Position numbers and translations under genes: made by a program. This document shows, in pieces, positions 1-64,000 of a stretch of 64,000 nucleotides of DNA. The stretch comes from a bacterium (GTDB taxonomy: Bacteria; Zhuqueibacterota; Zhuqueibacteria; Residuimicrobiales; Krinioviventaceae), in NCBI GenBank assembly GCA_029561455.1, contig JAKQIY010000013.1, positions 124,001 to 188,000 of the forward strand. The letters are read 5' to 3'. Below the pieces are notes generated by a model. That model saw only the letters and a program-made list of their open reading frames with translations, ran no database searches and had not been told where the DNA came from. Position 1 is the first letter of the stretch; the number at the start of each line of letters is the position of its first letter.

Positions 1-1923
1 GTGGGTGGAATTATTGATCGTTATATAAGCAGTAGTACCACCACTAACAGCATTGGGATGTACTGCGCCGCCGGCCTGGCGCGGATCGGCGCCATCCAGG
101 GTATACATTATTTCACCGCTACCGTTGGGATTGGTTATAGTGACTACAAATCCCTTCGCTACATTACCGCCGTATTGATTAAACAGCGGCGGATCAAGGT
201 TGGGATACAAACCGGCGGCCCTGAAATCATTGATAAAATAAGTAACATTATTTTGAATATTACTCAACACTTTATTTACCTGGTTTTGCCAGTCCGTGTG
301 CGTAAATAGTTGCCCCGGTAAAATTGTCCGGTTATTATCATCCGCCCATCTTTTTTGATCGGCGCGTACCGCAGTGGAAATATGACCGGAATATTGTAAA
401 AAACGATTTTGCGAGGCATCATCGCTTAGAATACCATATTGATACATTAGTTTATAGGCACAATCAGCAAACAAGATTTTAAATTCCGGACTGGTGATCA
501 TGGCTCTCCACAACCGGGATGGAATGGCGCGGTAAGAGCGTCCGTTTGCCAGTGTCGGGTCGGTGAGATAGGGGCTGTAGCGGCTGTGTAAATACGATTG
601 CGGGTCGTCATTTTCCAGCCAGGCTTTTTCCGCATCCCAGGCATAAAAGAAACCCGGGGCAGGAGAGAGGCCGTTTTTCATAACAAACACCCAGTTATTA
701 TCCGGCCAGTCACCAACCGCATAATAATTTTGCAAAATCATGTATTCAGCGAATTTTTGTGCGTCCAGGTATTTTATTACATTCTGATAATCGACCAGAC
801 CGGCAAGGTTTTCGCCAATGATTAAATCGAGTAAAACCTGGTAACGGGTGTCATCGCCGGTCAGCACTTCGCCGTCGTCATCGCTATCCGGATTGGATTT
901 AACGATCAGCCAGTCATCCTGGCTGCCGCCATGATAATTGACCAGGTGATGCTCATCGGGCGATTCCGTGAGATTGTACAATCCCCAGTACAAACCGTTA
1001 ATGTACAAGTGGACGAATAAATTATGAGTCCCAAAACCGGATGCCAGCATTTGCGCATCGCGCACCATTATATCGCGGAAATAGATGTTAAAAGCAGGAT
1101 TATAGATCTTGCCGGTATAATTTTCCATATACCCTGCACGCAGGATCAGGGAATTAAATTCCGGAGCTGAATTTGTTGGCGATTGCAGAGCAGTTTGGAA
1201 AACGGGTTCATCGAGTTTGCTTGTGCCATATTCAGATTTAAAATCCAGTTTAAAGCTGCGTTTACGTGTGGTGGTAACCGGTTGGCTGCGGGGCTGAATA
1301 CCGCAATTCACCTGGAAATTACGGGTAGTATCGGCAAAGATCATTTCTATTGAACAGGCTTTTTCCCAGTCGTTATTATCATCATAACCGCCATTCGGAT
1401 AAACACCGTCAGCAGTAAACAGTTCATCCGGTTCCACCACCAGGGAAACTGTTGGTAACGCTAACAGCGCATCTTTGATCATTGTATTATTATCCGGGTA
1501 TTCCGGGTCCATTTCATAATCGGCGGCTATTGCGGAACCTAGATCTGTATACCATACGGCCGGGAAACCGGCCGGATTGCCGGGCTGATTGACAATATCA
1601 TCGGGAAAGATAAAGGTTTGCGTATCTACATCGCTGGGCTCCATGCCATTCATAACCGCAATTACCCGAACAATCGTGGTTTTATTAATAGACACAGGTT
1701 TTGTGTAGAGAGTACCATGTCCGGCAGACGGCGCGCTGCCGTCAAGGGTATAATATATAGAGGCTCCGGCAGTAGCTGTAGTTATAACCAGTTGAAACGG
1801 GGCTGAAAAATAGCCACGATCGACATTGAATTTTGTATCCCCGACCTGGGCGGCTGCTGCAATTTGCACGAACAGGAATAATAAAAGCACTGATACGAAT
1901 ATAACAGATTTGATTTTACCCAT
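1..1923 (-). CDS. CotH kinase family secreted protein (partial, 3' end beyond window)
   Basis: Open minus-strand frame of 641 codons with no stop before the window edge, so the C-terminus is missing. The start at 1923 gives a signal peptide (about residues 1-25, ending AAAAQ). Residues 32-105 and again from about 600 resemble chitobiase/beta-hexosaminidase C-terminal domains (YTLDGSAP at 59-66, YTLDGADP at 607-614). Between them lies a CotH-type domain: LPTVSL near 156-161, EKACSIEMIF near 185, VHLYINGLYWGLYNLTE at 304-320 and the acidic WDAE at 429-432. CotH proteins are atypical protein kinases first known from Bacillus spore coats; secreted homologues of unknown substrate are common in FCB bacteria. 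Kinase activity here is inferred from family only. A T9SS sorting domain could lie in the missing C-terminus. Confidence 0.85.
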   Translation of the reverse strand, partial: MGKIKSVIFVSVLLLFLFVQIAAAAQVGDTKFNVDRGYFSAPFQLVITTATAGASIYYTLDGSAPSAGHGTLYTKPVSINKTTIVRVIAVMNGMEPSDVDTQTFIFPDDIVNQPGNPAGFPAVWYTDLGSAIAADYEMDPEYPDNNTMIKDALLALPTVSLVVEPDELFTADGVYPNGGYDDNNDWEKACSIEMIFADTTRNFQVNCGIQPRSQPVTTTRKRSFKLDFKSEYGTSKLDEPVFQTALQSPTNSAPEFNSLILRAGYMENYTGKIYNPAFNIYFRDIMVRDAQMLASGFGTHNLFVHLYINGLYWGLYNLTESPDEHHLVNYHGGSQDDWLIVKSNPDSDDDGEVLTGDDTRYQVLLDLIIGENLAGLVDYQNVIKYLDAQKFAEYMILQNYYAVGDWPDNNWVFVMKNGLSPAPGFFYAWDAEKAWLENDDPQSYLHSRYSPYLTDPTLANGRSYRAIPSRLWRAMITSPEFKILFADCAYKLMYQYGILSDDASQNRFLQYSGHISTAVRADQKRWADDNNRTILPGQLFTHTDWQNQVNKVLSNIQNNVTYFINDFRAAGLYPNLDPPLFNQYGGNVAKGFVVTITNPNGSGEIMYTLDGADPRQAGGAVHPNAVSGGTTAYITINNSTH

Positions 1924-2005
1924 GAATGATACTCACTTTTTATTAATTAAAATTTTTCAACCCGGTAATGGATAGAACACAAGCGGATAATTGGAATTGA
2001 AAGAG

Positions 2006-2092
2006 ACCGGTTGTTCTTCTTTAAAATGGTGCAGTACTGAAAGAGACAACCGGTTGTCGGATTCAATGATCACTTCACATAAATGTGTGATC
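2006..2092. repeat. Inverted repeats between the barrel gene and cotH-like gene
   Basis: ACCGGTTGT at 2006-2014 is matched by ACAACCGGT at 2046-2054, and the ten bases TGAAAGAGAC occur at both 1998-2007 and 2038-2047. A second imperfect hairpin (GATCA/TGATC outer, CACAT/ATGTG inner arms) spans 2068-2092. They lie 3' of the barrel gene and 5' of the CotH gene on the minus strand. They could be a terminator-like structure or protein-binding sites; there is no clear T-run. Confidence 0.35.
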
Positions 2093-2114
2093 CAGAATAA
2101 CCGTATATTAATAA

Positions 2115-2747
2115 TTAATGTATAGCTACACCAAACTTGATTGGAAATATTACCGTGCTTTCATTTTCCGTAAATAAAACATCAAACCGTCCTTCAAGAT
2201 ACAGATCGGTTCTTTTGGTTACGTCGATATCAAAACCAATCCCGATGCCGGTGGTTAACACATTTTTCGTGCTTTCCGGCACAATTTTAGTATCCATAGA
2301 TGACTGGACATCAATTTGTTCAAAACTGAGACGTGAATACCCGATACCAGCGGTAAAATAAGGCACTGCTTTACTCGATCTTTTCGGGGGAAAAAGAACT
2401 TTGGCATTGATCATCAAAGAGAGTATCGTTGCCTGGCCGCCGTTGGCTGTTTTATAACCCAAGGTATCATATATTGTCGGTACGGACAGGTTGCCATAGT
2501 CAACATAATTTGTAGTATTCAAATCGAAACTGTTAAAGGTGAGTTTACCCTGCAATTCAATTCTTGAAGCAATATCTCTGCCGATACCGGCATCGATATT
2601 GAACCCTTCACGCCAATATTTATTAAAATCCTCCGGTGCATAATTTTTGGTTATGCCGACTCCGGCGTAATAACTCATTTTTGAATAGTCCTGGGCAAAT
2701 ACCAGGGTGGCTGATAAGCATAACAAAAAAACCAGTATCTTTTTCAT
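2115..2747 (-). CDS. Small outer-membrane beta-barrel protein
   Basis: 210 residues with a clear signal peptide (MKKILVFLLCLSATLVFA, cleavage before QDYSK). The rest is alternating hydrophobic/polar strands rich in Gly, Tyr and Phe, with strand-like segments such as YYAGVGITKNYAP, PYFTAGIGYSRLSF and LYLEGRFDVLF, typical of the OmpA/OMP_b-brl 8-strand porin-like family. It probably sits in the outer membrane; no substrate can be assigned. AAAGGG lies just upstream of the ATG. It is followed on the same strand by the CotH-family gene (191-base gap) and is divergent from the VWA/lectin lipoprotein. Confidence 0.75.
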   Translation of the reverse strand: MKKILVFLLCLSATLVFAQDYSKMSYYAGVGITKNYAPEDFNKYWREGFNIDAGIGRDIASRIELQGKLTFNSFDLNTTNYVDYGNLSVPTIYDTLGYKTANGGQATILSLMINAKVLFPPKRSSKAVPYFTAGIGYSRLSFEQIDVQSSMDTKIVPESTKNVLTTGIGIGFDIDVTKRTDLYLEGRFDVLFTENESTVIFPIKFGVAIH

Positions 2748-2953
2748 TTTTCTACCCTTTATTATTATAAATTTTTTAAATTTACTTGTTATTCACCACA
2801 AATGCAAATTTTAAATTATTATCACCCGGTAATTATTATCAAGTTACATTATCTTTGTAATTAAAAATCTTCTGTAAACAGGACCAGAGATTATTTATGT
2901 GAAAAAAATTGTGTTTTGCAGGGCTATGATTTTTTAAGAATTACAATTAATAC

Positions 2954-3014
2954 TTGACTTTTTAGAAAAAAAATAATAATCTATACCACCCGGAAATTGT
3001 AATTTTATCCGGGT
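2954..3014 (+). promoter_or_regulatory. Putative sigma70-like promoter with operator-like inverted repeat, in the 2748-3183 gap
   Basis: In the AT-rich 436-base divergent gap, TTGACT at 2954-2959 is followed after 17 bases by TAATCT at 2977-2982, a plausible -35/-10 pair reading toward the lipoprotein gene. Immediately downstream, ACCCGGA (2988-2994) and TCCGGGT (3008-3014) form a 7-bp inverted repeat, which could be an operator over the start site or a 5' leader hairpin. This implies a leader of roughly 190 bases. Primary sigma factors in some FCB phyla use other motifs, so the call is tentative. Confidence 0.4.
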
Positions 3015-3183
3015 ATAATTTTTAATAATTACTTTAACGTTTTCGTATTTTTTTTGTTTCCGGTTTTTCTGTTATTTTGTTACTGACCAATTAAAATTAT
3101 TTAAAATTTGCTACCGGATACAAAAACATCAAGACATGAATTCATAATAACTAATTTCTGTTATAACTCCCCGGAGGGTATTT

Positions 3184-4833
3184 ATGAGAAAAGGTTTATT
3201 ACTTCTGGTATCACTTTTCGTTTTTTCCGGCCTTGTTTCTTGTGGTAAGAACGGCGCCGAGCCTGAGAAAAAACCATCCACAATCCATCGTGATGTAACC
3301 AGTTTTAAAATTACCGGTCATGGTATTGAAATTCAGGAACCGGCGTTTGTTAACCTGATGATGCAGATAACCGATCTTGAGGGGGTTGGCGTCGATTTCC
3401 TCGAACGGGATGACCTGGTCATTGTCGAAAACGATACAATGATATTGAATTTGCAAAACGTTGCCCTGCAAGTTCGCAAAAAAGATGATTTTAATTATTC
3501 ACTGAAAACTGTTCTGGCGATTGATGTAACCAGTTCGGCGGGAAATTTTATGCCGGAAATTAAAAATGCAGCATTGGCATATATTAATAAAATGTCCGAT
3601 AAACAATCTATTGCAATTTATACTTTTGCCGAAAATGTAACGATGGTTCAGGATTTCACCAGTAACAAGACTACCCTGATCGACGCTATTAACGCTCTTA
3701 CTGCCGGTTCCGCAACCCGTGATTTATATGGGGCTGTACTAGCCGGCGCCGACAAACTGGGAGCGGATGTTTATTCCGCTACGGGTTTTAACGTAGAGCA
3801 AAATTTACTCGTTGTTATTACTACCGGCGCCGATAGTAAAGGCACGACCAATCCGGCCCAGGCTTTAACTGCCCTGGAAAATAAAGCCATGTATGCGGTT
3901 TGTATCGGCGGCGATGTGAATGATTTAAAAAACCTTGCCAAAACCGGATATTTTCTGGTTACCGATCTTGCCAAATTATCCACAACATTTACCAATCTGC
4001 AATATTATGCCGATAGCTTTTACTGGCTTAATTACGTAACCGGCCGGCGCGGTATGGTAAATAATAGTGTAGATGTTACCGTTAAAGCCAACCAATACTC
4101 CGGTGAAGGGGCGCATTATATTTCCCAATTCCGCAGTACTATTTTTTATAATGCCAGCTTTGGTTTATATATCAATCAATCTGATAAATATCCTAAAGGC
4201 GTCGATACCGTGTTTGTCCTTCCCGGTAAAACCAATCATGTAACCGCCACCTCGGTTTTCGTTACAGAAATTCCGCAATATACCTGGACGACATCAAACT
4301 CTGCAATCGCATCGGTTACGCCGGATCTCAGCAATCCGTTTATGGGCTTTATAAAATCCGAAGGCAATTGGGATCAGTCTACGAAAATTACGATCAAAGA
4401 TGTTGCCAATAACATCAGCAAAACAATTACCGCGTTATTAAATGTAGATGAAGCAACTTTTACTTTTGTAGATTCATTAGATAAGAATTTATATTATATT
4501 TCCAATCGTAAGGAAGAATGGGAAGTAGCCGAAGCAATTTGTGAACTGAACGGCGGTCATCTGGCAACAATTTCCAGCGCTGAAGAAAACGCTGTTTGTC
4601 TGAGTTGTGTAAGAAAAGTAAGCGATGACGCCCTGATCGGTTTTCATGATAAATTAGAAGAAGGCAACTGGACCGTTTGGAGCGCTACCGGCGAACCGGT
4701 TACATATTCCAACTGGGCTTCGAGTCAACCGGATAACGCTTTATACAATGAACAATACGGCTCCATGAACACTTCCGGCTCCTGGAATGATGTCCGCGGC
4801 GCGTTTTACTTTATCTTGGAAGTTGAGTACTAG
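3184..4833 (+). CDS. Lipoprotein with von Willebrand A domain and C-type lectin domain
   Basis: 549 residues. The signal peptide ends in the lipobox LVSC (Cys20), so the protein is probably outer-membrane anchored. Residues ~107-280 form a VWA domain; its metal-ion site motif is DVTSS at 114-118, a conservative DxTxS variant of DxSxS. A middle region (~285-440) resembles Ig-like beta domains. Residues ~445-549 match a C-type lectin: CELNGGHLATISSAEENA, NWASSQPD and WND (534-536). QPD at 515-517 is the calcium-site triplet associated with galactose-type specificity in animal lectins. GGAGG lies 7 bases before the ATG. Binding of sugar or another surface ligand is inferred. The gene is monocistronic and bounded downstream by hairpins. 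Confidence 0.85.
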   Translation: MRKGLLLLVSLFVFSGLVSCGKNGAEPEKKPSTIHRDVTSFKITGHGIEIQEPAFVNLMMQITDLEGVGVDFLERDDLVIVENDTMILNLQNVALQVRKKDDFNYSLKTVLAIDVTSSAGNFMPEIKNAALAYINKMSDKQSIAIYTFAENVTMVQDFTSNKTTLIDAINALTAGSATRDLYGAVLAGADKLGADVYSATGFNVEQNLLVVITTGADSKGTTNPAQALTALENKAMYAVCIGGDVNDLKNLAKTGYFLVTDLAKLSTTFTNLQYYADSFYWLNYVTGRRGMVNNSVDVTVKANQYSGEGAHYISQFRSTIFYNASFGLYINQSDKYPKGVDTVFVLPGKTNHVTATSVFVTEIPQYTWTTSNSAIASVTPDLSNPFMGFIKSEGNWDQSTKITIKDVANNISKTITALLNVDEATFTFVDSLDKNLYYISNRKEEWEVAEAICELNGGHLATISSAEENAVCLSCVRKVSDDALIGFHDKLEEGNWTVWSATGEPVTYSNWASSQPDNALYNEQYGSMNTSGSWNDVRGAFYFILEVEY

Positions 4834-4857
4834 GTTACCCCGATGTGAAAATTAATC

Positions 4858-4885
4858 AGCGGGCATTGGTTAAACAATGCCCGCT
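4858..4885 (+). terminator. Strong hairpin after VWA/lectin gene
   Basis: A perfect 11-bp stem (AGCGGGCATTG / CAATGCCCGCT) with a 6-base loop, 25 bases after the stop codon. It is not followed by a T-run, so it may act as a transcript-end stabiliser with the true terminator further on. Confidence 0.6.
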
Positions 4886-4934
4886 GTTATAAGTTGCAGG
4901 TCATAACTTACATCGTACATAAAAATACAAGTGT

Positions 4935-4967
4935 AAAAAAGCCCGTAATAAAAAACGGGCTTTTTTT
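4935..4967. terminator. Bidirectional rho-independent terminator
   Basis: GCCCGT (4941-4946) pairs with ACGGGC (4955-4960); an A-run lies on the left and a T7 run on the right, so the structure can terminate transcription from both sides. It lies exactly between the convergent ends of the VWA/lectin gene and the parvulin-like gene. Confidence 0.85.
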
Positions 4968-4974
4968 ATGTGTC

Positions 4975-6489
4975 CTATTTCATCTTTTTACCATAATCGA
5001 GCGCAGTATCTGTCGTCAGCAAGGGAAAGCTGGGGACCATGACCGGAAAGGGATTGTATTTTTGCATAGCAAACATATCGATGCGGGTGAGTTTGATCTC
5101 ATTAAACATTTGTGTATTGATCTCTATCTGCCCGGAATATTTCTTTTGCAAATCATTTACATACTCATTCAGGTGTTCCTGGATGATGGGATAATAATTG
5201 CTTTCAAAATTTTGCGTTATTCCCTGTGACGTCAGCCAGGCCCGGCGCTGGTAAACGGAAACCATATAATCCTGCCACATCATTGCATTATGTTCGACAA
5301 TATTGACTTTATCGTAACCGCTGCTATATGCTTTTTCCGTCAGATACCTGTCCCGAATCAGGTCGACCAAGGCCAGTTTAAACTGTTCCGGGAATTCCGC
5401 ACTACTCATATTACGTTTCCGAAACACCAGCGGGTGTTTATCAATTTCATTCAATAGTTTTTTCACATCCCAGTCCTGACCGTCGATTTTCACTATCGGC
5501 AGATCCAGCAATTTTTCCATTTCCTGCAAATAATCATCCTGCGCCGCCAGCGGATCGGTATCATCTTTATCCCAGAATCTTTTTTTGAACTCGTTTTTCT
5601 TATCCTTGTCGGTCTTGAGATAAAACGGTTGCATTAATTCGGCAAGTTTGAACAGGGCGTCTCCATAAAACTCTGCGGTTTTACCTTTCATGGTATTGGC
5701 CACATATTCCTGGTAAAGCTTCAGGGCATAGCGATTTTTTAGTTTTTCGCGCACCTCATTCCATCTTGTTTGTATTTGCTGTTCGCCAATGACCATACTA
5801 TTAGTCCAGTCCAGAACCTGAATAAAGAGGTAAAGATCTTCTTCTGCGGCAATTGGCCCGACGACCTGGCCCGCTTGTAAGGAATCCGAGAACAGGGCCT
5901 GGTGAATAGCGTCATTGGCTTCATCTTTCCAGGCTACTTCACGCTGGGGTAACTCTTGCAGACCTCCCAGGTCGTGAAATACCCGGTTAAAATCTTTACA
6001 AGTCAGTTCTCCGGCTATATAGTCTGCTCTTTGTTTGTCGCCCACTGAAAAATAAGCAATTTTATAAGTACGGCCGGCATATTTAAACAGGGTTTTAATC
6101 TCACCGGTATCCGGTTCAGCTTTGGTATATACTTCGGCGTGAAACTGCCATTGCCGCATTGCCTGTTCCCGCCTGCCGGTAATATATGACTGGAATTCGG
6201 AATTTTGCAACAGGGGATTATTGGTACCGGCCTCCAGAGCCAGCAGTTTTTCGGCAATTAAGGAATTGAGAATGATCTTTTTATCCACCATGTAATTCCC
6301 CTTGCAATAAGGCGGGCGAATTGTATATTCGGCGCGATGAATAAACTCATCAACCATGATTTCTTTATCGCCGATGCGAGCAAGCACAGTTTGCTCCGGT
6401 TCCGGGGTTTTACGGCTGGAACAGCTTATTATTAATAAATTTGTCAATATTAACAGTAATAAATTTTTTTTAATTCGTTTCATTGTCAT
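4975..6489 (-). CDS. SurA/parvulin-like lipoprotein of module A
   Basis: 504 residues. Signal peptide with lipobox-like IISC near residue 23. The N-terminus (ARIGDKEIMVDEFIHRAEYT) resembles the start of SurA-type chaperones. About residues 130-245 read like a degenerate parvulin PPIase domain (YKIAYFSVGDKQRADYI, then VVGPIAAEEDLYLFIQVLD). The C-terminal half is unassigned but strongly conserved with the paralogue at 53369-54874 (HPLVFR, AYSSGYDK, and the end VPSFP...LDYG). Such proteins act as periplasmic foldases for outer-membrane or secreted clients; here the likely clients are the receptor, barrel and giant protein encoded upstream. It is the last gene of module A, 210 bases after the PorV-like gene with a hairpin in the gap. 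PPIase activity is uncertain. Confidence 0.75.
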   Translation of the reverse strand: MTMKRIKKNLLLLILTNLLIISCSSRKTPEPEQTVLARIGDKEIMVDEFIHRAEYTIRPPYCKGNYMVDKKIILNSLIAEKLLALEAGTNNPLLQNSEFQSYITGRREQAMRQWQFHAEVYTKAEPDTGEIKTLFKYAGRTYKIAYFSVGDKQRADYIAGELTCKDFNRVFHDLGGLQELPQREVAWKDEANDAIHQALFSDSLQAGQVVGPIAAEEDLYLFIQVLDWTNSMVIGEQQIQTRWNEVREKLKNRYALKLYQEYVANTMKGKTAEFYGDALFKLAELMQPFYLKTDKDKKNEFKKRFWDKDDTDPLAAQDDYLQEMEKLLDLPIVKIDGQDWDVKKLLNEIDKHPLVFRKRNMSSAEFPEQFKLALVDLIRDRYLTEKAYSSGYDKVNIVEHNAMMWQDYMVSVYQRRAWLTSQGITQNFESNYYPIIQEHLNEYVNDLQKKYSGQIEINTQMFNEIKLTRIDMFAMQKYNPFPVMVPSFPLLTTDTALDYGKKMK

Positions 6490-6645
6490 ATAATTTTCAA
6501 TCAGGTTACTATTAAAGAATTGTTGTATTTATATTCCCGGTTTATTAGTTTTGTTCCTGTCGTTTCGGGGTGATATTTTTTTTAAAAATTTCAACTCTAT
6601 AATTTTGAGAATACTGGTTGGAAAACTAATTAGGGTTGGCTTGTT

Positions 6646-6679
6646 ACTTTAATGCCCCTGATTACAGGGGCATTAAAGT
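6646..6679 (-). other. Perfect 15-bp hairpin inside module A
   Basis: ACTTTAATGCCCCTG (6646-6660) and its exact complement (6665-6679) are separated by 4 bases. It sits between the PorV-like gene and the parvulin-like gene. In the direction of transcription no T-run follows, so it is more likely a processing, stability or partial-attenuation element than a full terminator. Confidence 0.7.
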
Positions 6680-6699
6680 GTTTGTATATTTATATTGGA

Positions 6700-7773
6700 T
6701 CAGAATAAAAATCCCATTGTATAGCTGTGTACATAACCCAGCATCCCAATGTCTTTATAACAATAATCCAGTTTTAAACCGATATTGTTCATAAAACGCA
6801 GGACAAAGCCACCGCCAAAAGTAGCGCCATATTCCGATTCATCCATGAACAGGGCTTTATAGCCGCTGCGCAGATAAAAACTGCCTATAGCAGGCATTTT
6901 CATCATGTATTGCGCACCGAGGTTGATCGATTCGCTGTTATTGTTGGGGTGCAGGGCGTCAATTGATACTGTCAGGCGATGTTTGCCGATAACAATTGGA
7001 TTGACAGACATACCAACCCGGAAGATAAGCGGTAATTCCCACCCCTGCAAACGGTATTGACCGGGAACATCACGGTAATTACCATACTCGTCTGCGCTAA
7101 GATCGATTGGGAAGATAAGGTCCATACCGTCATATTTCATTTTTGTTCCATAGTTGGCTATACTCATACCAATAGCCATACCGTCATCTTTTTTACCGGT
7201 TGGGGAGAAAAAGTGCGTATTCAGCATTACACCGAGATCTACAGCTGCTGCTGAGGAACTGGTATGCCATATTTTGGATGAGATATATTTGGCCGATGCG
7301 CCAAAGGAAAACCATTCTGCCAGTTTGCGTGAATATGAAAAACTGAAGGCAAAATCATTGGCGGAGAAAAATTCTCCGGTTCCGGTTTGTTGATCCAGGG
7401 TGGTTACTTTCATATCGCCATAATCAACCTGGTAAATTCCCAGCGCCAATACACCCACCCTGGGAATTACGAGACCGGCAGCTGTAAATGAAGTATTGAT
7501 ATCAACAAACCAGGGTTGATAAGTGAACTGTACTTCGCTTTGATCCATATATCCCAAACCGGCCGGATTCCAGTAAATTGCAGAAAGATCTGTTGCCATA
7601 CTGACATAGGCTTCGCCCATAGCGCCCCCGGCGCTGCCGAATCCCATCTCCAGAAAATTCGCCGAAGTGGTACCCACACGATAGGGTTTTTGTGCAAAAC
7701 TTGAATTATTAAAACCAGATAATAATATCATCATAGTTAAAACAATCAAGCCCGATATTTTGAACACTTTCAT
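6700..7773 (-). CDS. PorV/PorQ-family outer-membrane barrel of module A
   Basis: 357 residues with a signal peptide ending near SSFAQ. The N-terminus shows the family signature (GTTSANFLEMGFGS followed by AMGEAYVSMATDLSAIYWNPAGL), and the protein ends with an aromatic residue (YTMGFLF) as outer-membrane barrels do. PorV in the T9SS delivers CTD-bearing cargo to the sortase and is related to FadL-type barrels. The role here may be specific to the ~1181-residue CTD protein encoded just upstream (78-base gap). It is clearly paralogous to 58572-59636 throughout (VQFTY, KYI.S.IWH, SNYGT). The start is supported by GAGAGG before the ATG. Confidence 0.85.
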   Translation of the reverse strand: MKVFKISGLIVLTMMILLSGFNNSSFAQKPYRVGTTSANFLEMGFGSAGGAMGEAYVSMATDLSAIYWNPAGLGYMDQSEVQFTYQPWFVDINTSFTAAGLVIPRVGVLALGIYQVDYGDMKVTTLDQQTGTGEFFSANDFAFSFSYSRKLAEWFSFGASAKYISSKIWHTSSSAAAVDLGVMLNTHFFSPTGKKDDGMAIGMSIANYGTKMKYDGMDLIFPIDLSADEYGNYRDVPGQYRLQGWELPLIFRVGMSVNPIVIGKHRLTVSIDALHPNNNSESINLGAQYMMKMPAIGSFYLRSGYKALFMDESEYGATFGGGFVLRFMNNIGLKLDYCYKDIGMLGYVHSYTMGFLF

Positions 7774-7851
7774 TTTTAACCTCTCACAGATTGTATATAT
7801 GAGACCTTGATAAAATCCAGACTATTAATTAAATGACTGTTCATGACAAAC

Positions 7852-10800
7852 TCACTTGATTATTGCAAATTTGCCCATTTTTTCATCTCCTGTTTCCAGC
7901 ACCTTGATGTGATAAATGTACACACCAGCAGCGACTTCGAGACCTTCTCTGGTTAACAGATCCCAGTGAACAATACCCTCTGAAATGTCATTATTTACAT
8001 CTATCTGATCAACCAGTACGCCGCTGACGGTAAAGATATTGATAGAGCATCTGGCCGGGATATTTGTAAATATGATACGACGGCGCTGGTTCAAATAAGG
8101 ATTGCCAACTGCCGGTTCCATAAGGTTTGTCGCAACATAGGGATTGGGTACTACTTCAATTTTATCCAGTGAATTGGTTATTTCGGCTTTTTCTGTAAAT
8201 TCATTAGAATCAATGGTGAACATCAAAGAATCTGTGTGCCAGAATGGGCTATTGAACCTGACTTGATAAACATCATCCGCTTTGGGTAAATCGGACTCGT
8301 TATTGGCATTTTTAAAATCAATCAGGAATACTGTAGATGCCCACCGGCCAAGATCATTTTGGATTCCAACCACCACACGGTCTTTTAACAGCTCAAATGT
8401 TCCGTTACCATCTATATCCTGGGCTACCATTTCCATAATAAATGGTTGTCCGGTTGTTGAATCCATAATTGATGTGTTTTCTACATGAAAACTGAAATTT
8501 TGAAATTGGATCAAGCCTTCTTTAATCTTTACTCCATTCTCATCTTTAATGAGAGAAGTAGCAGTAATTCTTGTTTTGCTTGTATAATCGGAGTCATTAT
8601 CGGTAAAAACAATATTATAAGTATACGGATAATATTTTGATTCTTCCGCCGTCATGGTGACACTGATCGGCGAGTTGCCTTTCAGCCAGCCTGATCTGAG
8701 TGGATCATACTCACCTTCTTTTACCGGCATGGTAACTTTTAGTCTGATTCCGTCAAAAACATCTGTGGTATTGGTACCGGTTTTAATGAATTTATAACCC
8801 AGTGTTTCTGTCGAGTCCGCGATAACAGTTTGTTGTAACTGGCAGGTATCGAGAAACGCAACTGCATTATCGTTGGTCATATCATAAACTGTTATACTAT
8901 TATTAACCCATTTGATACCATAAGCAGATTTGTTTACCCGCCTTATTTCATGCACCCCGAATTTGATTTTATAACGATGGTCTTTTTTCAGAGCATCGGC
9001 AACAACTACTTCCGGTTCTAAAATACCACAACCGATTACTTTGTCCTGTCCTTCCATAGTAACTGTGGATTCGAAATGATAACCGGCTGCTTTTTGACCA
9101 GGAGTTACAACCGCGACGTTTTTACTCTGGAAAGTGATGATCTGTTCGTTTTTATCCAGTTGAATGATGATATTATTTTCCGCAGGGGCCAGACCGGTAC
9201 TACCGATAGTCGGTTCACCATAGTCGTAAGCAACCAGGGCATAATAATAGGTGCGGCCATTTTGTACTTCATAATCGGTATAAGAATGCAGCAGACCGGT
9301 ATCATTGCCCAGGTAAACGGCTACCCCCAAATCTTCGACCTGACCATAATTGGCATATCCGGTACGTTCATCTTTAACATCGCACATAAATATCGGCTTT
9401 TTTGAAACTTTACTGCCAAAGCCATCGGTAACAATTGTCGCATCGAGAAATCCCGGCTCGGTGCTGCGGTATAATTTATATCCTTCAAAATCATTAACAT
9501 TTTTCAGGAATGGGTCACGGGTACGCAATTCGGATATATTATCCCAGGTAAGATAGACACAGCCATCGCCTGCTGTAGCCGTTAATGCCGGCATGATCGG
9601 CGGTTTGGCAAAACGATAGTCTGTTTCATAAATAACCTGAACAATTTCTTTAGCTTTAAAAAGATTAGGAGATGTGGGAGGAATTGCATTCAATCCGGCC
9701 AGATCATCCCAGGCATGTAATTCGGACATGGAAATGCGTTCCGTACGACCTTTGTACAAGGGGAAAACTGCCGATGCAAATACTTCAGCCAGGTTTGAAA
9801 TTTCACCCATATAAGGATTCAGAGAATCGGCGCCAATCAGTTCCCACATTGATTTATCATTGCGGAACCAGTGTGTATACGGAACAACGTGATCGGGTAT
9901 TGGGAACATGTAAAATGAGGTCAAACCCAGCATGTCCGATTCGGAGACATCCAGAATACCAAAATCCGGTTCACCGCCCAGTCCTTCAATAAAATCAGGA
10001 CGATGATTACATTCCGTGCCGTTCGCATCCGGTTGATCGTAATTTAAATCCAATGGGCCAACACCGTCGGTACCAACATCATCACCATAATCTTCGTCTT
10101 CCTGGTACTTGTTGTCGCCATTGGCATCGTTACCGTCATCCCAGTCCTGGTCTTCATCGGCGTCCCAATGCGATTTGAGTTCTTCATCTTTTAAATGATA
10201 AAAAGTTTTAAAGGCTTCCAGGTTCGAGTAACCATCGGTCGGGCCAATTAAGGCCTGGGCAAAATTATCGCGTTTTTCATCAATAATACCGTCATCGTCA
10301 TTATCGATTCCATCCCAGGGAATGCCGGGGCTTTCGAGGAAGGCAAACCCCATAGCGCCGGTCGGCAGATCGCGAACGCCATGGCCATCGATATCCCACG
10401 AGTATGCAAGGTCAATATCTTTACGGAAAGCGCCCAGTTCATCGCTGCCTTCAGCCTGGCCGCCAATGGCGTTATCAACCCAATAACCAAAAGCCATTTC
10501 ATTCAAATCGTAATCGGAGACATTAGCAATGGTATATTCCCAAAAGATAGCGTCTTTAGCCTGGGGATTATTCCATTGAAATCCGCGCTGCTCGATGCGT
10601 AAACCCAACCCGCCCCAGGGTTTACCCCATTGCAGGGTAACTTCCGGATGAAAATCACCAATTTTTATTCCGGGACGGGGATAATACTTGATCGGTTTAA
10701 GAGTATCGCCTTCGTTGGTGATAAAAGTATCTTGCAGGTATTCCTGATCCTGCGCATCGTTGGCGACAAAAAAACTTTCCAAATCAGCTTTGGAGGGGCC

Positions 10801-11397
10801 GCGGCCAAAACGTCCGTTCCATTCGCCGGCCCATTTCAAACCAACGCCGCGTTCCGGCCAGCCGGCCGGCGGCCAGGATTCTTCACGGTCGCTGAGCGCC
10901 GGGGTTTCACTGGTCCAGTTAAAGTAACCGCGCACCGGGTATAATTTCCATTCAATCTGACCGGTAGGATCGCGATCCATTTCTTCGCGGTAACTGGTTT
11001 GCAGGAAATGCAGGGTATCGAGTAACCCCTGGGTTTTTAAGGAAGCGGCCAGGTTCATATCGTCAACGATAACCGAATCAACCGCTGCAGCCGGATCTTT
11101 TTTTACAAAAACCTGTGCGCCAATTAACAGACCGATACCGTCATTCGAATGCACGCCATTTAAATTATTCGGCCATTTGCTGGGAAACGGATCGGCGCCG
11201 TCGCCATGATCGGAAAGTTCTGTGGTATTGCGAAATTGCAAGCGAACATTGTTGCCTTCCATAAAGCCAACCCGTTCCGCTGCTTTATCACCGGCGCCAT
11301 CTTCCGGGCCTTCATAGGGCTTGCCCTGGGCAAATATTATAGATACGGCGATAAAATGAATGAGCAGGCCTGTAAATAATATTCTTAACACTTTCAT
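7852..11397 (-). CDS. Giant T9SS-sorted secreted protein of module A
   Basis: 1181 residues, signal peptide ending near IIFAQ, start supported by GGAGGT. The N-terminal domain (GFMEGNNVRLQFRNTTELSD) is shared with the module B paralogue. Residues ~360-450 are Asp/Asn-rich and resemble calcium-binding thrombospondin-3/EF-hand-like loops (DNDDDGIIDEK, DEDQDWDDGNDANGD). Around 595-730 is a fibronectin III-like region (LTWDNISE, YKLYRSTEPG, YYYALVAYD). The C-terminus (VVPNPY ... WDLLTREGLEVAAGVYIYH, ending KFAIIK) is a type A T9SS sorting-type domain. It is probably exported across the outer membrane and kept at the surface. Function is unknown; its place beside a SusC-like receptor suggests a substrate-binding partner. 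It starts 51 bases after the receptor gene. Confidence 0.8.
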   Translation of the reverse strand: MKVLRILFTGLLIHFIAVSIIFAQGKPYEGPEDGAGDKAAERVGFMEGNNVRLQFRNTTELSDHGDGADPFPSKWPNNLNGVHSNDGIGLLIGAQVFVKKDPAAAVDSVIVDDMNLAASLKTQGLLDTLHFLQTSYREEMDRDPTGQIEWKLYPVRGYFNWTSETPALSDREESWPPAGWPERGVGLKWAGEWNGRFGRGPSKADLESFFVANDAQDQEYLQDTFITNEGDTLKPIKYYPRPGIKIGDFHPEVTLQWGKPWGGLGLRIEQRGFQWNNPQAKDAIFWEYTIANVSDYDLNEMAFGYWVDNAIGGQAEGSDELGAFRKDIDLAYSWDIDGHGVRDLPTGAMGFAFLESPGIPWDGIDNDDDGIIDEKRDNFAQALIGPTDGYSNLEAFKTFYHLKDEELKSHWDADEDQDWDDGNDANGDNKYQEDEDYGDDVGTDGVGPLDLNYDQPDANGTECNHRPDFIEGLGGEPDFGILDVSESDMLGLTSFYMFPIPDHVVPYTHWFRNDKSMWELIGADSLNPYMGEISNLAEVFASAVFPLYKGRTERISMSELHAWDDLAGLNAIPPTSPNLFKAKEIVQVIYETDYRFAKPPIMPALTATAGDGCVYLTWDNISELRTRDPFLKNVNDFEGYKLYRSTEPGFLDATIVTDGFGSKVSKKPIFMCDVKDERTGYANYGQVEDLGVAVYLGNDTGLLHSYTDYEVQNGRTYYYALVAYDYGEPTIGSTGLAPAENNIIIQLDKNEQIITFQSKNVAVVTPGQKAAGYHFESTVTMEGQDKVIGCGILEPEVVVADALKKDHRYKIKFGVHEIRRVNKSAYGIKWVNNSITVYDMTNDNAVAFLDTCQLQQTVIADSTETLGYKFIKTGTNTTDVFDGIRLKVTMPVKEGEYDPLRSGWLKGNSPISVTMTAEESKYYPYTYNIVFTDNDSDYTSKTRITATSLIKDENGVKIKEGLIQFQNFSFHVENTSIMDSTTGQPFIMEMVAQDIDGNGTFELLKDRVVVGIQNDLGRWASTVFLIDFKNANNESDLPKADDVYQVRFNSPFWHTDSLMFTIDSNEFTEKAEITNSLDKIEVVPNPYVATNLMEPAVGNPYLNQRRRIIFTNIPARCSINIFTVSGVLVDQIDVNNDISEGIVHWDLLTREGLEVAAGVYIYHIKVLETGDEKMGKFAIIK

Positions 11398-11448
11398 AAA
11401 TTAAAACCTCCACAAATTATCAGTTTCACGTGTCGTTAAACCGATGAT

Positions 11449-14136
11449 TTAAAACATAAAACCAACACCGAATTTAATTAACCGGGGTGCGGAATAAGCT
11501 GACGGGTCCTGATAAGTATCTTCATAGGTATTAAAATCGCTATGATGATTATTGCGCTCGCTTTCCAGCACAACATTGGTATAAGCGCGCCCGGTGCGGC
11601 TATACACCCAATTCTCATTCAAATTATCTAGCAGGTTGTATACGTTCAGGCTGAAACGCATTTTAATGTTTTTCATAACAGTTAAATCATAGTATCCATA
11701 TAAATCCAGATTATAACGGTTGGGTTTCCAGTCATTGTTTTGGTACAAGTTAACATAATAAAGCTGACTGGATGGCAAGGGCGCCCATGTATATGGGGAA
11801 TTGGAATTATAATACCCTGTAAGGGTAGCGCCCATATTGTTTTTATGATAACCCAGCGTCACATTCAGGGTATGGCGCTGATCCCAACTCATTGGAATTA
11901 ATCTTGGGATTGGATCCTGGTTTTGACCGGCGCGGTCAAAGGTTGTCAGGGCATTATCGGCATTACCGCGGGTATACTGCAGGGTATAATTAACATTGGC
12001 GTAATAATCACCGGTAGCAAAGTCATAGGTTATTTCCAAACCTTTGGCATTGCCGTAATCTTTGTTAGTGTAACGACCATAAATTTCCGCATTATAGGTG
12101 GTGATAACCGCCATGCTGAGCAGATCATAAATATCACGATAGAACAACGATACTTCAAGTCCCATACCTTTCATCAATTGCTGCCACAAGCCGATTTCGT
12201 ATTGAACTGTACGCTGCGGGCGCAATTGCGGATTGCCCTGCTGGGTGGCAAAATTAGTGGGATTGATTATCCAGGAATTATTCTGATAGAAATTGGAAAA
12301 GGGCGGTGACTGGAAAAAATGACCATAACTAAAATGCAGCAATGCGGCTTCACCCAACTGGTACGACATACCCAGTCTGGGGCTGATTTGCGCTTTGGGT
12401 TCAGCATCGAGTTTGGTTGACATTCTTGAGGGATCATCATACCGTATCAGGTTCACCGGGTTTCGCAGGTTGGATGGATACTGAGTATTGGGATCTACAT
12501 AATCGTAGCGTACGCCGATGTTAATAACCATCTCGTCGAATTCCATTTTGTCCTGAATATATGCGGAAAAATCCAGGGGTTTTTTATGGTAAATATCGGA
12601 GTAGAGGGAAGAATCCGGGTAAACAACCGGATCAAAATAGAATGCTTCCCATTCGGTATTATGCCATTTGTTCTGAATGCTGTGATAAATGCTTTCGAGA
12701 TCATGTTGCAAATAATCTACACCGGTTTTAATGCTGTGATTTTTGTTGATTTGCCAGTTAATATCAAATTTAACGTTTAAATCTTTGGTAAAACTTTCAT
12801 AGTGATCTTTGGAATCACCGCCGGTGGAAAAGCCCGGCCCTGTAGAACTGCTGAATCGCGGATGTACATAGCGGCTATCGAGCGGATCCTCGTACATATA
12901 ATTACCATAATAGTTATCCAGATAGGACATTTTTAGTTCATAGAACAGGGAGGAGGCAAGCATATGGTTAATGCTCAGGGCATAGTATTGCGATTTTGAA
13001 TAATTGGTTGGCCGTCCATCCGGATTATATTTATAATAATGACTATAATTTTTGGATTGATTATCATTCAAATTGTACAATAATTTCAGCTTGATATTTT
13101 TAGTTAACCGCGAGGCCAGAGTGGTTGTCAGAGTTCTGTATATATCCCTGTTCATCGGCACATAACTGCTGTCGCCGGTTTTTTCAGAATACCAGTTCAT
13201 AGGATCGGGATCGTTAAAGAAACTGTAATTGTTTTTATCAAACAGTTTATAACCATTCAGATGGCCTTTATTATCCTGATAACGATAATTGACAATAAAG
13301 CTGAGATAGTCTTTGATAACCGGACCACTGATCTGCATTTTATAATCCTCATTGCGATCCAGTTCCGAATCCTTGAGACCAACGAAAATATCCGTGTTTG
13401 AGGTCAGGTAATTTGCAAAGCTTCCCGATACGGAACCGTGGAAAGAGTTACTGCCTTCTTTGGTAATAGCGTTAACAACGCCACTCATGGCGCGTCCATA
13501 TTCGGCATTAAAGGTACCTTTAATAACTTCAACTTCCTCGATTGCCTCGGTTTCCAGATTAACACTGCGGCCTTCCCCGGAAAGCGCATTGGTAACCTGT
13601 TGCCCATCAATCAGATGCGAAACCTCGCCGCTGCGTCCGCCGCGGAAATGTCCCTGCACCACACCTGCCTGCATATTGACAACATCATTGATATTTTCTA
13701 CTGGTAATATATCAATTTGTTCAGATGAGACATTGCGTACCGAACTGGTTTGATCTTTTTTAACGGCTATTCGCTGGGCTTCTACGGTAACAACCTCACC
13801 TTCGACTACCGTTGGATTTAGCCGAAAGTCGAGATTGGTCGTCCGGTTTACAGATACCCGGACACTTTGCATGCGAATGCTTTCATAACCGATATAGTTA
13901 CAACGTACTGTGTACTCGCCAGGGGGGACATTGATGATAAAAAATTCACCATCAGCTGAAGCGGCAGCTCCCATTCTGGTGCTTTCCAGCAGTACATTTG
14001 CGCCAATTAACGGTTCACCGGTTTCAGCATCAAACACTTTACCCGTAATTTTACCGGTGGTTTGTGCAAAGGTTACTCCGGCGATCACTAGCAGTAACAT
14101 AACTGTGTTTGAAAATAGTTTCCTTGTGACTTTCAT
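11449..14136 (-). CDS. TonB-dependent receptor with carboxypeptidase-like domain (module A)
   Basis: 895 residues. After a signal peptide (ending TFAQ), residues ~28-110 form a carboxypeptidase D regulatory-like domain (TGKITGKVFDAETGEPLIGA, PPGEYTV). A plug domain follows (~115-230: SSEQIDILPVENINDVVNMQ, SHLIDGQQV, VEVIKGTFNAEYGRAMSGVV), then a beta-barrel ending in Phe (IKFGVGFMF). This SusC-like architecture serves active uptake across the outer membrane, powered by TonB-ExbBD. No SusD lipoprotein follows; the ~1181-residue protein does. GGAGGT precedes the ATG. It is paralogous to the receptor at 59704-62487. It is probably the first gene of the module A operon, with its promoter in the 200 bases upstream. 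Confidence 0.9.
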   Translation of the reverse strand: MKVTRKLFSNTVMLLLVIAGVTFAQTTGKITGKVFDAETGEPLIGANVLLESTRMGAAASADGEFFIINVPPGEYTVRCNYIGYESIRMQSVRVSVNRTTNLDFRLNPTVVEGEVVTVEAQRIAVKKDQTSSVRNVSSEQIDILPVENINDVVNMQAGVVQGHFRGGRSGEVSHLIDGQQVTNALSGEGRSVNLETEAIEEVEVIKGTFNAEYGRAMSGVVNAITKEGSNSFHGSVSGSFANYLTSNTDIFVGLKDSELDRNEDYKMQISGPVIKDYLSFIVNYRYQDNKGHLNGYKLFDKNNYSFFNDPDPMNWYSEKTGDSSYVPMNRDIYRTLTTTLASRLTKNIKLKLLYNLNDNQSKNYSHYYKYNPDGRPTNYSKSQYYALSINHMLASSLFYELKMSYLDNYYGNYMYEDPLDSRYVHPRFSSSTGPGFSTGGDSKDHYESFTKDLNVKFDINWQINKNHSIKTGVDYLQHDLESIYHSIQNKWHNTEWEAFYFDPVVYPDSSLYSDIYHKKPLDFSAYIQDKMEFDEMVINIGVRYDYVDPNTQYPSNLRNPVNLIRYDDPSRMSTKLDAEPKAQISPRLGMSYQLGEAALLHFSYGHFFQSPPFSNFYQNNSWIINPTNFATQQGNPQLRPQRTVQYEIGLWQQLMKGMGLEVSLFYRDIYDLLSMAVITTYNAEIYGRYTNKDYGNAKGLEITYDFATGDYYANVNYTLQYTRGNADNALTTFDRAGQNQDPIPRLIPMSWDQRHTLNVTLGYHKNNMGATLTGYYNSNSPYTWAPLPSSQLYYVNLYQNNDWKPNRYNLDLYGYYDLTVMKNIKMRFSLNVYNLLDNLNENWVYSRTGRAYTNVVLESERNNHHSDFNTYEDTYQDPSAYSAPRLIKFGVGFMF

Positions 14137-14336
14137 ATTTGCCCGACCTCCAATTATAACTTGATATTCCCGGAATAGTAGTATTTTATAATTAATTTAC
14201 ATTTTAATCAACATTACTTGAAAAAAGGGTTTTCTTTTTTTATAAACATGTTCAAGATTTGAAAAAAAGTTACCGTTCACATTGCGATTATATATTTGCT
14301 ACCGTAATTTTCATTGCTATATTATCCTGTATATAA

Positions 14337-15425
14337 TTAGTGTGGATTAAAAACCAGAATTGCCTGAACCCTGGAATTTTCATTAAAATAAAAAGTTATG
14401 CCTTCATTGTATGTAATATAATTACCAGTCTGGTTATCTTCATCGGGAGCGCCATGAGCATTGATAAGCTCGGCACGAGAACTTTTTATACCCAGGTTTG
14501 TTTCCAGCAAACCATCATACGGTTCCACCATATAGATAGATTCCACCGGAAAGGACGGAATGAGAATTGATGAACTTTGTGGAATAAAATAAAAAGTTAA
14601 ACCTCTTTCCGGGTATTCAATTTTATGATAATAGAGATGATCAGGGGTTTCCGTATAACTCCATTGCGGCGGAGAGCCGTAAATTTGCTTAATATCCCGC
14701 AAGGGAGCGCCAAGAGCAATTCGCGCTGCTCCTGAACCAGGATAGACCTCAACTACTTGTTCATAATAGAGATGTATTGTTACCAGGGCGTTGCCCCCGT
14801 TGGACTGAATTTCTATTTCCTGTTCATAATCTCCGTAAATAATATTAAAAAAGTTCACTGTAAATGTGATATAATCAACATTGGAATAAAATAATGAGTT
14901 GCCGGTTTTATTAACATTTAACCATGCGGGAAGAGTTGATAACGACCAGGTCAATACGCTGCCCCCGGTATTTTCAAGAATAATGGAAGCAGTGTAATAA
15001 TCCCTTGAAAAATAGATAACATCACTGCTTAATTGGATAACCGGGGCATAATAAGCAAAACTTAATGAAATCGTGGCGGCGCCGCCGGAGGATGATAAAG
15101 TAAGCGTTCCTTCGTAGTCGCCGTATTCCAGGCCGGTCGTGTTTACTGTAAGCAGAAGAGTATCGGCGGTGGCTATTACGCCCCCGGTTTTCGATACAAC
15201 CAACCAGGCCGGACTGGATTGTACCGACCAGGTTAGCTCTCCATTACCCCGATTCAATATAATAACTCTCTCTGCAGCAAGAGACTGTGAAAATACGATT
15301 TGTTGTTTGTCAAGGGAGATGGTCGTTTTGCTTTTGGTTTCCGGCTCTGTTGAATTTTCACAGCCGGTATTTAATAATACAGGGATGAGTAGCAATAAAT
15401 AGAGCAGGAGGCAGTTTTTTTTCAC
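14337..15425 (-). CDS. Lipoprotein with two BACON-like domains
   Basis: 362 residues. Lipobox LLNTGC near residue 22. Residues ~35-125 and ~128-222 are two BACON-like Ig modules (SPAWLVVSKTGG in the first, LPAWLNVNKTGN in the second), a fold often attached to carbohydrate-active proteins in Bacteroidetes. The C-terminal part (~228-362) holds two copies of a motif resembling SmpA/OmlA-type turns (GAPLRDIKQIYGSP and KSSRAELINAHGAP, each followed by a strand ending GLTFYF/GITFYF). It probably displays a binding module on the periplasmic or outer face. It lies 200 bases upstream of the module A receptor on the same strand, which makes a link to substrate binding plausible but unproved. Confidence 0.7.
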   Translation of the reverse strand: MKKNCLLLYLLLLIPVLLNTGCENSTEPETKSKTTISLDKQQIVFSQSLAAERVIILNRGNGELTWSVQSSPAWLVVSKTGGVIATADTLLLTVNTTGLEYGDYEGTLTLSSSGGAATISLSFAYYAPVIQLSSDVIYFSRDYYTASIILENTGGSVLTWSLSTLPAWLNVNKTGNSLFYSNVDYITFTVNFFNIIYGDYEQEIEIQSNGGNALVTIHLYYEQVVEVYPGSGAARIALGAPLRDIKQIYGSPPQWSYTETPDHLYYHKIEYPERGLTFYFIPQSSSILIPSFPVESIYMVEPYDGLLETNLGIKSSRAELINAHGAPDEDNQTGNYITYNEGITFYFNENSRVQAILVFNPH

Positions 15426-15665
15426 TTTGTTTATTCCATATTACTGATCTGCATCATTTGATAATGTCAATTACTATATAAGTGTTCTGTTGCTTTGGAG
15501 TCAAACAACCCATTCCCGGCAAATTGTGTCCGAAAACGATTAAGATAACATAAATAAAAATACATTTTTTGTCAAGCATTTTTTATAAGTTTTTCAATTA
15601 TGAACGAATGTACTGCATGATATTATTAATTGGTTATGTAAGCTGCTAAAAATTGATATAATAAA

Positions 15666-15704
15666 AACTAGTGCCGCAACAAGTTTTGTAATTTTTGTTG
15701 CGGC
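15666..15704 (-). terminator. Rho-independent terminator after GH30-like gene
   Basis: GCCGCAACAA (15673-15682) pairs with TTGTTGCGGC (15695-15704); in the minus direction the stem is followed by ACTAGTTTTTATT. It lies 10 bases past the stop of the GH30-like gene and separates it from the BACON lipoprotein gene. Confidence 0.8.
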
Positions 15705-15713
15705 TGAACGATT

Positions 15714-17225
15714 TTATTGGGCAAAAAATGTAGTTCCGGACCTGGGCGGGGCAGTATACAGTATTACATTGTCCTGTAGTTTAAATTTACCTAAACATGC
15801 AAATTCATCATTGCATTCTGAATTTACTTGTAATTCTTTATAGCGTTCCGGCGAATCGGTGGTCCGGAATGCAGTATATGTTTTGCTGCTGTTGCCTTTG
15901 ACAAGAATGGCCATATTTTTAGCCTCTTTCGAGGTATTAACAACAATAAATGCATCCTGATATTGCGTGCCGTTGTTTGAAAATGCAATTATTGCCAGTT
16001 CCGAGTCCATAGCCATAGTGCTGGCTACGGCCATACCCGGCTGGCCGGCGCGTGAGAGCAGCTTGTAATAATAATAACCCCGGCGTACAACATAATTGCC
16101 GTTTTCATCCACGCTTATAGCCGAACCCGGATTTGGATCACCGCCAACCCATTTGGCCGGGCGCTGGATCCCTGCCCAGGGTATAATTGCATTGACTTTG
16201 GCGCTATAAATATTTCCATGCATTTCCTTTAAATTATCAGCGTCCATTTTACTCCAGCTAGTTGATGTGACCCAGCTATGTAAAGTTGGTCTTTTTTCCC
16301 TGATTACATCGATGCCGATACTGCGGTGTTCACCAAACCAGCGACCATAGCTTCCCACATAAAAACCATGCGAGGTTACCAACCCCAGGTTGTTCAATGC
16401 CACGGCATTTTCAGCTATAGCATCGGCGTATCCCCAGTAACTAAAACGGTACCAGTTTGTACATTCTCCGGGAGTAAGCCCGACATCCTGCAAGCCTTCT
16501 TTATCCATCATGGGACGCATAAAGTTGAGGAAATCAACGACCTGCTCCGGCGGCCAAAACATGTTATAATCATGGCCACTGCCAATATTTCCGGACAACC
16601 CGTCGGCGGGCCAACGCATCCAGTCTTCACCTTCATTGTGCAGAGAAAGATATTTAACCGGTAAGCCCTCTTTTTCTTTGAGGTATTTAACCCAGTCAAT
16701 CATATATTCCGCCAGATCATCTTTCATAGCCGGATCGAGATCGCGGCCGCGTAAAAATTTTTGTTTGGTTGCCCATGCCGGGGGCCCATAGAGCGTTGTA
16801 ATAATTTGTAAATCCTGACCCCGCGCGTGGGTTCTTTGCAACCCCTCGCGTACAAAATAACGCATCCATTTGGTTGTTGTCTCATGGTCAAAAACGCCAT
16901 CCGGCCCTTGTTGATGAAAGGGATCAAAAAACATTTTTATAATTCCGGGTTTTAAACCATCGGCGCCAAACACCAGGTCGCAAATCGTTTGCCGCTGTTC
17001 TTCGGCAAGCAGACTTAGACCGCCATATTCCTGTGGATCGGCATTATAATCTGTTGTTTGGGCTACTTCCACATAGTTAAAGCCGAAACCGTCCCATTCC
17101 CGCAGGGTTTTTGAAAAATCGACTTTTGCACGCGTAACATTGAAATCTCCATTATATTGAGCGAACAGGAGAGAAACGGCAAACGGACATAAAATCAGCG
17201 CTATATAGAGGCTTGTTCTTTTCAT
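15714..17225 (-). CDS. GH30-like glycoside hydrolase family protein (possible missing nucleophile)
   Basis: 503 residues, signal peptide ending LLFAQ. The TIM-barrel portion has GH30/clan A features: FDGFG-like start (REWDGFGFNYVEV), MFFDPFHQ, YGPPAWAT, and SLHNEGE at 194-200, where E198 fits the acid/base. A small beta domain follows from ~390 (YYYKLLSRAGQPG, IIAFSNNGTQYQDAFIVVNTS), as in GH30 enzymes. Where the family usually has a nucleophile Glu at the end of strand 7, this protein reads SWVTSTSW (317-324), with Ser321 in the place of Glu by my alignment. It may use another residue or be a binding protein. GH30 members cleave glucosyl-, xylosyl- or fucosyl-type linkages, so specificity is open. 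Monocistronic, with its own terminator. Confidence 0.7.
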   Translation of the reverse strand: MKRTSLYIALILCPFAVSLLFAQYNGDFNVTRAKVDFSKTLREWDGFGFNYVEVAQTTDYNADPQEYGGLSLLAEEQRQTICDLVFGADGLKPGIIKMFFDPFHQQGPDGVFDHETTTKWMRYFVREGLQRTHARGQDLQIITTLYGPPAWATKQKFLRGRDLDPAMKDDLAEYMIDWVKYLKEKEGLPVKYLSLHNEGEDWMRWPADGLSGNIGSGHDYNMFWPPEQVVDFLNFMRPMMDKEGLQDVGLTPGECTNWYRFSYWGYADAIAENAVALNNLGLVTSHGFYVGSYGRWFGEHRSIGIDVIREKRPTLHSWVTSTSWSKMDADNLKEMHGNIYSAKVNAIIPWAGIQRPAKWVGGDPNPGSAISVDENGNYVVRRGYYYYKLLSRAGQPGMAVASTMAMDSELAIIAFSNNGTQYQDAFIVVNTSKEAKNMAILVKGNSSKTYTAFRTTDSPERYKELQVNSECNDEFACLGKFKLQDNVILYTAPPRSGTTFFAQ

Positions 17226-17584
17226 AATTGAATCCTTTGATTATAGCAAGTATTGTAAGGTTTATTGATTGTTACAAGTTATATGTTCATTTTTTTAAAA
17301 TAGTGTAATGCATTAGAATTTTTCTTTTCCAATTTACTGGGTTATTAAAGCAATCATTGCCTAAAATCTTGTATTTATTATATCAGTTTTTCATTTATAA
17401 CATACAATACACAGGAATGCAGCTATGACATTGTTTTTATGTGCTGTTGCACAATCTTTACCAATGCCTCAAAAATGTGCGTTTAAATCCAATTCTTTTA
17501 CATTGTTTCGTATATGTTTCCTGACTTTTTTCATAAACTATTTGCTACTACCCGCCCGGTCGTCAACTCTTCAATATCCTTTTC
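17226..17584. other. Non-coding gap, 359 bases
   Basis: AT-rich sequence between the amidase stop and the GH30-like start, both on the minus strand. It should hold the GH30-like promoter. I see no strong hairpin, repeat or small reading frame with a ribosome site. Confidence 0.5.
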
Positions 17585-19243
17585 TTAAATTTCCGCATAT
17601 TTAAGGAATAGTGGAGGCTTGCGGCTTTTTGTCGCCTGTTCAAAAGCAAAAGCAATGCGCAGCAAAACCGGTTCGCTCCATGCCCGACCCATAAACGATA
17701 ACCCTACCGGTAAACCAAATACAAATCCCGCCGGCACAGTGATATTCGGATAACCTGCCACAGCCGGGGTAGTTGAACTACCGCCCATATAATGATCACC
17801 ATTGACATGATCGGTAAGCCAGGCCGGCGCGCCGCTTGGAGCGATGAGTGCGTCAAGATGGTATTGGTTCATTACTGCGTCAATCCCTTTTTTCCGCGCC
17901 AGGGTATGATTGTTTTGCAGCGCCTGCAGGTATTCCGGTTTTTTTAAATCCCCTTTTTCCTGAGCCATTATAAATATATCCTGGTTGAAAAAAGGCATTT
18001 CGGTAGCCTGGTTTTCTTCATTAAAGGCTATCAAATCCTGCAAAGTGCGCCTGGATACTCCTGCACCGGCTTGTGCCAGGTACCGGTTCAGATCTACTTT
18101 GAATTCATATAATAATACTGTAAATTCCGTTTCATTGAACTGGCCGGCGGTTTCAATATTCGCCGGATCGATGATCACCGCCCCGTTATGTTTCAATACA
18201 TATATTGCTTCTTCAATTACTTTATCTACGCGGTCATGAAAACCGAACATATTGCGTGCTATGCCGATACGCGCACCGTGCAAGCCTTTTTCGTCCAGGA
18301 AATGTGTATAATCTAACTTGCCGGGATGCTGTTTATTCAGGGTTGCGTTATCAGCCGGGTCTTGCCCGGCCAGAACGCTTAATAAGAGGGCAGCGTCATA
18401 AACTGTTCTGGCCATTGGTCCGGCTGTATCCTGACTATGAGCAATAGGTATTATTCCGCTGCGGCTGATCAGGCCAAGAGTGGGTTTGATACCCACAATT
18501 CCATTGATGTGAGAAGGACAGACTATTGAGCCATCGGTTTCAGTACCAACCGCCGCGGCGCATAAATTGGCGGAAACAGCTACCGCAGAACCAGAGCTGG
18601 AACCGCACGGATTACGATCCAGGATGTAAGGATTGCGGGTTTGACCACCACGACCGCTCCAGCCGCTGGTTGAACGGGTGGAACGAAAATTAGCCCATTC
18701 ACTGAGATTGGTTTTCCCTAATATAATAACACCCGCGTCGCGCAGCTTTCGCACCAGGAAGGCATCTTTTTGAGCGCGATTCTGCGCCAGGGCCAGAGAA
18801 CCTGCCGTAGTGAGCATAGCATCGGCCGTATCGATATTATCCTTGAGCAAAACCGGAATGCCATGCAACGGGCTGCGGCTTTTGCCCTGCTGTCGCTCTG
18901 CATCCAGTTTCGCGGCAATCGACAGGGCATTGGGATTGAGTTCTATGACTGCATTAAGATTCGCACCCGATTTGTCGATTTCTGCAATCCGTTGCTTGTA
19001 TAATTCCACCAGGTTCTGAGCAGTATATTCACCCTGCACTATTTTTTGTTGTAACTCGGCAAGGGATAGTTCATCGAGACGGAATCCCGGTATTGTGGCG
19101 GCAGGGTTTTGGGGAGGGTTTGAATTGTTACTGCATGAAGAAACCGTACCTGTCATTGCCAGAGCACCCGTTATTAGCCCGGTTTTAATAAAATCACGGC
19201 GCGGCAGGGAGGAGGAGGCCTGGGAAAAGAAAAACTGTTTCAT
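17585..19243 (-). CDS. Amidase signature enzyme with Tat signal
   Basis: 552 residues from the ATG at 19243, which has AGGAG 8 bases upstream; an in-frame ATG nine codons earlier lacks such a site. The N-terminus has a twin-arginine motif (SLPRRDFIKTG) and a hydrophobic stretch ending near SSCSNN, so export by Tat, possibly as a lipoprotein, is likely. The amidase signature family triad is visible: Lys134 (LLKDN), Ser215 in CGSSSGS and Ser239 in TETDGS. Family members hydrolyse amide bonds in small amides or peptide amides; GatA is a cytoplasmic relative, but the export signal argues against a tRNA role. It is the first gene of a minus-strand series leading to the GH30-like gene. Confidence 0.88.
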   Translation of the reverse strand: MKQFFFSQASSSLPRRDFIKTGLITGALAMTGTVSSCSNNSNPPQNPAATIPGFRLDELSLAELQQKIVQGEYTAQNLVELYKQRIAEIDKSGANLNAVIELNPNALSIAAKLDAERQQGKSRSPLHGIPVLLKDNIDTADAMLTTAGSLALAQNRAQKDAFLVRKLRDAGVIILGKTNLSEWANFRSTRSTSGWSGRGGQTRNPYILDRNPCGSSSGSAVAVSANLCAAAVGTETDGSIVCPSHINGIVGIKPTLGLISRSGIIPIAHSQDTAGPMARTVYDAALLLSVLAGQDPADNATLNKQHPGKLDYTHFLDEKGLHGARIGIARNMFGFHDRVDKVIEEAIYVLKHNGAVIIDPANIETAGQFNETEFTVLLYEFKVDLNRYLAQAGAGVSRRTLQDLIAFNEENQATEMPFFNQDIFIMAQEKGDLKKPEYLQALQNNHTLARKKGIDAVMNQYHLDALIAPSGAPAWLTDHVNGDHYMGGSSTTPAVAGYPNITVPAGFVFGLPVGLSFMGRAWSEPVLLRIAFAFEQATKSRKPPLFLKYAEI

Positions 19244-19556
19244 GTTTAATCTCCTGTTACTGAATGACATTTAACTAGCATAACCGGGATTTACAGATCC
19301 CCGCATTATAAAAAATCAAATCAATATAGAGTCTTTTCCAATATTTAACTGCCTACGGGGTATATAATATAAAAATCTGCATAAACAAGCAAACAATTTA
19401 TAGTTTGATTGAAATGTGTTGTTTTTTAATTTTTTTAGATTTAATATTCATACTGCATTATTGTACTATTATAAAGACTATATTGAAAGCCAATGATGAT
19501 AATGCAAGGCAGATACTTGTTGCCTGAGCGAATTATTATTTTACAAAGGATTGATT

Positions 19557-20552
19557 ATGTGGTTGTTATGGATTGGATTTATTATTATTATTCTGTTGTT
19601 ATTGTTTCTGGATTTAGGGGTTTTTAACCGTCGTGTGCATGTTATCAAGGCAAAAGAAGCGCTGTTATGGACTTTGTTCTGGATCGTCCTGGCGTTGTTA
19701 TTTGATATATTTATTTATTATGCTTACAAGGGTAACTGGTTTGGGATCGGTCTTGGTGAAGATCATATAAAATCCGGCGCCGATGCGGCGTTGAAATATT
19801 TTACCGGGTATATTATTGAAAAATCATTAAGTATGGATAACATTTTTGTTATCGCTATGATCTTTTCTTACTTTAAAATACCCGCTATGTACCAACACCG
19901 GGTATTGTTTTGGGGTATTTTAGGAGCCCTGATCCTGCGCGGCATTATGATTATTGCCGGTACAGCTTTGATTCACAAATTTTCCTGGATGATCTTTGTG
20001 TTTGGCGCATTTCTGATTGTAACCGCCATTAAAATGCTCATTACCCGGCATGACACCATTGAGCCGGAAAAAAATATTTTAATTCGGGCAGCAAAAAAGA
20101 TTTATCCGGTGACCTCGGAATTGCATGGCGCAAAATTTTTTATCCGTGACGGTCATAAACACTCAATGACCCCATTGTTCCTGGTGTTGTTAATTATTGA
20201 GAGCACTGATGTATTGTTTGCAGTCGATTCGATACCGGCAATATTTGCAGTAACTACCGATCCTTTTATTGTGTTTACTTCCAATGTGTTTGCAATATTG
20301 GGTTTACGTTCCCTGTATTTTGCCCTGGCCGCGATGATGGAGCAATTCCGTTATCTTAAAATAAGCCTGGTTTTTATTCTGGCTTATGTCGGGGTTAAAA
20401 TGATCTTTTCTCATTCTTATCCTATTCCGACGCTGGTTTCTTTAAGCATTATAGCAGTCATTCTGTTTGTAGGTGTTGCCGCCTCAATCATGGTCGGTAA
20501 ACTGGAAAAGGAAGGCAAGCATAACCGTAAAAAGAAGCCGGATATTGAGTAA
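19557..20552 (+). CDS. TerC-family integral membrane protein
   Basis: 331 residues from the ATG at 19557, with AAAGGA 6 bases before it (a TTG two codons earlier is a poorer start). About eight or nine hydrophobic segments are visible. The TerC/Alx signatures are present: EKSLSMDNIFVIAMIF near 96-112, LFWGILGALILRG, and ESTDVLFAVDSIPAIFAVT near 221-239 with its conserved acidic residues, then FAILGLRSLYFAL. The family is linked to tellurite resistance and manganese export (Alx, MeeF/MeeY). It acts in the inner membrane. The gene stands alone with a 286-base gap upstream in which no other feature is apparent. Confidence 0.92.
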   Translation: MWLLWIGFIIIILLLLFLDLGVFNRRVHVIKAKEALLWTLFWIVLALLFDIFIYYAYKGNWFGIGLGEDHIKSGADAALKYFTGYIIEKSLSMDNIFVIAMIFSYFKIPAMYQHRVLFWGILGALILRGIMIIAGTALIHKFSWMIFVFGAFLIVTAIKMLITRHDTIEPEKNILIRAAKKIYPVTSELHGAKFFIRDGHKHSMTPLFLVLLIIESTDVLFAVDSIPAIFAVTTDPFIVFTSNVFAILGLRSLYFALAAMMEQFRYLKISLVFILAYVGVKMIFSHSYPIPTLVSLSIIAVILFVGVAASIMVGKLEKEGKHNRKKKPDIE

Positions 20553-20701
20553 ATGGACTACGTCGACAACAATAATTAGTCGAGTATCCGTGACTTTTGA
20601 CCGGGATAAATAATTTACTGATTACTGGAATTCAGAAACCGGAATGATTGTTTGAACAATAAGATATTATTATCAAAAATTCGGCTGTGGGATTCAATGA
20701 T

Positions 20702-21148
20702 ATGAGCCGGAGCAAACGATTCCGGGAAAAGATCAAGCCTCCATTCCGGACGGTTTTTGCAGACTGGTTACGGAATCGCCGCGTGGTTTTGTTGGTTTGT
20801 GGTAGTGTCGCAATATATTTGATACTTTCTTTAATGGGCTATAGGATATGGTTGTGCCCGATATATAGCGCAACCGGTATTCATTGTCCCGGCTGTGGCT
20901 TGACTCAGGCAATACGTGAAATATTGCATGGTCACTGGTATGCCGGCATTCAACAGCACGCTTTTTCGCCAGTGTTTGTGGCCGGCTTTGTTATTGTTAC
21001 GATCATTTCCCTGCTTCCCGAAAACCTGAACCGGAAATGTGTTGCCTGCATCATGAACATAGAGCAGCGTAGTGGTTTTTTCTTTTTTTTAATGGTATTA
21101 CTGGTTTTATACTGGTTTGTACGTTTAGGTTGTGAACTATTTAATTAA
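20702..21148 (+). CDS. DUF2752 membrane protein
   Basis: 148 residues from the ATG at 20702; an in-frame GTG at 20687 is an alternative and neither has a strong ribosome site. It carries the DUF2752 motif CPIYSATGIHCPGCGLTQA, with its Cys pairs and Gly residues, between predicted membrane segments; three hydrophobic helices are visible. The function of DUF2752 is unknown; the CxxxxTGxxCPGCG motif suggests a metal or redox site near the membrane surface. It is followed 45 bases later by another small membrane protein, so the two may be co-transcribed. Confidence 0.85.
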   Translation: MSRSKRFREKIKPPFRTVFADWLRNRRVVLLVCGSVAIYLILSLMGYRIWLCPIYSATGIHCPGCGLTQAIREILHGHWYAGIQQHAFSPVFVAGFVIVTIISLLPENLNRKCVACIMNIEQRSGFFFFLMVLLVLYWFVRLGCELFN

Positions 21149-21193
21149 TATCAGATTCATTAAAAAACAAGAACCAACAGAAGGAGCAAGTCC

Positions 21194-21466
21194 ATGGGAT
21201 TAACAATGGGTATTTATTATCTGTTAAGCATCGCCAGTCTGGTGGTGTTTATTATGGTGTTGATCAAATTATTCAAAAAGGAAGGGGTGTTGCTGGGGAT
21301 TTTGGGGATCATTTGCGGCCTGTATACCTTTATCTGGGGTTGGATCAACCACAAAAAACAAAATATCACCAACCTGATGATCATCTGGTCCATACTTTTC
21401 GCTATCATGATCATTCTACAATATACGATTGGTTTTAAAATGTTGGGCGGTTTACCGCAATTTTAA
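21194..21466 (+). CDS. Small membrane protein, unknown function
   Basis: 90 residues with three hydrophobic segments (~5-23, ~30-50, ~58-80) and a basic KKHKKQ-like loop, preceded by GAAGGAG at good spacing. The GILGIICGLYTFIWGW segment resembles small membrane proteins seen with DUF2752 genes, but I cannot name a family. It is probably co-transcribed with the DUF2752 gene and is followed by a strong hairpin. Confidence 0.7.
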   Translation: MGLTMGIYYLLSIASLVVFIMVLIKLFKKEGVLLGILGIICGLYTFIWGWINHKKQNITNLMIIWSILFAIMIILQYTIGFKMLGGLPQF

Positions 21467-21477
21467 AGAATACAATT

Positions 21478-21508
21478 AACATCCGGGAGCATAAAACTCC
21501 CGGATGTT
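21478..21508 (+). terminator. Hairpin terminator after small membrane gene
   Basis: A perfect 12-bp stem (AACATCCGGGAG / CTCCCGGATGTT) with a 7-base loop, followed by a pyrimidine-rich run ending in TTTTTT at 21519-21524. Confidence 0.75.
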
Positions 21509-21522
21509 CTACTCTCCCTTTT

Positions 21523-21576
21523 TTAAAACTTCATAATACCCCACGTTAGCAGCGATAAAAGACCGACCTTACCCAA
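21523..21576 (-). pseudogene. 3' remnant of an SSS symporter gene
   Basis: Read on the minus strand, these 18 codons give LGKVGLLSLLTWGIMKF then stop. The end of the intact symporter at 22245-23918 is WGMVGLLVLLAWGIMQF then stop, which is 12 of 17 positions identical, and the DNA is visibly similar across about 50 bases. Upstream of 21576 the similarity stops at once. It is a leftover of a second symporter copy or of an older end of the same gene. Confidence 0.7.
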
Positions 21577-21632
21577 TCTGTATTAAGTCATTTTAAAATA
21601 TATATCAAATAAACCAATGCTGGAGTATGTAT

Positions 21633-21881
21633 ATGAATGATGAACAACTTTTAGAACGGATTACATTTAATCCAAAAGTGATGGTGGGAAAACCGGTAAT
21701 TAAAGGGACCCGATTGACAGTCGAGTTTATTCTTAATTTGTTAGCCCATGGCGCAACAAACACAGAAATCATTACAGAATATAAAGAACTCACTATGCAT
21801 GATATTCAAGCTTGTATTTTATTTGCAACAAAAAGTTTGGCAAATGCTTCATTCATACCATTATCCGTTGAGGTTGCCTGA
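21633..21881 (+). CDS. DUF433 antitoxin-like protein
   Basis: 82 residues from the ATG at 21633, 7 bases after TGGAG (an ATG two codons earlier is too close to it). It contains the DUF433 core (ITFNPKVMVGKPVIKGTRLTV, then FILNLLAHGAT and I..EY.EL), a small winged-helix-like domain related to VapB45-type antitoxins. DUF433 genes are usually followed by a DUF5615 PIN-like toxin. Here only the first codons of such a toxin follow directly, so this is an orphan antitoxin. Confidence 0.88.
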   Translation: MNDEQLLERITFNPKVMVGKPVIKGTRLTVEFILNLLAHGATNTEIITEYKELTMHDIQACILFATKSLANASFIPLSVEVA

Positions 21882-21935
21882 TTGAGATTCCTTGTTGATG
21901 AATGTACGGGGCGACCTCATTTTAGTTTTAATTAA
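21882..21935 (+). pseudogene. Truncated DUF5615 PIN-like toxin
   Basis: Directly after the DUF433 stop, a TTG-started frame reads LRFLVDECTG, the usual N-terminus of DUF5615 toxins (the Asp of the active site lies in this stretch). It then runs into unrelated sequence and stops after 17 codons. The normal protein is about 110-120 residues, so nearly all of the nuclease domain is gone. Confidence 0.7.
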
Positions 21936-21982
21936 AACTTTATATACTTTTCCAACCGATAGAATTAATTCCCCTCTTGATA

Positions 21983-22110
21983 TTTTCATCTGCGTTAATC
22001 TGTGTAATCTGCGGATAAAATTTCTTTATACAATTTTCTCTTTGCTCAATGTTCTCTGCATTCAGCATTTAAAAAAGAGAAACCACAGAGAACGCAGTGG
22101 ACGCAGAGAA
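21983..22110. repeat. Dispersed intergenic repeat sequences
   Basis: Two sequence families recognisable from intergenic DNA of many environmental bacteria: the complement of the ATCCGCAGATTACACAGATT type at 21983-22020, and AACCACAGAGAACGCAGTGG followed by ACGCAGAGAA at 22081-22110. Only one copy of each is seen here. They fall between the broken toxin and the symporter. The rest of 21936-22244 shows no gene. Confidence 0.55.
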
Positions 22111-22244
22111 AAGATAAAATGTTGAAATATCACAAATGAATCATTGATACAGAATTATATGATAATATTGTAATCATCTGTTGATGTCGTGGAAACTGGC
22201 ATCAAGCCGGAAACTCGATGCCAAATTGTCCTCGAAAATTCCTC

Positions 22245-23918
22245 TTAAAACTGCATAATTCCCCACGCCAGCAACACCAAAAGACCCACCATGCCCCACG
22301 CTAAGAAGAATCCGACAATGTCTTCACGGTAGCGCTTCCGGAATCCCTGCCAGCGTTTTTTGCTGAACCAACCGGTAACATCCAGCAATATCAAGTCTTT
22401 ACCATGATCTTTAGCCAGAGGTTTTTCTTTGATCGCAACACCGGTATCGGAGAGGCGATTCATGTTGTCGAAAAAGCGGTCTATGCGCTGCGGATCCTCG
22501 GCTTTGGTCAACAGACTCACAATGATCAAAGTGGTAAAGCCGGCCAGCATAGCCCAGCCGAATGGCGCCGGTGTCCATTTGTACACCAGCATTAATTGTC
22601 CCGATTGTAAATAATTGAGCAGGTAATATAAACCGAATGACGAGATCACCGCCGCCAGCGCGCCGTAGCGGTTGGCGCGTTTCCACAAGATGCCGCCGAA
22701 AATCATAATGCCCATAAACGCGGCGATGGTTTCGGTAAACAGAAAAGCATGTAATACATTTTTTACCGTTAAAGCGAATAATACCCCAAGAATGGCCAGC
22801 ACAAAACCGGACAACCGCCCCATACGTAATATGTCTTTTTCCGAAGCATTTTTTTTAATATACAACTCGTACAAATTGCGGGTGAACAACGCCCCGGCAT
22901 TGACCATAAAGGTCGAGCAGGACGACATATTGGCCGCCAGGATCGAAGCGATCATTAAACCCACCAGTCCCGGCGCCAGCAATTCGCGGGTGGCGTACCC
23001 GAACGCCATTTCCGGATCCGGCAGGGTTTCGCCGCGCTGGATGAGCATGGCAGCTACGATTATGCCGGTCAGCGCCCAGCCGATGGTGCACAGCCGTTTC
23101 ACAAATGCGCCGTAGGTTTGTCCCACCCGGCCGGCCCGCTCGGTGTTGCCGGTAGCGCACATGGAGAGAATATGCGGCTGAGCGGTAATACCGACAATAC
23201 CGTTCACCGCCAGCATTAAAATCATAAACAGGCCCATACCGCTTTGTTCGCTGAACAGCCTGAAAAAGTCCGGGGACAATGATTCGCGCATACCGTGAAA
23301 ACCGCCAACCTGAATGAGCCCCGACGGGATCAGCATCATGGAAAGCACAATGATCATAAGAGCCTGCAGGAAATTAAGATACGCCGATGTAACCAGTCCG
23401 CCGAAAAAGCTGTAGATTATAAAAGCCGCACTCATGGCAATAATGATGCCGGTGGAAGAGACCTGGTGGCCGCAGACAATGGATATGACTTTGGCAGCGC
23501 CTTGCAGCATTACTCCCTGGTTGAATATAAAATAGGCAATGGCGAATACAGTATAGATAACGCCCAATTGCGGACTGTAGCGATCCTCGACCATTTCGCC
23601 GATGGTGGTGCGTTCGCTGCGGCGGTACCACGGGGCTATTAGCCAGTAAAACGGGGTGATGAGCATGTTTTTCCACTGGTACCAGATGGTGGAAAAGCCT
23701 AATTGGTAAGTGGCGCCGGTTTGCGCGACAAAATTTTCGGCGTGGGTGCCGGTGCCGAAAGCCTGGCCCATCATGATCCACCATTTAAATTTACGCTCAC
23801 CGCGGAAATAGCTGTCGCTGGTTTTGATCGATCGCGCTATCCACAAACCCCAGATAGTTATAAACAAAAAATAGGCAATAATGACCAGCATATCCCAGAT
23901 GTTAAAACCAAATAACAT
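22245..23918 (-). CDS. Sodium:solute symporter (SSS family)
   Basis: 557 residues with about 13 membrane segments. Family features include YFRGERKFKWWIMMGQAFGTGT near the first loops, GGLVTSAYLNFLQALMI, PHILSMCATGN and AANMSSCSTFMVNAGALFTRN near 330-350, as in the SSS family (TC 2.A.21), which imports sugars, amino acids or organic acids with sodium. The solute cannot be read from sequence. The start is preceded by GGAGAAGG. It is the only gene on its strand here. Its last codons have a degenerate twin at 21523-21576, showing past rearrangement next to it. Confidence 0.9.
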   Translation of the reverse strand: MLFGFNIWDMLVIIAYFLFITIWGLWIARSIKTSDSYFRGERKFKWWIMMGQAFGTGTHAENFVAQTGATYQLGFSTIWYQWKNMLITPFYWLIAPWYRRSERTTIGEMVEDRYSPQLGVIYTVFAIAYFIFNQGVMLQGAAKVISIVCGHQVSSTGIIIAMSAAFIIYSFFGGLVTSAYLNFLQALMIIVLSMMLIPSGLIQVGGFHGMRESLSPDFFRLFSEQSGMGLFMILMLAVNGIVGITAQPHILSMCATGNTERAGRVGQTYGAFVKRLCTIGWALTGIIVAAMLIQRGETLPDPEMAFGYATRELLAPGLVGLMIASILAANMSSCSTFMVNAGALFTRNLYELYIKKNASEKDILRMGRLSGFVLAILGVLFALTVKNVLHAFLFTETIAAFMGIMIFGGILWKRANRYGALAAVISSFGLYYLLNYLQSGQLMLVYKWTPAPFGWAMLAGFTTLIIVSLLTKAEDPQRIDRFFDNMNRLSDTGVAIKEKPLAKDHGKDLILLDVTGWFSKKRWQGFRKRYREDIVGFFLAWGMVGLLVLLAWGIMQF

Positions 23919-24117
23919 GACCTTCTCCTGTTTATGATTCCGATTCCCGACCGGCAGGGATTCGTCACGATTTCCGAACCCGTTGCATTATCACGAATTG
24001 GGTAATATACAATTTTTTAGGGTAAATAGCAGGGAATTATTGAAAAGTACAGTAAAAAATACTTAAAAATTATTATATTTGTTTTATCTTTTGATATCTT
24101 AATTTTTATTGTAATGT

Positions 24118-24142
24118 TAGGGTGGTTCATGAACCGCTCCTG
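24118..24142. repeat. REP-like palindrome, left copy
   Basis: Contains GGTTCATGAACC (a perfect 12-base palindrome) followed by GCTCCTG. The same block occurs at 24456-24480. It lies 40 bases before the RAYT remnant. Confidence 0.7.
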
Positions 24143-24180
24143 CCCAAAAATTTAAAATAATTATAAAAGGGGAAGGTAAA

Positions 24181-24483
24181 ATGGTCAATAACCCGGGATC
24201 ACACCATCGCCGGTTAATTCGATTGCAACATTATAATTATTCCCTAACAGGGGCCTATTTTATTTCTTTATGTGCATACAATAAGGAGTGCTTGTTCGGA
24301 AATATAAAAGACTGTGCTGTATTATTGAATGATTTCGGCAATATCGTTCGTACCGAATGGTTAAATATACCCAATCATTTTCCTAGTATTATATTAGACC
24401 AATTTGTCATCATGCCAAATCATTTTCATGCTATTGTTATTATTACAGATACCGTAGGGGCGGTTCATGAACCGCTCCTGTAA
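24181..24483 (+). pseudogene. Truncated REP-associated tyrosine transposase (RAYT)
   Basis: 100 codons. Matches the N-terminal half of RAYT/Y1 transposases: HHRRLIRLQHYNYS, then GAYFISLCAYNKECLFG, and the metal-binding HUH-type VIMPNHFHAIV near 79-89. The frame ends in VGAVHEPLL, which is the translated palindrome. The C-terminal part with the catalytic Tyr region is absent (full members run about 170-230 residues). RAYTs mobilise REP palindromes in the same genome. This copy cannot be active as it stands. Confidence 0.8.
24456..24480. repeat. REP-like palindrome, right copy inside RAYT remnant
   Basis: GGGGCGGTTCATGAACCGCT followed by CCTG. It overlaps the last codons of the truncated RAYT and creates its stop. 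It shares at least 19 consecutive bases with the left copy. Confidence 0.7.
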
Positions 24484-24800
24484 ACCCATCCATTTTATTA
24501 TTAACATCACTGCAGAAACCGTCACGATAAAAATCCCCAATTCCCTTTAAATTCCTCTTGACGCCATAACAGTTTTTCACTATATTTTATTAGGGGCATC
24601 ACTCCATTTCTCTGCGCATATAAATAGCCCCATTACCGCGCCCTGTTACTCCCGGAATGTTTACAATGTCAAGCTTATAGTCCGACCGGAATCTCTAACC
24701 GGCAGTGAAATTCGTCATTGACAGAATCCAAAATATTCAAGCGTTATATATAACCACAATTGAGGAGAAATTGTTATTCATTCATAAAAGGAGGATTGCA
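24484..24800. other. Non-coding gap, 317 bases
   Basis: Between the RAYT remnant and the FG-GAP protein gene. No convincing reading frame, and no recognisable remainder of the transposase 3' half. The promoter of the downstream gene should lie here. Confidence 0.4.
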
Positions 24801-26357
24801 ATGAAAAGAATAAGAATTGTACCGGTGTTCTGTGTTTTGTTATTTGTTACCCTGGTGATTTATACAACGGCCCATGCGCAGGTGGAAACAAAACTGTTGC
24901 CGAGCGACGGCGCGGAAGGCGATCAGTTCGGTATTGGATTGGATATTTGGGGCAAGTATTTAATGGTCGGCAGTTGTTATGACGACAATGAAAACGGTAT
25001 CGATGCCGGAGCGGTGTATGTTTTCAAGCGCGAACCGTTCGGCAATGTTTGGCCGGAAACGCAAAAACTGCTAGCTTCGGGTAATCCCGACTCGACCGAT
25101 TATTTTGGTTATACTGTTAATATAGATGGTGATTACGCTATAATCGGTTCACCCTGGTCCGATGATGACGGCGAAAAATCCGGTTCCGCCTATATTTTTA
25201 AACTGGACGGTACGACCTGGTTGCAACAAGCCAAGCTGACTGCATTTGACGGCGCACCGGATGACCGGTTTGGTATTTCTGCTGCCATAAGCGGCGATTA
25301 TGCCCTGGTTGGCGCGTTTTTTGATGACGATTTTGGCAATCGTTCCGGTTCCGCCTATATTTTTAAACGCGACGGGGAAGTATGGTCTCAGCAAACCAAA
25401 CTGGTTCCGGCCGATAGCGATACCAATGACTGGTTTGGCGTTAATGTTTCTCTCACCGGTGATTATGCCGTCATCTGTTCTCGTTACGATGATAATGAAA
25501 AAGGGAATGATGCCGGGGCTGTCTACATTTTCAAACGAAATGGTGATAGCTGGACTGAGCAGAGCAAAATTACCCCTGCCGACAGCCTGGGGCTTGGCGA
25601 TACCCTGCTGGATATTGGCTGCATTGATGGCAATACCCTGGTAGTGGGCGGTAAGAACGATGATGAGAGGGCAAAGAACGGCGGGTCAATGTATATTTAT
25701 TTCCGTTATGGCGAAAGCTGGCTGCCGGTTAATCATTTTTTCCCCAACGATACACAGGAAAACGACCAGTTCGGCGCCTCACTTGATATTTATGGCGACC
25801 GTATTGTGGTGGGCGCTTCCGGGGTAGACTATAATAATAATAATAATTCCGGCGCTTGTTACATTTACCGGTGGGATGGCGTCAAATGGTTCGAGGAAAT
25901 GAAAATTACCCCAACCGACCCTGATACTCTGGATAATTTTGGTTTCCCGGTGGCTATTTACAAGAATTATGTACTAGTCGGCGCACGCTATAGCGATACC
26001 ATGGGCAACAATGCCGGCGCGGCGTATGTTTATGAACTTGAAGCTACAAACATTACCGATACCCCGCAGACTCTGGTAAATGGCTTTGCTCTGGGACAAA
26101 ATTATCCCAATCCGTTCAATCCCGAAACATCAATAGATTATTCCCTTGATAAAAGTGGTCATGTCAGGGTGGTTATTTATAATACTATCGGACAGGAAAT
26201 AAAAACTCTGGTTAATACGGTACAGCAGGCTGGCCATTATACTATTCAATGGAATGGCAGGGATAATCAAGGTCATAATATGCCATCCGGATTGTATTTA
26301 TATCGCCTGGTACAAAATAACCGGATTATCACCGGAAAAGCGGTGTTGATGCGTTAA
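24801..26357 (+). CDS. FG-GAP repeat secreted protein with T9SS sorting domain
   Basis: 518 residues from the ATG at 24801, with AAAAGGAGG 8 bases upstream (an earlier in-frame ATG at 24705 has no such site). The signal peptide ends near AHAQ. Residues ~22-420 hold about seven tandem units of ~50 residues with the pattern D.FG...I.GDY...G......GSAYIFK, the FG-GAP type that folds as an integrin-like beta-propeller and often binds calcium through its Asp-rich loops. Residues 433-518 (QNYPNPFNPETSIDYSL ... GKAVLMR) are a type A T9SS sorting domain, so the protein goes to the cell surface or medium. It may have a structural or adhesive role; no enzymatic motif is visible. Confidence 0.88.
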   Translation: MKRIRIVPVFCVLLFVTLVIYTTAHAQVETKLLPSDGAEGDQFGIGLDIWGKYLMVGSCYDDNENGIDAGAVYVFKREPFGNVWPETQKLLASGNPDSTDYFGYTVNIDGDYAIIGSPWSDDDGEKSGSAYIFKLDGTTWLQQAKLTAFDGAPDDRFGISAAISGDYALVGAFFDDDFGNRSGSAYIFKRDGEVWSQQTKLVPADSDTNDWFGVNVSLTGDYAVICSRYDDNEKGNDAGAVYIFKRNGDSWTEQSKITPADSLGLGDTLLDIGCIDGNTLVVGGKNDDERAKNGGSMYIYFRYGESWLPVNHFFPNDTQENDQFGASLDIYGDRIVVGASGVDYNNNNNSGACYIYRWDGVKWFEEMKITPTDPDTLDNFGFPVAIYKNYVLVGARYSDTMGNNAGAAYVYELEATNITDTPQTLVNGFALGQNYPNPFNPETSIDYSLDKSGHVRVVIYNTIGQEIKTLVNTVQQAGHYTIQWNGRDNQGHNMPSGLYLYRLVQNNRIITGKAVLMR

Positions 26358-26616
26358 TACTGTGAATTGTGCTTGTATATTAAATGTTTTTTTAGTGGAT
26401 TTAATGACTTGCGTCAGACAAGATTTTTTGCTACCATGCCTGTCTATTGACAGAGTATATATTCATGCAATGAGAATAACGTACACATTTCTTCTGTCAT
26501 AAGCTGACATTTGGTTTTGTAAAAGTAAATAATATTATTGTGGTTTATTATACATTAATATTATTTATATCTGGTAGTATTTTATTGAAAATACTGATCA
26601 TCCTGGAGTCTCCGGT

Positions 26617-28338
26617 ATGAAAAGATTGGTGATATTTTTAATTATAATCGCCTGCCCCTGTTTTTTATATTCCGATAACTACCTGATTAACGGCGGACAG
26701 CAATCACTTATTAATTACCGGATGGTGCAAAAAATTGAGCCGGCCAAAGGGACGGAAAATTTATACTTATGCTATGTTGTACCGGTTTCTTTTAGCTCTC
26801 CCACCTATAATCAAACGATAGAGGCATTCGATGTAAAATTTTCCGTCAAGCCGGATATGCAAAAAGAGTTCACAGATCTGCGGGGCAATCGTGTTGTAAG
26901 GCTTGTATGGCAGTCGCCTGGTAAAGCAATACAAGCAATAATTGCCATTACTGCAAAAAATCATACCATGTTGTTACCGATTCAAACTGATGCGCCATAT
27001 CCCCTGGAATCTCTGTCTAAGGATTTGTTACAATTTTTAGCGCCAACCAAAAAAGCCCAGGCCGACCATCCTCTGATTAAAAAACTCGCACAAACTCTGG
27101 CCGGTAATGAAAATACCGAATTTGCGGTCGTGCAAAATATCTTATCCTGGATGGTTGATCATATGCATTATGTACTGATGCCCCGCAGTTATGATGCTTT
27201 GTATTCAATAAAAACCGGCGCCGGGAATTGCCAGAATTATTCACATGTATCGACAGCATTATTGCGCGCTGCCGGGATCCCGGCGCGCGTAGTCAATGGT
27301 GTTACCCTGAAACAACCCTATGATATTCAAACCGGACAGGGGATAATTACTGTGAATATGGCTCAGGGGCGACATTCATGGATAGAGGTGTATTTCCCGG
27401 ATTTGGGCTGGATTCCATTTGATCCACAGCAAACAGCGTTGTATGTCAGTAATCGCTTTATCCGCATTGAATCCGGCCTGGATAATGATGAAACCTGTAA
27501 TGATGGCTTGATAAGCTGGAAACAGAATCACAATTATCATGATAAACCGGGATTCGAAGAAGTGATCAATGCCGAATTCCCCCGTGACCAGGTGACACTA
27601 ACGGCTGACCGGCAAGCGGGCGGTCCTCATAAATTAATGTTTTACCCACAGGTTGAGGCAGATTTTAAATCTTTTGCACCACCGGCTTTTGCTTCCACAT
27701 TGGTAGAGGAAGCTGTTAATGTTTTAGAGCAGGAACCGGAATCACCAGGAGAATTAAAATTTGGGAATTTGGATTTTCCGCAAAACATCTCTTTTCTAAC
27801 CGCACGTGATTCAGCTCAACTTAATGATGAAGGTGAAATGGAAATGAGAAAGAATTTCCTGGTTGAAACCGCTGAATATGTTACGACCAGCGGTAATCAG
27901 TATGCGCAAGCATTCATACTTGACCAAGCTGTCAACGTAGAATTTATCAGCCTGGCGTTGCATAACTTTGGCGGAGATGGACAAGTGTGGGTCGAATTGT
28001 TCAAAGATAATAGTGAAGGAAAGCCGGGAGAATATCTGGCAACCAGCGAATATCTGAATATTGTCAATATTCCTTTCTCACTGGGTTATAACTGGGTTGA
28101 TTTTAAATTCAATAAAACGGCTGTGACCTTATCACCCGGCCGTTATTGGCTGGCGCTGGGCTTTACAGGCAGTCCAATTATAAACTGGTTTTATACTTAT
28201 AGCAAAACTGTCGGTCCAAATGACGGCACACGTTATAAAACTCTGTTCGATGATACCTGGAGCCGATGTTTAACCTGGGAATTTAATTACCGCGTCTGTG
28301 GTAAGATTATCGCACCTGGTTCATACATTCCTGAATAA
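26617..28338 (+). CDS. Secreted transglutaminase-like protein
   Basis: 573 residues, signal peptide ending about YSDNY. The transglutaminase-like core has its Cys-His-Asp triad visible: Cys205 in GAGNCQNYSH, His253 in GRHSWIEVYFPD and Asp269 in WIPFDPQ. Members act as proteases, peptide N-glycanases or cross-linking enzymes; export suggests action on envelope or external protein. The N-terminal ~130 residues look like a beta-sandwich. Residues ~420-560 form a second beta domain (WVELFKDNSEGKPGEY, RYWLALGF) like those that bind surfaces or sugars. No T9SS tail is seen, so the protein may stay periplasmic. It has 259 bases upstream with no gene. Confidence 0.85.
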   Translation: MKRLVIFLIIIACPCFLYSDNYLINGGQQSLINYRMVQKIEPAKGTENLYLCYVVPVSFSSPTYNQTIEAFDVKFSVKPDMQKEFTDLRGNRVVRLVWQSPGKAIQAIIAITAKNHTMLLPIQTDAPYPLESLSKDLLQFLAPTKKAQADHPLIKKLAQTLAGNENTEFAVVQNILSWMVDHMHYVLMPRSYDALYSIKTGAGNCQNYSHVSTALLRAAGIPARVVNGVTLKQPYDIQTGQGIITVNMAQGRHSWIEVYFPDLGWIPFDPQQTALYVSNRFIRIESGLDNDETCNDGLISWKQNHNYHDKPGFEEVINAEFPRDQVTLTADRQAGGPHKLMFYPQVEADFKSFAPPAFASTLVEEAVNVLEQEPESPGELKFGNLDFPQNISFLTARDSAQLNDEGEMEMRKNFLVETAEYVTTSGNQYAQAFILDQAVNVEFISLALHNFGGDGQVWVELFKDNSEGKPGEYLATSEYLNIVNIPFSLGYNWVDFKFNKTAVTLSPGRYWLALGFTGSPIINWFYTYSKTVGPNDGTRYKTLFDDTWSRCLTWEFNYRVCGKIIAPGSYIPE

Positions 28339-28542
28339 TAAAAACAATTTTTCCCAGCAGGCAATTATCTAGTCTTGATTATTCATTACTTTTTTGTTAA
28401 TTTATTCAAAGACTTTTTGCTTAAATGAAATATTGAAATTTTGTTCTTTCATTATTGTGTTTTTTTTATTTATTTATACATTATCTTTATTATATATTTC
28501 AGGAATTAGTCCGATAATTTAAATAGTGTGGATTGAATTTTA

Positions 28543-29220
28543 ATGCGTCTGCTGTTAGTAGAAGATGATGCGCAAATTGCATCCTTTATTTGTAAAGGAT
28601 TTCGCGAAGCCGGGTTCGTTATCGACCATGTTGGTGATGGATTATCGGGTATGGAATTGCTGCTGGAAGAAAAATATGACGCTGCAATTGTTGATATTAT
28701 GCTGCCCAAGCTGGACGGCATATCGCTGATTGACAGGATCAGAAATAAAAAAGTCATCACCCCGGTGCTCATCCTTAGCGCCAAACGTTCGGTAGGCGAA
28801 CGGGTAGAAGGATTGCAAAGCGGCGCCGATGATTACCTGGTCAAGCCATTCGCATTCTCGGAATTACTGGCCAGAATACAGGCATTGATCCGCCGTTCCC
28901 GCAATATTGCGGAACCGACTCTGTTATCTGTTGGCGATTTAATGATGGATACTGTACGGAAAAAAGTGACCCGTGCTAATAAACCTATTGATTTTCAACC
29001 CAAGGAACTAATGCTGCTAGAGTACCTGATGCGCAACAAGGGCAAGGTCGTTTCCAAAACCATGATCATGGATAATGTTTGGGATTATAACTTTGTTCCG
29101 CAGACTAATATTGTCGAATCCTGTATCAGCCGTATCCGCGAAAAAGTGGATCGGTCTTATACAGATAAATTAATCCATACCTTAAAAGGCATCGGTTATG
29201 TTCTGGAAAGCAAAGAATAA
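28543..29220 (+). CDS. OmpR-family response regulator
   Basis: 225 residues. Receiver domain 1-120 with acidic pocket D8/D9, phosphoacceptor Asp51 (AIVDIMLP) and Lys in YLVKPF near 100. A winged-helix DNA-binding domain follows (~128-222: FQPKELMLLEYLMRNKGKVV, IVESCISRIREKVD, IHTLKGIGYVLE). It resembles the CopR/CusR branch, but the signal cannot be deduced. The reading frame overlaps the kinase gene by 23 bases, so the two are translationally coupled. The likely targets include the regulatory repeats just downstream of the kinase gene. Confidence 0.95.
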   Translation: MRLLLVEDDAQIASFICKGFREAGFVIDHVGDGLSGMELLLEEKYDAAIVDIMLPKLDGISLIDRIRNKKVITPVLILSAKRSVGERVEGLQSGADDYLVKPFAFSELLARIQALIRRSRNIAEPTLLSVGDLMMDTVRKKVTRANKPIDFQPKELMLLEYLMRNKGKVVSKTMIMDNVWDYNFVPQTNIVESCISRIREKVDRSYTDKLIHTLKGIGYVLESKE

Positions 29221-30694
29221 CATATTTCGCCGGGTTACCGTTCGCCTGACGTTATGGTACCTGGTTATTTTCACGTTATTATTGATTATCCTTTTTAGCG
29301 CTGTTGAATACAGCTTGTCGGTTTCACTAAAACGCCGCATCGATAATGTTATTGTTCAGCATTTTCTTTCCTTTAACTGGATTGACGATATTTATAATGA
29401 TGCTCCGGGGGATAAAGTTAATTATAAAATATCCACCACTTTTTATAATACCGCCGGCAATGAGAAAAATTACCATATCTTTTTTGTCCTGCTTTCAACC
29501 AATGAAGAACTGAAATGTGCATCAAATCTCTACAGGTGGGAAAAAATTAAAACCACTATTTTGGAGGTTCCTTACCCGGTTAAAAACCAGGATACAACGC
29601 TTGCCGGGCGACGTATTCCTGAAACCAGGTTGCAGAATTTATACTATACTCACCTCGCCGATAATAGTCTAATTGCTTTTAAAACAATAACTACAGGTAT
29701 CCAGACCCGCGTTGGATATAGAAAATTCAACGATGGTAATTATCTGATCATTGGCGTCTCTTACAAGCAGGATGCCTGGCTTTTAACCATGGTGCAGCGG
29801 ATATTTCTGGTTGCTTTTGCTGTTTTGCTGCTCACAGGAGGATTATTAAGTTATACGATAACTAAAAAAGCTATGAACGGTGTAACGCGAGTGACCAATA
29901 CCGCAACCAGTATTGGCCAGGGGAATTTACAGTACCGTGTGCCGCTGGGCAGGGAGGGGGTGGAGGTTGAAAACCTTGCTATCGCCTTTAACACCATGCT
30001 TGATAAGATCAATTCGCTTTTTTTAGAGTTAAAACAGGTAACTAATAATATCGCCCATGACCTGCGTAGTCCCATAACCGGTATTCGCGGTATGGCGGAA
30101 ACTACAGCTACTCGTAATTCTACGGCCGATGATTACAAGCTGACCCTGGGAATGATCGTTGAGGAATGTGATCAGTTGATCGCAATGGTCAATACTATGC
30201 TGGATATTGCCGAACTGGAATCCGGGGTAATGAAATTGAACACCAATCCGGTCGATCTGAACATTATTCTCAAAGAGTTGTGTGAACTGTATAATTATGT
30301 TGCCGAGGACCGGGGAATTCATTTTACATGCCGGTCGAGTGCGCAGGGCGCCATGGTGACGGGAGATTCGATCTTGTTAAAACGGGTTTTTACCAATATT
30401 GTTGATAATGCCTTTAAATTTACCGTCGGGGGAAATATCGATATCGCGGTAGAAAATCCCGATCATCAGGTTACTGTTACTGTTACTGATTCCGGTGTTG
30501 GTATATCTCCGGAAGATTTGCCGCATATTTTTGAGCGTTTTTATCGCGGTGACGCCAGCCGCTCAACCAAAGGTAATGGTTTAGGACTGTGTCTTGCCCT
30601 GGGTATTGTACAGGCGCACGGCGGCGATATTCAGGTTTCCAGTACACCCAAAAGGGGAAGCCGTTTTCACATTATTTTACCTGCCAGTTCCTGA
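29198..30694 (+). CDS. Sensor histidine kinase
   Basis: 498 residues. Membrane helices at ~18-38 and ~197-218 enclose a periplasmic sensor domain of ~160 residues of no recognised type. A HAMP linker follows (~219-272), then a HisKA domain with His287 in NNIAHDLRSPITG, and a HATPase domain with N-box (FTNIVDNAFKFT), DSGVGIS, FERFYRGD and GNGLGLCLA. It phosphorylates the response regulator encoded by the overlapping upstream gene. It sits in the inner membrane and is co-transcribed with the regulator. Confidence 0.95.
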   Translation: MFWKAKNNIFRRVTVRLTLWYLVIFTLLLIILFSAVEYSLSVSLKRRIDNVIVQHFLSFNWIDDIYNDAPGDKVNYKISTTFYNTAGNEKNYHIFFVLLSTNEELKCASNLYRWEKIKTTILEVPYPVKNQDTTLAGRRIPETRLQNLYYTHLADNSLIAFKTITTGIQTRVGYRKFNDGNYLIIGVSYKQDAWLLTMVQRIFLVAFAVLLLTGGLLSYTITKKAMNGVTRVTNTATSIGQGNLQYRVPLGREGVEVENLAIAFNTMLDKINSLFLELKQVTNNIAHDLRSPITGIRGMAETTATRNSTADDYKLTLGMIVEECDQLIAMVNTMLDIAELESGVMKLNTNPVDLNIILKELCELYNYVAEDRGIHFTCRSSAQGAMVTGDSILLKRVFTNIVDNAFKFTVGGNIDIAVENPDHQVTVTVTDSGVGISPEDLPHIFERFYRGDASRSTKGNGLGLCLALGIVQAHGGDIQVSSTPKRGSRFHIILPASS

Positions 30695-30761
30695 TTTACA
30701 AACTTGTAAACAATTGTCAACATTAACAAACGTTAATGTTTAGTCCAGCTTGCGTTAATGT
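30695..30761. promoter_or_regulatory. Cluster of inverted and direct repeats upstream of PQQ-type gene
   Basis: TTTACAA/TTGTAAA (30695-30701, 30704-30710) form a palindrome with 2-base spacing starting right after the kinase stop. AACATTAAC/GTTAATGTT (30719-30727, 30732-30740) form a perfect 9-bp inverted repeat. CGTTAATGT recurs at 30731-30739 and 30753-30761, 22 bases (two helical turns) apart. The spacing suits an OmpR-type regulator binding head to tail. Confidence 0.5.
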
Positions 30762-30893
30762 ACGTTCCGTATATTAGTATCGGAAAGTAATAATCTAATC
30801 CTGATGTGTACCTTTAACGGATTATTACACCGGCATTACTAGTGAAAAATAATGTCCGGGAACAGACTCTACAATATTACGGAAGGAAGAAAA

Positions 30894-32111
30894 ATGCAAA
30901 AACGTACACTTTTATTAACGCCGGTAATTTTGTTTTTATCTTTTATCGTATTAAATGCTGCGGACTGGCCCTGCTGGCGTGGTCCGCATGGCAACGGTAT
31001 TACCGATGAAAGCAACTGGAACCCCAAAGCCCTGCTAAATCCTGAAATCTTGTGGCGGAAAAATATCGGCAAGGGCCATGGTGCTGCCATTATCAAAGCT
31101 AATCATTGCTATGTAACCGGTTGGGAAAGCATCAAAAACGGCGACAAGGATGTAGAGCAGGATAATATTTTTTGTTTAAATACCCTTACCGGTAAAGAGG
31201 TGTGGCGGTTTACCTATCCGCAAAAGAAAATCGATTGGGCCGGCCCCCGCTCCACGCCGGTTCTGGATGGCGACAGATTGTACAGTCTGAGTTGGCAGGG
31301 TGATCTGTATTGTTTAAATGCCGCAACCGGCAAAGTAGTTTGGCATCGCAACCTGCTGGCCGATTCTCTGGCTGAAGGTAATAAAGATAACGGTTTTTGC
31401 AACTCACCGGCCATTGAAGGTGAATTGCTGTTATTGCCGGCCGGGAATTCCGGTATGGCCCTGAATAAAAAAACCGGTGAACTGGTATGGAACAGCGGCT
31501 TGTTCGAAGAATGTATGGTACCCACCCCTGTAGTCTTTAATTACCTGGGAAAAAGAACCGCCGCTATGATCACGCAAAATGGGTTGTGCCTGGTTGAGGC
31601 GCTTACCGGCAAGCTGGTTTACGGTTACCAGGACTATAGCCTTATGGGTGATCCGGTAATTATCGGTTCGCAAATTTACCTTTCTGAACGAATGCTCAAT
31701 ATTACTGACAATAAGGCAGTGTCGTTATGGGAGAATGATCTTTATAATTCACCTTTTCAAACCGGGGTAGTTGTCGATAATTATGCATACCAGTACGGCT
31801 GGAAAGGTGATCAGCCTATGGCGCTGCATTGTATTGACATAAAAACCGGTCAGGCGACCTGGCATCAACCAATGGGCGAATTGGGATCGTTGATCTCTGC
31901 AAATAACAAACTTATCATCATCGATGGTCAGGGTAAACTGGTGATAGCCGAATGTAATCCAACGCACTATACGGAAATTTCCAGCGCGCATATTTTTACA
32001 AACCTGGAAAAATCGAAATGCTATTGTTTAACTGCACCAACACTGGCCAACAGTAAAATTTATATTCGCAGCACCGATGGCGACCTGGCTTGTGTGGATG
32101 TGAGTTTTTAA
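30894..32111 (+). CDS. PQQ-type beta-propeller secreted protein
   Basis: 405 residues from the ATG at 30894, which has GGAAGGA 6 bases before it. Signal peptide ends near LNAADW. The first mature residues (WPCWRGPHGNGIT) match the PQQ-binding-like beta-propeller family (WPQWRGPNxxG). Repeated blades carry the pattern LNTLTGKEVWRF, LNAATGKVVWHR, LNKKTGELVWNS, IDIKTGQATWHQ. Proteins of this kind act as BamB-like scaffolds or as quinoprotein-like propellers; no PQQ ligand residues can be confirmed. It follows the regulator/kinase pair and may be its target. The next gene starts 22 bases later, so they are likely co-transcribed. Confidence 0.85.
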   Translation: MQKRTLLLTPVILFLSFIVLNAADWPCWRGPHGNGITDESNWNPKALLNPEILWRKNIGKGHGAAIIKANHCYVTGWESIKNGDKDVEQDNIFCLNTLTGKEVWRFTYPQKKIDWAGPRSTPVLDGDRLYSLSWQGDLYCLNAATGKVVWHRNLLADSLAEGNKDNGFCNSPAIEGELLLLPAGNSGMALNKKTGELVWNSGLFEECMVPTPVVFNYLGKRTAAMITQNGLCLVEALTGKLVYGYQDYSLMGDPVIIGSQIYLSERMLNITDNKAVSLWENDLYNSPFQTGVVVDNYAYQYGWKGDQPMALHCIDIKTGQATWHQPMGELGSLISANNKLIIIDGQGKLVIAECNPTHYTEISSAHIFTNLEKSKCYCLTAPTLANSKIYIRSTDGDLACVDVSF

Positions 32112-32133
32112 TATTATTCTCCTGGAGGACATA

Positions 32134-34671
32134 ATGAATATTTCTCTAAAGTATAAATTAATATGCCTTTTTCTAGTATTAAATTCTACCCTTTATGCCG
32201 AATCCCCACAGTTAGTATATTCTACATTAATCGGCGGCAGCGGCTGGGATTACGGTCATGCCATCACTGTAGATGACAGTGGTTATGTATATATTGCGGG
32301 ACAGGCAAATTCAACCAATTACCCCACAACGGCGGGTGTTTTTGACAGAACTCATAACGGCGGTGCGGATGTATTGGTTACCAAAATTAATCGCGGCGGC
32401 AGCGCCCTGGTTTATTCGACCCTGATCGGTGGCTCCGTTTTTGACGACACTCGCAAAGTATTTATAGATAAATCCGGGTGCGTCTATTTAACCGGATCAA
32501 CCCAGTCCGCATCATTTCCCACAACAACAAATTCCCTCGCTGGCAGCAGTCAGGGCTATTTCCTTAAACTTGATCCCAATGGTAAAAACCTGGATTATTC
32601 CAGCCGCTGGGCTGGCGGCGATAAAATCCTGGTCGATTCCGAGGGTTATGTGATCATTCTTGGCAGTACCAATTCAGCGGCTTTTCCAACCACGGAAAAC
32701 GCTTATTGCCGCACCCTGACCGGCGGCGATGACTTGTTTGTCGCTAAAATTGATTTAACTAATAACTCGATAGTATTTTCAACATTAATAGGCGGCAGTG
32801 GCGATGAATGGGCGCCGGGTATGCAACTCGATAGTCACAATAATATTATTATTGCCGGGCAGACAGCATCGGTTGACTATCCTGTTACCACCGCGCCTCT
32901 TTCCGGTTCATCAGCAAACAAAAAGAATGTGTTTGTTACCAAATTAAAAGCGGACGGTTCGCAGCTTGTTTATTCAACAATGATCGGCGGCAGCGAAGAT
33001 GAATGGCCGTTCGATGTCGCTGTCGATATGTATAATAATGCTTATGTTACCGGAGTTACCCTTTCCAATGATTTTCCCGTTTCAGCTTCGGCGGTAGCCA
33101 AGTCTGCTAGCGGCAACCAGGACGCTTTTTTATTCAAACTCGACGCTGATGGTAAAGCCCTGGTCTATTCAACCTACCTGGGAGGCGCGGAAAAAGATGG
33201 CGGCAGGGGTGTTGTAGTGGATAAATCCGGTAAAGCCTATATTACAGGCTGCACCAAATCGACTAATTTCCCGGTCACAGCCGATGCCTATGACAAATCT
33301 TTTAACGGCGCAGGAACCGAGCAATGGGCCTGGGGCGACCCGTTTCTGCTGGTTATGAATGCTGAGGGAAGTAATATAGAGTATTGCACCTATATCGGCG
33401 GTTCGGCAGATGAGGAAGCTTACGGCATTGCTATGGATCAACAGGGCGGTGTGTATTTATGCGGGGTGACCAGTTCAGCCAATTTCCCTGCCACCCCGGG
33501 CGCTTTTGACCGCTCTCTCAGCGGCGGCTGCAATTGTTATGTGGCTAAATTCCAGTTCAGCAGCGCTCAACCTGCCATCGATTATTTGGGGCAAACCCCG
33601 CCGGACGACGCGCCGGTCATTTTTGCTCCCGGTATTGTATCCGTTAATGGCCGCTATGAATATGGTTTATCCGTAGCGCCTGATGGGAATGAAATATTTT
33701 TTACCGCGGACTCGCCCGGCGATGGTTTGACCGTTATTAAACGAACTGATGGCCAATGGGGTGTTCCTGTAACTGCTAATTTACGCGGCAATAATAGCTG
33801 GGAATTTGAGGCTTTTTTTACTGCGAATGGCAATAAATTATATTTCACTTCCGATACCAGCAATTTATCCAAGTTCTGGTGTGCGGAAAAGAATATAAAC
33901 GGTTGGGGTAAGTCGGAATACCTGGATTCGCCGGTCAATAATACTTCCGTCATGTGGTGCACTTTTACTGTGGATGAAACCATGTATTATGGTAATAACA
34001 GCGATTTTAAAATCCATCGGGCCGGACTTGTTGATGGAAATTACTCGGATATTGAAAATCTCGGTTTTAATGGCACTCATCCTTCAGTTTCCCCGGATGA
34101 AAGTTTCTTTTTGTTTAATTCCAGTCAATATGGCGGCCAGGGTAAAAATGATATTCTGGTTGTTTTTAAGCAGGAAGATGGCAGTTGGAGCAGTCCCATT
34201 AACTTGGGCGACAAAATAAATACTGGTTATGGCGAGACCTGCGCCTCGCTTTCGCCGGACGGGAAATATATTTTCTTTAGCCGCTATAATGAACCTGGAG
34301 AGAAATCGAATATTTATTGGGTCAGCAGCGCCGTTATCGATTCCTTAAAAAAAAACTTTACCCGGATTGAGATAAATGAAACCCGATTGCCTGATGGTAT
34401 TCATTTGCAGCAAAATTATCCCAATCCGTTTAATCCAACAACAGCTATCAGTTATCAGCTTGCGGATAACAGTATTGTAAAATTACAAATTTATGATGTA
34501 CTTGGCCAGGAAATAAAAACGCTCGTTGATTCATACCAAGGTACGGGTGAACATGCGATTGTTTGGAACGGAACAGATGATGCAGACAACCCGGTGAGTT
34601 CGGGAATTTATTTTTACAGCCTTGAAACAGAAAAGTTTAAAATCCACAAGAAGCTGGTATTGGTTCGGTAA
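32134..34671 (+). CDS. SBBP-repeat plus PD40 beta-propeller protein with T9SS sorting domain
   Basis: 845 residues, signal peptide ending near LYAES. Residues ~25-480 contain about eight SBBP beta-propeller repeats (LVYSTLIGGS...D....I.VD..G..YI.G...S..FP.T). From Tyr484 (YLGQTPPDDAPV) to about 750 lies a second propeller made of PD40/WD40-like units (SPDGKYIFFSRYN). The last ~87 residues are a type A sorting domain (QQNYPNPFNPTTAISYQL ... KKLVLVR). The second half closely matches the stand-alone protein at 38055-38990, so this gene looks like a fusion of two propeller proteins plus a sorting tail. It is exported to the surface; function unknown. GGAGG precedes the ATG. Confidence 0.88.
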   Translation: MNISLKYKLICLFLVLNSTLYAESPQLVYSTLIGGSGWDYGHAITVDDSGYVYIAGQANSTNYPTTAGVFDRTHNGGADVLVTKINRGGSALVYSTLIGGSVFDDTRKVFIDKSGCVYLTGSTQSASFPTTTNSLAGSSQGYFLKLDPNGKNLDYSSRWAGGDKILVDSEGYVIILGSTNSAAFPTTENAYCRTLTGGDDLFVAKIDLTNNSIVFSTLIGGSGDEWAPGMQLDSHNNIIIAGQTASVDYPVTTAPLSGSSANKKNVFVTKLKADGSQLVYSTMIGGSEDEWPFDVAVDMYNNAYVTGVTLSNDFPVSASAVAKSASGNQDAFLFKLDADGKALVYSTYLGGAEKDGGRGVVVDKSGKAYITGCTKSTNFPVTADAYDKSFNGAGTEQWAWGDPFLLVMNAEGSNIEYCTYIGGSADEEAYGIAMDQQGGVYLCGVTSSANFPATPGAFDRSLSGGCNCYVAKFQFSSAQPAIDYLGQTPPDDAPVIFAPGIVSVNGRYEYGLSVAPDGNEIFFTADSPGDGLTVIKRTDGQWGVPVTANLRGNNSWEFEAFFTANGNKLYFTSDTSNLSKFWCAEKNINGWGKSEYLDSPVNNTSVMWCTFTVDETMYYGNNSDFKIHRAGLVDGNYSDIENLGFNGTHPSVSPDESFFLFNSSQYGGQGKNDILVVFKQEDGSWSSPINLGDKINTGYGETCASLSPDGKYIFFSRYNEPGEKSNIYWVSSAVIDSLKKNFTRIEINETRLPDGIHLQQNYPNPFNPTTAISYQLADNSIVKLQIYDVLGQEIKTLVDSYQGTGEHAIVWNGTDDADNPVSSGIYFYSLETEKFKIHKKLVLVR

Positions 34672-34701
34672 ATGAAAAATCATTAATAAGAGGGATTTGC
34701 C

Positions 34702-35703
34702 ATGAATTACATTATGACTGGATTAAAATTGTTTTCTGTAATCTTTACTTTAATGCTTTTTAGTAATGACTTGCGAGCACAGGAAACAGTAACCGATATC
34801 GACGGCAATGTCTATCAAACCGTAACTATTGGCGCACAGGTATGGATGAAAGAGAATTTAAAAACTACTCGTTACCGTAATGGTGATATAATAGGCACTA
34901 CCAGCCCCGCCACGTTGGATATATCAGGACAAAGCGCCCCAAACTACCAGTGGGCGTATGCTGGCGCAGAGAGCAACGTCGCCATTTTCGGCAGGTTATA
35001 TACATGGTTTACTGTAACAGACAACCGTAATATTGCCCCAACCGGTTGGCATGTGCCTACAGATGCAGAGTGGACAGAACTCACAAGTTTTTTAGGGGGT
35101 GACAGTATAGCTTGTGGAAAACTCAAAGAAACCGGCGTTACTCATTGGACATCGCCAAATATTGGAGCTGATAATTCTAGTGGTTTTACAGCATTACCGG
35201 GTGGTAATCGTATTTTTAATGGTTCATTCTATTTAAAAGGCGATTATGGATTCTTTTGGACTGCCACAGATATAGATAATATTTATGCCTACGCTCGTGC
35301 ATTAGGTCACCAGGTAACACTGATAGATAGAGGGAGTTACAATAAAAAAGTCGGATATTCAGTTCGTTGTATTAAAGATGGTATTACAAGCGTTGATGAT
35401 TCAAAAAATGGAACACAGATTCCCGCTGAGATAAAACTTAACCAAAACTATCCCAATCCCTTTAATCCAACTACCGCTATCAGTTATCAACTTGCAGAAA
35501 ACAGCAATGTTAAATTACAAATCTATGATACTCTGGGACGGTGCATTAAAACACTTGTTAATTCCCATCAAGGCGCAGGTGAGCATTCCATTGTTTGGAA
35601 TGGAACAGATGATGCAAACAATCCGGTGAGTTCGGGAATTTATTTTTGCCGGGTTATGGCTGGAGAAATGAGCCTCCAAAAGAAAATGGTTCTAGTTCGT
35701 TAA
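34702..35703 (+). CDS. FISUMP-domain protein with T9SS sorting domain
   Basis: 333 residues, signal peptide ending LRAQE. Residues ~25-225 are a Fibrobacter succinogenes major paralogous (FISUMP) domain: VTDIDGNVYQTVTIGAQVWM, ENLKTTRYRNG, APTGWHVPTDAEWTEL, GFTALPGG, YSVRCIKD. The fold is formylglycine-enzyme/C-lectin related and the role is unknown, thought to be at the cell surface. Residues 248-333 form a type A sorting domain whose DNA is nearly the same as those of the neighbouring genes. It starts 30 bases after the SBBP gene, so they are co-transcribed. Confidence 0.9.
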   Translation: MNYIMTGLKLFSVIFTLMLFSNDLRAQETVTDIDGNVYQTVTIGAQVWMKENLKTTRYRNGDIIGTTSPATLDISGQSAPNYQWAYAGAESNVAIFGRLYTWFTVTDNRNIAPTGWHVPTDAEWTELTSFLGGDSIACGKLKETGVTHWTSPNIGADNSSGFTALPGGNRIFNGSFYLKGDYGFFWTATDIDNIYAYARALGHQVTLIDRGSYNKKVGYSVRCIKDGITSVDDSKNGTQIPAEIKLNQNYPNPFNPTTAISYQLAENSNVKLQIYDTLGRCIKTLVNSHQGAGEHSIVWNGTDDANNPVSSGIYFCRVMAGEMSLQKKMVLVR

Positions 35704-35729
35704 CTTTGAATTTTATAAGAGAAATCGCC

Positions 35730-36350
35730 ATGAAAAAAATTACGGCTTTTAAATCTGGTTTACCCTTAATTCTTATTATTGCCTGTCTGCTCGGAATGAC
35801 TCATGTCCCTTGCAGTTGTCAGTCCGACCGGGAGACCTGGCAACCACCGGAAGTGATCATGGATTCGATTGGGGTAAAACCTGGAATGCGAATTGGCGAA
35901 GCCGGTGCGGGATATGGTTATTTTACTTTTCCCCTTGCCCGGCGGGTTGGTTCAGGGGGCATTGTATATGCAAACGACATTTTTTCTGCCGGGTTCGAGT
36001 CGATCCGAGAGCGTGCCGGTAAAGATGGACTGGAAAATATCAAGACTGTTTTGGGCGGGGGGGAAGACCCGCTCTTTCCCGAAAAGAACCTCGATATGGT
36101 TGTTATGGTGTATGTGCTGCACGAAGTCGAACGACGGATACCCTTTTTAAAGAACCTGCGCTCATACCTGAAACCGGGAGGTTTACTCGTTATCATCGAA
36201 AGAAATACCCCTGGCGACAGGAATCATATCCCACCATTCATGACGAAAAGCCAGGTTTTGGAAACGGCAGGCAAGGCTGGTTTTGAACTGGATAGAATCG
36301 AGACTTTCCTGGAGTATGATTCTATCTACATCTTGAAAAATCAAAATTAA
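35730..36350 (+). CDS. Exported SAM-dependent methyltransferase-like protein
   Basis: 206 residues from the ATG at 35730. A signal-like hydrophobic N-terminus (SGLPLILIIACLLGM) and Cys residues before the domain suggest export or a lipoprotein. The class I methyltransferase core follows: DRETWQPPEVIMDSIGVKPG, motif I GEAGAGYGYFTFPLA (DxGxGxG with Glu-Ala-Gly), VYANDI, DMVVMVYVLHE, LKPGGLLVIIER. SAM is normally cytosolic, so an exported copy is unusual though known in environmental genomes. It may be membrane-anchored facing the cytosol. The frame is open upstream into the preceding gene, but the ATG at 35730 gives the most natural signal peptide. Confidence 0.8.
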   Translation: MKKITAFKSGLPLILIIACLLGMTHVPCSCQSDRETWQPPEVIMDSIGVKPGMRIGEAGAGYGYFTFPLARRVGSGGIVYANDIFSAGFESIRERAGKDGLENIKTVLGGGEDPLFPEKNLDMVVMVYVLHEVERRIPFLKNLRSYLKPGGLLVIIERNTPGDRNHIPPFMTKSQVLETAGKAGFELDRIETFLEYDSIYILKNQN

Positions 36351-36435
36351 TAAGAGTATTTAAAGCTGTCACATTAATAACTTGAAAGTTTCTATTAAAA
36401 TACTCTATACCTATTAACCTTGAAAGGAATTTGAC

Positions 36436-37923
36436 ATGCAAAAACAATTATATTTTATAATTATCCTTACAGTACTGTTCATCGGGAACTGCACCCGGAC
36501 ACAGACAAACAAAGCTTTGCATAGTTATTCAACTGCGCCTGTTACCGCAGAAAGTGTGCGCGAAGGTCTGGTTTTGCAAATGTCATTTGATCGTGATGAA
36601 ACAGCCGCGCAAACGGTTACCGACGCCAGTGGACGGGCTAACCACGGCATACCTTACGGCGTCAAGTGGACTGCCGCCGGCATAAAGGGCGGCGCTTATG
36701 AATTCACTGCTGATGGCAACCGGATAGAAATCCCCAATAACGCATCGCTGAACCCCGGACAATTTACACTGGCGGCATGGATCAAAACATCTGTGCAGGA
36801 TGACAAGTGGCGGCGTATTTTCGACAAGTCCTATACCGATGGTTTTGCTATGAGTATCGCTTCCGATTGGGAAGGTAACCATTGGAGCGGCCAGGCTTGT
36901 CTGGAAATTGCCCCTGGTTCACACTTTAGCCTGACAAGAAGTATGGTTGCCGATGGACAATGGCATCAGGTGGTCGCCACGTTTGACGGCAGGGAACAGT
37001 TGTTTTTTGTGGATGGACTTCCTGAAGGTATGCCGTTACAATGGGATTCTACCGGGCAAGTCGGCAAGACTGACTTTAACCTGTTCATAGGCTGCAATCT
37101 GGATAAAAACGTCTCCTTTCGCGGCGTGATTGATGAACCGATGGTCTGGAGCCGGGCGCTTTCGGTCAGGGAAGTCGCATTCCTCTACGGGACGTATCCT
37201 GCCGTCAATAAAGAATCCGGCAACCGATCCGAATCAGTCACTAAAAATGACACTCCCATAAAAGAACTGGCAAATGTTATCCATCTCAGTGATAACGATG
37301 TTCGTTTTAAAACCGCTGCTGGAACTATCATACTTGTCGATCCGGTAACCTTTCCTACCGATGAATTTGCGGCCAGGACCGGCATGGTAAAGCCGGACTT
37401 GATTCTTATTACCCATTCTCATAGCGATCATTTTCAGCCGACAATGCTTTTAGAATATATGAAACTCAATCCCAAGGCTTTTTTAGCAGGTCCGGCAGAT
37501 GTAGTAAGAATGATCGGAGCAAAGGGAATTAACGCTCAAGAGATTAAGCCGGATCAAGATTACTCTATGGCAGGCGTCAAGTTTAAAGCTGTTCCCGCAT
37601 ACTTTGAAGATCACCACCCCAAATCAAACGGATGGGTTGGCTATATCCTGCAGTTGGACGGAGTAAGCTATTATGTAACAGGCGACACCCAGCCGCTCCC
37701 TGAAATGGCGAATCTCAAGGTGGATGTGCTGATGCCTCTGTTGTTTGGCTGCGGCGGCAATCTCGACCAGGCGGTAAAATTGGCGGAATTGACTCGTGCG
37801 CCAATCGTTGTCCCGGTTCATCACAGCGGTCAGGAAGGGACGATAAAACAGTATATTGCCAAGTTACCGGATGGCGTTCGAGGTTATTATTATCTGAATG
37901 GAGAAATTGTAACAACAAAATAA
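36436..37923 (+). CDS. LamG-domain and metallo-beta-lactamase-fold lipoprotein
   Basis: 495 residues. Signal peptide with a possible lipobox FIGNC (Cys19; Asn at -1 is unusual). Residues ~42-255 form a LamG/concanavalin-like jellyroll (GLVLQMSFDRDETAAQ, FTLAAWIKTS, WHQVVATFDG, GVIDEPMVWSRALSVREV). Residues ~278-495 form an UlaG-like metallo-hydrolase domain with the metal motif HSHSDH at 327-332 and later YVTGDTQ and VVPVHHSG. It may be an exported lactonase or phosphodiesterase tethered to a glycan by its lectin-like domain; substrate unknown. AAAGGA precedes the ATG. Confidence 0.85.
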   Translation: MQKQLYFIIILTVLFIGNCTRTQTNKALHSYSTAPVTAESVREGLVLQMSFDRDETAAQTVTDASGRANHGIPYGVKWTAAGIKGGAYEFTADGNRIEIPNNASLNPGQFTLAAWIKTSVQDDKWRRIFDKSYTDGFAMSIASDWEGNHWSGQACLEIAPGSHFSLTRSMVADGQWHQVVATFDGREQLFFVDGLPEGMPLQWDSTGQVGKTDFNLFIGCNLDKNVSFRGVIDEPMVWSRALSVREVAFLYGTYPAVNKESGNRSESVTKNDTPIKELANVIHLSDNDVRFKTAAGTIILVDPVTFPTDEFAARTGMVKPDLILITHSHSDHFQPTMLLEYMKLNPKAFLAGPADVVRMIGAKGINAQEIKPDQDYSMAGVKFKAVPAYFEDHHPKSNGWVGYILQLDGVSYYVTGDTQPLPEMANLKVDVLMPLLFGCGGNLDQAVKLAELTRAPIVVPVHHSGQEGTIKQYIAKLPDGVRGYYYLNGEIVTTK

Positions 37924-38054
37924 CGCTGATACAAATTAACGTTATCATTCAAAGTGAGAAGGAGCTATATCGCACATAATGAATAAGTATATTACAGCTT
38001 GTGAACTGATTTTCGATTCACAAACACCTTATAATAAAGACAAGGCAGCGTATC

Positions 38055-38990
38055 ATGAAAAAACTAGTACTTTTATTTATATTTATATTTAACAGTATTT
38101 TATTCGCCCAGGATTTTCCTGTTATAAGCGGCGATTATTTGGGACAAACCCCACCGGGCGATACTCCGGTAGTTTTTGCCCGGGGTATTATTTCGGATAT
38201 ATACCAGCAGCACGGCGCGCCGTCGTTTACTCCTGACGGCAACCAGGTGTTCTGGCAAACCAACCGCCGGCCAAAAGATGAAAACGGCGAGTGGCTTACT
38301 ATTCCCATGACCATGCGGCGCGTCGGCGGCGTTTGGACTCAACCGGAGAAGGCGCTGTACGATCAGACAGTGTTTTCCCCCGACGGTAAACGACATTATT
38401 ATCCCGGCAATGACGGTCAAGGTCCCTTTTATAAAGAACGACAGGGTGATAGTTGGAGCAAACCGGTTAATCTCAATCTTGTTGCCCGCTTTCCGGAATT
38501 GCAGCTTGCCACTTTTCTTTCATTTACCAATAATGGTACACTTTATTTTGTGGCTCATTCGGATGGATTGTGGGCTAATATAGGTATTTACCGTTCCGAA
38601 TTTGTTAATAGCGAATATACGAAACCCGAACCGCTGCCGCAAAGCATCAACCTGCCTCCTTACCGGGAATGGACGCCATTCATCGCCCCGGACGAGAGTT
38701 ACCTGATCTTTTGTTCAACCCGTGGCCTCCCCGAATCCGACCAGGGCGATCTTTTTATCTGCTTCAGGTTAGCTGATAGGAGTTGGACCGAACCTGTTAA
38801 TATGGGCGCCCCGATCAATACCGGGCAACTGGAACGATTTCCAACCGTATCACCGGACGGTAAATACTTGTTCTTTACACGGGATACGGAAGGCTTTGAT
38901 GAGGATGTTTACTGGGTTAGCACCACAGTGATTGAACAAATTAAGACAAAGGTAAAAGAGGTTTTACACCCTGAACAAGATAACAAGTAA
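38055..38990 (+). CDS. PD40 beta-propeller secreted protein
   Basis: 311 residues, signal peptide ending LFAQ. From Tyr28 (YLGQTPPGDTPVVFARGI) the whole protein matches the second propeller of the 845-residue protein at 32134-34671, including the ends DVYWVSTTVIEQIK and DIYWVSSAVIDSLK. PD40 units read SPDGKRHYY, APDESYLIFCSTR and SPDGKYLFFTRDT. No sorting tail is present, so it is probably periplasmic, while its relative is sent to the surface. No enzymatic motif is seen. It lies 131 bases after the LamG-hydrolase gene. Confidence 0.85.
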   Translation: MKKLVLLFIFIFNSILFAQDFPVISGDYLGQTPPGDTPVVFARGIISDIYQQHGAPSFTPDGNQVFWQTNRRPKDENGEWLTIPMTMRRVGGVWTQPEKALYDQTVFSPDGKRHYYPGNDGQGPFYKERQGDSWSKPVNLNLVARFPELQLATFLSFTNNGTLYFVAHSDGLWANIGIYRSEFVNSEYTKPEPLPQSINLPPYREWTPFIAPDESYLIFCSTRGLPESDQGDLFICFRLADRSWTEPVNMGAPINTGQLERFPTVSPDGKYLFFTRDTEGFDEDVYWVSTTVIEQIKTKVKEVLHPEQDNK

Positions 38991-39062
38991 TATATTTTCA
39001 GATTGATTACAATTGCGAACGAATTATATCATTTTAATAAAACACCCGGGAGATTGTTAACT

Positions 39063-40451
39063 ATGACTAGAATCAGTTTATTATGCTATAGTGTTTTTTT
39101 TCTTCTTTTGTCGTCATTATGTTTTTCCCAACATGCCACATTCCAGGGCTTGGGTGATTTCCCGGGCGGGTCATTTGAGAGCAGCGCGCAAAGCGTCAGC
39201 GCCGATGGCGCAGTTGTGACTGGTTATAGTAATGCAGAATCCGGTTCACAGGCTTTCATGTGGACGGAGAACACCGGTATGGTTAGCCTGGGAAATCTGC
39301 CTGACAACAGTTTTAAAGCCAGTTGGGCGAACAGTATTTCAGCAGATGGTAAAGTGATTGTCGGTTATGGAGACCCGGTTGGCGACGGGTGGAATTCCTA
39401 TAAAGGCTTTATCTGGACGGCTACTAATGGCATGAGCTTGACCGGCAGTCTTGACGGCGCCGGGCGCTCTATGGCATTTGATGTTTCTGCAGATGGCTCG
39501 GTGGTGGTCGGCGATGGCGGTCAGCAAGCATTCCGTTGGCAACAAAGCGAAGGAATTACCGGGCTTGGCACATTACCGGGTAAACCGAACAGCCGGGCTG
39601 TTGCCGTTTCCGCCGATGGTATGGTAGCAACCGGTTCGAGTTATAATTCTACATGGACATCTGAAGAAACCTTTCGCTGGACACAGGATGGCGGCATACA
39701 GGGATTGGGATTTTTGTCCGGAACAAGTAACAGTTTTCCTAATGCCATTTCCCCGGATGGGTCTGTCATAGCCGGCACCAGCGCTTCCTCATCCCGCGCG
39801 TATGCCTATCGCTGGACGGCAAGCACCGGTATGGTCAACATTGGCAACTTGCCCGGAGCCTATACTACCCATCCCGGAGGAGTATCACAAAATGGCGAGA
39901 TTATCGTTGGCGGCAGTTATGTGAATATGTCCAACGGCCAGGCGTTTATATGGGATTCAGTTAACAAAATGCGCAACCTGAAAACTGTTTTGCAAACGGA
40001 ATATGGCCTGGATTTAACCGGTTGGACGTTACAAAGCGCCAGTGATATTACTCCCGATGGCAATGTCATTGTCGGTTGGGGTGTAAATCCCTCCGGCCAA
40101 CAGGAAGCTTTCCGGGTGGCGCTTGATACAACCCGAACCTTACTCCGGGAGGGGCAACGTACAGTTGGCCCTGTTGATTTCAAGTTGAGACAAAACTACC
40201 CCAATCCGTTTAATCCAATAACAGCTATCAGTTATCAGCTTGGAGTTAATTGCATTGTCAAATTACAAATTTATAATACCATTGGAAAAGAAATAAAAAC
40301 CCTTGTTGATTCGTATCAAAACGCGGGTGAACATGTAGTAGAATGGAATGGAACGGATCATACCAGTAAACCGGTTTGCTCGGGAGTTTATCTTTATTCA
40401 CTGGTCTCAAATGAAATCAACCTGCAAGGGAAAATGATTTTAATTCGCTAG
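39063..40451 (+). CDS. HAF-repeat secreted protein with T9SS sorting domain
   Basis: 462 residues from the ATG at 39063, where the signal peptide MTRISLLCYSVFFLLLSSLC begins. About seven repeats follow the HAF pattern: GLGDFPGG...S.A..VSADG.VV.GY......AF.WT...GM..LG.LP. These are extracellular repeats of unknown role that likely form a propeller. Residues 377-462 (QNYPNPFNPITAISYQL ... GKMILIR) are a type A sorting domain close in DNA to those at 34.4 and 35.4 kb. It goes to the surface via T9SS. Confidence 0.88.
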   Translation: MTRISLLCYSVFFLLLSSLCFSQHATFQGLGDFPGGSFESSAQSVSADGAVVTGYSNAESGSQAFMWTENTGMVSLGNLPDNSFKASWANSISADGKVIVGYGDPVGDGWNSYKGFIWTATNGMSLTGSLDGAGRSMAFDVSADGSVVVGDGGQQAFRWQQSEGITGLGTLPGKPNSRAVAVSADGMVATGSSYNSTWTSEETFRWTQDGGIQGLGFLSGTSNSFPNAISPDGSVIAGTSASSSRAYAYRWTASTGMVNIGNLPGAYTTHPGGVSQNGEIIVGGSYVNMSNGQAFIWDSVNKMRNLKTVLQTEYGLDLTGWTLQSASDITPDGNVIVGWGVNPSGQQEAFRVALDTTRTLLREGQRTVGPVDFKLRQNYPNPFNPITAISYQLGVNCIVKLQIYNTIGKEIKTLVDSYQNAGEHVVEWNGTDHTSKPVCSGVYLYSLVSNEINLQGKMILIR

Positions 40452-40609
40452 GAAAAAAATAAAGAAATTTTTCAAGACTTTTTATTTTATTAATCAGGGC
40501 ATTAAAAAAACTTGGTGTAATAACTAAAAATTTCGTATAATTAATTTTACAGGAACCTTATTAAATATGTAAATTAACATGTTAATTATCAATAGCGAAA
40601 GGAAATAAA

Positions 40610-41893
40610 ATGAGTTATTACCGGGTTATTTGCCATAAACTTTTTTTTGTCTTGCTAACATTGGTTTTATCATTAATAACGTCGAATCTGTTTGCCCAAC
40701 CATTAGCCGAAGGTCATAACAAATTTTTAGGCTGCATAATAAGCTATAATGTGCCTGCCGATTTTGATGATTACTGGAACCAGGTTACGCCGGAAAATGC
40801 CGGCAAATGGGGTTCTGTGGAAGCTACCCGTAATGTATATAACTGGGATACCCTGGATAAAGCCTATAAGCATTCCCGCGATATGGGTTACCCCTTCCGG
40901 CTGCATGTGCTGGTATGGGGCAAGCAACAGCCCGCCTGGATAACCGATCTCGATTCCCTGGAACAAGCTGAAGAAGTGGAAGAATGGATCATGATGGTCG
41001 GTGACAGGTACCCGGATATTGAATATGTTGAAGTGGTTAACGAAGCCATCGAATGGTCTACTTATGATTACTATCCTTCCTATTACAAAGCGCTGGGCGG
41101 GGAAGGGGAGACCGGCTGGGATTGGGTGATTTGGGCTTTTGAAAAAGCCAGAATTTACTTTCCCAATGCCAAACTCTATCTTAATGAGTACCAGATATTC
41201 GGCGGCAATAAATCCATTACCACATATTTAAAGATCATCAACCTGTTAAAAGAGCGGAATTTGATCGACGGTATATGCGAGCAGGGTCATTTTCTTGAGA
41301 GTACAAGCGCCAAGACCATTCAAACCAAACTGGATAAACTGGCCGAGACCGGTTTACCGATTCAGATTACCGAATTTGACCTGCAGTTTGAGGATGACGC
41401 CCAGCAACTCGCCAAATACCAGGCTATCTTTCCAACTTTATGGCAACATCCTGCTGTGGAAGGCATCACTTTCTGGGGATACAAACAAGGGTCTCTCTGG
41501 CGCACCAACGCGTACCTGGTGCGAACCGACGGCTCGGAACGTCCGGCTTTGGAATGGCTGCGGCAATACCTGACCGAAACCGTGAATGTTAATGATAAAA
41601 CCATCAATTTACCGACCGGGTTCAACTTGAATCAAAATTACCCCAATCCGTTCAATCCGTCGACCAGTATTCATTATTCCTTGTCGAATATAGGTAATGT
41701 GTCGTTAGTCGTTTATAATCTGCAGGGCCGGAAAATCCGCACACTGGAAAATACTGTGAAACAAATCGGGCACTATTCCGTAGTTTGGGATGCAACGGAT
41801 GATAACCGTAATCCGGTTGCTTCCGGTATTTATATATGTGTGCTGAACAACGGTACAACCACCCGGCAGATAAAAATGACGCTGGTGCGGTAA
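40610..41893 (+). CDS. GH10 endo-1,4-beta-xylanase with T9SS sorting domain
   Basis: 427 residues, signal peptide ending NLFAQ. GH10 barrel at ~34-325: NQVTPENAGKWGSVE, FRLHVLVWGKQQPAW, acid/base Glu145 in VVNEAIEW, NEYQIFGG, and nucleophile Glu255 in QITEFDLQ, then EGITFWGYKQG. Both catalytic Glu residues are present, so it should be active on xylan or a related beta-1,4 glycan. Residues ~342-427 form a type A T9SS sorting domain (QNYPNPFNPSTSIHYSL ... KMTLVR), placing it at the cell surface. AAAGGA precedes the ATG. The esterase downstream is a natural partner for acylated xylan. Confidence 0.93.
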   Translation: MSYYRVICHKLFFVLLTLVLSLITSNLFAQPLAEGHNKFLGCIISYNVPADFDDYWNQVTPENAGKWGSVEATRNVYNWDTLDKAYKHSRDMGYPFRLHVLVWGKQQPAWITDLDSLEQAEEVEEWIMMVGDRYPDIEYVEVVNEAIEWSTYDYYPSYYKALGGEGETGWDWVIWAFEKARIYFPNAKLYLNEYQIFGGNKSITTYLKIINLLKERNLIDGICEQGHFLESTSAKTIQTKLDKLAETGLPIQITEFDLQFEDDAQQLAKYQAIFPTLWQHPAVEGITFWGYKQGSLWRTNAYLVRTDGSERPALEWLRQYLTETVNVNDKTINLPTGFNLNQNYPNPFNPSTSIHYSLSNIGNVSLVVYNLQGRKIRTLENTVKQIGHYSVVWDATDDNRNPVASGIYICVLNNGTTTRQIKMTLVR

Positions 41894-42166
41894 CACTGAG
41901 CAAGTATATTATAAGGGCGCATTATATCATAGCCGCTATTATTTAGTGCGTTGTTTTATAACTGCAATTGATTTTTTTCTATAAAACGATATGCAGTTAT
42001 TAAGGATTACAGATAATTCTATTTGAGGTATGCAGAGAAGCGAGTTTTCTTTTCTGCATACCGGTAATTATATAAAACTTTTACACGCAATCCATTTCCA
42101 ATTTATAATTCACAGTTCTATATTTATTTGTCAATCCTTAACCGTAACCCGGAGGCATTTAAGCTA

Positions 42167-43690
42167 ATGAAAAAATTCAAACTGCTTTTTTTACTGGTAA
42201 TAATTTTATCCGGTCATGAGTATTATACGTTTGCCGCGGATAACATTCCCGACCTGTCACAAATCAAGACCGAGCCGGTCAATGTCGGCTATTCTTTCCG
42301 AATACATTCAAATATATTGAATGAAGACCGGCTGATTTATGTCTCCCTGCCGGACGATTACGCTACCAGCAAAAAAAACTATCCTGTTTATTATGCTGTT
42401 GATGGACAATGGGCTTTTGTCCATTCCACCCAGGCCATAGGTTCGTTGTCGGGCAATGATATAATACCGAAAATGATCGTGGTCGCAATTTACACCAACG
42501 ATCACCGCGATTGGGATCTGCTCCCTGTCCGCGATGAACAAACGCACACCGGCGGCGGTGGCGACAAGTTATTGAATTTTATCAAACAAGAATTGATTCC
42601 CTTTATCGATAAAAATTATCGTACTTTTCCATACCGGCTGCTCTCAGGCTCTTCTTACGGCGGGGTGTTTGTTATGCATGCTTTTGTTACGGAACCAAAA
42701 TTATTTAACGGTTTTCTTACTTTGAGTCCCAGCATGTGGTGGAATTACCGGATAATGCTAAAACGCACCGAAGATTTTCTGGTAAAAAATCCCGGCTTGC
42801 AAAACACTTTGTATCTTTCTGTTGCCAATGAAGGATTGAGCATGGGTGTAAATGCGCTTGCTTCTCTTCTGGAAAAAAAAGCACCGGCCGGTTTAGCCTG
42901 GAAGTTTGAAGAATACCCGCAGGAAGTGCATGGCACTATCACTTATAAAAGCACCTTTAACGGCCTTAAATTTGTTTTTGAGGACTGGTTGTCGGAACCG
43001 ATCAATTTCGAAACCAGCGGCGACCTGGTTACCTCTAAAGATACAGTCAAGGTTAAAATCAACAGTTTTAGCAACCAGGTACGTTATACCCTGGATGGTT
43101 CCCAACCAACCATGAATTCCCCGCTGTATGAAAAGCCTTTTGTTTTTACTAAACCAGTTATTGTTCGCGCCATGCCGTTTTACGGCACGGGTTTACCGGG
43201 CCGGGTCGATTCCCTGGTTATCAAAAATATCCCGATCCTGACTGCCGAAACCGGGTTGCCGGTTTTGAAAAGCGGCCTAAAATATGATTATTTTGAAGGC
43301 GACTGGGACCTGCTGCCGGATTTTAAAACCCTGACTCCCGTCAAATCCGGGTTTACAGGCAGTTTCGATATGCAGGAACGCAAGCGGGATGATCTGTATG
43401 CAATACGTTATACCGGCTATATCGATATTCCTGCCGATAATGTTTACACTTTTTTCCTGGTCTCCGATGACGGCAGCCGCCTGCAAATTGGCGATAAAGT
43501 AGTTGTCAACAATGATGGGCTGCATGGCGAAGTTGAAGTGAACGGCAAGATTTATCTGAAACAAGGTAAACATCGCGTAGCTATCCTCTTTTTCCAAAAG
43601 AGCGGCGGATTTGCACTGAATGCAGGTTGGCAATCTGCGGCTATTACCAGGCAACCGATACCGTTTACGGCTTTTTATTATATGGACTAG
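42167..43690 (+). CDS. CE1-like esterase with chitobiase C-terminal and PA14 domains
   Basis: 507 residues from the ATG at 42167 (GGAGG 11 bases upstream; signal peptide ending TFAADN). Residues ~40-280 are an alpha/beta hydrolase of the esterase D/feruloyl esterase type with the nucleophile elbow GSSYG (Ser163), in SGSSYGGVFVMHAF. About 285-360 is a chitobiase/hexosaminidase C-terminal-like domain (VRYTLDGSQPTMNSPLYEKP). About 370-500 is a PA14 domain (DYFEGDWDLLPDF, YTFFLVSDDGSRLQIGDKVV, KQGKHRVAILFFQ), which binds carbohydrate in many glycosidases. It probably removes acyl or aryl esters from a glycan. No sorting tail. It follows the GH10 gene after 273 bases. Confidence 0.88.
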   Translation: MKKFKLLFLLVIILSGHEYYTFAADNIPDLSQIKTEPVNVGYSFRIHSNILNEDRLIYVSLPDDYATSKKNYPVYYAVDGQWAFVHSTQAIGSLSGNDIIPKMIVVAIYTNDHRDWDLLPVRDEQTHTGGGGDKLLNFIKQELIPFIDKNYRTFPYRLLSGSSYGGVFVMHAFVTEPKLFNGFLTLSPSMWWNYRIMLKRTEDFLVKNPGLQNTLYLSVANEGLSMGVNALASLLEKKAPAGLAWKFEEYPQEVHGTITYKSTFNGLKFVFEDWLSEPINFETSGDLVTSKDTVKVKINSFSNQVRYTLDGSQPTMNSPLYEKPFVFTKPVIVRAMPFYGTGLPGRVDSLVIKNIPILTAETGLPVLKSGLKYDYFEGDWDLLPDFKTLTPVKSGFTGSFDMQERKRDDLYAIRYTGYIDIPADNVYTFFLVSDDGSRLQIGDKVVVNNDGLHGEVEVNGKIYLKQGKHRVAILFFQKSGGFALNAGWQSAAITRQPIPFTAFYYMD

Positions 43691-44021
43691 ATATTTAACC
43701 GGTTTACACTGGTAACTGTAAGCATATTGCTTTATAAATACAAATTCAAGATAATTTTCTGTTTTTAATGAAAATAAAATTTATTTGGGAGGTAAAATAT
43801 GTTGTTTTTTATTGCATTTTAAAATTTTGTATTGTATATTAATATGTTAAAAATTAGTACACTGTTTCAAGCTTTTCAGTACAGGTAGTTTTGTTATAGA
43901 ATAACAACTCGTTAAATGAAATTCGCTGCGAATAGTAAACTAGTCAAAGCGATTTTTTTTTGCCTGGAATGCCCGACGACAGACAGTACAAGGAACAAAC
44001 AAAAGTAAAGGATGTAAAAAA
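43691..44021 (+). promoter_or_regulatory. Leader region of cspA with a 7-codon reading frame
   Basis: 331 bases without a conventional gene. It holds a perfect ribosome site GGGAGGT (43787-43793) 5 bases before an ATG (43799) that opens a 7-codon frame, MLFFIAF then TAA (43799-43822). The rest is AT-rich and should contain the promoter and untranslated leader of the cold-shock gene. Whether the small frame is translated cannot be told. Confidence 0.35.
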
Positions 44022-44222
44022 ATGGAAACAGGAAGCGTAAAATGGTTTAACAGCGCAAAAGGTTTTGGCTTTATTACCCGTGAATCTGGCGATGACGTAT
44101 TTGTTCATTTCAAAGCTATTGAAGGTGAAGGCTATAAATCGCTGAATGAAGGCGACCAGGTACGTTTTAATGTCGAAAGTGGCGCAAAGGGCTTACAGGC
44201 TGTCAACGTCTCGAAAATATAA
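44022..44222 (+). CDS. cspA: Cold-shock protein
   Basis: 66 residues, a complete single cold-shock domain. RNP1 is KGFGFITR (about 13-20) and RNP2 is DVFVHF (about 25-30), both intact. Such proteins bind single-stranded RNA and melt secondary structure, acting as RNA chaperones in the cytoplasm, often induced by cold. AAAGGA sits 9 bases before the ATG. It has its own terminator and a long leader, as csp genes commonly do. Which csp paralogue it is cannot be decided here. Confidence 0.95.
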
Positions 44223-44240
44223 GTTTTTACTTGTCTTTTC

Positions 44241-44276
44241 AACCCCGGTTAATGTGTAATTGACCGGGGTTTTTTT
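44241..44276 (+). terminator. Rho-independent terminator of cspA
   Basis: AACCCCGGT (44241-44249) pairs with ACCGGGGTT (44263-44271), followed by TTTTTATTT. Confidence 0.9.
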
Positions 44277-44322
44277 ATTTATACCCGCCAATTTCAAGCT
44301 GCTCTCGATCTTATATCCCATA

Positions 44323-44357
44323 AAATAAAAAATCCCGGGACTGTTAACTCCCGGGAT
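44323..44357 (-). terminator. Rho-independent terminator of tandem CBM9 gene
   Basis: ATCCCGGGA (44332-44340) pairs with TCCCGGGAT (44349-44357); in the minus direction it is followed by TTTTTTATTTTA. It lies 30 bases past the stop of the minus-strand gene. Confidence 0.9.
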
Positions 44358-44386
44358 CGAGGACTAGATTTGATTTTAGCAACTTG

Positions 44387-46246
44387 CTATTTAAGCAAAG
44401 TCATTTTTTTCATCTGTACCTGGTTGTCAATTGCCAGTTTGTAGAAATACACGCCGCTGGTTAAATTTGAACCGTCAAAGCCAATATTGTAGAGCCCTGC
44501 GGATTGTTTTTGATCGACCAGGGTAGCTACTTCTTTTCCCAACACATTATAGACCGTCAATTTTACCCGTGAATCTTTGGGTATCGAATATTCTATTGTG
44601 GTTACCGGGTTGAAGGGATTGGGATAATTTTGTGCTAAAATAAATGTTTCCGCTGTTCCCTTGTTTTCCTGTTTTTCTACTGCAGTGTTCTCACTGCCTT
44701 TAATGACTATTGTATTGAACAGGCTGGGATCGATCCAGTTTTTATCGTTATTTTTATGCCAGGCAATTTGAGTTTTCGGATCATCGGTAACATCTACATC
44801 CGGTATCTGTATACCCAGACCGATCTGATAACCATTGATTAAATCAGCTGGCTCAATATGCAGCGCGCTGAACGGAATTTTCCACTCTTTGGTAAAACCA
44901 AGATCTGCATCCATAACTGTGGAAACTACTTCCAGGCCGGTTATATCCCAATCACGTGACCAGTCGCCGCCCGGCCCACGATTTCCAATACCGGCAGCGT
45001 TTTCATCATAACAAGTCTGGAATTGTACATCGTTGTAACCGTCATAAGTTGTGGTTTGCCCTTCATACTGGGTCAGCCACCAATCCTGTACTGTTACGCC
45101 TTCAGCTTCAAGGTCTTCACGGGTCCAGCCGTCGCTGTTATCGCCGTCAAAGAATAATTCCACCATATCATTCTGACCGGAATTATGCATATCGCTTTCA
45201 TTTTTGGTGAGTAATTCATCCATTACATAAAAATACAGGTACAGGTTATCCGTATCCCACATCATCTTGAACCAGGCGGAGTGATCCTGGGCGTCATCAA
45301 GCGGGGTATCATTATCCTGAACAACTACTGAACGAGCTGACGCCTGCTGCCAGATATCATCCATTAAACCATCAACTACCGGGGCTGTCTCTGTACGATA
45401 AACCGGAACATTCCAGAACCGGGATAACGATTCAGTTGAAATAACCAGGGTGGGGAAGAGGCTGGGGTCGATCCAGTTCTTATCTGTATTTTTTTGCCAG
45501 GTGATCTGGGTTTTGGGATCACCGGAAACATCTACATCCGGTATCTGAATGCCCAGACCGATCTGATAGCCATTGACCAGGTCGGCAGGATCAATATGCA
45601 GCACAGCAAACGGGATTTTCCATTCTTTGGTAAAACCAAGATCGCCGTCTTTAACTACCGACATGACTTCCATACCGGTCATATCCCATGCGCGCGACCA
45701 GTCGCCGCCCGGACCACGATTACCCAAACCGGCGCCGTTTTCATCATAACAGGACTGGAATTGTACATCGTTGTAACCATCATAAGTTGTGGTTTGACCT
45801 TCATACTGGGTCAGCCACCAATCCTGCACAACAACGCCTTCGGCTTCAAGATCTTCGCGGGTCCAGCCGTCGCTGTTGTCGCCATCAAAGAATAATTCCA
45901 CCATATCATTCAGGCTGGAATCGTGATTATTTGCTTCATCTTTGGTGAGCAGATCGTCGGTTACATCGATGAACATGTACAGGTTGTCGTTATCCCATGC
46001 CATGCGCACCCAGGCAATATGATCGGTAGCGTCGTCGAGAGGGTTGTCGTTATCGATGAATACAACTCCCCAGGGTTCAACCTCTACCCAGAACGAATCG
46101 AGAACGCCGTCGATGACAGGCGCTTGCGGGGTTTTGTAAATAGTGAATACATTATCGCCAATTGAGTCAACAAATCCCTGTGCCATAGCCAGGGAAACCA
46201 GACCCAGGATAAAAATGATACTAATGCAGCTTTTTAAACCTTTCAT
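44387..46246 (-). CDS. Tandem CBM9-like secreted protein with T9SS sorting domain
   Basis: 619 residues, signal peptide ending LAMAQ. Two CBM9/DOMON-like beta-sandwich domains (about 35-270 and 282-516) are near copies with a period of 246 residues; for example MVELFFDGDN occurs at 115-124 and 361-370, and QDWWLTQYEGQTTTYDGYND occurs in both. Each begins with a PVIDG.LD..W strand as in CBM9. The last ~85 residues are a type A sorting domain (QNYPNPFNPVTTIEYSI ... KMTLLK). It likely binds sugar chain ends on the cell surface. It is monocistronic with its own terminator and a long upstream region holding four LacI-type sites, so its expression is probably controlled by a sugar-responsive repressor. 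Confidence 0.9.
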   Translation of the reverse strand: MKGLKSCISIIFILGLVSLAMAQGFVDSIGDNVFTIYKTPQAPVIDGVLDSFWVEVEPWGVVFIDNDNPLDDATDHIAWVRMAWDNDNLYMFIDVTDDLLTKDEANNHDSSLNDMVELFFDGDNSDGWTREDLEAEGVVVQDWWLTQYEGQTTTYDGYNDVQFQSCYDENGAGLGNRGPGGDWSRAWDMTGMEVMSVVKDGDLGFTKEWKIPFAVLHIDPADLVNGYQIGLGIQIPDVDVSGDPKTQITWQKNTDKNWIDPSLFPTLVISTESLSRFWNVPVYRTETAPVVDGLMDDIWQQASARSVVVQDNDTPLDDAQDHSAWFKMMWDTDNLYLYFYVMDELLTKNESDMHNSGQNDMVELFFDGDNSDGWTREDLEAEGVTVQDWWLTQYEGQTTTYDGYNDVQFQTCYDENAAGIGNRGPGGDWSRDWDITGLEVVSTVMDADLGFTKEWKIPFSALHIEPADLINGYQIGLGIQIPDVDVTDDPKTQIAWHKNNDKNWIDPSLFNTIVIKGSENTAVEKQENKGTAETFILAQNYPNPFNPVTTIEYSIPKDSRVKLTVYNVLGKEVATLVDQKQSAGLYNIGFDGSNLTSGVYFYKLAIDNQVQMKKMTLLK

Positions 46247-46489
46247 GATACAACCTCCGTTTTAAATTGAGTTAATTATTGTCGTAAATTACTATAATTG
46301 TTTCTCGTCACCTCCTTAAGAAATTATGTTAAGATATTTTAGTTTTATACTAGTTGATCGCCCGAATTAAATCGTAATAAAGCAGTATTGTGAAGGTTAA
46401 TAATATTTCGCAATCGTACAAGTAGTATTGCAAATTTTTTTATATAATTTCAGAAAAATAGTAAATTTTAACAAAGTGTAATGGTTTTT

Positions 46490-46677
46490 CGAAAACGTTT
46501 AAGTTGGAAAATATTAGTTTTCGAAAATTTTTTTATTCATCGGTAAGTAATTTCCTTACTTCCGCAAACGTTTAAGTATAGTATTAAAAAAATATTTTTT
46601 TTACTTGTGACCCGCTTTCAGCATAACAATTAACCAAATTTAAGTTCAAACGTTTTAACTAACGCAAACGTTTAAGT
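46490..46677. promoter_or_regulatory. Four LacI-family-type operator-like sites
   Basis: The 677-base gap upstream of the tandem CBM9 gene holds CGAAAACGTTTAAGT (46490-46504), CGCAAACGTTTAAGT (46563-46577 and identically 46663-46677) and TTCAAACGTTTTAACT (46645-46660). All share the palindromic core AAACGTTT with a central CG, the hallmark of LacI/GalR-family operators. The two identical copies are exactly 100 bases apart, which would permit looping. An inverted repeat AAGTAA/TTACTT lies at 46545-46561. No LacI-type regulator gene is in the window. The rest of 46247-46923 shows no gene. Confidence 0.65.
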
Positions 46678-46923
46678 GACAATTTAAAATTATTACTATT
46701 TTTTATTAAATGCAAGAAAAAAAATTCATAGTATTGGATTTAGTAAATACGATTTGACTCAAAATTCAATTTTTGTGGCCTTATGTTTGGCATCTTTTGG
46801 AATTATCAAGTATCATAATTAAATTTTTAATCAAATATCATGTTGCGCTTTATATCACAACTTTTCATTTGCAAAAATATCCTGAAAAGTGTATATTAAA
46901 TGCTGAAAAGATGAATCATATCC

Positions 46924-46997
<74 letters not shown>

Positions 46998-47003
46998 CAA
47001 TAA

Positions 47004-47045
47004 AAAAGCCGCTTGATTTGGTGAAATCAAACGGCTTTATTTATT
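47004..47045 (+). terminator. Rho-independent terminator after tRNA-Arg
   Basis: AAAGCCG/CGGCTTT outer arms and TTGATTT/AAATCAA inner arms with one mismatch, then a T-rich tail. It is just 3' of the tRNA. Confidence 0.85.
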
Positions 47046-47110
47046 TATTTATGGGGGAATGCTTGCTATCTTTTTGCAGCCAGTAAAAGTACAGGGGGAG
47101 GGCAGTATTT

Positions 47111-48244
47111 TTACTTTTCCCTTTCCCTTTCTATATTCAGCTTTTTAATCGCCTTCCAGTGCTCGTCTTTTAAAGAACCGGCATTAAACAAGGCAAACCC
47201 GTCGGCATTGCCGGCCCAGGCTGCCTTGATGGCATTAGTCAAATCATCCGGGGACATGCCCGGAACAAACAGACCGCTATATAAACGGGTTTTCGAGGTG
47301 AGAGAGGTTTTGCCTTTTTGTGTGTGCTGCTGTATCCAATCGGGACCGGCATTGTAAAATGTATTGTACAACATGGGCAGTACCGCGTCCAAATGCCAGA
47401 CAGACCACTGCTGTCGCACCATGTGCCAGTTGGGAAAAACTGCCGCTGTTACCATTTTATTCATTTTTCGCGCTTCCGGCGCCAATATGTTCTTTACCAG
47501 GTTGCTGATACTATCGTAGCGGAATTGTATCCATTCCTTGTGCTGACTGGGATCCTGCAATTCAACCGGATCGATTCCGGTTTGCGTTTTAAATTTTTCC
47601 CGGCAAACCTGGCAATAACAATAATCATATTGCGGGTATTCGCGATCCTGTACTATATTATATTTCGGCTGTAAGGCTTCAGCCAAAATCACATCCGGGA
47701 AGCGGATATAGTCCAGGTGAACGCCATCGATCTCGCTAATAGTGGCAATTTCCCGTACTGTGGTTTGTATAAAGTTTTGCGCTCCCGTGCGGTTGGGACA
47801 TAAAAACCGGTAGTAATTAACATACGCCGGTTTCTCACCGGCCGATTCGCCAAGCCCATTCACCATAAACCAGTCCGGATGTTGTTCGCGTATAGCGGGA
47901 TCGTTGCAGGGCATGCTCCACATCCAGCCATGCACTTCCAGTCCCGCTGCTTTGGCCAGCGGTAAAATTTGCCCCAGCCAGTCGAATTCAACGGGATGAG
48001 AAGCGCTGTTATAAAATGCGTGATGGCCGTTATAAATTTCAGGTAATACCGCATGGATTCCACAATCGTTCATCAGTGCAAACAAGGCTTTATAATCATC
48101 CTCGCTCATCCGGCGGTTGGGTATCATCCACGCCCAGTTTTTCAGGGATTGCGGTTGTTCTCCGGCCCGGCTGCGGCCGCTCATTCCCAATGCCAAGCCG
48201 GTAATTCCGGTATTCATGGTATTGATGAATTCTCTTCTTGTCAT
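47111..48244 (-). CDS. GHL10-type glycosyl hydrolase-like protein with RR signal
   Basis: 377 residues. The N-terminus (MTRREFINTMNTGITGLALG) has a twin-arginine-like signal. The body is a TIM-barrel of the glycosyl hydrolase-like 10 family (formerly DUF187): NDCGIHAVLPEIYNG, AKAAGLEVHGWMW, the diagnostic DGVHLDYIRFPD near 175, YCQVCREKFKTQTG, and later MVTAAVFPNW and LDAVLPMLYN. Members act on peptidoglycan- or glycan-type substrates; the reaction here is not known. The start codon overlaps the stop of the upstream CBM9-like gene by ATGA, so the two are translationally coupled. Last gene of the module B/GH92 run. Confidence 0.85.
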   Translation of the reverse strand: MTRREFINTMNTGITGLALGMSGRSRAGEQPQSLKNWAWMIPNRRMSEDDYKALFALMNDCGIHAVLPEIYNGHHAFYNSASHPVEFDWLGQILPLAKAAGLEVHGWMWSMPCNDPAIREQHPDWFMVNGLGESAGEKPAYVNYYRFLCPNRTGAQNFIQTTVREIATISEIDGVHLDYIRFPDVILAEALQPKYNIVQDREYPQYDYCYCQVCREKFKTQTGIDPVELQDPSQHKEWIQFRYDSISNLVKNILAPEARKMNKMVTAAVFPNWHMVRQQWSVWHLDAVLPMLYNTFYNAGPDWIQQHTQKGKTSLTSKTRLYSGLFVPGMSPDDLTNAIKAAWAGNADGFALFNAGSLKDEHWKAIKKLNIEREREK

Positions 48245-49377
48245 TTATCACTGCTCCGCATTATTTGATAAATCTTGCTGTCGTTTTGTATTATCCAGCA
48301 ATCATTACCGTCTATCGCTTGACTTTGCGCTTCAAAATAATGATCGGTTGTTTGCATGACCGGCGGCCAATGATATCCTGCTACGGATTCTATGTCGAGG
48401 TGAAAGTCTTGATAATTGTTGGAATATTTACCATTTTTCTGGTAAAAAGCTTTTTGCGCATAATAAACCTGCCGTAACGCCCATTTCACCTGCTCCTGTG
48501 GCTGGGCAATAAATTCATTTCTGCCACTGCCGACAGGTATAGTGGAAAACTGCACAAATCCCCACAATTCGGGATAATGCATGTTAATGATGCCTTGCGG
48601 CGACCACACCCAGTTTTCTTCCGGGTAGGGTTTACCGGTTGCGGGATTGACTATTTTTATATATTTCCCGTTCACCGCGTCCGTCCTCCATTCCACACGG
48701 GAGAAATTCATCCGCCATTGCTCGCCGTGTTCGGGTGAACCGGGTTTGGCGGCAAATTCCTGCAACACCTTCCAGGGAATGGCCAGTTCAACTGTCCAGC
48801 CGTAATCTTTATCGCCAGGTTGGTTTATAGTGCCTTGCACATTAATGCGGGTTTGTAAACTGTCAATGTCCCAATAAAACATCGCTTTGGCGCCGTCACG
48901 GTAGGGCTTGTTAAGGAACAGATCCCATTCTGTACCAAAGGCATTAACCTCCAGTTCGTAATAGTGATGGGTATCGCCATCCGGGTCGATAAAGACTTCA
49001 AAATCATTATCTATAAAGATAATGGAATCCCTCTTCTTCAAGGTTGCCCAGACGTCGGTTTCCTGCAGATCGGCGGCAATGTAGAGATTTTTGTCATCCC
49101 ACAGCATTTTCATGCGGGTTCTGAACCAGGGCGCTGGTTTAAGGCTGCCCTCAATATCTACAAAATCCTCGCTCCACGCGGCATTTTGCCAGTCTGTTTC
49201 TGCCAGTTTACCGTCGATCGTTAATTCGCCGCCGGTGTGATAACAGATATAATGACGGGGCGCAAAAGCTATTTGGGGAACCGGTACCGGGTCGGCATGG
49301 CCGGACTGCGTTAGCCAGGGACATCCTGTTGTTACTATAAACAGGTACAAAAATATAACTTTTGAAATCGATTTCAT
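48241..49377 (-). CDS. CBM9-like carbohydrate-binding protein
   Basis: 378 residues, with a signal peptide (lipobox-like VTTGC near 19). Residues ~35-280 form the family 9-like sugar-binding module of the kind often annotated carbohydrate-binding family 9-like: GELTIDGKLAETDWQNAAW, RMKMLWDDKNLYIAADLQE, FEVFIDPDGDTHHYYELEVNAFG, WTVELAIPWKVL, MNFSRVEWR, WSPQGIINMHYPELWGFVQF. It probably binds a sugar at the surface or in the periplasm. It is 11 bases downstream of the GH92 gene and overlaps the GHL10 gene by 4 bases, so the three genes form one transcription unit. Confidence 0.9.
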   Translation of the reverse strand: MKSISKVIFLYLFIVTTGCPWLTQSGHADPVPVPQIAFAPRHYICYHTGGELTIDGKLAETDWQNAAWSEDFVDIEGSLKPAPWFRTRMKMLWDDKNLYIAADLQETDVWATLKKRDSIIFIDNDFEVFIDPDGDTHHYYELEVNAFGTEWDLFLNKPYRDGAKAMFYWDIDSLQTRINVQGTINQPGDKDYGWTVELAIPWKVLQEFAAKPGSPEHGEQWRMNFSRVEWRTDAVNGKYIKIVNPATGKPYPEENWVWSPQGIINMHYPELWGFVQFSTIPVGSGRNEFIAQPQEQVKWALRQVYYAQKAFYQKNGKYSNNYQDFHLDIESVAGYHWPPVMQTTDHYFEAQSQAIDGNDCWIIQNDSKIYQIMRSSDK

Positions 49378-49388
49378 TAAAACTCCAT

Positions 49389-51686
49389 TTACTTGTTCAT
49401 TTCGTTTGTCATTGAATAGGGCAGATCCACTTTTCTAGTTCCTCTTGTCATATTTGGAGATGATCCCATTTCTAATTGAAATACACCGCCTTTGTGAATT
49501 TCTCCATGAGTAATATAGTTTTTACTGTATACCACGTCGTTCAATTTGGCGTTCTGAATATAGACATTATCAGCGCTGTTATTTACTGCATCAATACTAA
49601 AAGTTTTGCCGTTTTCCAGGCTCAGTTCGATTTTGTTGAACAGGGGAGAGCCCAAAATGTACTGGTCGGTTCCGGGACAAACCGGATAAAAGCCCATAGC
49701 GGAAAATACCAACCAGGCCGAAGTCTGGCCGTTATCTTCATCGCCGCACAAGCCATCCGGGGTGGGAGTATAAAGCAGGTTCATAATTTCCCGGACGCGC
49801 TGTTGGGTTTTCCAGGGCGTTCCTGCGTAATTGTATAAATAGACGCCATGCTGAATGGGCTGGTTACCGTGGGCATACTGCCCCATACCGGCTATCACCA
49901 TCTCGGTGATTTCGTGGATCTGTATGCCGTAATAGGAATAATCAAAAGTGGGGGGAGCCGTGAACACGGAATCGAGTTTAGCGATGAACCGCTCTTTACC
50001 GCCCATCAAATCGATCAGGCCCTGCGGATCATGGAAAACCGACCAGGTATAATGCCATGAAGAGCCCTCCGTAAAAGCATCGCCCCATTTTTCCGGCACG
50101 AAAGGAGTTTGCCAGGAACCATCCCGGTTCTTTCCCCGCATAAAATTGGTGGATTGATCAAAAACATTTTTATAATTATTGGCCCGCTGTGCAAACCGGT
50201 CGATCTCATTTTGGGGTTTGTGCAGGGCTTGCGCCAGTTTCCAGATCGTGAAATCGGCATAACTGTATTCCAGGGTGCGGGCGACATTTTCATTAATGTT
50301 CACATCGTAAGGGATATAGCCGAGTTTGTTATAATAGTCCACTCCATAACGGCCTACCGAGCGCAGCGGCCCGGCGTTTTCACTGTTTTTCAGGATCGCC
50401 TGGTACAACGTTTCAATATCATAGCCGCGAATCCCTTTCAGGTAAGAATCGGCAATTAACGAAGCCGAATTGGAGCCGATCATACAATCCCGGTGGCCTG
50501 GACTGGCCCATTCCGGCAACCAGCCGCTTTCCAGGTATGTGTTAACCAGTCCCTGCATGATCTGGCCATTTAATTGTGGATACATCAGTGTAAAGAACGG
50601 AAAAACCGCGCGAAAAGTATCCCAAAATCCATTGTCTGTGTATAAATAACCCGGCAATACCTGGCCGTTGTAGGGACTGTAATGAACGATCTGCCCATTT
50701 TTATCCACTTCCCAGAATTTACGGGGAAACAACATTACACGGTACAGAGCGGTATAGAAATTGATTTTATCTCCCAAAGAACCGCCTTGAACACGAATTC
50801 GGTTCAGTTCTTTGTTCCATAGATCATGAGCCGTATTTTTCACCTGGTCGAATGTTTTATCACCAATTTCGCGTTCCAGGTTCAATTCGGCCTGTTCGGG
50901 ACTGATAAACGATGATGCTACCTGAACATGGAGCTTTTCATGGCGGGAGGTTTGAAACTGCAAGATCGCCCCAACATGTTCGCCTGTGTTATGCAACATG
51001 TTTGGTGTTATTGTTGAATCCCGCCAGGTCGATACCGAAGTAAACGGTTTATCGAATTTCACTATGAAATAGTTTTTAAAATTTTCCGGTACACCGCCGC
51101 GGTTATTGCTGCAATAACCAATGATCTTTTTTTCTTCGGGAATAATTGTAACAGATGAACCCTGGTTAAAAGCATCTACCAGAATATAGGCATTGTCGGA
51201 TTCAGGGAAAGTAAAGCAAAAACAAGCGGATCGGTCGGCAACGGTCATTTCCGTCCAAACATCATAATCGCCCAAATAGACCTGGTAATAATATGGCAGT
51301 ACCGTTTCCCGCTTGTGGCTGAACCATGACGCCCGTTTTTCCTGATCAATTTTCAATTCACCGGTTAACGGCATAACCGCAAACGCGCCATAATCGCCTA
51401 TCCAGGGAGAAGGTTGATGTGTTTGTTTAAAACCTTTAATTTTATAAGCATCGTACGAGTATTGCCAGCCGTCTCCCATATTGGCGGTGTAGGGAGTCCA
51501 GAAATTCATGCCCCAGGGCAGGGCAATAGCCGGGTAGGTATTGCCGTTCGACAAGGCAAATTCTGAATCGCTGCCGATCAATGGATTTACAAACCGGGTC
51601 AGATCATCATTTTGTATAATATCATTTGCGTAAAGACATGAACAGACGATGACCAGAGCCAAAAAGAAAAAACATTTTTTCATCAT
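49389..51686 (-). CDS. GH92 alpha-mannosidase
   Basis: 765 residues, signal peptide ending LYANDI. Full-length GH92: FVNPLIGSD, GNTYPAIALPWGMNFWTPYT, GFKQTHQPSPWIGDYG, GYLYTDNGFWDTFRAVFPF, EGSSWHYTW with the putative general acid Glu540, and GDEDNGQTSAWLVFSAMGFYP (648-668) with the acidic residues that serve as base (Asp649/Asp651). GH92 enzymes are calcium-dependent, inverting exo-alpha-mannosidases active on mannans or N-glycans. There is no sorting tail, so it is probably periplasmic. It lies between a DUF362 protein and a CBM9-like protein, downstream of module B, making an alpha-mannoside the likely substrate of the locus. Confidence 0.95.
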   Translation of the reverse strand: MMKKCFFFLALVIVCSCLYANDIIQNDDLTRFVNPLIGSDSEFALSNGNTYPAIALPWGMNFWTPYTANMGDGWQYSYDAYKIKGFKQTHQPSPWIGDYGAFAVMPLTGELKIDQEKRASWFSHKRETVLPYYYQVYLGDYDVWTEMTVADRSACFCFTFPESDNAYILVDAFNQGSSVTIIPEEKKIIGYCSNNRGGVPENFKNYFIVKFDKPFTSVSTWRDSTITPNMLHNTGEHVGAILQFQTSRHEKLHVQVASSFISPEQAELNLEREIGDKTFDQVKNTAHDLWNKELNRIRVQGGSLGDKINFYTALYRVMLFPRKFWEVDKNGQIVHYSPYNGQVLPGYLYTDNGFWDTFRAVFPFFTLMYPQLNGQIMQGLVNTYLESGWLPEWASPGHRDCMIGSNSASLIADSYLKGIRGYDIETLYQAILKNSENAGPLRSVGRYGVDYYNKLGYIPYDVNINENVARTLEYSYADFTIWKLAQALHKPQNEIDRFAQRANNYKNVFDQSTNFMRGKNRDGSWQTPFVPEKWGDAFTEGSSWHYTWSVFHDPQGLIDLMGGKERFIAKLDSVFTAPPTFDYSYYGIQIHEITEMVIAGMGQYAHGNQPIQHGVYLYNYAGTPWKTQQRVREIMNLLYTPTPDGLCGDEDNGQTSAWLVFSAMGFYPVCPGTDQYILGSPLFNKIELSLENGKTFSIDAVNNSADNVYIQNAKLNDVVYSKNYITHGEIHKGGVFQLEMGSSPNMTRGTRKVDLPYSMTNEMNK

Positions 51687-51754
51687 ACCCTCTGAGCTGT
51701 TTCCCCCCTTGTTTATTGATTCACTATCTGCACGTTAATTTTGTTTGCGCTGCT

Positions 51755-53356
51755 CTATTTGATCAGGGTCATCTGTTTGGTTATTTTCTGAGAATCGAAC
51801 ATCAATGTATAAAAATAAGTTCCTGACGATAAATTATTCATTTCCCAACGCACCAGGTGAGAGCCTTTTTGTAAATAGCCGTCAACCAGTACCTGCACCC
51901 GTTCACCGTGAATGTTGTATACTTCGAGTCGCGCCCGGCCGTTTTTATGCAGTTCAAATTCAATCGAGGTCGTGGCGTTAAAAGGATTAGGATAATTATT
52001 CTTTAATATAAAGGTATCCGGTTGACCGGGTTTGTTCCGACTGATGCCCGTATCGGAATATTCAAACGGTTCGTTACACATATGCCAATACTCTTCGCTC
52101 TGACCGTCGTAATCGCGCTGCAGATAATAAGTGACCAGCGGCGTCCGTTCCAGATCGCTTAAGCTGATCATTTTAACTGTACCGTCGCTGCTCCATTCGT
52201 AAATTGGAATATTTGACGGATTGAAGGTAGTGATCAATCCTCTTTCCTTAGCCAGGTGGAACAGGCCGAAATTCCCCGGTTCGTGTCCGGCGATCCAGTG
52301 ACCGATGACGTCCACATAATACGAGTTTTTACCAAAAATGATCACATTGGTCATATAGTCCTGGGCCAGGCCGTCATGGGGGCCCAGAACAAAGTTTCCA
52401 TCCCGCCCATACACGCCTTCAACGATATTCAGAGCGGGTTTCAATGTCAAATTATTATCAATATTACGGCTGGCCCAGGTTTCCATCCATATCCCGCCAT
52501 CGGCTCCTGGACGATCCCACCTGGGTATACCGTCATAAACATGACGATCATAATTATTCTGGATATTAATTTTGGCTTTGTCCTGTATATGCGCTGAATC
52601 GATACTCATGCTGCTATAAAAAGAGGTGCAATGTTGTTGATAGTTGGCCGCAATTGTTCCCTGAAGATTTTTTGCGCACAGGGTTACGCCCATGCCATGG
52701 GTTTTCAATTTGGAAATATTAAGCAGCCAGCTATTGGGGGAATTGACCGGCCATAGATAGGGAATTTTGTTGAACCAAATACCGTCCGGCACATCTTTCC
52801 AAACGATTTTATCGGCGTTCTGCTTGTCCACGCGGGTTGAAATTACTTTCACATCTGCACCGGTACGACTGCCCATAGCCGCATAGCCGCCGTCGGTCAG
52901 GTTTTCGGTGCCGTTTACTTCGCGAATGTAAAAATTACCGGCGCTAACTCCCAGGTTCTTTATACGTTCAATGATACCTTCAACAAAATTGGCATCCGTG
53001 ATGACGCCCATTGTGCCTTCAACCGTATACCCTTCCTGCCACTCGCCCCGCGAGGTTAAATTAGGTTTAATGACTACATTGTAATCAAACGGAACCCCTT
53101 TGGATGAATCGGAAGTCGTAGTAAAGACATTGCTTCCAAAATCCAGGGCTGCTTGTTTGATAGCTGCGGCATTTTTCTTGTTATCCACACTGGTTTTCAT
53201 GATGAATACGGCATCGGGATTGTTTTCGATAAAGGGATGAACAGCTAAATATTCATTTTGTGTGTGACTGGTGTTTGCCAAACCATGCAATGGTTTTAAA
53301 ACAAGTGTACTGGCTGCGACTCCGCCAAATTTGATAAATTCTCGCCGGTTTATCAT
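51755..53356 (-). CDS. DUF362 protein with twin-arginine signal and T9SS sorting domain
   Basis: 533 residues. The N-terminus MINRREFIKFGGVAASTLVL is a good twin-arginine signal. Residues ~40-430 match DUF362 (YNVVIKPNLTSRGEW, NFYIREVNGTENLTDGGY, WLLNISKLKTHGMGVTLCAKN, KNLQGTIAANYQQHC), a family of unknown biochemical role, often linked to iron-sulfur or cofactor proteins. No Cys cluster is seen here. Residues ~449-533 are a type A T9SS sorting domain (KNNYPNPFNATTSIEFEL ... KQMTLIK). It would thus cross the inner membrane folded by Tat and then the outer membrane by T9SS. It is 12 bases downstream of the parvulin-like gene, in the same operon. Confidence 0.85.
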   Translation of the reverse strand: MINRREFIKFGGVAASTLVLKPLHGLANTSHTQNEYLAVHPFIENNPDAVFIMKTSVDNKKNAAAIKQAALDFGSNVFTTTSDSSKGVPFDYNVVIKPNLTSRGEWQEGYTVEGTMGVITDANFVEGIIERIKNLGVSAGNFYIREVNGTENLTDGGYAAMGSRTGADVKVISTRVDKQNADKIVWKDVPDGIWFNKIPYLWPVNSPNSWLLNISKLKTHGMGVTLCAKNLQGTIAANYQQHCTSFYSSMSIDSAHIQDKAKINIQNNYDRHVYDGIPRWDRPGADGGIWMETWASRNIDNNLTLKPALNIVEGVYGRDGNFVLGPHDGLAQDYMTNVIIFGKNSYYVDVIGHWIAGHEPGNFGLFHLAKERGLITTFNPSNIPIYEWSSDGTVKMISLSDLERTPLVTYYLQRDYDGQSEEYWHMCNEPFEYSDTGISRNKPGQPDTFILKNNYPNPFNATTSIEFELHKNGRARLEVYNIHGERVQVLVDGYLQKGSHLVRWEMNNLSSGTYFYTLMFDSQKITKQMTLIK

Positions 53357-53368
53357 AGCTTCCTCATT

Positions 53369-54874
53369 TCATTGCTTTTCATTCATTTTTATTCCGTAAT
53401 CAAGCCTGAAATTACTTGTAATAACAGGGAATTCCGGTACTACCTGTGTATATGGCATTTTTTCCTGAAAGACTGCCATGTGTATTTGAGTTAAATTAAT
53501 TTTTTCAAATGCTTGCAAATTTATTTCTATCTGATCGTTATATTTAATTTGCAGACTGTCAATATATGGATTTAAAAACTGTTCAACAAGTTGTAATGGA
53601 CTAGATTTTATCGAGGAATCGGAAATTACAGCTTTCAAATAATGCGCCTTATTGAATAAATACCCATAATGATCCTGCCACATTGCAACATCATGAATTA
53701 CGCCTGGATGTTTATCATAACCGCTTTTATACGCTTCTTTGTTTAGATAAATGTCTCTGACCATATCAATAATTGCATATTGTAATTGTTTACCAAATTG
53801 TTTCGGGGGGAATTTTTTTTCACGAAATACCAGGGGATGGGCAATTATTTCATCAAGGAAATCTCCGACTGTCCATATATTACCATTTTCTGTGAATAAC
53901 TGTTCCTTAGCCATTGAACGTAAGTCATTACGATTTTGTTCGTAATTCTTTTCCTGTATTTCTTGTTGAAACATTTCCCGGTTGGATAGTTTTTCCCGTT
54001 GAGTATCCGTTATAAAATACATTTCACCCAAGAGTTGTGCTACATTTTTTAAGGTCTCCGGTACGAACTCTATGCTTTTGCCCTTCATAATAGCATATAT
54101 TTTTTGATCGTAAAGGGCAGCAGCTTTTTTTTCGGTAAAATAAGTTTTCACAGTCGTTAATCGTTCTGCCATATCAGACTGCGTCATCATGGGTTGTTTG
54201 GTGACTTTTAATATCTTGATAAAGATATGTTCTTCCGGGTCGGTGGAAATTGGGCCCAGTATATCTCCAGCGTGCAGTTCTTTTGTAAAAAAGCGATCGA
54301 TCATGGATTCATCTTCGGCAATCGACCATTCTACAGTACGATGTGGTATTGTATCGAGTTCAGTATACTGGCTATATACCTGGCGAAAATCCTGTCGCTG
54401 CTCATAGAGTTGATACTCTATCTGGCCGGCTTTAGCAGGATCGTTAATATTAAAATAGGCAATTTCATAGCTGTTTTTTACATACGGTAGATATTTTTTT
54501 ATTGATGTAGTATCTATTTTCACCTGGTCATATACTTCACGGTAAAACTGCACCAGCCGCATGGCCTGTTCTTTACGCCCCCGCATCTGTAATTGATAAT
54601 TCTTACTCTGAAAAAGATCATTATCATTGCCGGCTTCAAGCGCCATTAATTTTTCTGCAATTAACGAATTGAGGACAATCTTTTTATGCGCGTAACTATT
54701 ACCGGCGCAATAAAAAGGTCTGACAGTGTATTCCGAACGGCGGATGAATTCATTCACCGTAATAGTTTTGTCACCAATTTTTACCAGCACAATATCATTA
54801 TCGGTGATTTTTGAAGATTTGTTACAGGATAGAACCAAAATGAATATAATGGAAAAAAACCGTGCACTTTTCAT
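53369..54874 (-). CDS. SurA/parvulin-like lipoprotein of module B
   Basis: 501 residues from the ATG at 54874, where the signal MKSARFFSIIFILVLSC gives a lipobox VLSC. An upstream in-frame ATG at 55042 would run into the end of the preceding gene and lacks a signal peptide at its start. The sequence aligns end to end with 4975-6489: VKIGDKTITVNEFIRRSEYT, ILGPISTDPEEHIFIKILKV, HPLVFREKKFPPKQF, YKSGYDK, then VPEFP and LDYG at the C-terminus. It probably folds the receptor, barrel or secreted partner during transit through the periplasm. Fourth gene of module B; the DUF362 gene follows 12 bases later. Confidence 0.78.
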   Translation of the reverse strand: MKSARFFSIIFILVLSCNKSSKITDNDIVLVKIGDKTITVNEFIRRSEYTVRPFYCAGNSYAHKKIVLNSLIAEKLMALEAGNDNDLFQSKNYQLQMRGRKEQAMRLVQFYREVYDQVKIDTTSIKKYLPYVKNSYEIAYFNINDPAKAGQIEYQLYEQRQDFRQVYSQYTELDTIPHRTVEWSIAEDESMIDRFFTKELHAGDILGPISTDPEEHIFIKILKVTKQPMMTQSDMAERLTTVKTYFTEKKAAALYDQKIYAIMKGKSIEFVPETLKNVAQLLGEMYFITDTQREKLSNREMFQQEIQEKNYEQNRNDLRSMAKEQLFTENGNIWTVGDFLDEIIAHPLVFREKKFPPKQFGKQLQYAIIDMVRDIYLNKEAYKSGYDKHPGVIHDVAMWQDHYGYLFNKAHYLKAVISDSSIKSSPLQLVEQFLNPYIDSLQIKYNDQIEINLQAFEKINLTQIHMAVFQEKMPYTQVVPEFPVITSNFRLDYGIKMNEKQ

Positions 54875-54956
54875 AACATACAAACTTTGTGATATTAATC
54901 GACAGGGTGATTTGTTTTTGAAACAAACCACCCCTGTAATAAATTTAATATATAAA

Positions 54957-57900
54957 TTATTTAATAATAGCGAATTTCCCCATTTTTTGTTTTCCGGTTG
55001 CCTGCGATTCAATGTGATATATATAGTAACCGGCGGCAACATCCAACCCGTCTTTGGTCAGTAAATCCCAGTAGGCAATACCCTTCGCATTGGACGTGGT
55101 GTCCCATTCATTTTGCCTGGAATCAACCGAGTTATTCACTTCAAACTCATCGATCAATACGCCGGAGATGGAAAAAATCCGAATTGTGCATTGCGCGGGA
55201 ATATGCGTGAACATGATCCGTCTGCCCTGGTTCTTTTCCCAGTTGCCGACCGCTTTTTCCATAGTATTGGTTACTATATAAGGATTGGGAACGACCCGGA
55301 TATTCTCCATCGTTTCGTCAAGTTGTTTTTTATCAACTTTATCCGCTACTTGCACCTTGAAGGTGATTTTATCGTCGGCAGTGAAACCACGGTTAAACGC
55401 TACATGATAGGTATCGCCCGGTTTGGGTAATTCGGATTCATCAGTTGCATTTCTGAAATCAAAGACAAAACTCAGGCCGGCCCATCTTCCTTTTAGCCGG
55501 CCAAAGTTGTTGACATAGCCCACAAGCACCCGGTCGGTCTGCCAGTCTAACTGCATATTATTATTAATATCATTAACAATAATTTCCGGATATAATATGT
55601 TAACAGAATCGGCAAGTTGAGTAGTGCATTGCACATAAAACGAAAAAGGCTGTTCATACAAGATATTGCTGCTAAATATCTGGTGCAGGGAATCATCCAC
55701 AATGCCTGATGCGGTTTCCAGGGTATCGTTTTCCATCATGACCTTGGTATTGGTAAAGATAATATCAAAATCATACGGGAAATACCGCACCAGTTCATTT
55801 TGGGGGATCAAAACCTGTATCCGCGCATTCCCGGTGATCCAGCCCGAATTCAGCGTGTCGATAGTGGGAGAGAGGGTGGGAACGCGATATTTAATGGTCA
55901 TCCCTTCAAACTGGGAAGACGTCAATTCTTTTTTGGTATCGAACAAGTAGCCTTCAGCTACTTCCCAAAATTCGGCTTCATTGCGGTAAAAACTGAAATT
56001 GGAACCGACAAAATTATCTCCGTCTTCGTGATAGACAAGGGTATCGGCAGTGGTATCCCAAATATCAATAGTATTATTGCGATACGCCAGGCCGTGATCG
56101 AGAAACCGGGTAAAGCCCAATGTATCGACGCCAAATTTAACCATATATTCATGGCCGTCTTGAAGATATGATTCAACCACTATTTCCGGTTTTATGGTGT
56201 TTTTACCAAAGCTGTTATGATAATCCAGCCCGGTAATTTCCGGCGGCACATAACCGGCCGCGTATTGATGGGGAGTAACAATAGCGACATTGCGGGTTAC
56301 ATCGACTATGCTTTCATCTGCCGCCACATCTATAGTAAAAGTGTTCTCCGAGGGACCCACTTGTACATCATTATTATTAACTCCATAGTCATAAGCCACT
56401 AAAACATAGTAATAGGTGCGGCCGTTTTCTACATTATTATCAATATAATAATTTCTAATCCCGGTATCATCACCCAGATAGAACCCCATGCCGTTACGGT
56501 AACCAAAATCCGTAAAACCTTTTTTACCATCAATCAAGTCACACTGATAAACCGGTTTGATCGATGTGGGCGTGCCAAAGCCATCAGTTATAATATTATA
56601 ATCCGACATGAACGGATCGGTTGATTTGTACAACTTGTAACCTTCAAAATCATTAATATTGCCAAGCAACGGTTCGCGGGAATAACGTTCCGCAATATTA
56701 TCCCACGTCAGCACTACTTTACCGTCGCCGGGAATGGCTTTAAGGGTAGGCATAATTGGCGGTTGGGCAAATTGATAATCGGATTCGTATATAGCCTGCA
56801 CGGTTTCCTTTAAACTGAACAAGGCCGGCGCTGTGAAAGGCGGAGCGGATTGTTCATGTAAACGTTCCATGGCGTGCAGTTCCGACATGGAGATGCGTTC
56901 AGTGCGGCCCCGATACAATGTAAATACTCCGGAGGCAAACTGTTCGATAAAGTTTTGCGGATTGCCCTGAAATTCATGGAATTTGGGTTCTTCTTCGGTA
57001 AGCCAATACCACAGGGATTCGTCGGCATCAGCCTGGTGAGGTTTGCCGGAGCCCCATTCCAGAACATATTTAAAGGTAGTTAAACCCAGCATGTCGGATT
57101 CGCCAATATCGGTATAGCCAAAATTGGGTTCACTGCCAATGCCGGGATCGAGGTCGGGTTTGTGGTTACATTCAGTGCCGTTCGCATCCGGCCCGGGATA
57201 ATCCAGATCCCAGGGGCCGCTGCCGTCCGTGCCGACATCGTCGCCGGCGTTTTCATCTTCATCATATTTGCCGTTTTCATTGGCGTCATTCCCGTCCGAC
57301 CAGTCCTGGTCTTCATCGCCTTCATAATGCCAGTTAAGCGTGGTTGTATCGGCTGGATTTTCTATACCCCGAAAGTGATTCCAGTAAGCAAGGTTATCAA
57401 CGCCGGTAAGCGGAGAGACAAAAGCGCCGGCAAGGTTATCGCGGCTTTCATCGATAACCCCATCCTGGTCGTTATCTACATGATCGGTATTGACGCCGGG
57501 GCTTTCCAAAAAGGCTATGCCCATACAACCCGGAACTCCGCCGCCGCCGATCATCTCGCCATCAAGGTCCCAGGAAAAACACATTTCCAGTTCGGTATCA
57601 TAATAGGCAACATCATCGGCGCTGGTGTTGCCATAATCATATTCTTCACCGCCAACAGCGTTATCGATCTGGTAACCAAAGTACATTTCCGGGATATTAT
57701 AATCCGATATGTTGGCTATGGTGTATTCCCAAAAAATGCAATCCGCCGCTTCGGGATGTTTCCATTGAAAGCCGCGCACTTCCACACGCAATCCAAGACC
57801 ACCCCAGGGAAACCCGCGCTGGATTGATACTGTCGGATCAATATCACCTATCTTTACTCCGGGACGGGGATAGTATTTAATTTTATCTTCGGGACCCAGG

Positions 57901-58532
57901 TATTCCTGATCCTGGGCGTCATTGGCGACAAAAAATGTTTCCAGGTCGGCTTTGGTAATGCCCAGTCCAAACCGGCCATTCCATACTCCCGGCCATTTCA
58001 GTTCGCTGCCGTTGGCCGGCCAGCCATTAACCGGCCAGGATTCGGATTTGTTGCTCATCGCCGGGGTGGAACTGGCAATATTAAAGTAACCGAAAACCGG
58101 GTACAAGCCCCATTCAATTGTCCGGTCGTCGTTCATATCCATAAATTCCCGGTAACTGGCTTGACAGTAATAAAGCGTGTCCAAATCATTGCGGGTGTGA
58201 ATAACCGCCGGATCATCGACCGGGATAGAGTCTTGTTCCACATAGACACGCGCGCCAAACAGGACATGAATGCCATCGTGCATTTTCGAACCGGTATAAT
58301 CATTCGGCCAGCGCGATACCCAATACCCTTTATTACAACAATCAGATAATTCGGTAGTATTTTTAAAGAACAGCAATACATTATTGCCGTTCATAAATCC
58401 TTCACGTTCCGCCAGTATATCACCGGCGGGGTCGGATGGACCATCGTAGATTTTTCCATATTGAGAAAAAACTGCGTCAGTCAGTAACCAAAGAAAAAGT
58501 AATACCATTACACTATATCTTCCAGTACTCAT
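54957..58532 (-). CDS. Giant T9SS-sorted secreted protein of module B
   Basis: 1191 residues from the ATG at 58532, 10 bases after GGAGG; an ATG at 58541 is only 1 base from that site and so is less likely. Signal peptide ends VFSQYG. The N-terminus (GFMNGNNVLLFFKNTTELSD) and whole layout match 7852-11397. An Asp-rich stretch lies at ~370-460 (DNDQDGVIDESRDN, DEDQDWSDGNDANENGKYDE), a fibronectin III-like part near 605-740, and the ending (RVVPNPY ... YWDLLTKDGLDVAAGYYIYH, KFAIIK) is a sorting-type domain. A calcium-stabilised surface protein is likely; its role as receptor partner is inferred from co-occurrence only. It starts 39 bases after the PorV-like gene. Confidence 0.8.
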   Translation of the reverse strand: MSTGRYSVMVLLFLWLLTDAVFSQYGKIYDGPSDPAGDILAEREGFMNGNNVLLFFKNTTELSDCCNKGYWVSRWPNDYTGSKMHDGIHVLFGARVYVEQDSIPVDDPAVIHTRNDLDTLYYCQASYREFMDMNDDRTIEWGLYPVFGYFNIASSTPAMSNKSESWPVNGWPANGSELKWPGVWNGRFGLGITKADLETFFVANDAQDQEYLGPEDKIKYYPRPGVKIGDIDPTVSIQRGFPWGGLGLRVEVRGFQWKHPEAADCIFWEYTIANISDYNIPEMYFGYQIDNAVGGEEYDYGNTSADDVAYYDTELEMCFSWDLDGEMIGGGGVPGCMGIAFLESPGVNTDHVDNDQDGVIDESRDNLAGAFVSPLTGVDNLAYWNHFRGIENPADTTTLNWHYEGDEDQDWSDGNDANENGKYDEDENAGDDVGTDGSGPWDLDYPGPDANGTECNHKPDLDPGIGSEPNFGYTDIGESDMLGLTTFKYVLEWGSGKPHQADADESLWYWLTEEEPKFHEFQGNPQNFIEQFASGVFTLYRGRTERISMSELHAMERLHEQSAPPFTAPALFSLKETVQAIYESDYQFAQPPIMPTLKAIPGDGKVVLTWDNIAERYSREPLLGNINDFEGYKLYKSTDPFMSDYNIITDGFGTPTSIKPVYQCDLIDGKKGFTDFGYRNGMGFYLGDDTGIRNYYIDNNVENGRTYYYVLVAYDYGVNNNDVQVGPSENTFTIDVAADESIVDVTRNVAIVTPHQYAAGYVPPEITGLDYHNSFGKNTIKPEIVVESYLQDGHEYMVKFGVDTLGFTRFLDHGLAYRNNTIDIWDTTADTLVYHEDGDNFVGSNFSFYRNEAEFWEVAEGYLFDTKKELTSSQFEGMTIKYRVPTLSPTIDTLNSGWITGNARIQVLIPQNELVRYFPYDFDIIFTNTKVMMENDTLETASGIVDDSLHQIFSSNILYEQPFSFYVQCTTQLADSVNILYPEIIVNDINNNMQLDWQTDRVLVGYVNNFGRLKGRWAGLSFVFDFRNATDESELPKPGDTYHVAFNRGFTADDKITFKVQVADKVDKKQLDETMENIRVVPNPYIVTNTMEKAVGNWEKNQGRRIMFTHIPAQCTIRIFSISGVLIDEFEVNNSVDSRQNEWDTTSNAKGIAYWDLLTKDGLDVAAGYYIYHIESQATGKQKMGKFAIIK

Positions 58533-58571
58533 TATAATCATACCTCCAAACAGAATAAACTCAATTCATGG

Positions 58572-59636
58572 TTAAAACAAAAATCCAACGGTGTATGTAT
58601 GCATATTACCGAGCAGACCAATATCACGGTACGAATAATCCAGTTTTAATGACTTGTTTCCCAAATTATAAAGCATAATGCCAAAGCCAAAGGTCAACCC
58701 ATACTGAGAGTCTTGCATATTTATCCCTTTATAGCCGGCGCGGAGTGTAAATTTCCCCGCTGCGGGAATGTTTATGGCATATTGAGCGCCCGTATTGATA
58801 TATTCATTATTATTGTTAGCATGGATGAAATCAAGGCACACGGTAAGTCGGTGATTGGTGGTAATTACCGGGTGCACGGCAAAACCGATTCGCGCTACCA
58901 GCGGTAATTCCCATTGCGAGGTTTCAAGTCTGGTTGCCGTATAGCCATAATTTCCTTCTTCATCCGGGGCAATATCTACAGTCTCTTTTAAATCTATACC
59001 GTTAAAACCCATTCTCGTACCATAGTTTGATATGTTCATGCCAATATCCAAACCATCGCCCGGTTCGCCGGTACTGGAAAAAAACCAGGTATTGACAAGT
59101 GCGCCCAGGTCAAAGGCAACCGCGCTGGCGCTTTCGTGCCAAATGCGGGAATTGATATATTTTGCCGAAGAACCAAAAGAAAACCATTTTGCCAGTTGCC
59201 GGGCATACGTCAATGATATAAAAGCGTCCTGCCCGTCAAACACTTCGCCGGTACCATCCTGGCGATCTACGGTATTCACTTCTTCCGCTCCATAGCTGGT
59301 TTGAAAAAATGTTACGGCAAAATTGCCCAACCTGGGGTTAACATAAGCTGCGCCAACATGAGCCGAATTTATATCCAGTATCCAGGGCAAATAAGTGAAT
59401 TGAACCTGGTTCTTGTTTAATTTGGCAAGAGAAGCCGGGTTAAAATAGATAGATGAGACATCCTCCGCCAGCGCCGTTTGCGCTTCGCCCATGGCATTGC
59501 CGGAGCTGTTGAACCCGATTTGCAGAAAATCGGCAGTGGTTGTACCAGCCCGGGTTTGGGTTTGCGATAACGACACCCCGATCATACAATTTATCAGTAA
59601 TGCAATTATTATTAATATTTTACAAGTGAACCGCAT
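58572..59636 (-). CDS. PorV/PorQ-family outer-membrane barrel of module B
   Basis: 354 residues, signal peptide ending VSLSQTQ. The family motif is present (AGTTTADFLQIGFNSSGNA followed by MGEAQTALAEDVSSIYFNPA), and it ends YTVGFLF. It shares the whole layout with 6700-7773 (VQFTYLPWILDIN vs VQFTYQPWFVDIN). GGAGGT lies before the ATG. In module B it comes second, directly after the receptor and before the giant protein, whereas in module A it comes third. PorV-type barrels hand CTD cargo to the surface-attachment complex; here the neighbouring giant protein is the evident cargo. Confidence 0.87.
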   Translation of the reverse strand: MRFTCKILIIIALLINCMIGVSLSQTQTRAGTTTADFLQIGFNSSGNAMGEAQTALAEDVSSIYFNPASLAKLNKNQVQFTYLPWILDINSAHVGAAYVNPRLGNFAVTFFQTSYGAEEVNTVDRQDGTGEVFDGQDAFISLTYARQLAKWFSFGSSAKYINSRIWHESASAVAFDLGALVNTWFFSSTGEPGDGLDIGMNISNYGTRMGFNGIDLKETVDIAPDEEGNYGYTATRLETSQWELPLVARIGFAVHPVITTNHRLTVCLDFIHANNNNEYINTGAQYAINIPAAGKFTLRAGYKGINMQDSQYGLTFGFGIMLYNLGNKSLKLDYSYRDIGLLGNMHTYTVGFLF

Positions 59637-59703
59637 AAAAAAACCTCCGCAACATTTAACGCTAGCACTGTTGACTATCGTTTATAGAAATTACCGGAAA
59701 CAA

Positions 59704-62487
59704 TTAAAACAAGACGCCTAAACCGATTCTTATTTCCCGCGGCGCCTGATACATTAGCGGATTGGCAAACTGATCATAAACAGTGTTGTAATTGCTTCTA
59801 AAGTTATTGATTGTTTGTTCACCCAAAATTGACGTATAAGCCCTGCCGGTACTGCCATAAACCTGCATTTCATTTAATTGATCGAATAAATTTTTAATAT
59901 ACAGGTACCAGCGTAATTTTATTCTGGTTGTCATATTTATATCATAATATCCCTGTAAATCAAACCGGTAATTCATAGGACGGGTAGCGTTATTTGGCAA
60001 TAAATTTTGTTTGGCCAACCGGCTTTCCAGAATCGGTTCGATAGTGTAGGGGAGACCGGAGTTCAGGAAACCGGTAAGACTGAAGTTATAGTTACTGCGC
60101 GTATAACCCAGGTTAATATTCATCGTATGCCGCTGATCCCAGCTTAACGGTATCAGGGTCGGTATCGGGTCCTGGTTTTCCGCCAGCCGATTAAATGTGG
60201 AATATGGATTATCCGCATTCCCGCGGGTATATTGCAGGGTATAATTTGCCGCCAGGGAGATGGGCCCGGTTTTATAGTCCAGTTTTACTTCAAGACCTTT
60301 TGAATTTGCATAATCTTTATTATCATACACTGCATACTGGATTTGGTTATAAGTTGTCCACACCACGGCGGTCAGCAAGTCATAAATATCGCTGTAATAG
60401 ACGGATACTTCCAAACCTAATCCCGGTATAATTTCCTGCCACAAACCCATTTCATACTTGACGGTCTTTTGCGCATCGATTTGCGGATTACCGTGCGTGG
60501 TGCTATAATCGTTATTGGGAATCATAAAACGGTAATTTTCATACAAGGCGTAAAAAGGGGGCATTTGGAAGAAATGACCATAACTGAAATGCAGCACTGC
60601 CGATGAACCCAAAGTATACGATAACCCCAGTCTGGGGCTGATCTGGGTTTGCGGATCGGCCTGTTGGTATTGCGACATGTAGGAGGAATCGTCATATTCA
60701 CCCTGGTTGGCCGGATTACGCCGGTTGGTCGGGTAAACTGTGTTGGAGTTAAAGTAATCGTAACGAAGACCATAATTGACCACCAGTTCCGAAAACTCCA
60801 TTTTATCCTGAATAAAAGCGGTAAAATCGTATGGTTTTTTTACATAATGATCCATTTCAATAGCTTCAGCGGGGTACAGCTCCGGTTCCCATTGTTTAAA
60901 TATAATTTCACTAGATTCCGCATCATAATACCAGGAGGATATATCGGCGGTGTTCCAGGCTACATCCCTGACATAGAAAGGTTTGTTTTCAACACGATAG
61001 CTCGTATACTGAATACCGGTTTTGATACTATGATTTTTATCGACCTGCCAGTTAAAATCCCATTTGCCGATGTACTGCTCGGTGAATCTTTCGCTGTGTT
61101 GGGTATCGATTCCACCGCTGGAAAAGCCGCCGGCGCTTGACGAGTAATTGGGATTCAAATAATTTGGGTTTAGCGGATCCTTAAAATGATACCTGCCGAA
61201 CCAGTTTTCTGAATATGAAAATTTCAGATCGTAAAAAGCGCTTTTACCTAACATGTGGTTCATTTGCATCGAGATCATTTCCGCTTCTTCATAATCTCTT
61301 GCCATACCATAGGGATTATATTTATAGCTATGGACGTAACTAGAACCGGGGACTGGGCCTTCCTGATCATTTTTAGTATAAACCAATCCCAGTTTCAGAT
61401 TATTAACCGGCTTGAAAGACAGTTTACCGAAAAAGGAAGTACTTTTTGAATTATTGGTTGGAATGTATGAGCCGTCGCCGGTGTGTTCCGAGTAATATTT
61501 TACTCCCCTGACATCAGCATCCCAGGGACTGGTTTTATCTCCTAATATATCGGGGGTAGAAAAATTACTATAGTCGGCCGGATTAAAATAATGTATACCG
61601 TTTATATAGCTGTCATCTGCTACATATCGTATATTGGTAATGAATGATAAATATTTTTTGATTATTGGGCCTTCCAGCTGGGCTTTATATTCCCTGATCC
61701 GGTCAATACTGCCATTTTTCATACCGATAAAAATATCTTTATTGTTTGTTATATAATTACCCAAATGAACATAAGCGGAACCATGAAATTGATCGCCACC
61801 ATCTTTGGTAACCATGTTCACAATACCGCTCATCGCTTTTCCGTATTCCGCATTGAATGTACCTGTAATGACTTCCAGATCCTGCACGACCTCTTTTTCA
61901 AGCGTTACATTGCTTTTTTCGCCCTGAAAGAGTTCATCGACGGGAATCCCATCAATTAAATACGATACCTCATTCGTACGCCCGCCGCGAAAGTGACCAT
62001 CTACTACCCCGGCCTGCATGTGGATCACTTCAGTAACCGATTGCACCGGTAAAATGGCAATTTCCTCGGTGGAAATATTTTTTATTGAACTGGTTTGATC
62101 TTTTTTAATTGCAACCTGGCTTGCATAGACAAAAATTTCTTCACCTTCCAAAACCGTTTGCTGCAATTTAATATTAATGTTTGACGAACGGTTTACGGAA
62201 ACCGCAACATTTTCCAGGTTTACCGGATTATATCCTATCATTCGGGCCTGAACGGTATAATTGCCTGGAGGTATATTAATGATATAGAAATCACCATTAC
62301 CATCGGAGGCTGCCCCATACCTGGTATTTAATAAAAGAATATTAACTCCGGGCAGCGATTCGCCGGTTTCGGCATCTATGATTTTACCGGTTATTTTTCC
62401 TGTTGTTTGGGCGGTCAGTTCCCGACTTGATATTAAGAATAGAGTAATTACTACAAGTGCAATTACTTTGTAAAATATGTGTTGCAT
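59704..62487 (-). CDS. TonB-dependent receptor with carboxypeptidase-like domain (module B)
   Basis: 927 residues. Signal peptide ends LTAQ. Carboxypeptidase D regulatory-like domain (TGKITGKIIDAETGESLPGV, PPGNYTVQ) at ~28-110, plug (AILPVQSVTEVIHMQAGVVD, YLIDGIPVDE, GTFNAEYGKAMSGIVNMVT) and a long barrel ending IRIGLGVLF. It imports a substrate by TonB-driven transport; given the downstream GH92 and CBM9-like genes, a mannose-containing oligosaccharide is the best guess. It is clearly paralogous to 11449-14136. GAGGA lies before the ATG. No SusD gene is adjacent. It is the first gene of the module B operon, with 96 bases of AT-rich sequence upstream of it before the next terminator. Confidence 0.9.
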   Translation of the reverse strand: MQHIFYKVIALVVITLFLISSRELTAQTTGKITGKIIDAETGESLPGVNILLLNTRYGAASDGNGDFYIINIPPGNYTVQARMIGYNPVNLENVAVSVNRSSNINIKLQQTVLEGEEIFVYASQVAIKKDQTSSIKNISTEEIAILPVQSVTEVIHMQAGVVDGHFRGGRTNEVSYLIDGIPVDELFQGEKSNVTLEKEVVQDLEVITGTFNAEYGKAMSGIVNMVTKDGGDQFHGSAYVHLGNYITNNKDIFIGMKNGSIDRIREYKAQLEGPIIKKYLSFITNIRYVADDSYINGIHYFNPADYSNFSTPDILGDKTSPWDADVRGVKYYSEHTGDGSYIPTNNSKSTSFFGKLSFKPVNNLKLGLVYTKNDQEGPVPGSSYVHSYKYNPYGMARDYEEAEMISMQMNHMLGKSAFYDLKFSYSENWFGRYHFKDPLNPNYLNPNYSSSAGGFSSGGIDTQHSERFTEQYIGKWDFNWQVDKNHSIKTGIQYTSYRVENKPFYVRDVAWNTADISSWYYDAESSEIIFKQWEPELYPAEAIEMDHYVKKPYDFTAFIQDKMEFSELVVNYGLRYDYFNSNTVYPTNRRNPANQGEYDDSSYMSQYQQADPQTQISPRLGLSYTLGSSAVLHFSYGHFFQMPPFYALYENYRFMIPNNDYSTTHGNPQIDAQKTVKYEMGLWQEIIPGLGLEVSVYYSDIYDLLTAVVWTTYNQIQYAVYDNKDYANSKGLEVKLDYKTGPISLAANYTLQYTRGNADNPYSTFNRLAENQDPIPTLIPLSWDQRHTMNINLGYTRSNYNFSLTGFLNSGLPYTIEPILESRLAKQNLLPNNATRPMNYRFDLQGYYDINMTTRIKLRWYLYIKNLFDQLNEMQVYGSTGRAYTSILGEQTINNFRSNYNTVYDQFANPLMYQAPREIRIGLGVLF

Positions 62488-62578
62488 TATTTATCCTCTT
62501 GCTTTTCGAAAAGGCATAATTATTAGAAAAATGGATATGATTTGTACAAATTTACAGCAAAAAAAACCGTTTAAATAC

Positions 62579-62615
62579 AAAAAACCCCAAAACCCGGGGA
62601 ACCGGATTTTGGGGT
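62579..62615 (-). terminator. Rho-independent terminator after CBM9-like T9SS gene
   Basis: ACCCCAAAA (62584-62592) pairs with TTTTGGGGT (62607-62615); in the minus direction it is followed by TTTTTTGTATTT. It separates this gene from module B. Confidence 0.9.
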
Positions 62616-62623
62616 ATGAACAA

Positions 62624-64000
62624 TTACTTTACGAGCAGCATTTTATGGGTTAATTTTACATCTCCCTGTTGCAATACTGCAATGTAAACGCCGCTGGCCT
62701 GATTTGCAAAGTTAATACTTTCAACATGTTGACCGGCCTGGCGAACCTGGTTGTTGATAACTGTTTGTACCAGGCGTCCGTTAATATCATAAACTTTCAA
62801 GGTAACATTACCGGAATTATTCAACGTATATTGAATAGAGGTAGAAGGATTGAATGGATTCGGATAGCTACCCAGTTCGAATGACATCGGTTGTTTGGCG
62901 TCATTTTCTTTTACACCCACCTGGGTTTCAGTGTAGGAGATAAAATCAACGCCTTTAACATCCGCGAACTGCCAACCGGGACTAACTCCCTGCCAACCGG
63001 CAAAACCTTTTTTCTGATAAGCAAAACCTTTGAAATCACCGGAAGCTTCACTTTCGTCAATGTCGTACAAGCTCCAGGTGAACGGCAAACGATCGCCTTC
63101 AATAAATTCAAAAAAGTTACCGGTAGTTGTTGAGGTTAAATCATCGATGAATATTTTACCTTCAATGGTATAACCGGCATAAGTTAATTCGTAAGCAGCA
63201 GATGAATTCTCAGATTCGATTATGCTCGGCGGTCCGTAATAACCACGGGTGATTATTTCATCCTGGGAGGCATCAAACGAAACGTTTAACTGGAAACTGT
63301 AATCGCCGGTTTCCACATCATCAATCCAGTTAGCTATAGTGTCTGACGGGACGATTTTATTGCCAATATCCCAGTTTGCCATATAGTATTCAATAGCATC
63401 GGCGGCCCATTCCGCATCAGAAAAATGACCTGCTGCATCATCCATTACATTTGCGGCAAAATAAAAGTAATCCTGGTCGTACATCATGTAAAGGTTACCG
63501 CTGCAGCTGAAATCGTCGGTTACAACCCAACCGTCATTAACGCAGCGGAAGCTATCGCCCATAACAGTGGTGTTCATAGCAATTGGGAAACAGAAATTCC
63601 AGTCGCTCAAATCGCCGTCGATCGTGGGAGCTTCGTAGGCTTTTTTGATATATGGAGAAACAAAATCAAAGCCATCACCTTTATTCCACACTTCACCACG
63701 GGGAGTTTCAAGCACGTCAATTATCTGCCAGCCTTCGCTGACACCCTGCCAACCGGCAAAACCGGCTACGTTAAAGTTATAACCTTTGAATTCACCGGAA
63801 GCTTCGCTTTCGTCAATATCATAGATGCTCCAACTGATCGGAAGGCGGGTTCCACCTTCGAACTGGAAAAAGTTACCAGTGGTAATGGAGGTCAAATCAT
63901 CCAGGGATATTTTAGCTTCAATAATATAGCCGTCATCGGTAATAAAATAATCTGCAACCGTATTTTCCGATTCGATAATAGCCGGTGGGCCATAATACGT
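62624..64000 (-). CDS. Tandem CBM9-like secreted protein with T9SS sorting domain (5' end beyond window)
   Basis: 458 residues visible; the frame is open to the window edge, so the N-terminus and signal peptide are missing. The visible part holds the end of one CBM9-like unit (ISLDDLTSITTGNFFQF ... GFAGWQGVSEGWQ) and a full second unit (EAPTIDGDLSDWNFCFPI ... IFIDDLTSTTTGNFFEF ... GFAGWQGVSPGWQ). The last ~85 residues are a type A sorting domain (LGSYPNPFNPSTSIQYTL ... HKMLLVK). It is a likely surface sugar-binding protein, similar in plan to 44387-46246 but not a close copy. It lies upstream of module B on the same strand with a terminator between. Confidence 0.88.
   Translation of the reverse strand, partial: TYYGPPAIIESENTVADYFITDDGYIIEAKISLDDLTSITTGNFFQFEGGTRLPISWSIYDIDESEASGEFKGYNFNVAGFAGWQGVSEGWQIIDVLETPRGEVWNKGDGFDFVSPYIKKAYEAPTIDGDLSDWNFCFPIAMNTTVMGDSFRCVNDGWVVTDDFSCSGNLYMMYDQDYFYFAANVMDDAAGHFSDAEWAADAIEYYMANWDIGNKIVPSDTIANWIDDVETGDYSFQLNVSFDASQDEIITRGYYGPPSIIESENSSAAYELTYAGYTIEGKIFIDDLTSTTTGNFFEFIEGDRLPFTWSLYDIDESEASGDFKGFAYQKKGFAGWQGVSPGWQFADVKGVDFISYTETQVGVKENDAKQPMSFELGSYPNPFNPSTSIQYTLNNSGNVTLKVYDINGRLVQTVINNQVRQAGQHVESINFANQASGVYIAVLQQGDVKLTHKMLLVK

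Follow-up and report, generated by a model that had tools for sequence, protein, structure and literature searches.

A TonB-dependent receptor, a giant T9SS-type surface protein and a dedicated PorV paralog encoded in a conserved operon: a candidate SusD-free glycan importer

Gene content of the modules and anatomy of the giant protein

The window, a stretch of 64,000 nucleotides, contains two copies of a gene module on the minus strand, each comprising a TonB-dependent receptor (TBDT), a giant surface protein, a PorV paralog and a SurA-like lipoprotein (Table 1). A preceding sequence-only reading had correctly recognized the giant open reading frame of module 1 and its large paralog, which share 49% identity end to end, while overlooking the PorV paralog and the lipoprotein. 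In module 2 the PorV gene is located between the TBDT and the giant. The module 1 TBDT matches PF00593 (6.9e-28), PF13715 (3.5e-19) and PF07715 (7.9e-11). Other genes in the window include a putative lipoprotein with von Willebrand A and C-type lectin domains on the opposite strand beside module 1 (3184-4833), a CotH-like kinase protein with chitobiase C-terminal and Fn3-associated domains (1-1923), and a glycoside hydrolase-like protein with a sub-threshold match to GH59 (15714-17225).

Table 1 Module genes and segments of the module 1 giant in the window.
Feature	Position	Strand	Description
Module 1 TBDT	11449..14136	(-)	895 aa; N-terminal CarbopepD_reg domain, plug, barrel
Module 1 giant T9SS-type surface protein	7852..11397	(-)	1181 aa, ATG start; open reading frame and family profile
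Signal peptide of giant	11329..11397	(-)	residues 1-23
N-terminal beta-rich region of giant	9604..11328	(-)	residues 24-598; AlphaFold model
Asp/Asn-rich stretch of giant	9928..10335	(-)	residues 355-490; composition; conserved in subfamilies A and B
Fibronectin III-like part of giant	9154..9606	(-)	residues 598-748; weak Fn3 matches, strands in model
Middle beta-rich region of giant	8164..9153	(-)	residues 749-1078; AlphaFold model
T9SS type A-like C-terminal sorting domain of giant	7852..8178	(-)	residues 1074-1181; profile comparisons
Module 1 dedicated PorV-family outer membrane protein	6700..7773	(-)	357 aa; NF033709, PF19572
Module 1 SurA/PrsA-like lipoprotein	4975..6489	(-)	504 aa; lipobox Cys23 conserved
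Module 2 TBDT	59704..62487	(-)	927 aa; Pfam
Module 2 PorV-family protein	58572..59636	(-)	354 aa; Pfam and NCBIfam models
Module 2 giant	54957..58541	(-)	1194 aa from first ATG, 1191 from next ATG
Module 2 SurA/PrsA-like lipoprotein	53369..55042	(-)	true start probably internal ATG near 54877

The N-terminus of the giant is hydrophobic and ends in FAQ, Gln occupies position 24 in each of the 84 aligned family members, and both inspection and conservation identify a Sec signal peptide. Neither window giant has a lipobox or an N-terminal lipoprotein Cys. The shared N-terminal motif proposed earlier is present as NTTELSD, at residue 57 in the module 1 giant and residue 61 in its paralog. Residues 24-598 are a conserved region, for which a sequence-profile search of the PDB returned no relative of known structure. 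The Asp/Asn-rich region described earlier was confirmed by composition: Asp and Asn together make up 28% of residues 355-490 compared to 15% of the whole protein, and the densest 136-residue stretch was matched in only 3 of 2000 shuffles. The DNDDDG sequence found here would be a possible calcium loop. Sequence support for the fibronectin III-like part was weak (an Fn3-like chain in the PDB, E=0.05); strands are present there in the model.

The proposed sorting tail aligns with the PF18962-type T9SS tails of proteins encoded by neighboring genes (hhalign, 98.4%, E=8e-15), and a weak alignment was obtained with the PorU tail of known structure (E=0.0015). It scores 16.9 bits for TIGR04183 (cut-off 23), also missing the PF18962 cut-off; these comparisons place it as a putative divergent member of the T9SS type A sorting domains. 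Structure prediction of the module 1 giant alone, a check suggested by the sequence-only reading, was carried out with AlphaFold2 using 84 family members and gave a model (pLDDT 87, pTM 0.77) consisting mostly of strands with few helices. Profile searches of the PDB with the whole giant and with each segment gave matches to the tail (PorU, PorZ-type 5m11, FlgD) and the weak Fn3 match only; a spider toxin chain that aligned with the middle segment (E=0.003) was taken as a chance match.

The PorV paralogs of the window score 209.7 and 178.8 bits for the PorV/PorQ family NF033709, well above the cut-off of 90. For the canonical PorV equivalog NF033710 they reach 90 and 75 bits against a cut-off of 250, and they also fall below the PorQ and PorV2 equivalog cut-offs. 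The lipoprotein is assigned as SurA/PrsA-like by predicted homology: its family profile matches the foldase PrsA (4wo7, E=2.5e-7), SurA_N was matched in 15 of 40 family members, and the lipobox Cys is retained throughout the alignment.

Conservation of the operon and its genomic setting

A scan of named genomes identified 461 stretches encoding relatives of the giant, and the best 79 loci, selected by giant similarity alone, were read; their records are labeled as KSB1, Calditrichota, Marinimicrobia and Ignavibacteria-type bacteria. Among the 82 giants encoded in these best 79 of the 461, 70 directly follow a TBDT, four a PorV gene and four a tandem giant, and four lie at a contig end, so that none of the 78 giants with an upstream gene is preceded by an unrelated one. 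The earlier claim that the giants always lie next to a TonB receptor thus holds, within an array of TBDT, giant and PorV genes, in the window and in the best 79 further loci of the 461 stretches. The usual order in these loci is TBDT-giant-PorV, followed by the SurA-like gene in about half of them. Median intergenic gaps of 9-11 bp and overlaps of 1 or 4 bp at 15 of 71 TBDT-giant and 24 of 69 giant-PorV junctions suggest translational coupling of the module genes. The operon conserved across several phyla is a unit larger than the pair of giant and receptor. Three tandem giants with a single PorV were observed at L164:1949-13591, similarly at L088, and at L152:282-10977, the first two also having a single TBDT; such arrangements suggest that a receptor may have more than one capture protein, or capture proteins that can replace each other.

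The window's genome (5.85 Mb, 98.8% complete) encodes 37 TBDT plugs. A giant or a shorter partner carrying the C-terminal domain accompanies 15 of the 16 TBDTs of at least 890 residues and none of the 21 shorter ones (Fisher 1.7e-9). Eight of these 15 partners are giants, and the other seven are proteins of 657-766 residues that have the tail in common with the giants and resemble them weakly in the Fn3 part. A PorV gene adjoins the partner in 11 of the 15 modules, directly downstream in ten and between TBDT and giant in module 2 of the window, and the remaining four run into contig ends. The seven modules with shorter partners (L066-L070, L074, L075) likewise consist of TBDT, tail-bearing protein and PorV, and their neighbors are more varied. 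The sixteenth long TBDT is accompanied by a different tail-bearing protein, with a GH28 gene downstream. A further TBDT of 829 residues (L073:8322-10811), closely related to the module receptors (HMM E about 1e-261), is followed by five genes for proteins of 330-346 residues and lacks a giant.

Across the 15 paralogous modules, TBDT distances and partner distances correlate strongly (r=0.98; p=1.5e-4 when permuted within classes), and the PorVs of subfamily A modules form one clade, those of short-partner modules another. Because of this correlation and the clustering of PorVs by partner type, the modules appear to duplicate and diverge as units. Co-inheritance by linkage only would yield part of this signal, and the correlation was not significant when only the five subfamily A modules were compared (r=0.50, p=0.12). 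The genome also encodes SprA (SprA_N, 2.7e-43). The SprA gene is clustered with the gene of a PorU-like C25 protease that bears a FlgD-like tail and with the beginning of a PorV-family gene (L204:2545-17001), a cluster that is likely the T9SS core of this genome.

Among the 73 proteins scanned from genes downstream of the modules, 32 matched GH16, nine GH3 and seven GH5, many of them with T9SS tails, and sugar-transporter genes were also found in the flanks. The gene upstream of the TBDT usually encodes a protein of about 850 residues that combines a CBM9-like domain with a T9SS tail (27 and 31 of 41 upstream genes, respectively). A locus for beta-1,3-glucan (laminarin) would be expected to contain such genes, and as judged from its genes the setting of the module is that of a beta-glucan utilization locus. 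The scanned subfamily A modules of the window's genome do not share the GH16 setting, having GH92, GH10, GH127, CBM9 and symporter genes as neighbors, and since their neighbors differ the substrate has probably diversified among them.

A proposed role in glycan capture

The giant was earlier proposed to be a possible SusD substitute. This is plausible with regard to function but wrong with regard to homology. On the functional side stand the obligate pairing with long TBDTs, the glycan setting, the lack of any SusD match in the window's genome (PF07980, PF14322) and the lack of a recognized enzyme family in the giant; as with SusD, the gene of the giant directly adjoins that of its TBDT. SusD has an alpha-helical TPR fold. 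Homology to it was ruled out, as the two window giants have no SusD family among their Pfam matches, the model is rich in beta-strands instead of showing a helical TPR fold, the lipobox is missing, and the TBDT partner is a different one. The complete module 1 TBDT scores 60.1 bits for the SusC model TIGR04056 (cut-off 368), compared to 112-180 bits for five TBDT fragments encoded beside SusD in the same phylum; since the SusD-adjacent receptors score higher, giant modules and SusCD seem to coexist as separate lineages. Giant-family matches occur in 79 of the 82 genomes of the phylum and SusD matches in 30. Twelve of 18 other carriers have no SusD match and one (G095) has 16, and in the phylum of a Marinimicrobia carrier (G086) strong giant matches were found in 88 of 149 genomes.

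We consider it somewhat better than an even bet, with a probability of roughly 0.58, that the giant is the glycan-capturing extracellular partner of a SusD-free TonB-dependent importer, exported by the T9SS and delivered by PorV. According to this model, the signal peptide would direct the giant through Sec to the periplasm, and the SurA/PrsA-like lipoprotein may chaperone the giant or the TBDT. The type IX system would then carry the giant across the outer membrane by means of its C-terminal domain, and its own co-inherited PorV paralog, not a shared PorV, would take the tail and perhaps retain the giant as a membrane anchor. The beta-rich N-terminal region could bind oligosaccharides freed by the neighboring GH16, GH3 and GH5 enzymes and present them to the TBDT, with the giant possibly acting as a lid on the barrel. 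Weighing on this reading are the sharing of one TBDT and one PorV by several giants at L164, the coexistence of SusD in a minority of genomes, the giantless relative of the module receptors at L073, the window-genome modules scanned without a GH16 setting, the non-significant distance correlation within the five subfamily A modules, and the use of one PorV for all type A substrates in Flavobacterium johnsoniae.

The conservation of the operon also fits a role of the giant as an enzyme or an adhesin. As a SusE/SGBP-like scaffold that binds glycans at the surface, or as an adhesin, the giant would concentrate substrate near the TBDT without ever capping or gating the barrel. Its multidomain, beta-rich, Fn3-like anatomy resembles that of surface glycan-binding proteins, and the tandem giants behind one TBDT (L164, L152) would suit a scaffold better than a single lid. 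However, a separate CBM9 surface protein is usually encoded upstream already (27/41), and the accessory binding proteins of polysaccharide utilization loci usually pair more loosely with their TBDT than the one-to-one pairing seen here, which leaves this explanation unlikely, if still the strongest competitor. That the N-terminal region instead is an unrecognized enzyme tethered to the importer, for instance a hydrolase, would account for the approximately 50% identity of giants across phyla and their many invariant D/E/N/W residues. Many of the invariant acidic residues, however, fall inside the Asp/Asn-rich stretch, where they are consistent with calcium sites. Moreover, no enzyme family was found in the giant among Pfam, NCBIfam and PHROGs, in agreement with the earlier reading, profile searches gave no enzyme of known structure, and known hydrolases are already encoded next door; we regard an enzymatic role as improbable.

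Finally, the TBDT could serve the export of the giant to the surface, nutrient uptake not being the point. In favor of this, the PF25183 barrel family is among the matches of the TBDT, and there is a precedent in Myxococcus xanthus, where the TBDT Oar assists PopC secretion (PMC6434023). Against this, the giant would have its own export route because of the T9SS-type tail and the adjoining PorV, and the GH16, GH3 and sugar-transporter genes in the flanks point to uptake, making such a role very improbable.

Returning to the capture model, a wider version of it would see in the module a second system that evolved independently to fulfil the task of SusD, in which a lid or capture arm exported by the T9SS and delivered and held by PorV serves a non-SusC TBDT in the uptake of beta-glucans in SAR406 Marinimicrobia, KSB1, Calditrichota and relatives. 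This version is put forward tentatively, at somewhat less than even odds. If true, a protein secretion system can supply TonB importers with a lid or capture arm, PorV paralogs act as substrate-specific shuttles, and the use of beta-glucans by uncultured marine and sediment bacteria would be predictable from a simple operon signature. Searches for glycan uptake loci in these groups, among them the ocean-wide SAR406 clade, often rely on SusC/SusD pairs and would miss the module.

Comparison with known systems

In the largely open-access literature that was searched, no description of the module was found. Its features can be compared to several characterized systems. Type B substrates of the T9SS depend on a cognate PorP/SprF shuttle whose gene lies downstream (PMC12618676) and remain bound to it (PMC9143113), and as in the module a large T9SS-type surface protein is encoded beside a dedicated outer membrane barrel. 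In contrast, the tail of the giant is type A-like, its barrel belongs to the PorV family (FadL-like), and a TBDT is part of the operon. A dedicated PorV as substrate shuttle would be an extrapolation from type B substrates, and in F. johnsoniae a single PorV serves all type A substrates (PMC12618676). Relative to PorV and PorQ of the T9SS, the module PorVs share the subfamily but remain far from the equivalogs and form a separate clade tied to the giants.

In the Flavobacterium BAM complex, FadL-like BamG holds the surface protein BamH beside another barrel (PMC12611786), so that a FadL-type barrel acts as scaffold for an extracellular protein in a similar manner; machine and sequences are different, and the likeness is a structural precedent only. 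A close functional parallel would be the SusC/SusD importers of Bacteroidota (utilisomes, PMC7618045), which likewise combine a TBDT and a dedicated surface partner with surface binding proteins and hydrolases in a glycan locus. SusD is an alpha-helical lipoprotein, whereas the giant is beta-rich, about 1180 residues long, and equipped with a non-lipoprotein signal peptide and a T9SS-type tail, and the giant module has PorV and SurA-like genes in addition.

Follow-up and report, generated by a model that had tools for sequence, protein, structure and literature searches.

Examples of T9SS type A cargo include the gingipains and F. johnsoniae ChiA. The available text of four articles describes T9SS cargo as Sec-exported (PMC5445135, PMC9127263, PMC9251779, PMC6549377), and in that of PMC9251779 the T9SS, through SprA, passes folded cargo. 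The T2SS, according to the accessible part of PMC9127263, secretes proteins that have been exported by either Sec or Tat. A passing remark in the accessible part of PMC8714846, which names no protein there, has both the T2SS and the T9SS relying on Sec and Tat. No report of a Tat-signalled T9SS cargo was found in the literature by title and abstract, a search with most subscription papers outside its coverage.

The gene described here lies in a 64,000-nucleotide stretch of bacterial DNA (the window) and encodes a protein of 533 aa. Like T9SS type A cargo (TIGR04183/PF18962), the protein ends in an Ig-like sorting domain and belongs to a SprA-bearing genome with at least 150 tailed frames; unlike such cargo as published, at least in the excerpts cited, its N-terminal signal is of the Tat type. 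The Sec-type signal expected of type A cargo was not found, and the protein is therefore regarded as a variant rather than as ordinary T9SS cargo. As for the Tat substrates of the T2SS in the text available, Tat export would come first and an outer-membrane system would follow; unlike in those substrates, the second step would be the T9SS, via the C-terminal domain. The protein shares its central domain with the DUF362 family (PF04015; Pfam clan CL0471, with LarA and DUF2088), but differs from DUF362 and LarA proteins in carrying an export signal and a secretion tail, and in a host genome without LarC. Sister DUF362 proteins resemble Tat lipoproteins in having twin arginines (RR) and a signal-end cysteine, the latter missing from the tailed members.

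The Gene and Its Predicted Product

The features of the gene and its surroundings are collected in Table 1. The N-terminus of the protein reads MINRREFIKFGG, with the motif NRREFIK, of the RRxFxK type, in the n-region. The tail was matched by PF18962 as well as by TIGR04183 (38.1 bits, cut-off 27). The Tat signal profile TIGR01409 gave a divided answer: it scored 13.3 bits in the protein scan (hmmscan), below its cut-off of 16.7, and 17.6 bits, above the cut-off, on the same gene in the genome scan, a borderline result in which the two programs differ around the threshold.

Table 1. Positions of the features in the window.
Feature	Position	Strand	Basis
Gene for the Tat signal/DUF362/T9SS tail protein, 533 aa	51755..53356	(-)	ORF and domain matches
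GAGGAAG, RBS-like (Shine-Dalgarno-like) site directly 5' of the ATG	53359..53365	(-)	sequence
Tat-type signal peptide, residues ~1-28, MINRREFIKFGGVAASTLVLKPLHGLA..., end a guess	53273..53356	(-)	profile, alignment, signal-region comparison
Twin arginines, residues 4-5	53342..53347	(-)	invariant in 15/15 orthologues
DUF362 domain, residues 94-352	52301..53077	(-)	PF04015, 54.4 bits (gathering score 24)
T9SS type A C-terminal sorting domain, residues 455-529, NNYPNPFNATTS...	51770..51994	(-)	TIGR04183, 38.3 bits (cut-off 23)
GHL10 glycosyl-hydrolase-like protein, own RR signal MTRREFINTMN, no tail match	47111..48244	(-)	Pfam scan
CBM9 carbohydrate-binding protein	48241..49377	(-)	Pfam scan
GH92 (alpha-mannosidase family)	49389..51686	(-)	domain scans
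PorV-family outer-membrane protein, weak, 29.6 bits (cut-off 27)	58578..59681	(-)	
TonB-dependent receptor	59710..62490	(-)	
CBM9 protein with T9SS tail, frame reaching the window end	62630..63997	(-)	

An AlphaFold model built on six sequences had a mean pLDDT of 41.7 and was unusable outside the tail. Residues 461-530 of the tail were beta-strand-rich, with a mean pLDDT of 69-87 per 10-residue block. Foldseek with this model gave no match at E ≤ 0.001, the tail having weak matches to the T9SS tails 8glk_D (E 9e-3) and 8qb1_A (E 2e-2). The sole match in a search of solved structures with a 15-sequence profile was a T9SS tail, at E = 0.86.

Joint Conservation of the Two Signals

A protein search of 82 genomes of the phylum identified nine full-length orthologues, the 533-aa protein included, and three contig-end fragments (L043-L054). 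A named-genome search added seven loci, one of which (L073) is the same as L044, with records from KSB1, Ignavibacteriae, Bacteroidales/Bacteroidia, Prolixibacteraceae and Latescibacterota. The total is 18 distinct proteins or fragments (17 besides the 533-aa protein), 15 of them with an N-terminus. Identity among those with an intact N-terminus is 48-57%.

The motif RRxF[ILM] is present in 15/15 orthologues with an N-terminus, and the alignment shows no variation at R4, R5 or F7. Of the 15 aligned orthologues, all but one have a TIGR04183 match; the exception (L052) is cut by a contig end ahead of the tail. With a tail profile made from the host genome's own tails, these 14 score 60-94 bits. 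In the C-terminal fragments L053, L054 and L079, a tail was recognised by eye only. TIGR01409 matches only nine of the 15, even at E ≤ 10. The same architecture was found in the nine full-length proteins of the phylum and in five more full-length records, which belong to three other groups. The claim of the sequence-only reading that a Tat signal and a T9SS tail stand on one DUF362 protein was thus borne out (RR in 15/15, TIGR04183 in 14/14 full-length orthologues). At the level of sequence, the evidence supports a true Tat-type signal and a true T9SS tail on one protein, kept together across phyla.

Physical Properties of the Signal Region

Signals were compared by their best 12-residue window on the Kyte-Doolittle scale, and by whether a basic residue lies in the 10 positions that follow this window. 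The Sec-like T9SS cargo of the host genome (n = 135) comprised its 150 scored tailed frames minus three cut at the 5' end, three with both Tat signal and tail, and nine without a clear signal. The median h-region hydrophobicity was 1.39 in the orthologues (n = 15) vs. 2.82 in the Sec-like cargo, the starts of the latter having been picked for maximal hydrophobicity of the window after the ATG, a choice that shifts the values of the Sec-like group upwards (Mann-Whitney p = 2.4e-10; the orthologues are not independent samples). It was 1.70 in the tailless Tat ORFs (n = 56) and 1.41 in the ORFs with both Tat signal and tail (n = 5). The orthologues were lower still than the tailless Tat ORFs on this scale (p = 3.7e-6) and no different from them on the Fauchere-Pliska scale (p = 0.48), the same non-independence applying to both values.

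A basic residue followed the h-region in 13/15 orthologues, 46/56 tailless Tat ORFs and 5/5 Tat-plus-tail ORFs vs. 44/135 Sec-like cargo. RR occurred within the first 20 aa in only one of the 135 Sec-like signals. Low hydrophobicity and a positive c-region charge are named as recognised Tat features in the available text of PMC5539426. The orthologue signals are weakly hydrophobic, like the tailless Tat signals of the genome, and far from those of Sec-type T9SS cargo.

Tat and T9SS Machinery

The host genome encodes one TatC (G000:C61:159485; 245.6 bits), two tandem TatA-family genes, and SprA in a 2077-aa frame (C36:103741-108075; 368 and 313 bits). TatC is present in 79, and SprA above the cut-off in 80, of the 82 genomes of the phylum. 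The 12 orthologue genomes among them all have TatC and a SprA match, that of G035 being weak (1.2e-13); the T9SS of KSB1 is known here by homology only. T9SS-tailed frames are densely clustered at L080 (host genome, C43:1-16851), with eight of them, and at L142-L143 (C80:160904-183150), with nine, both clusters spanning less than 25 kb.

Frequency of the Pairing in the Host Genome

The genome contains 303 T9SS-tail candidates, of which 150 were scored, all of them above the cut-off. A survey for RR signals among tailed proteins, as proposed in the sequence-only reading, placed RRxF[LIVM] near a start codon in three of the 150 scored frames, all DUF362 genes (the 533-aa gene, C82 and C23). This scarcity, together with RR in one of the 135 Sec-like signals and in every orthologue, argues that the pairing of RR and tail is not due to chance.

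From the Tat side, the genome scan with TIGR01409 gave 64 matches at E ≤ 10, of which 62 were analysed; RR was present in 61. Five of the 62 ORFs end in a T9SS tail (85-101 bits with the own-genome tail profile). They are the same three DUF362 genes, a 602-aa protein whose DUF362 match falls short of the threshold (23.1 vs. 24 bits), and a 618-aa sulfatase that carries CSPSR (PF00884, 156.7 bits). These counts are lower bounds, since the RR gene at 47111-48244 is missing from the Tat-profile list. The pair is uncommon but not unique to the 533-aa protein. At five in 62, Tat proteins show no clear excess of tails, and the pairing is preserved without being favoured.

The genome has 12 DUF362 genes. 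RR and tail occur together in three (L033, L034, L039), RR without a tail in three (L032, L036, L038), neither in two (L031, L037), and a tail without RR, behind a hydrophobic N-terminus, in four (L035, L040, L041, L042). Tailed homologues with Sec signals, which the sequence-only reading had held to count against it, are absent from the orthologous family but present as these four more distant paralogues. In L035 (C69:47269), L040 (C43:81766), L041 (C60:6272) and L042 (C69:29095) the hydrophobic N-terminus is long and apparently multi-membrane-spanning, and at least three of the four have an IPKPSRAxYPC-like motif in common.

Other Families with Both Signals

The C82 DUF362 protein has matches at E ≤ 1e-30 in 22/82 genomes. 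In its clade, the full-length tailed members have RR in 11/11 and a signal-end cysteine (lipobox) in 0/11, whereas the tailless members with a readable N-terminus have RR in 15/15 and a signal-end cysteine in 15/15. Of these tailless members, 11 distinct ones fit the strict lipobox pattern and four (L295, L301, L303, L306) were assigned by eye, the residue before their cysteine being non-consensus; the contig-end fragments L292 and L309, and L302, which has no N-terminus, were not counted. One and the same Tat-exported core thus comes with either a lipid-anchor site or a T9SS tail, an argument for the tail as a true localisation signal. The C23-type DUF362 protein occurs in 2/82 genomes, too rarely to judge. 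Its tailed RR member in G054 (L343) has an internal TAA, from either a pseudogene or a sequencing error.

Counting the 618-aa sulfatase itself, the 82 genomes contain seven full-length orthologues, and 7/7 retain RR, tail and CSPSR. The N-termini of three other tailed sulfatases (L259, L260, L274) are hydrophobic and Sec-like, without RR, and a further sulfatase (L258) was not clearly readable. Together with the four tailed DUF362 paralogues without RR, these three imply that the T9SS can deliver such folds without a need for Tat.

Two divergent DUF362 genes, both with RR, one tailed and one tailless, adjoin each other at L077:796-4491. In the Bacteroidales MAG G082, 30 Tat loci of 50 matches were read, the DUF362 orthologue of this genome (L078) lying outside them. 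Among the 30, only L323 (G082:C682) has a weakly tail-like end; it encodes a 547-aa Tat protein with an Ig/T9SS-like C-terminus (18.7 bits) that is cut at the locus end.

Genomic Neighbourhood and Possible Function

In the relatives, CBM9-T9SS proteins adjoin the orthologue in L073, L168 and L174. GH20 lies near it in L073, and L168 and L171 have members of the same similarity cluster. CBM9 neighbours were confirmed by Pfam in 4/15 neighbourhoods, the window included. Our best guess is that the 533-aa protein may have a role in extracellular glycan use.

Two further frames lie between the gene and the PorV-family gene. The 1194-aa protein encoded at 54957-58541 matches nothing in Pfam or NCBIfam, and its end (VVPNPYI ... 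GYYIYHI ... KMGKFAIIK) is like a divergent T9SS tail. The ORF called at 53369-55042 overlaps this frame; a later start (MKSARFFSIIFILVLSC) would give a lipoprotein of unknown family.

The spacing of H220, K229 and H242 is one that we take to be reminiscent of LarA positions. DUF362 is placed in the same Pfam clan as the nickel-pincer enzyme LarA in the available text of PMC11770544. LarC (PF01969) is missing in nine of the 12 orthologue genomes, G000 included, some of these genomes being incomplete. A LarA-like nickel-pincer cofactor was therefore set aside as unlikely. No ferredoxin-type Cys motif was seen by eye in the 533-aa protein. The protein may still have a metal site, since H220, H242 and C243 are invariant in 15/15 orthologues. 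The suggestion of the sequence-only reading that the protein may bear a cofactor is so far unsupported, and a nickel-pincer cofactor in particular is disfavoured.

Discussion

The 533-aa protein and its relatives are probably Tat substrates that are then moved to the surface by the T9SS. The analysis shows the two sequence signals and their joint conservation, the Tat-like physical properties of the signal, the presence of both machines, and the exclusivity of tail and lipobox in the sister DUF362 clade; folding before export, Tat dependence, secretion, an enzymatic role and any cofactor are what we infer for the protein. An enzyme-like DUF362 protein of a KSB1-type bacterium would be secreted in two steps. 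It would fold in the cytoplasm, the RR signal would direct its export via TatA/TatC, and the signal would then be removed. In the periplasm, the T9SS would recognise the C-terminal Ig-like domain, and the protein would cross SprA to the cell surface, where it may act alongside glycan-binding and glycan-cleaving proteins. The sequence-only reading had implied export of a pre-folded protein through both systems, which was an overstatement. As the T9SS already passes folded cargo, only the inner-membrane step would be unusual, and the outer-membrane step is not special.

It is unlikely that Sec uses the signal, with the arginine pair ancestral or tolerated and the protein an ordinary T9SS cargo. 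The T9SS literature, in the text available, does name Sec as the entry route, and many Tat signals are also Sec-compatible according to the available part of PMC5539426. However, RR is invariant in 15/15 orthologues at approximately 50% identity, the h-region median of 1.39 lies well apart from the 2.82 of the 135 Sec-like cargo (p = 2.4e-10, with non-independent orthologues), and 13/15 orthologues have a basic c-region. Equally doubtful is a periplasmic Tat substrate whose Ig-like domain serves in binding, or is a decaying tail, rather than acting as a T9SS signal. Tail-like Ig domains do resemble FlgD_ig, which beats Por_Secre_tail on two other tails, and the same genome has the tailless Tat DUF362 proteins L032, L036 and L038. 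Against this, the TIGR04183 score is well above its cut-off, the tail is kept in 14/14 full-length orthologues, and in the sister clade the tail replaces the lipobox and is not added to it.

The source genomes are metagenome assemblies, from which a mis-called start, or a Tat gene fused by chance to a neighbouring tail, could arise. Such an artefact is highly improbable and is already refuted by the orthologues, nine full-length in the phylum and five in three other groups, all with the same architecture; furthermore, a Shine-Dalgarno-like site precedes the ATG.

With Tat export followed by the T9SS as the preferred reading, the conserved pair of labels suggests a combined, unreported route to the cell surface. 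We lean somewhat towards a broader proposal of a second inner-membrane entry for the T9SS, in which a small, conserved set of cargo, made up of several DUF362 clades and the CSPSR sulfatases, would mature and fold in the cytoplasm, leave it by Tat and be secreted by the T9SS. A T9SS tail and a lipid anchor would then be exchanged for one another in evolution, while the Tat-exported core stays the same. The formylglycine of the CSPSR sulfatases would be made in the cytoplasm, ahead of Tat export.

The combination of a Tat-type signal with a T9SS tail is real and conserved, has apparently not been described before, and represents a variation on two known systems. If the preferred reading is true, the rule that T9SS cargo enter via Sec would be incomplete, and enzymes dependent on a cytoplasmic cofactor or modification could be displayed by the T9SS. 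Cargo with a Tat signal would offer a clean test of whether the T9SS has to meet cargo during its emergence from Sec or can take up a fully folded periplasmic protein. The pairing also hints at how cofactor enzymes might be displayed on surfaces of the Bacteroidota type.
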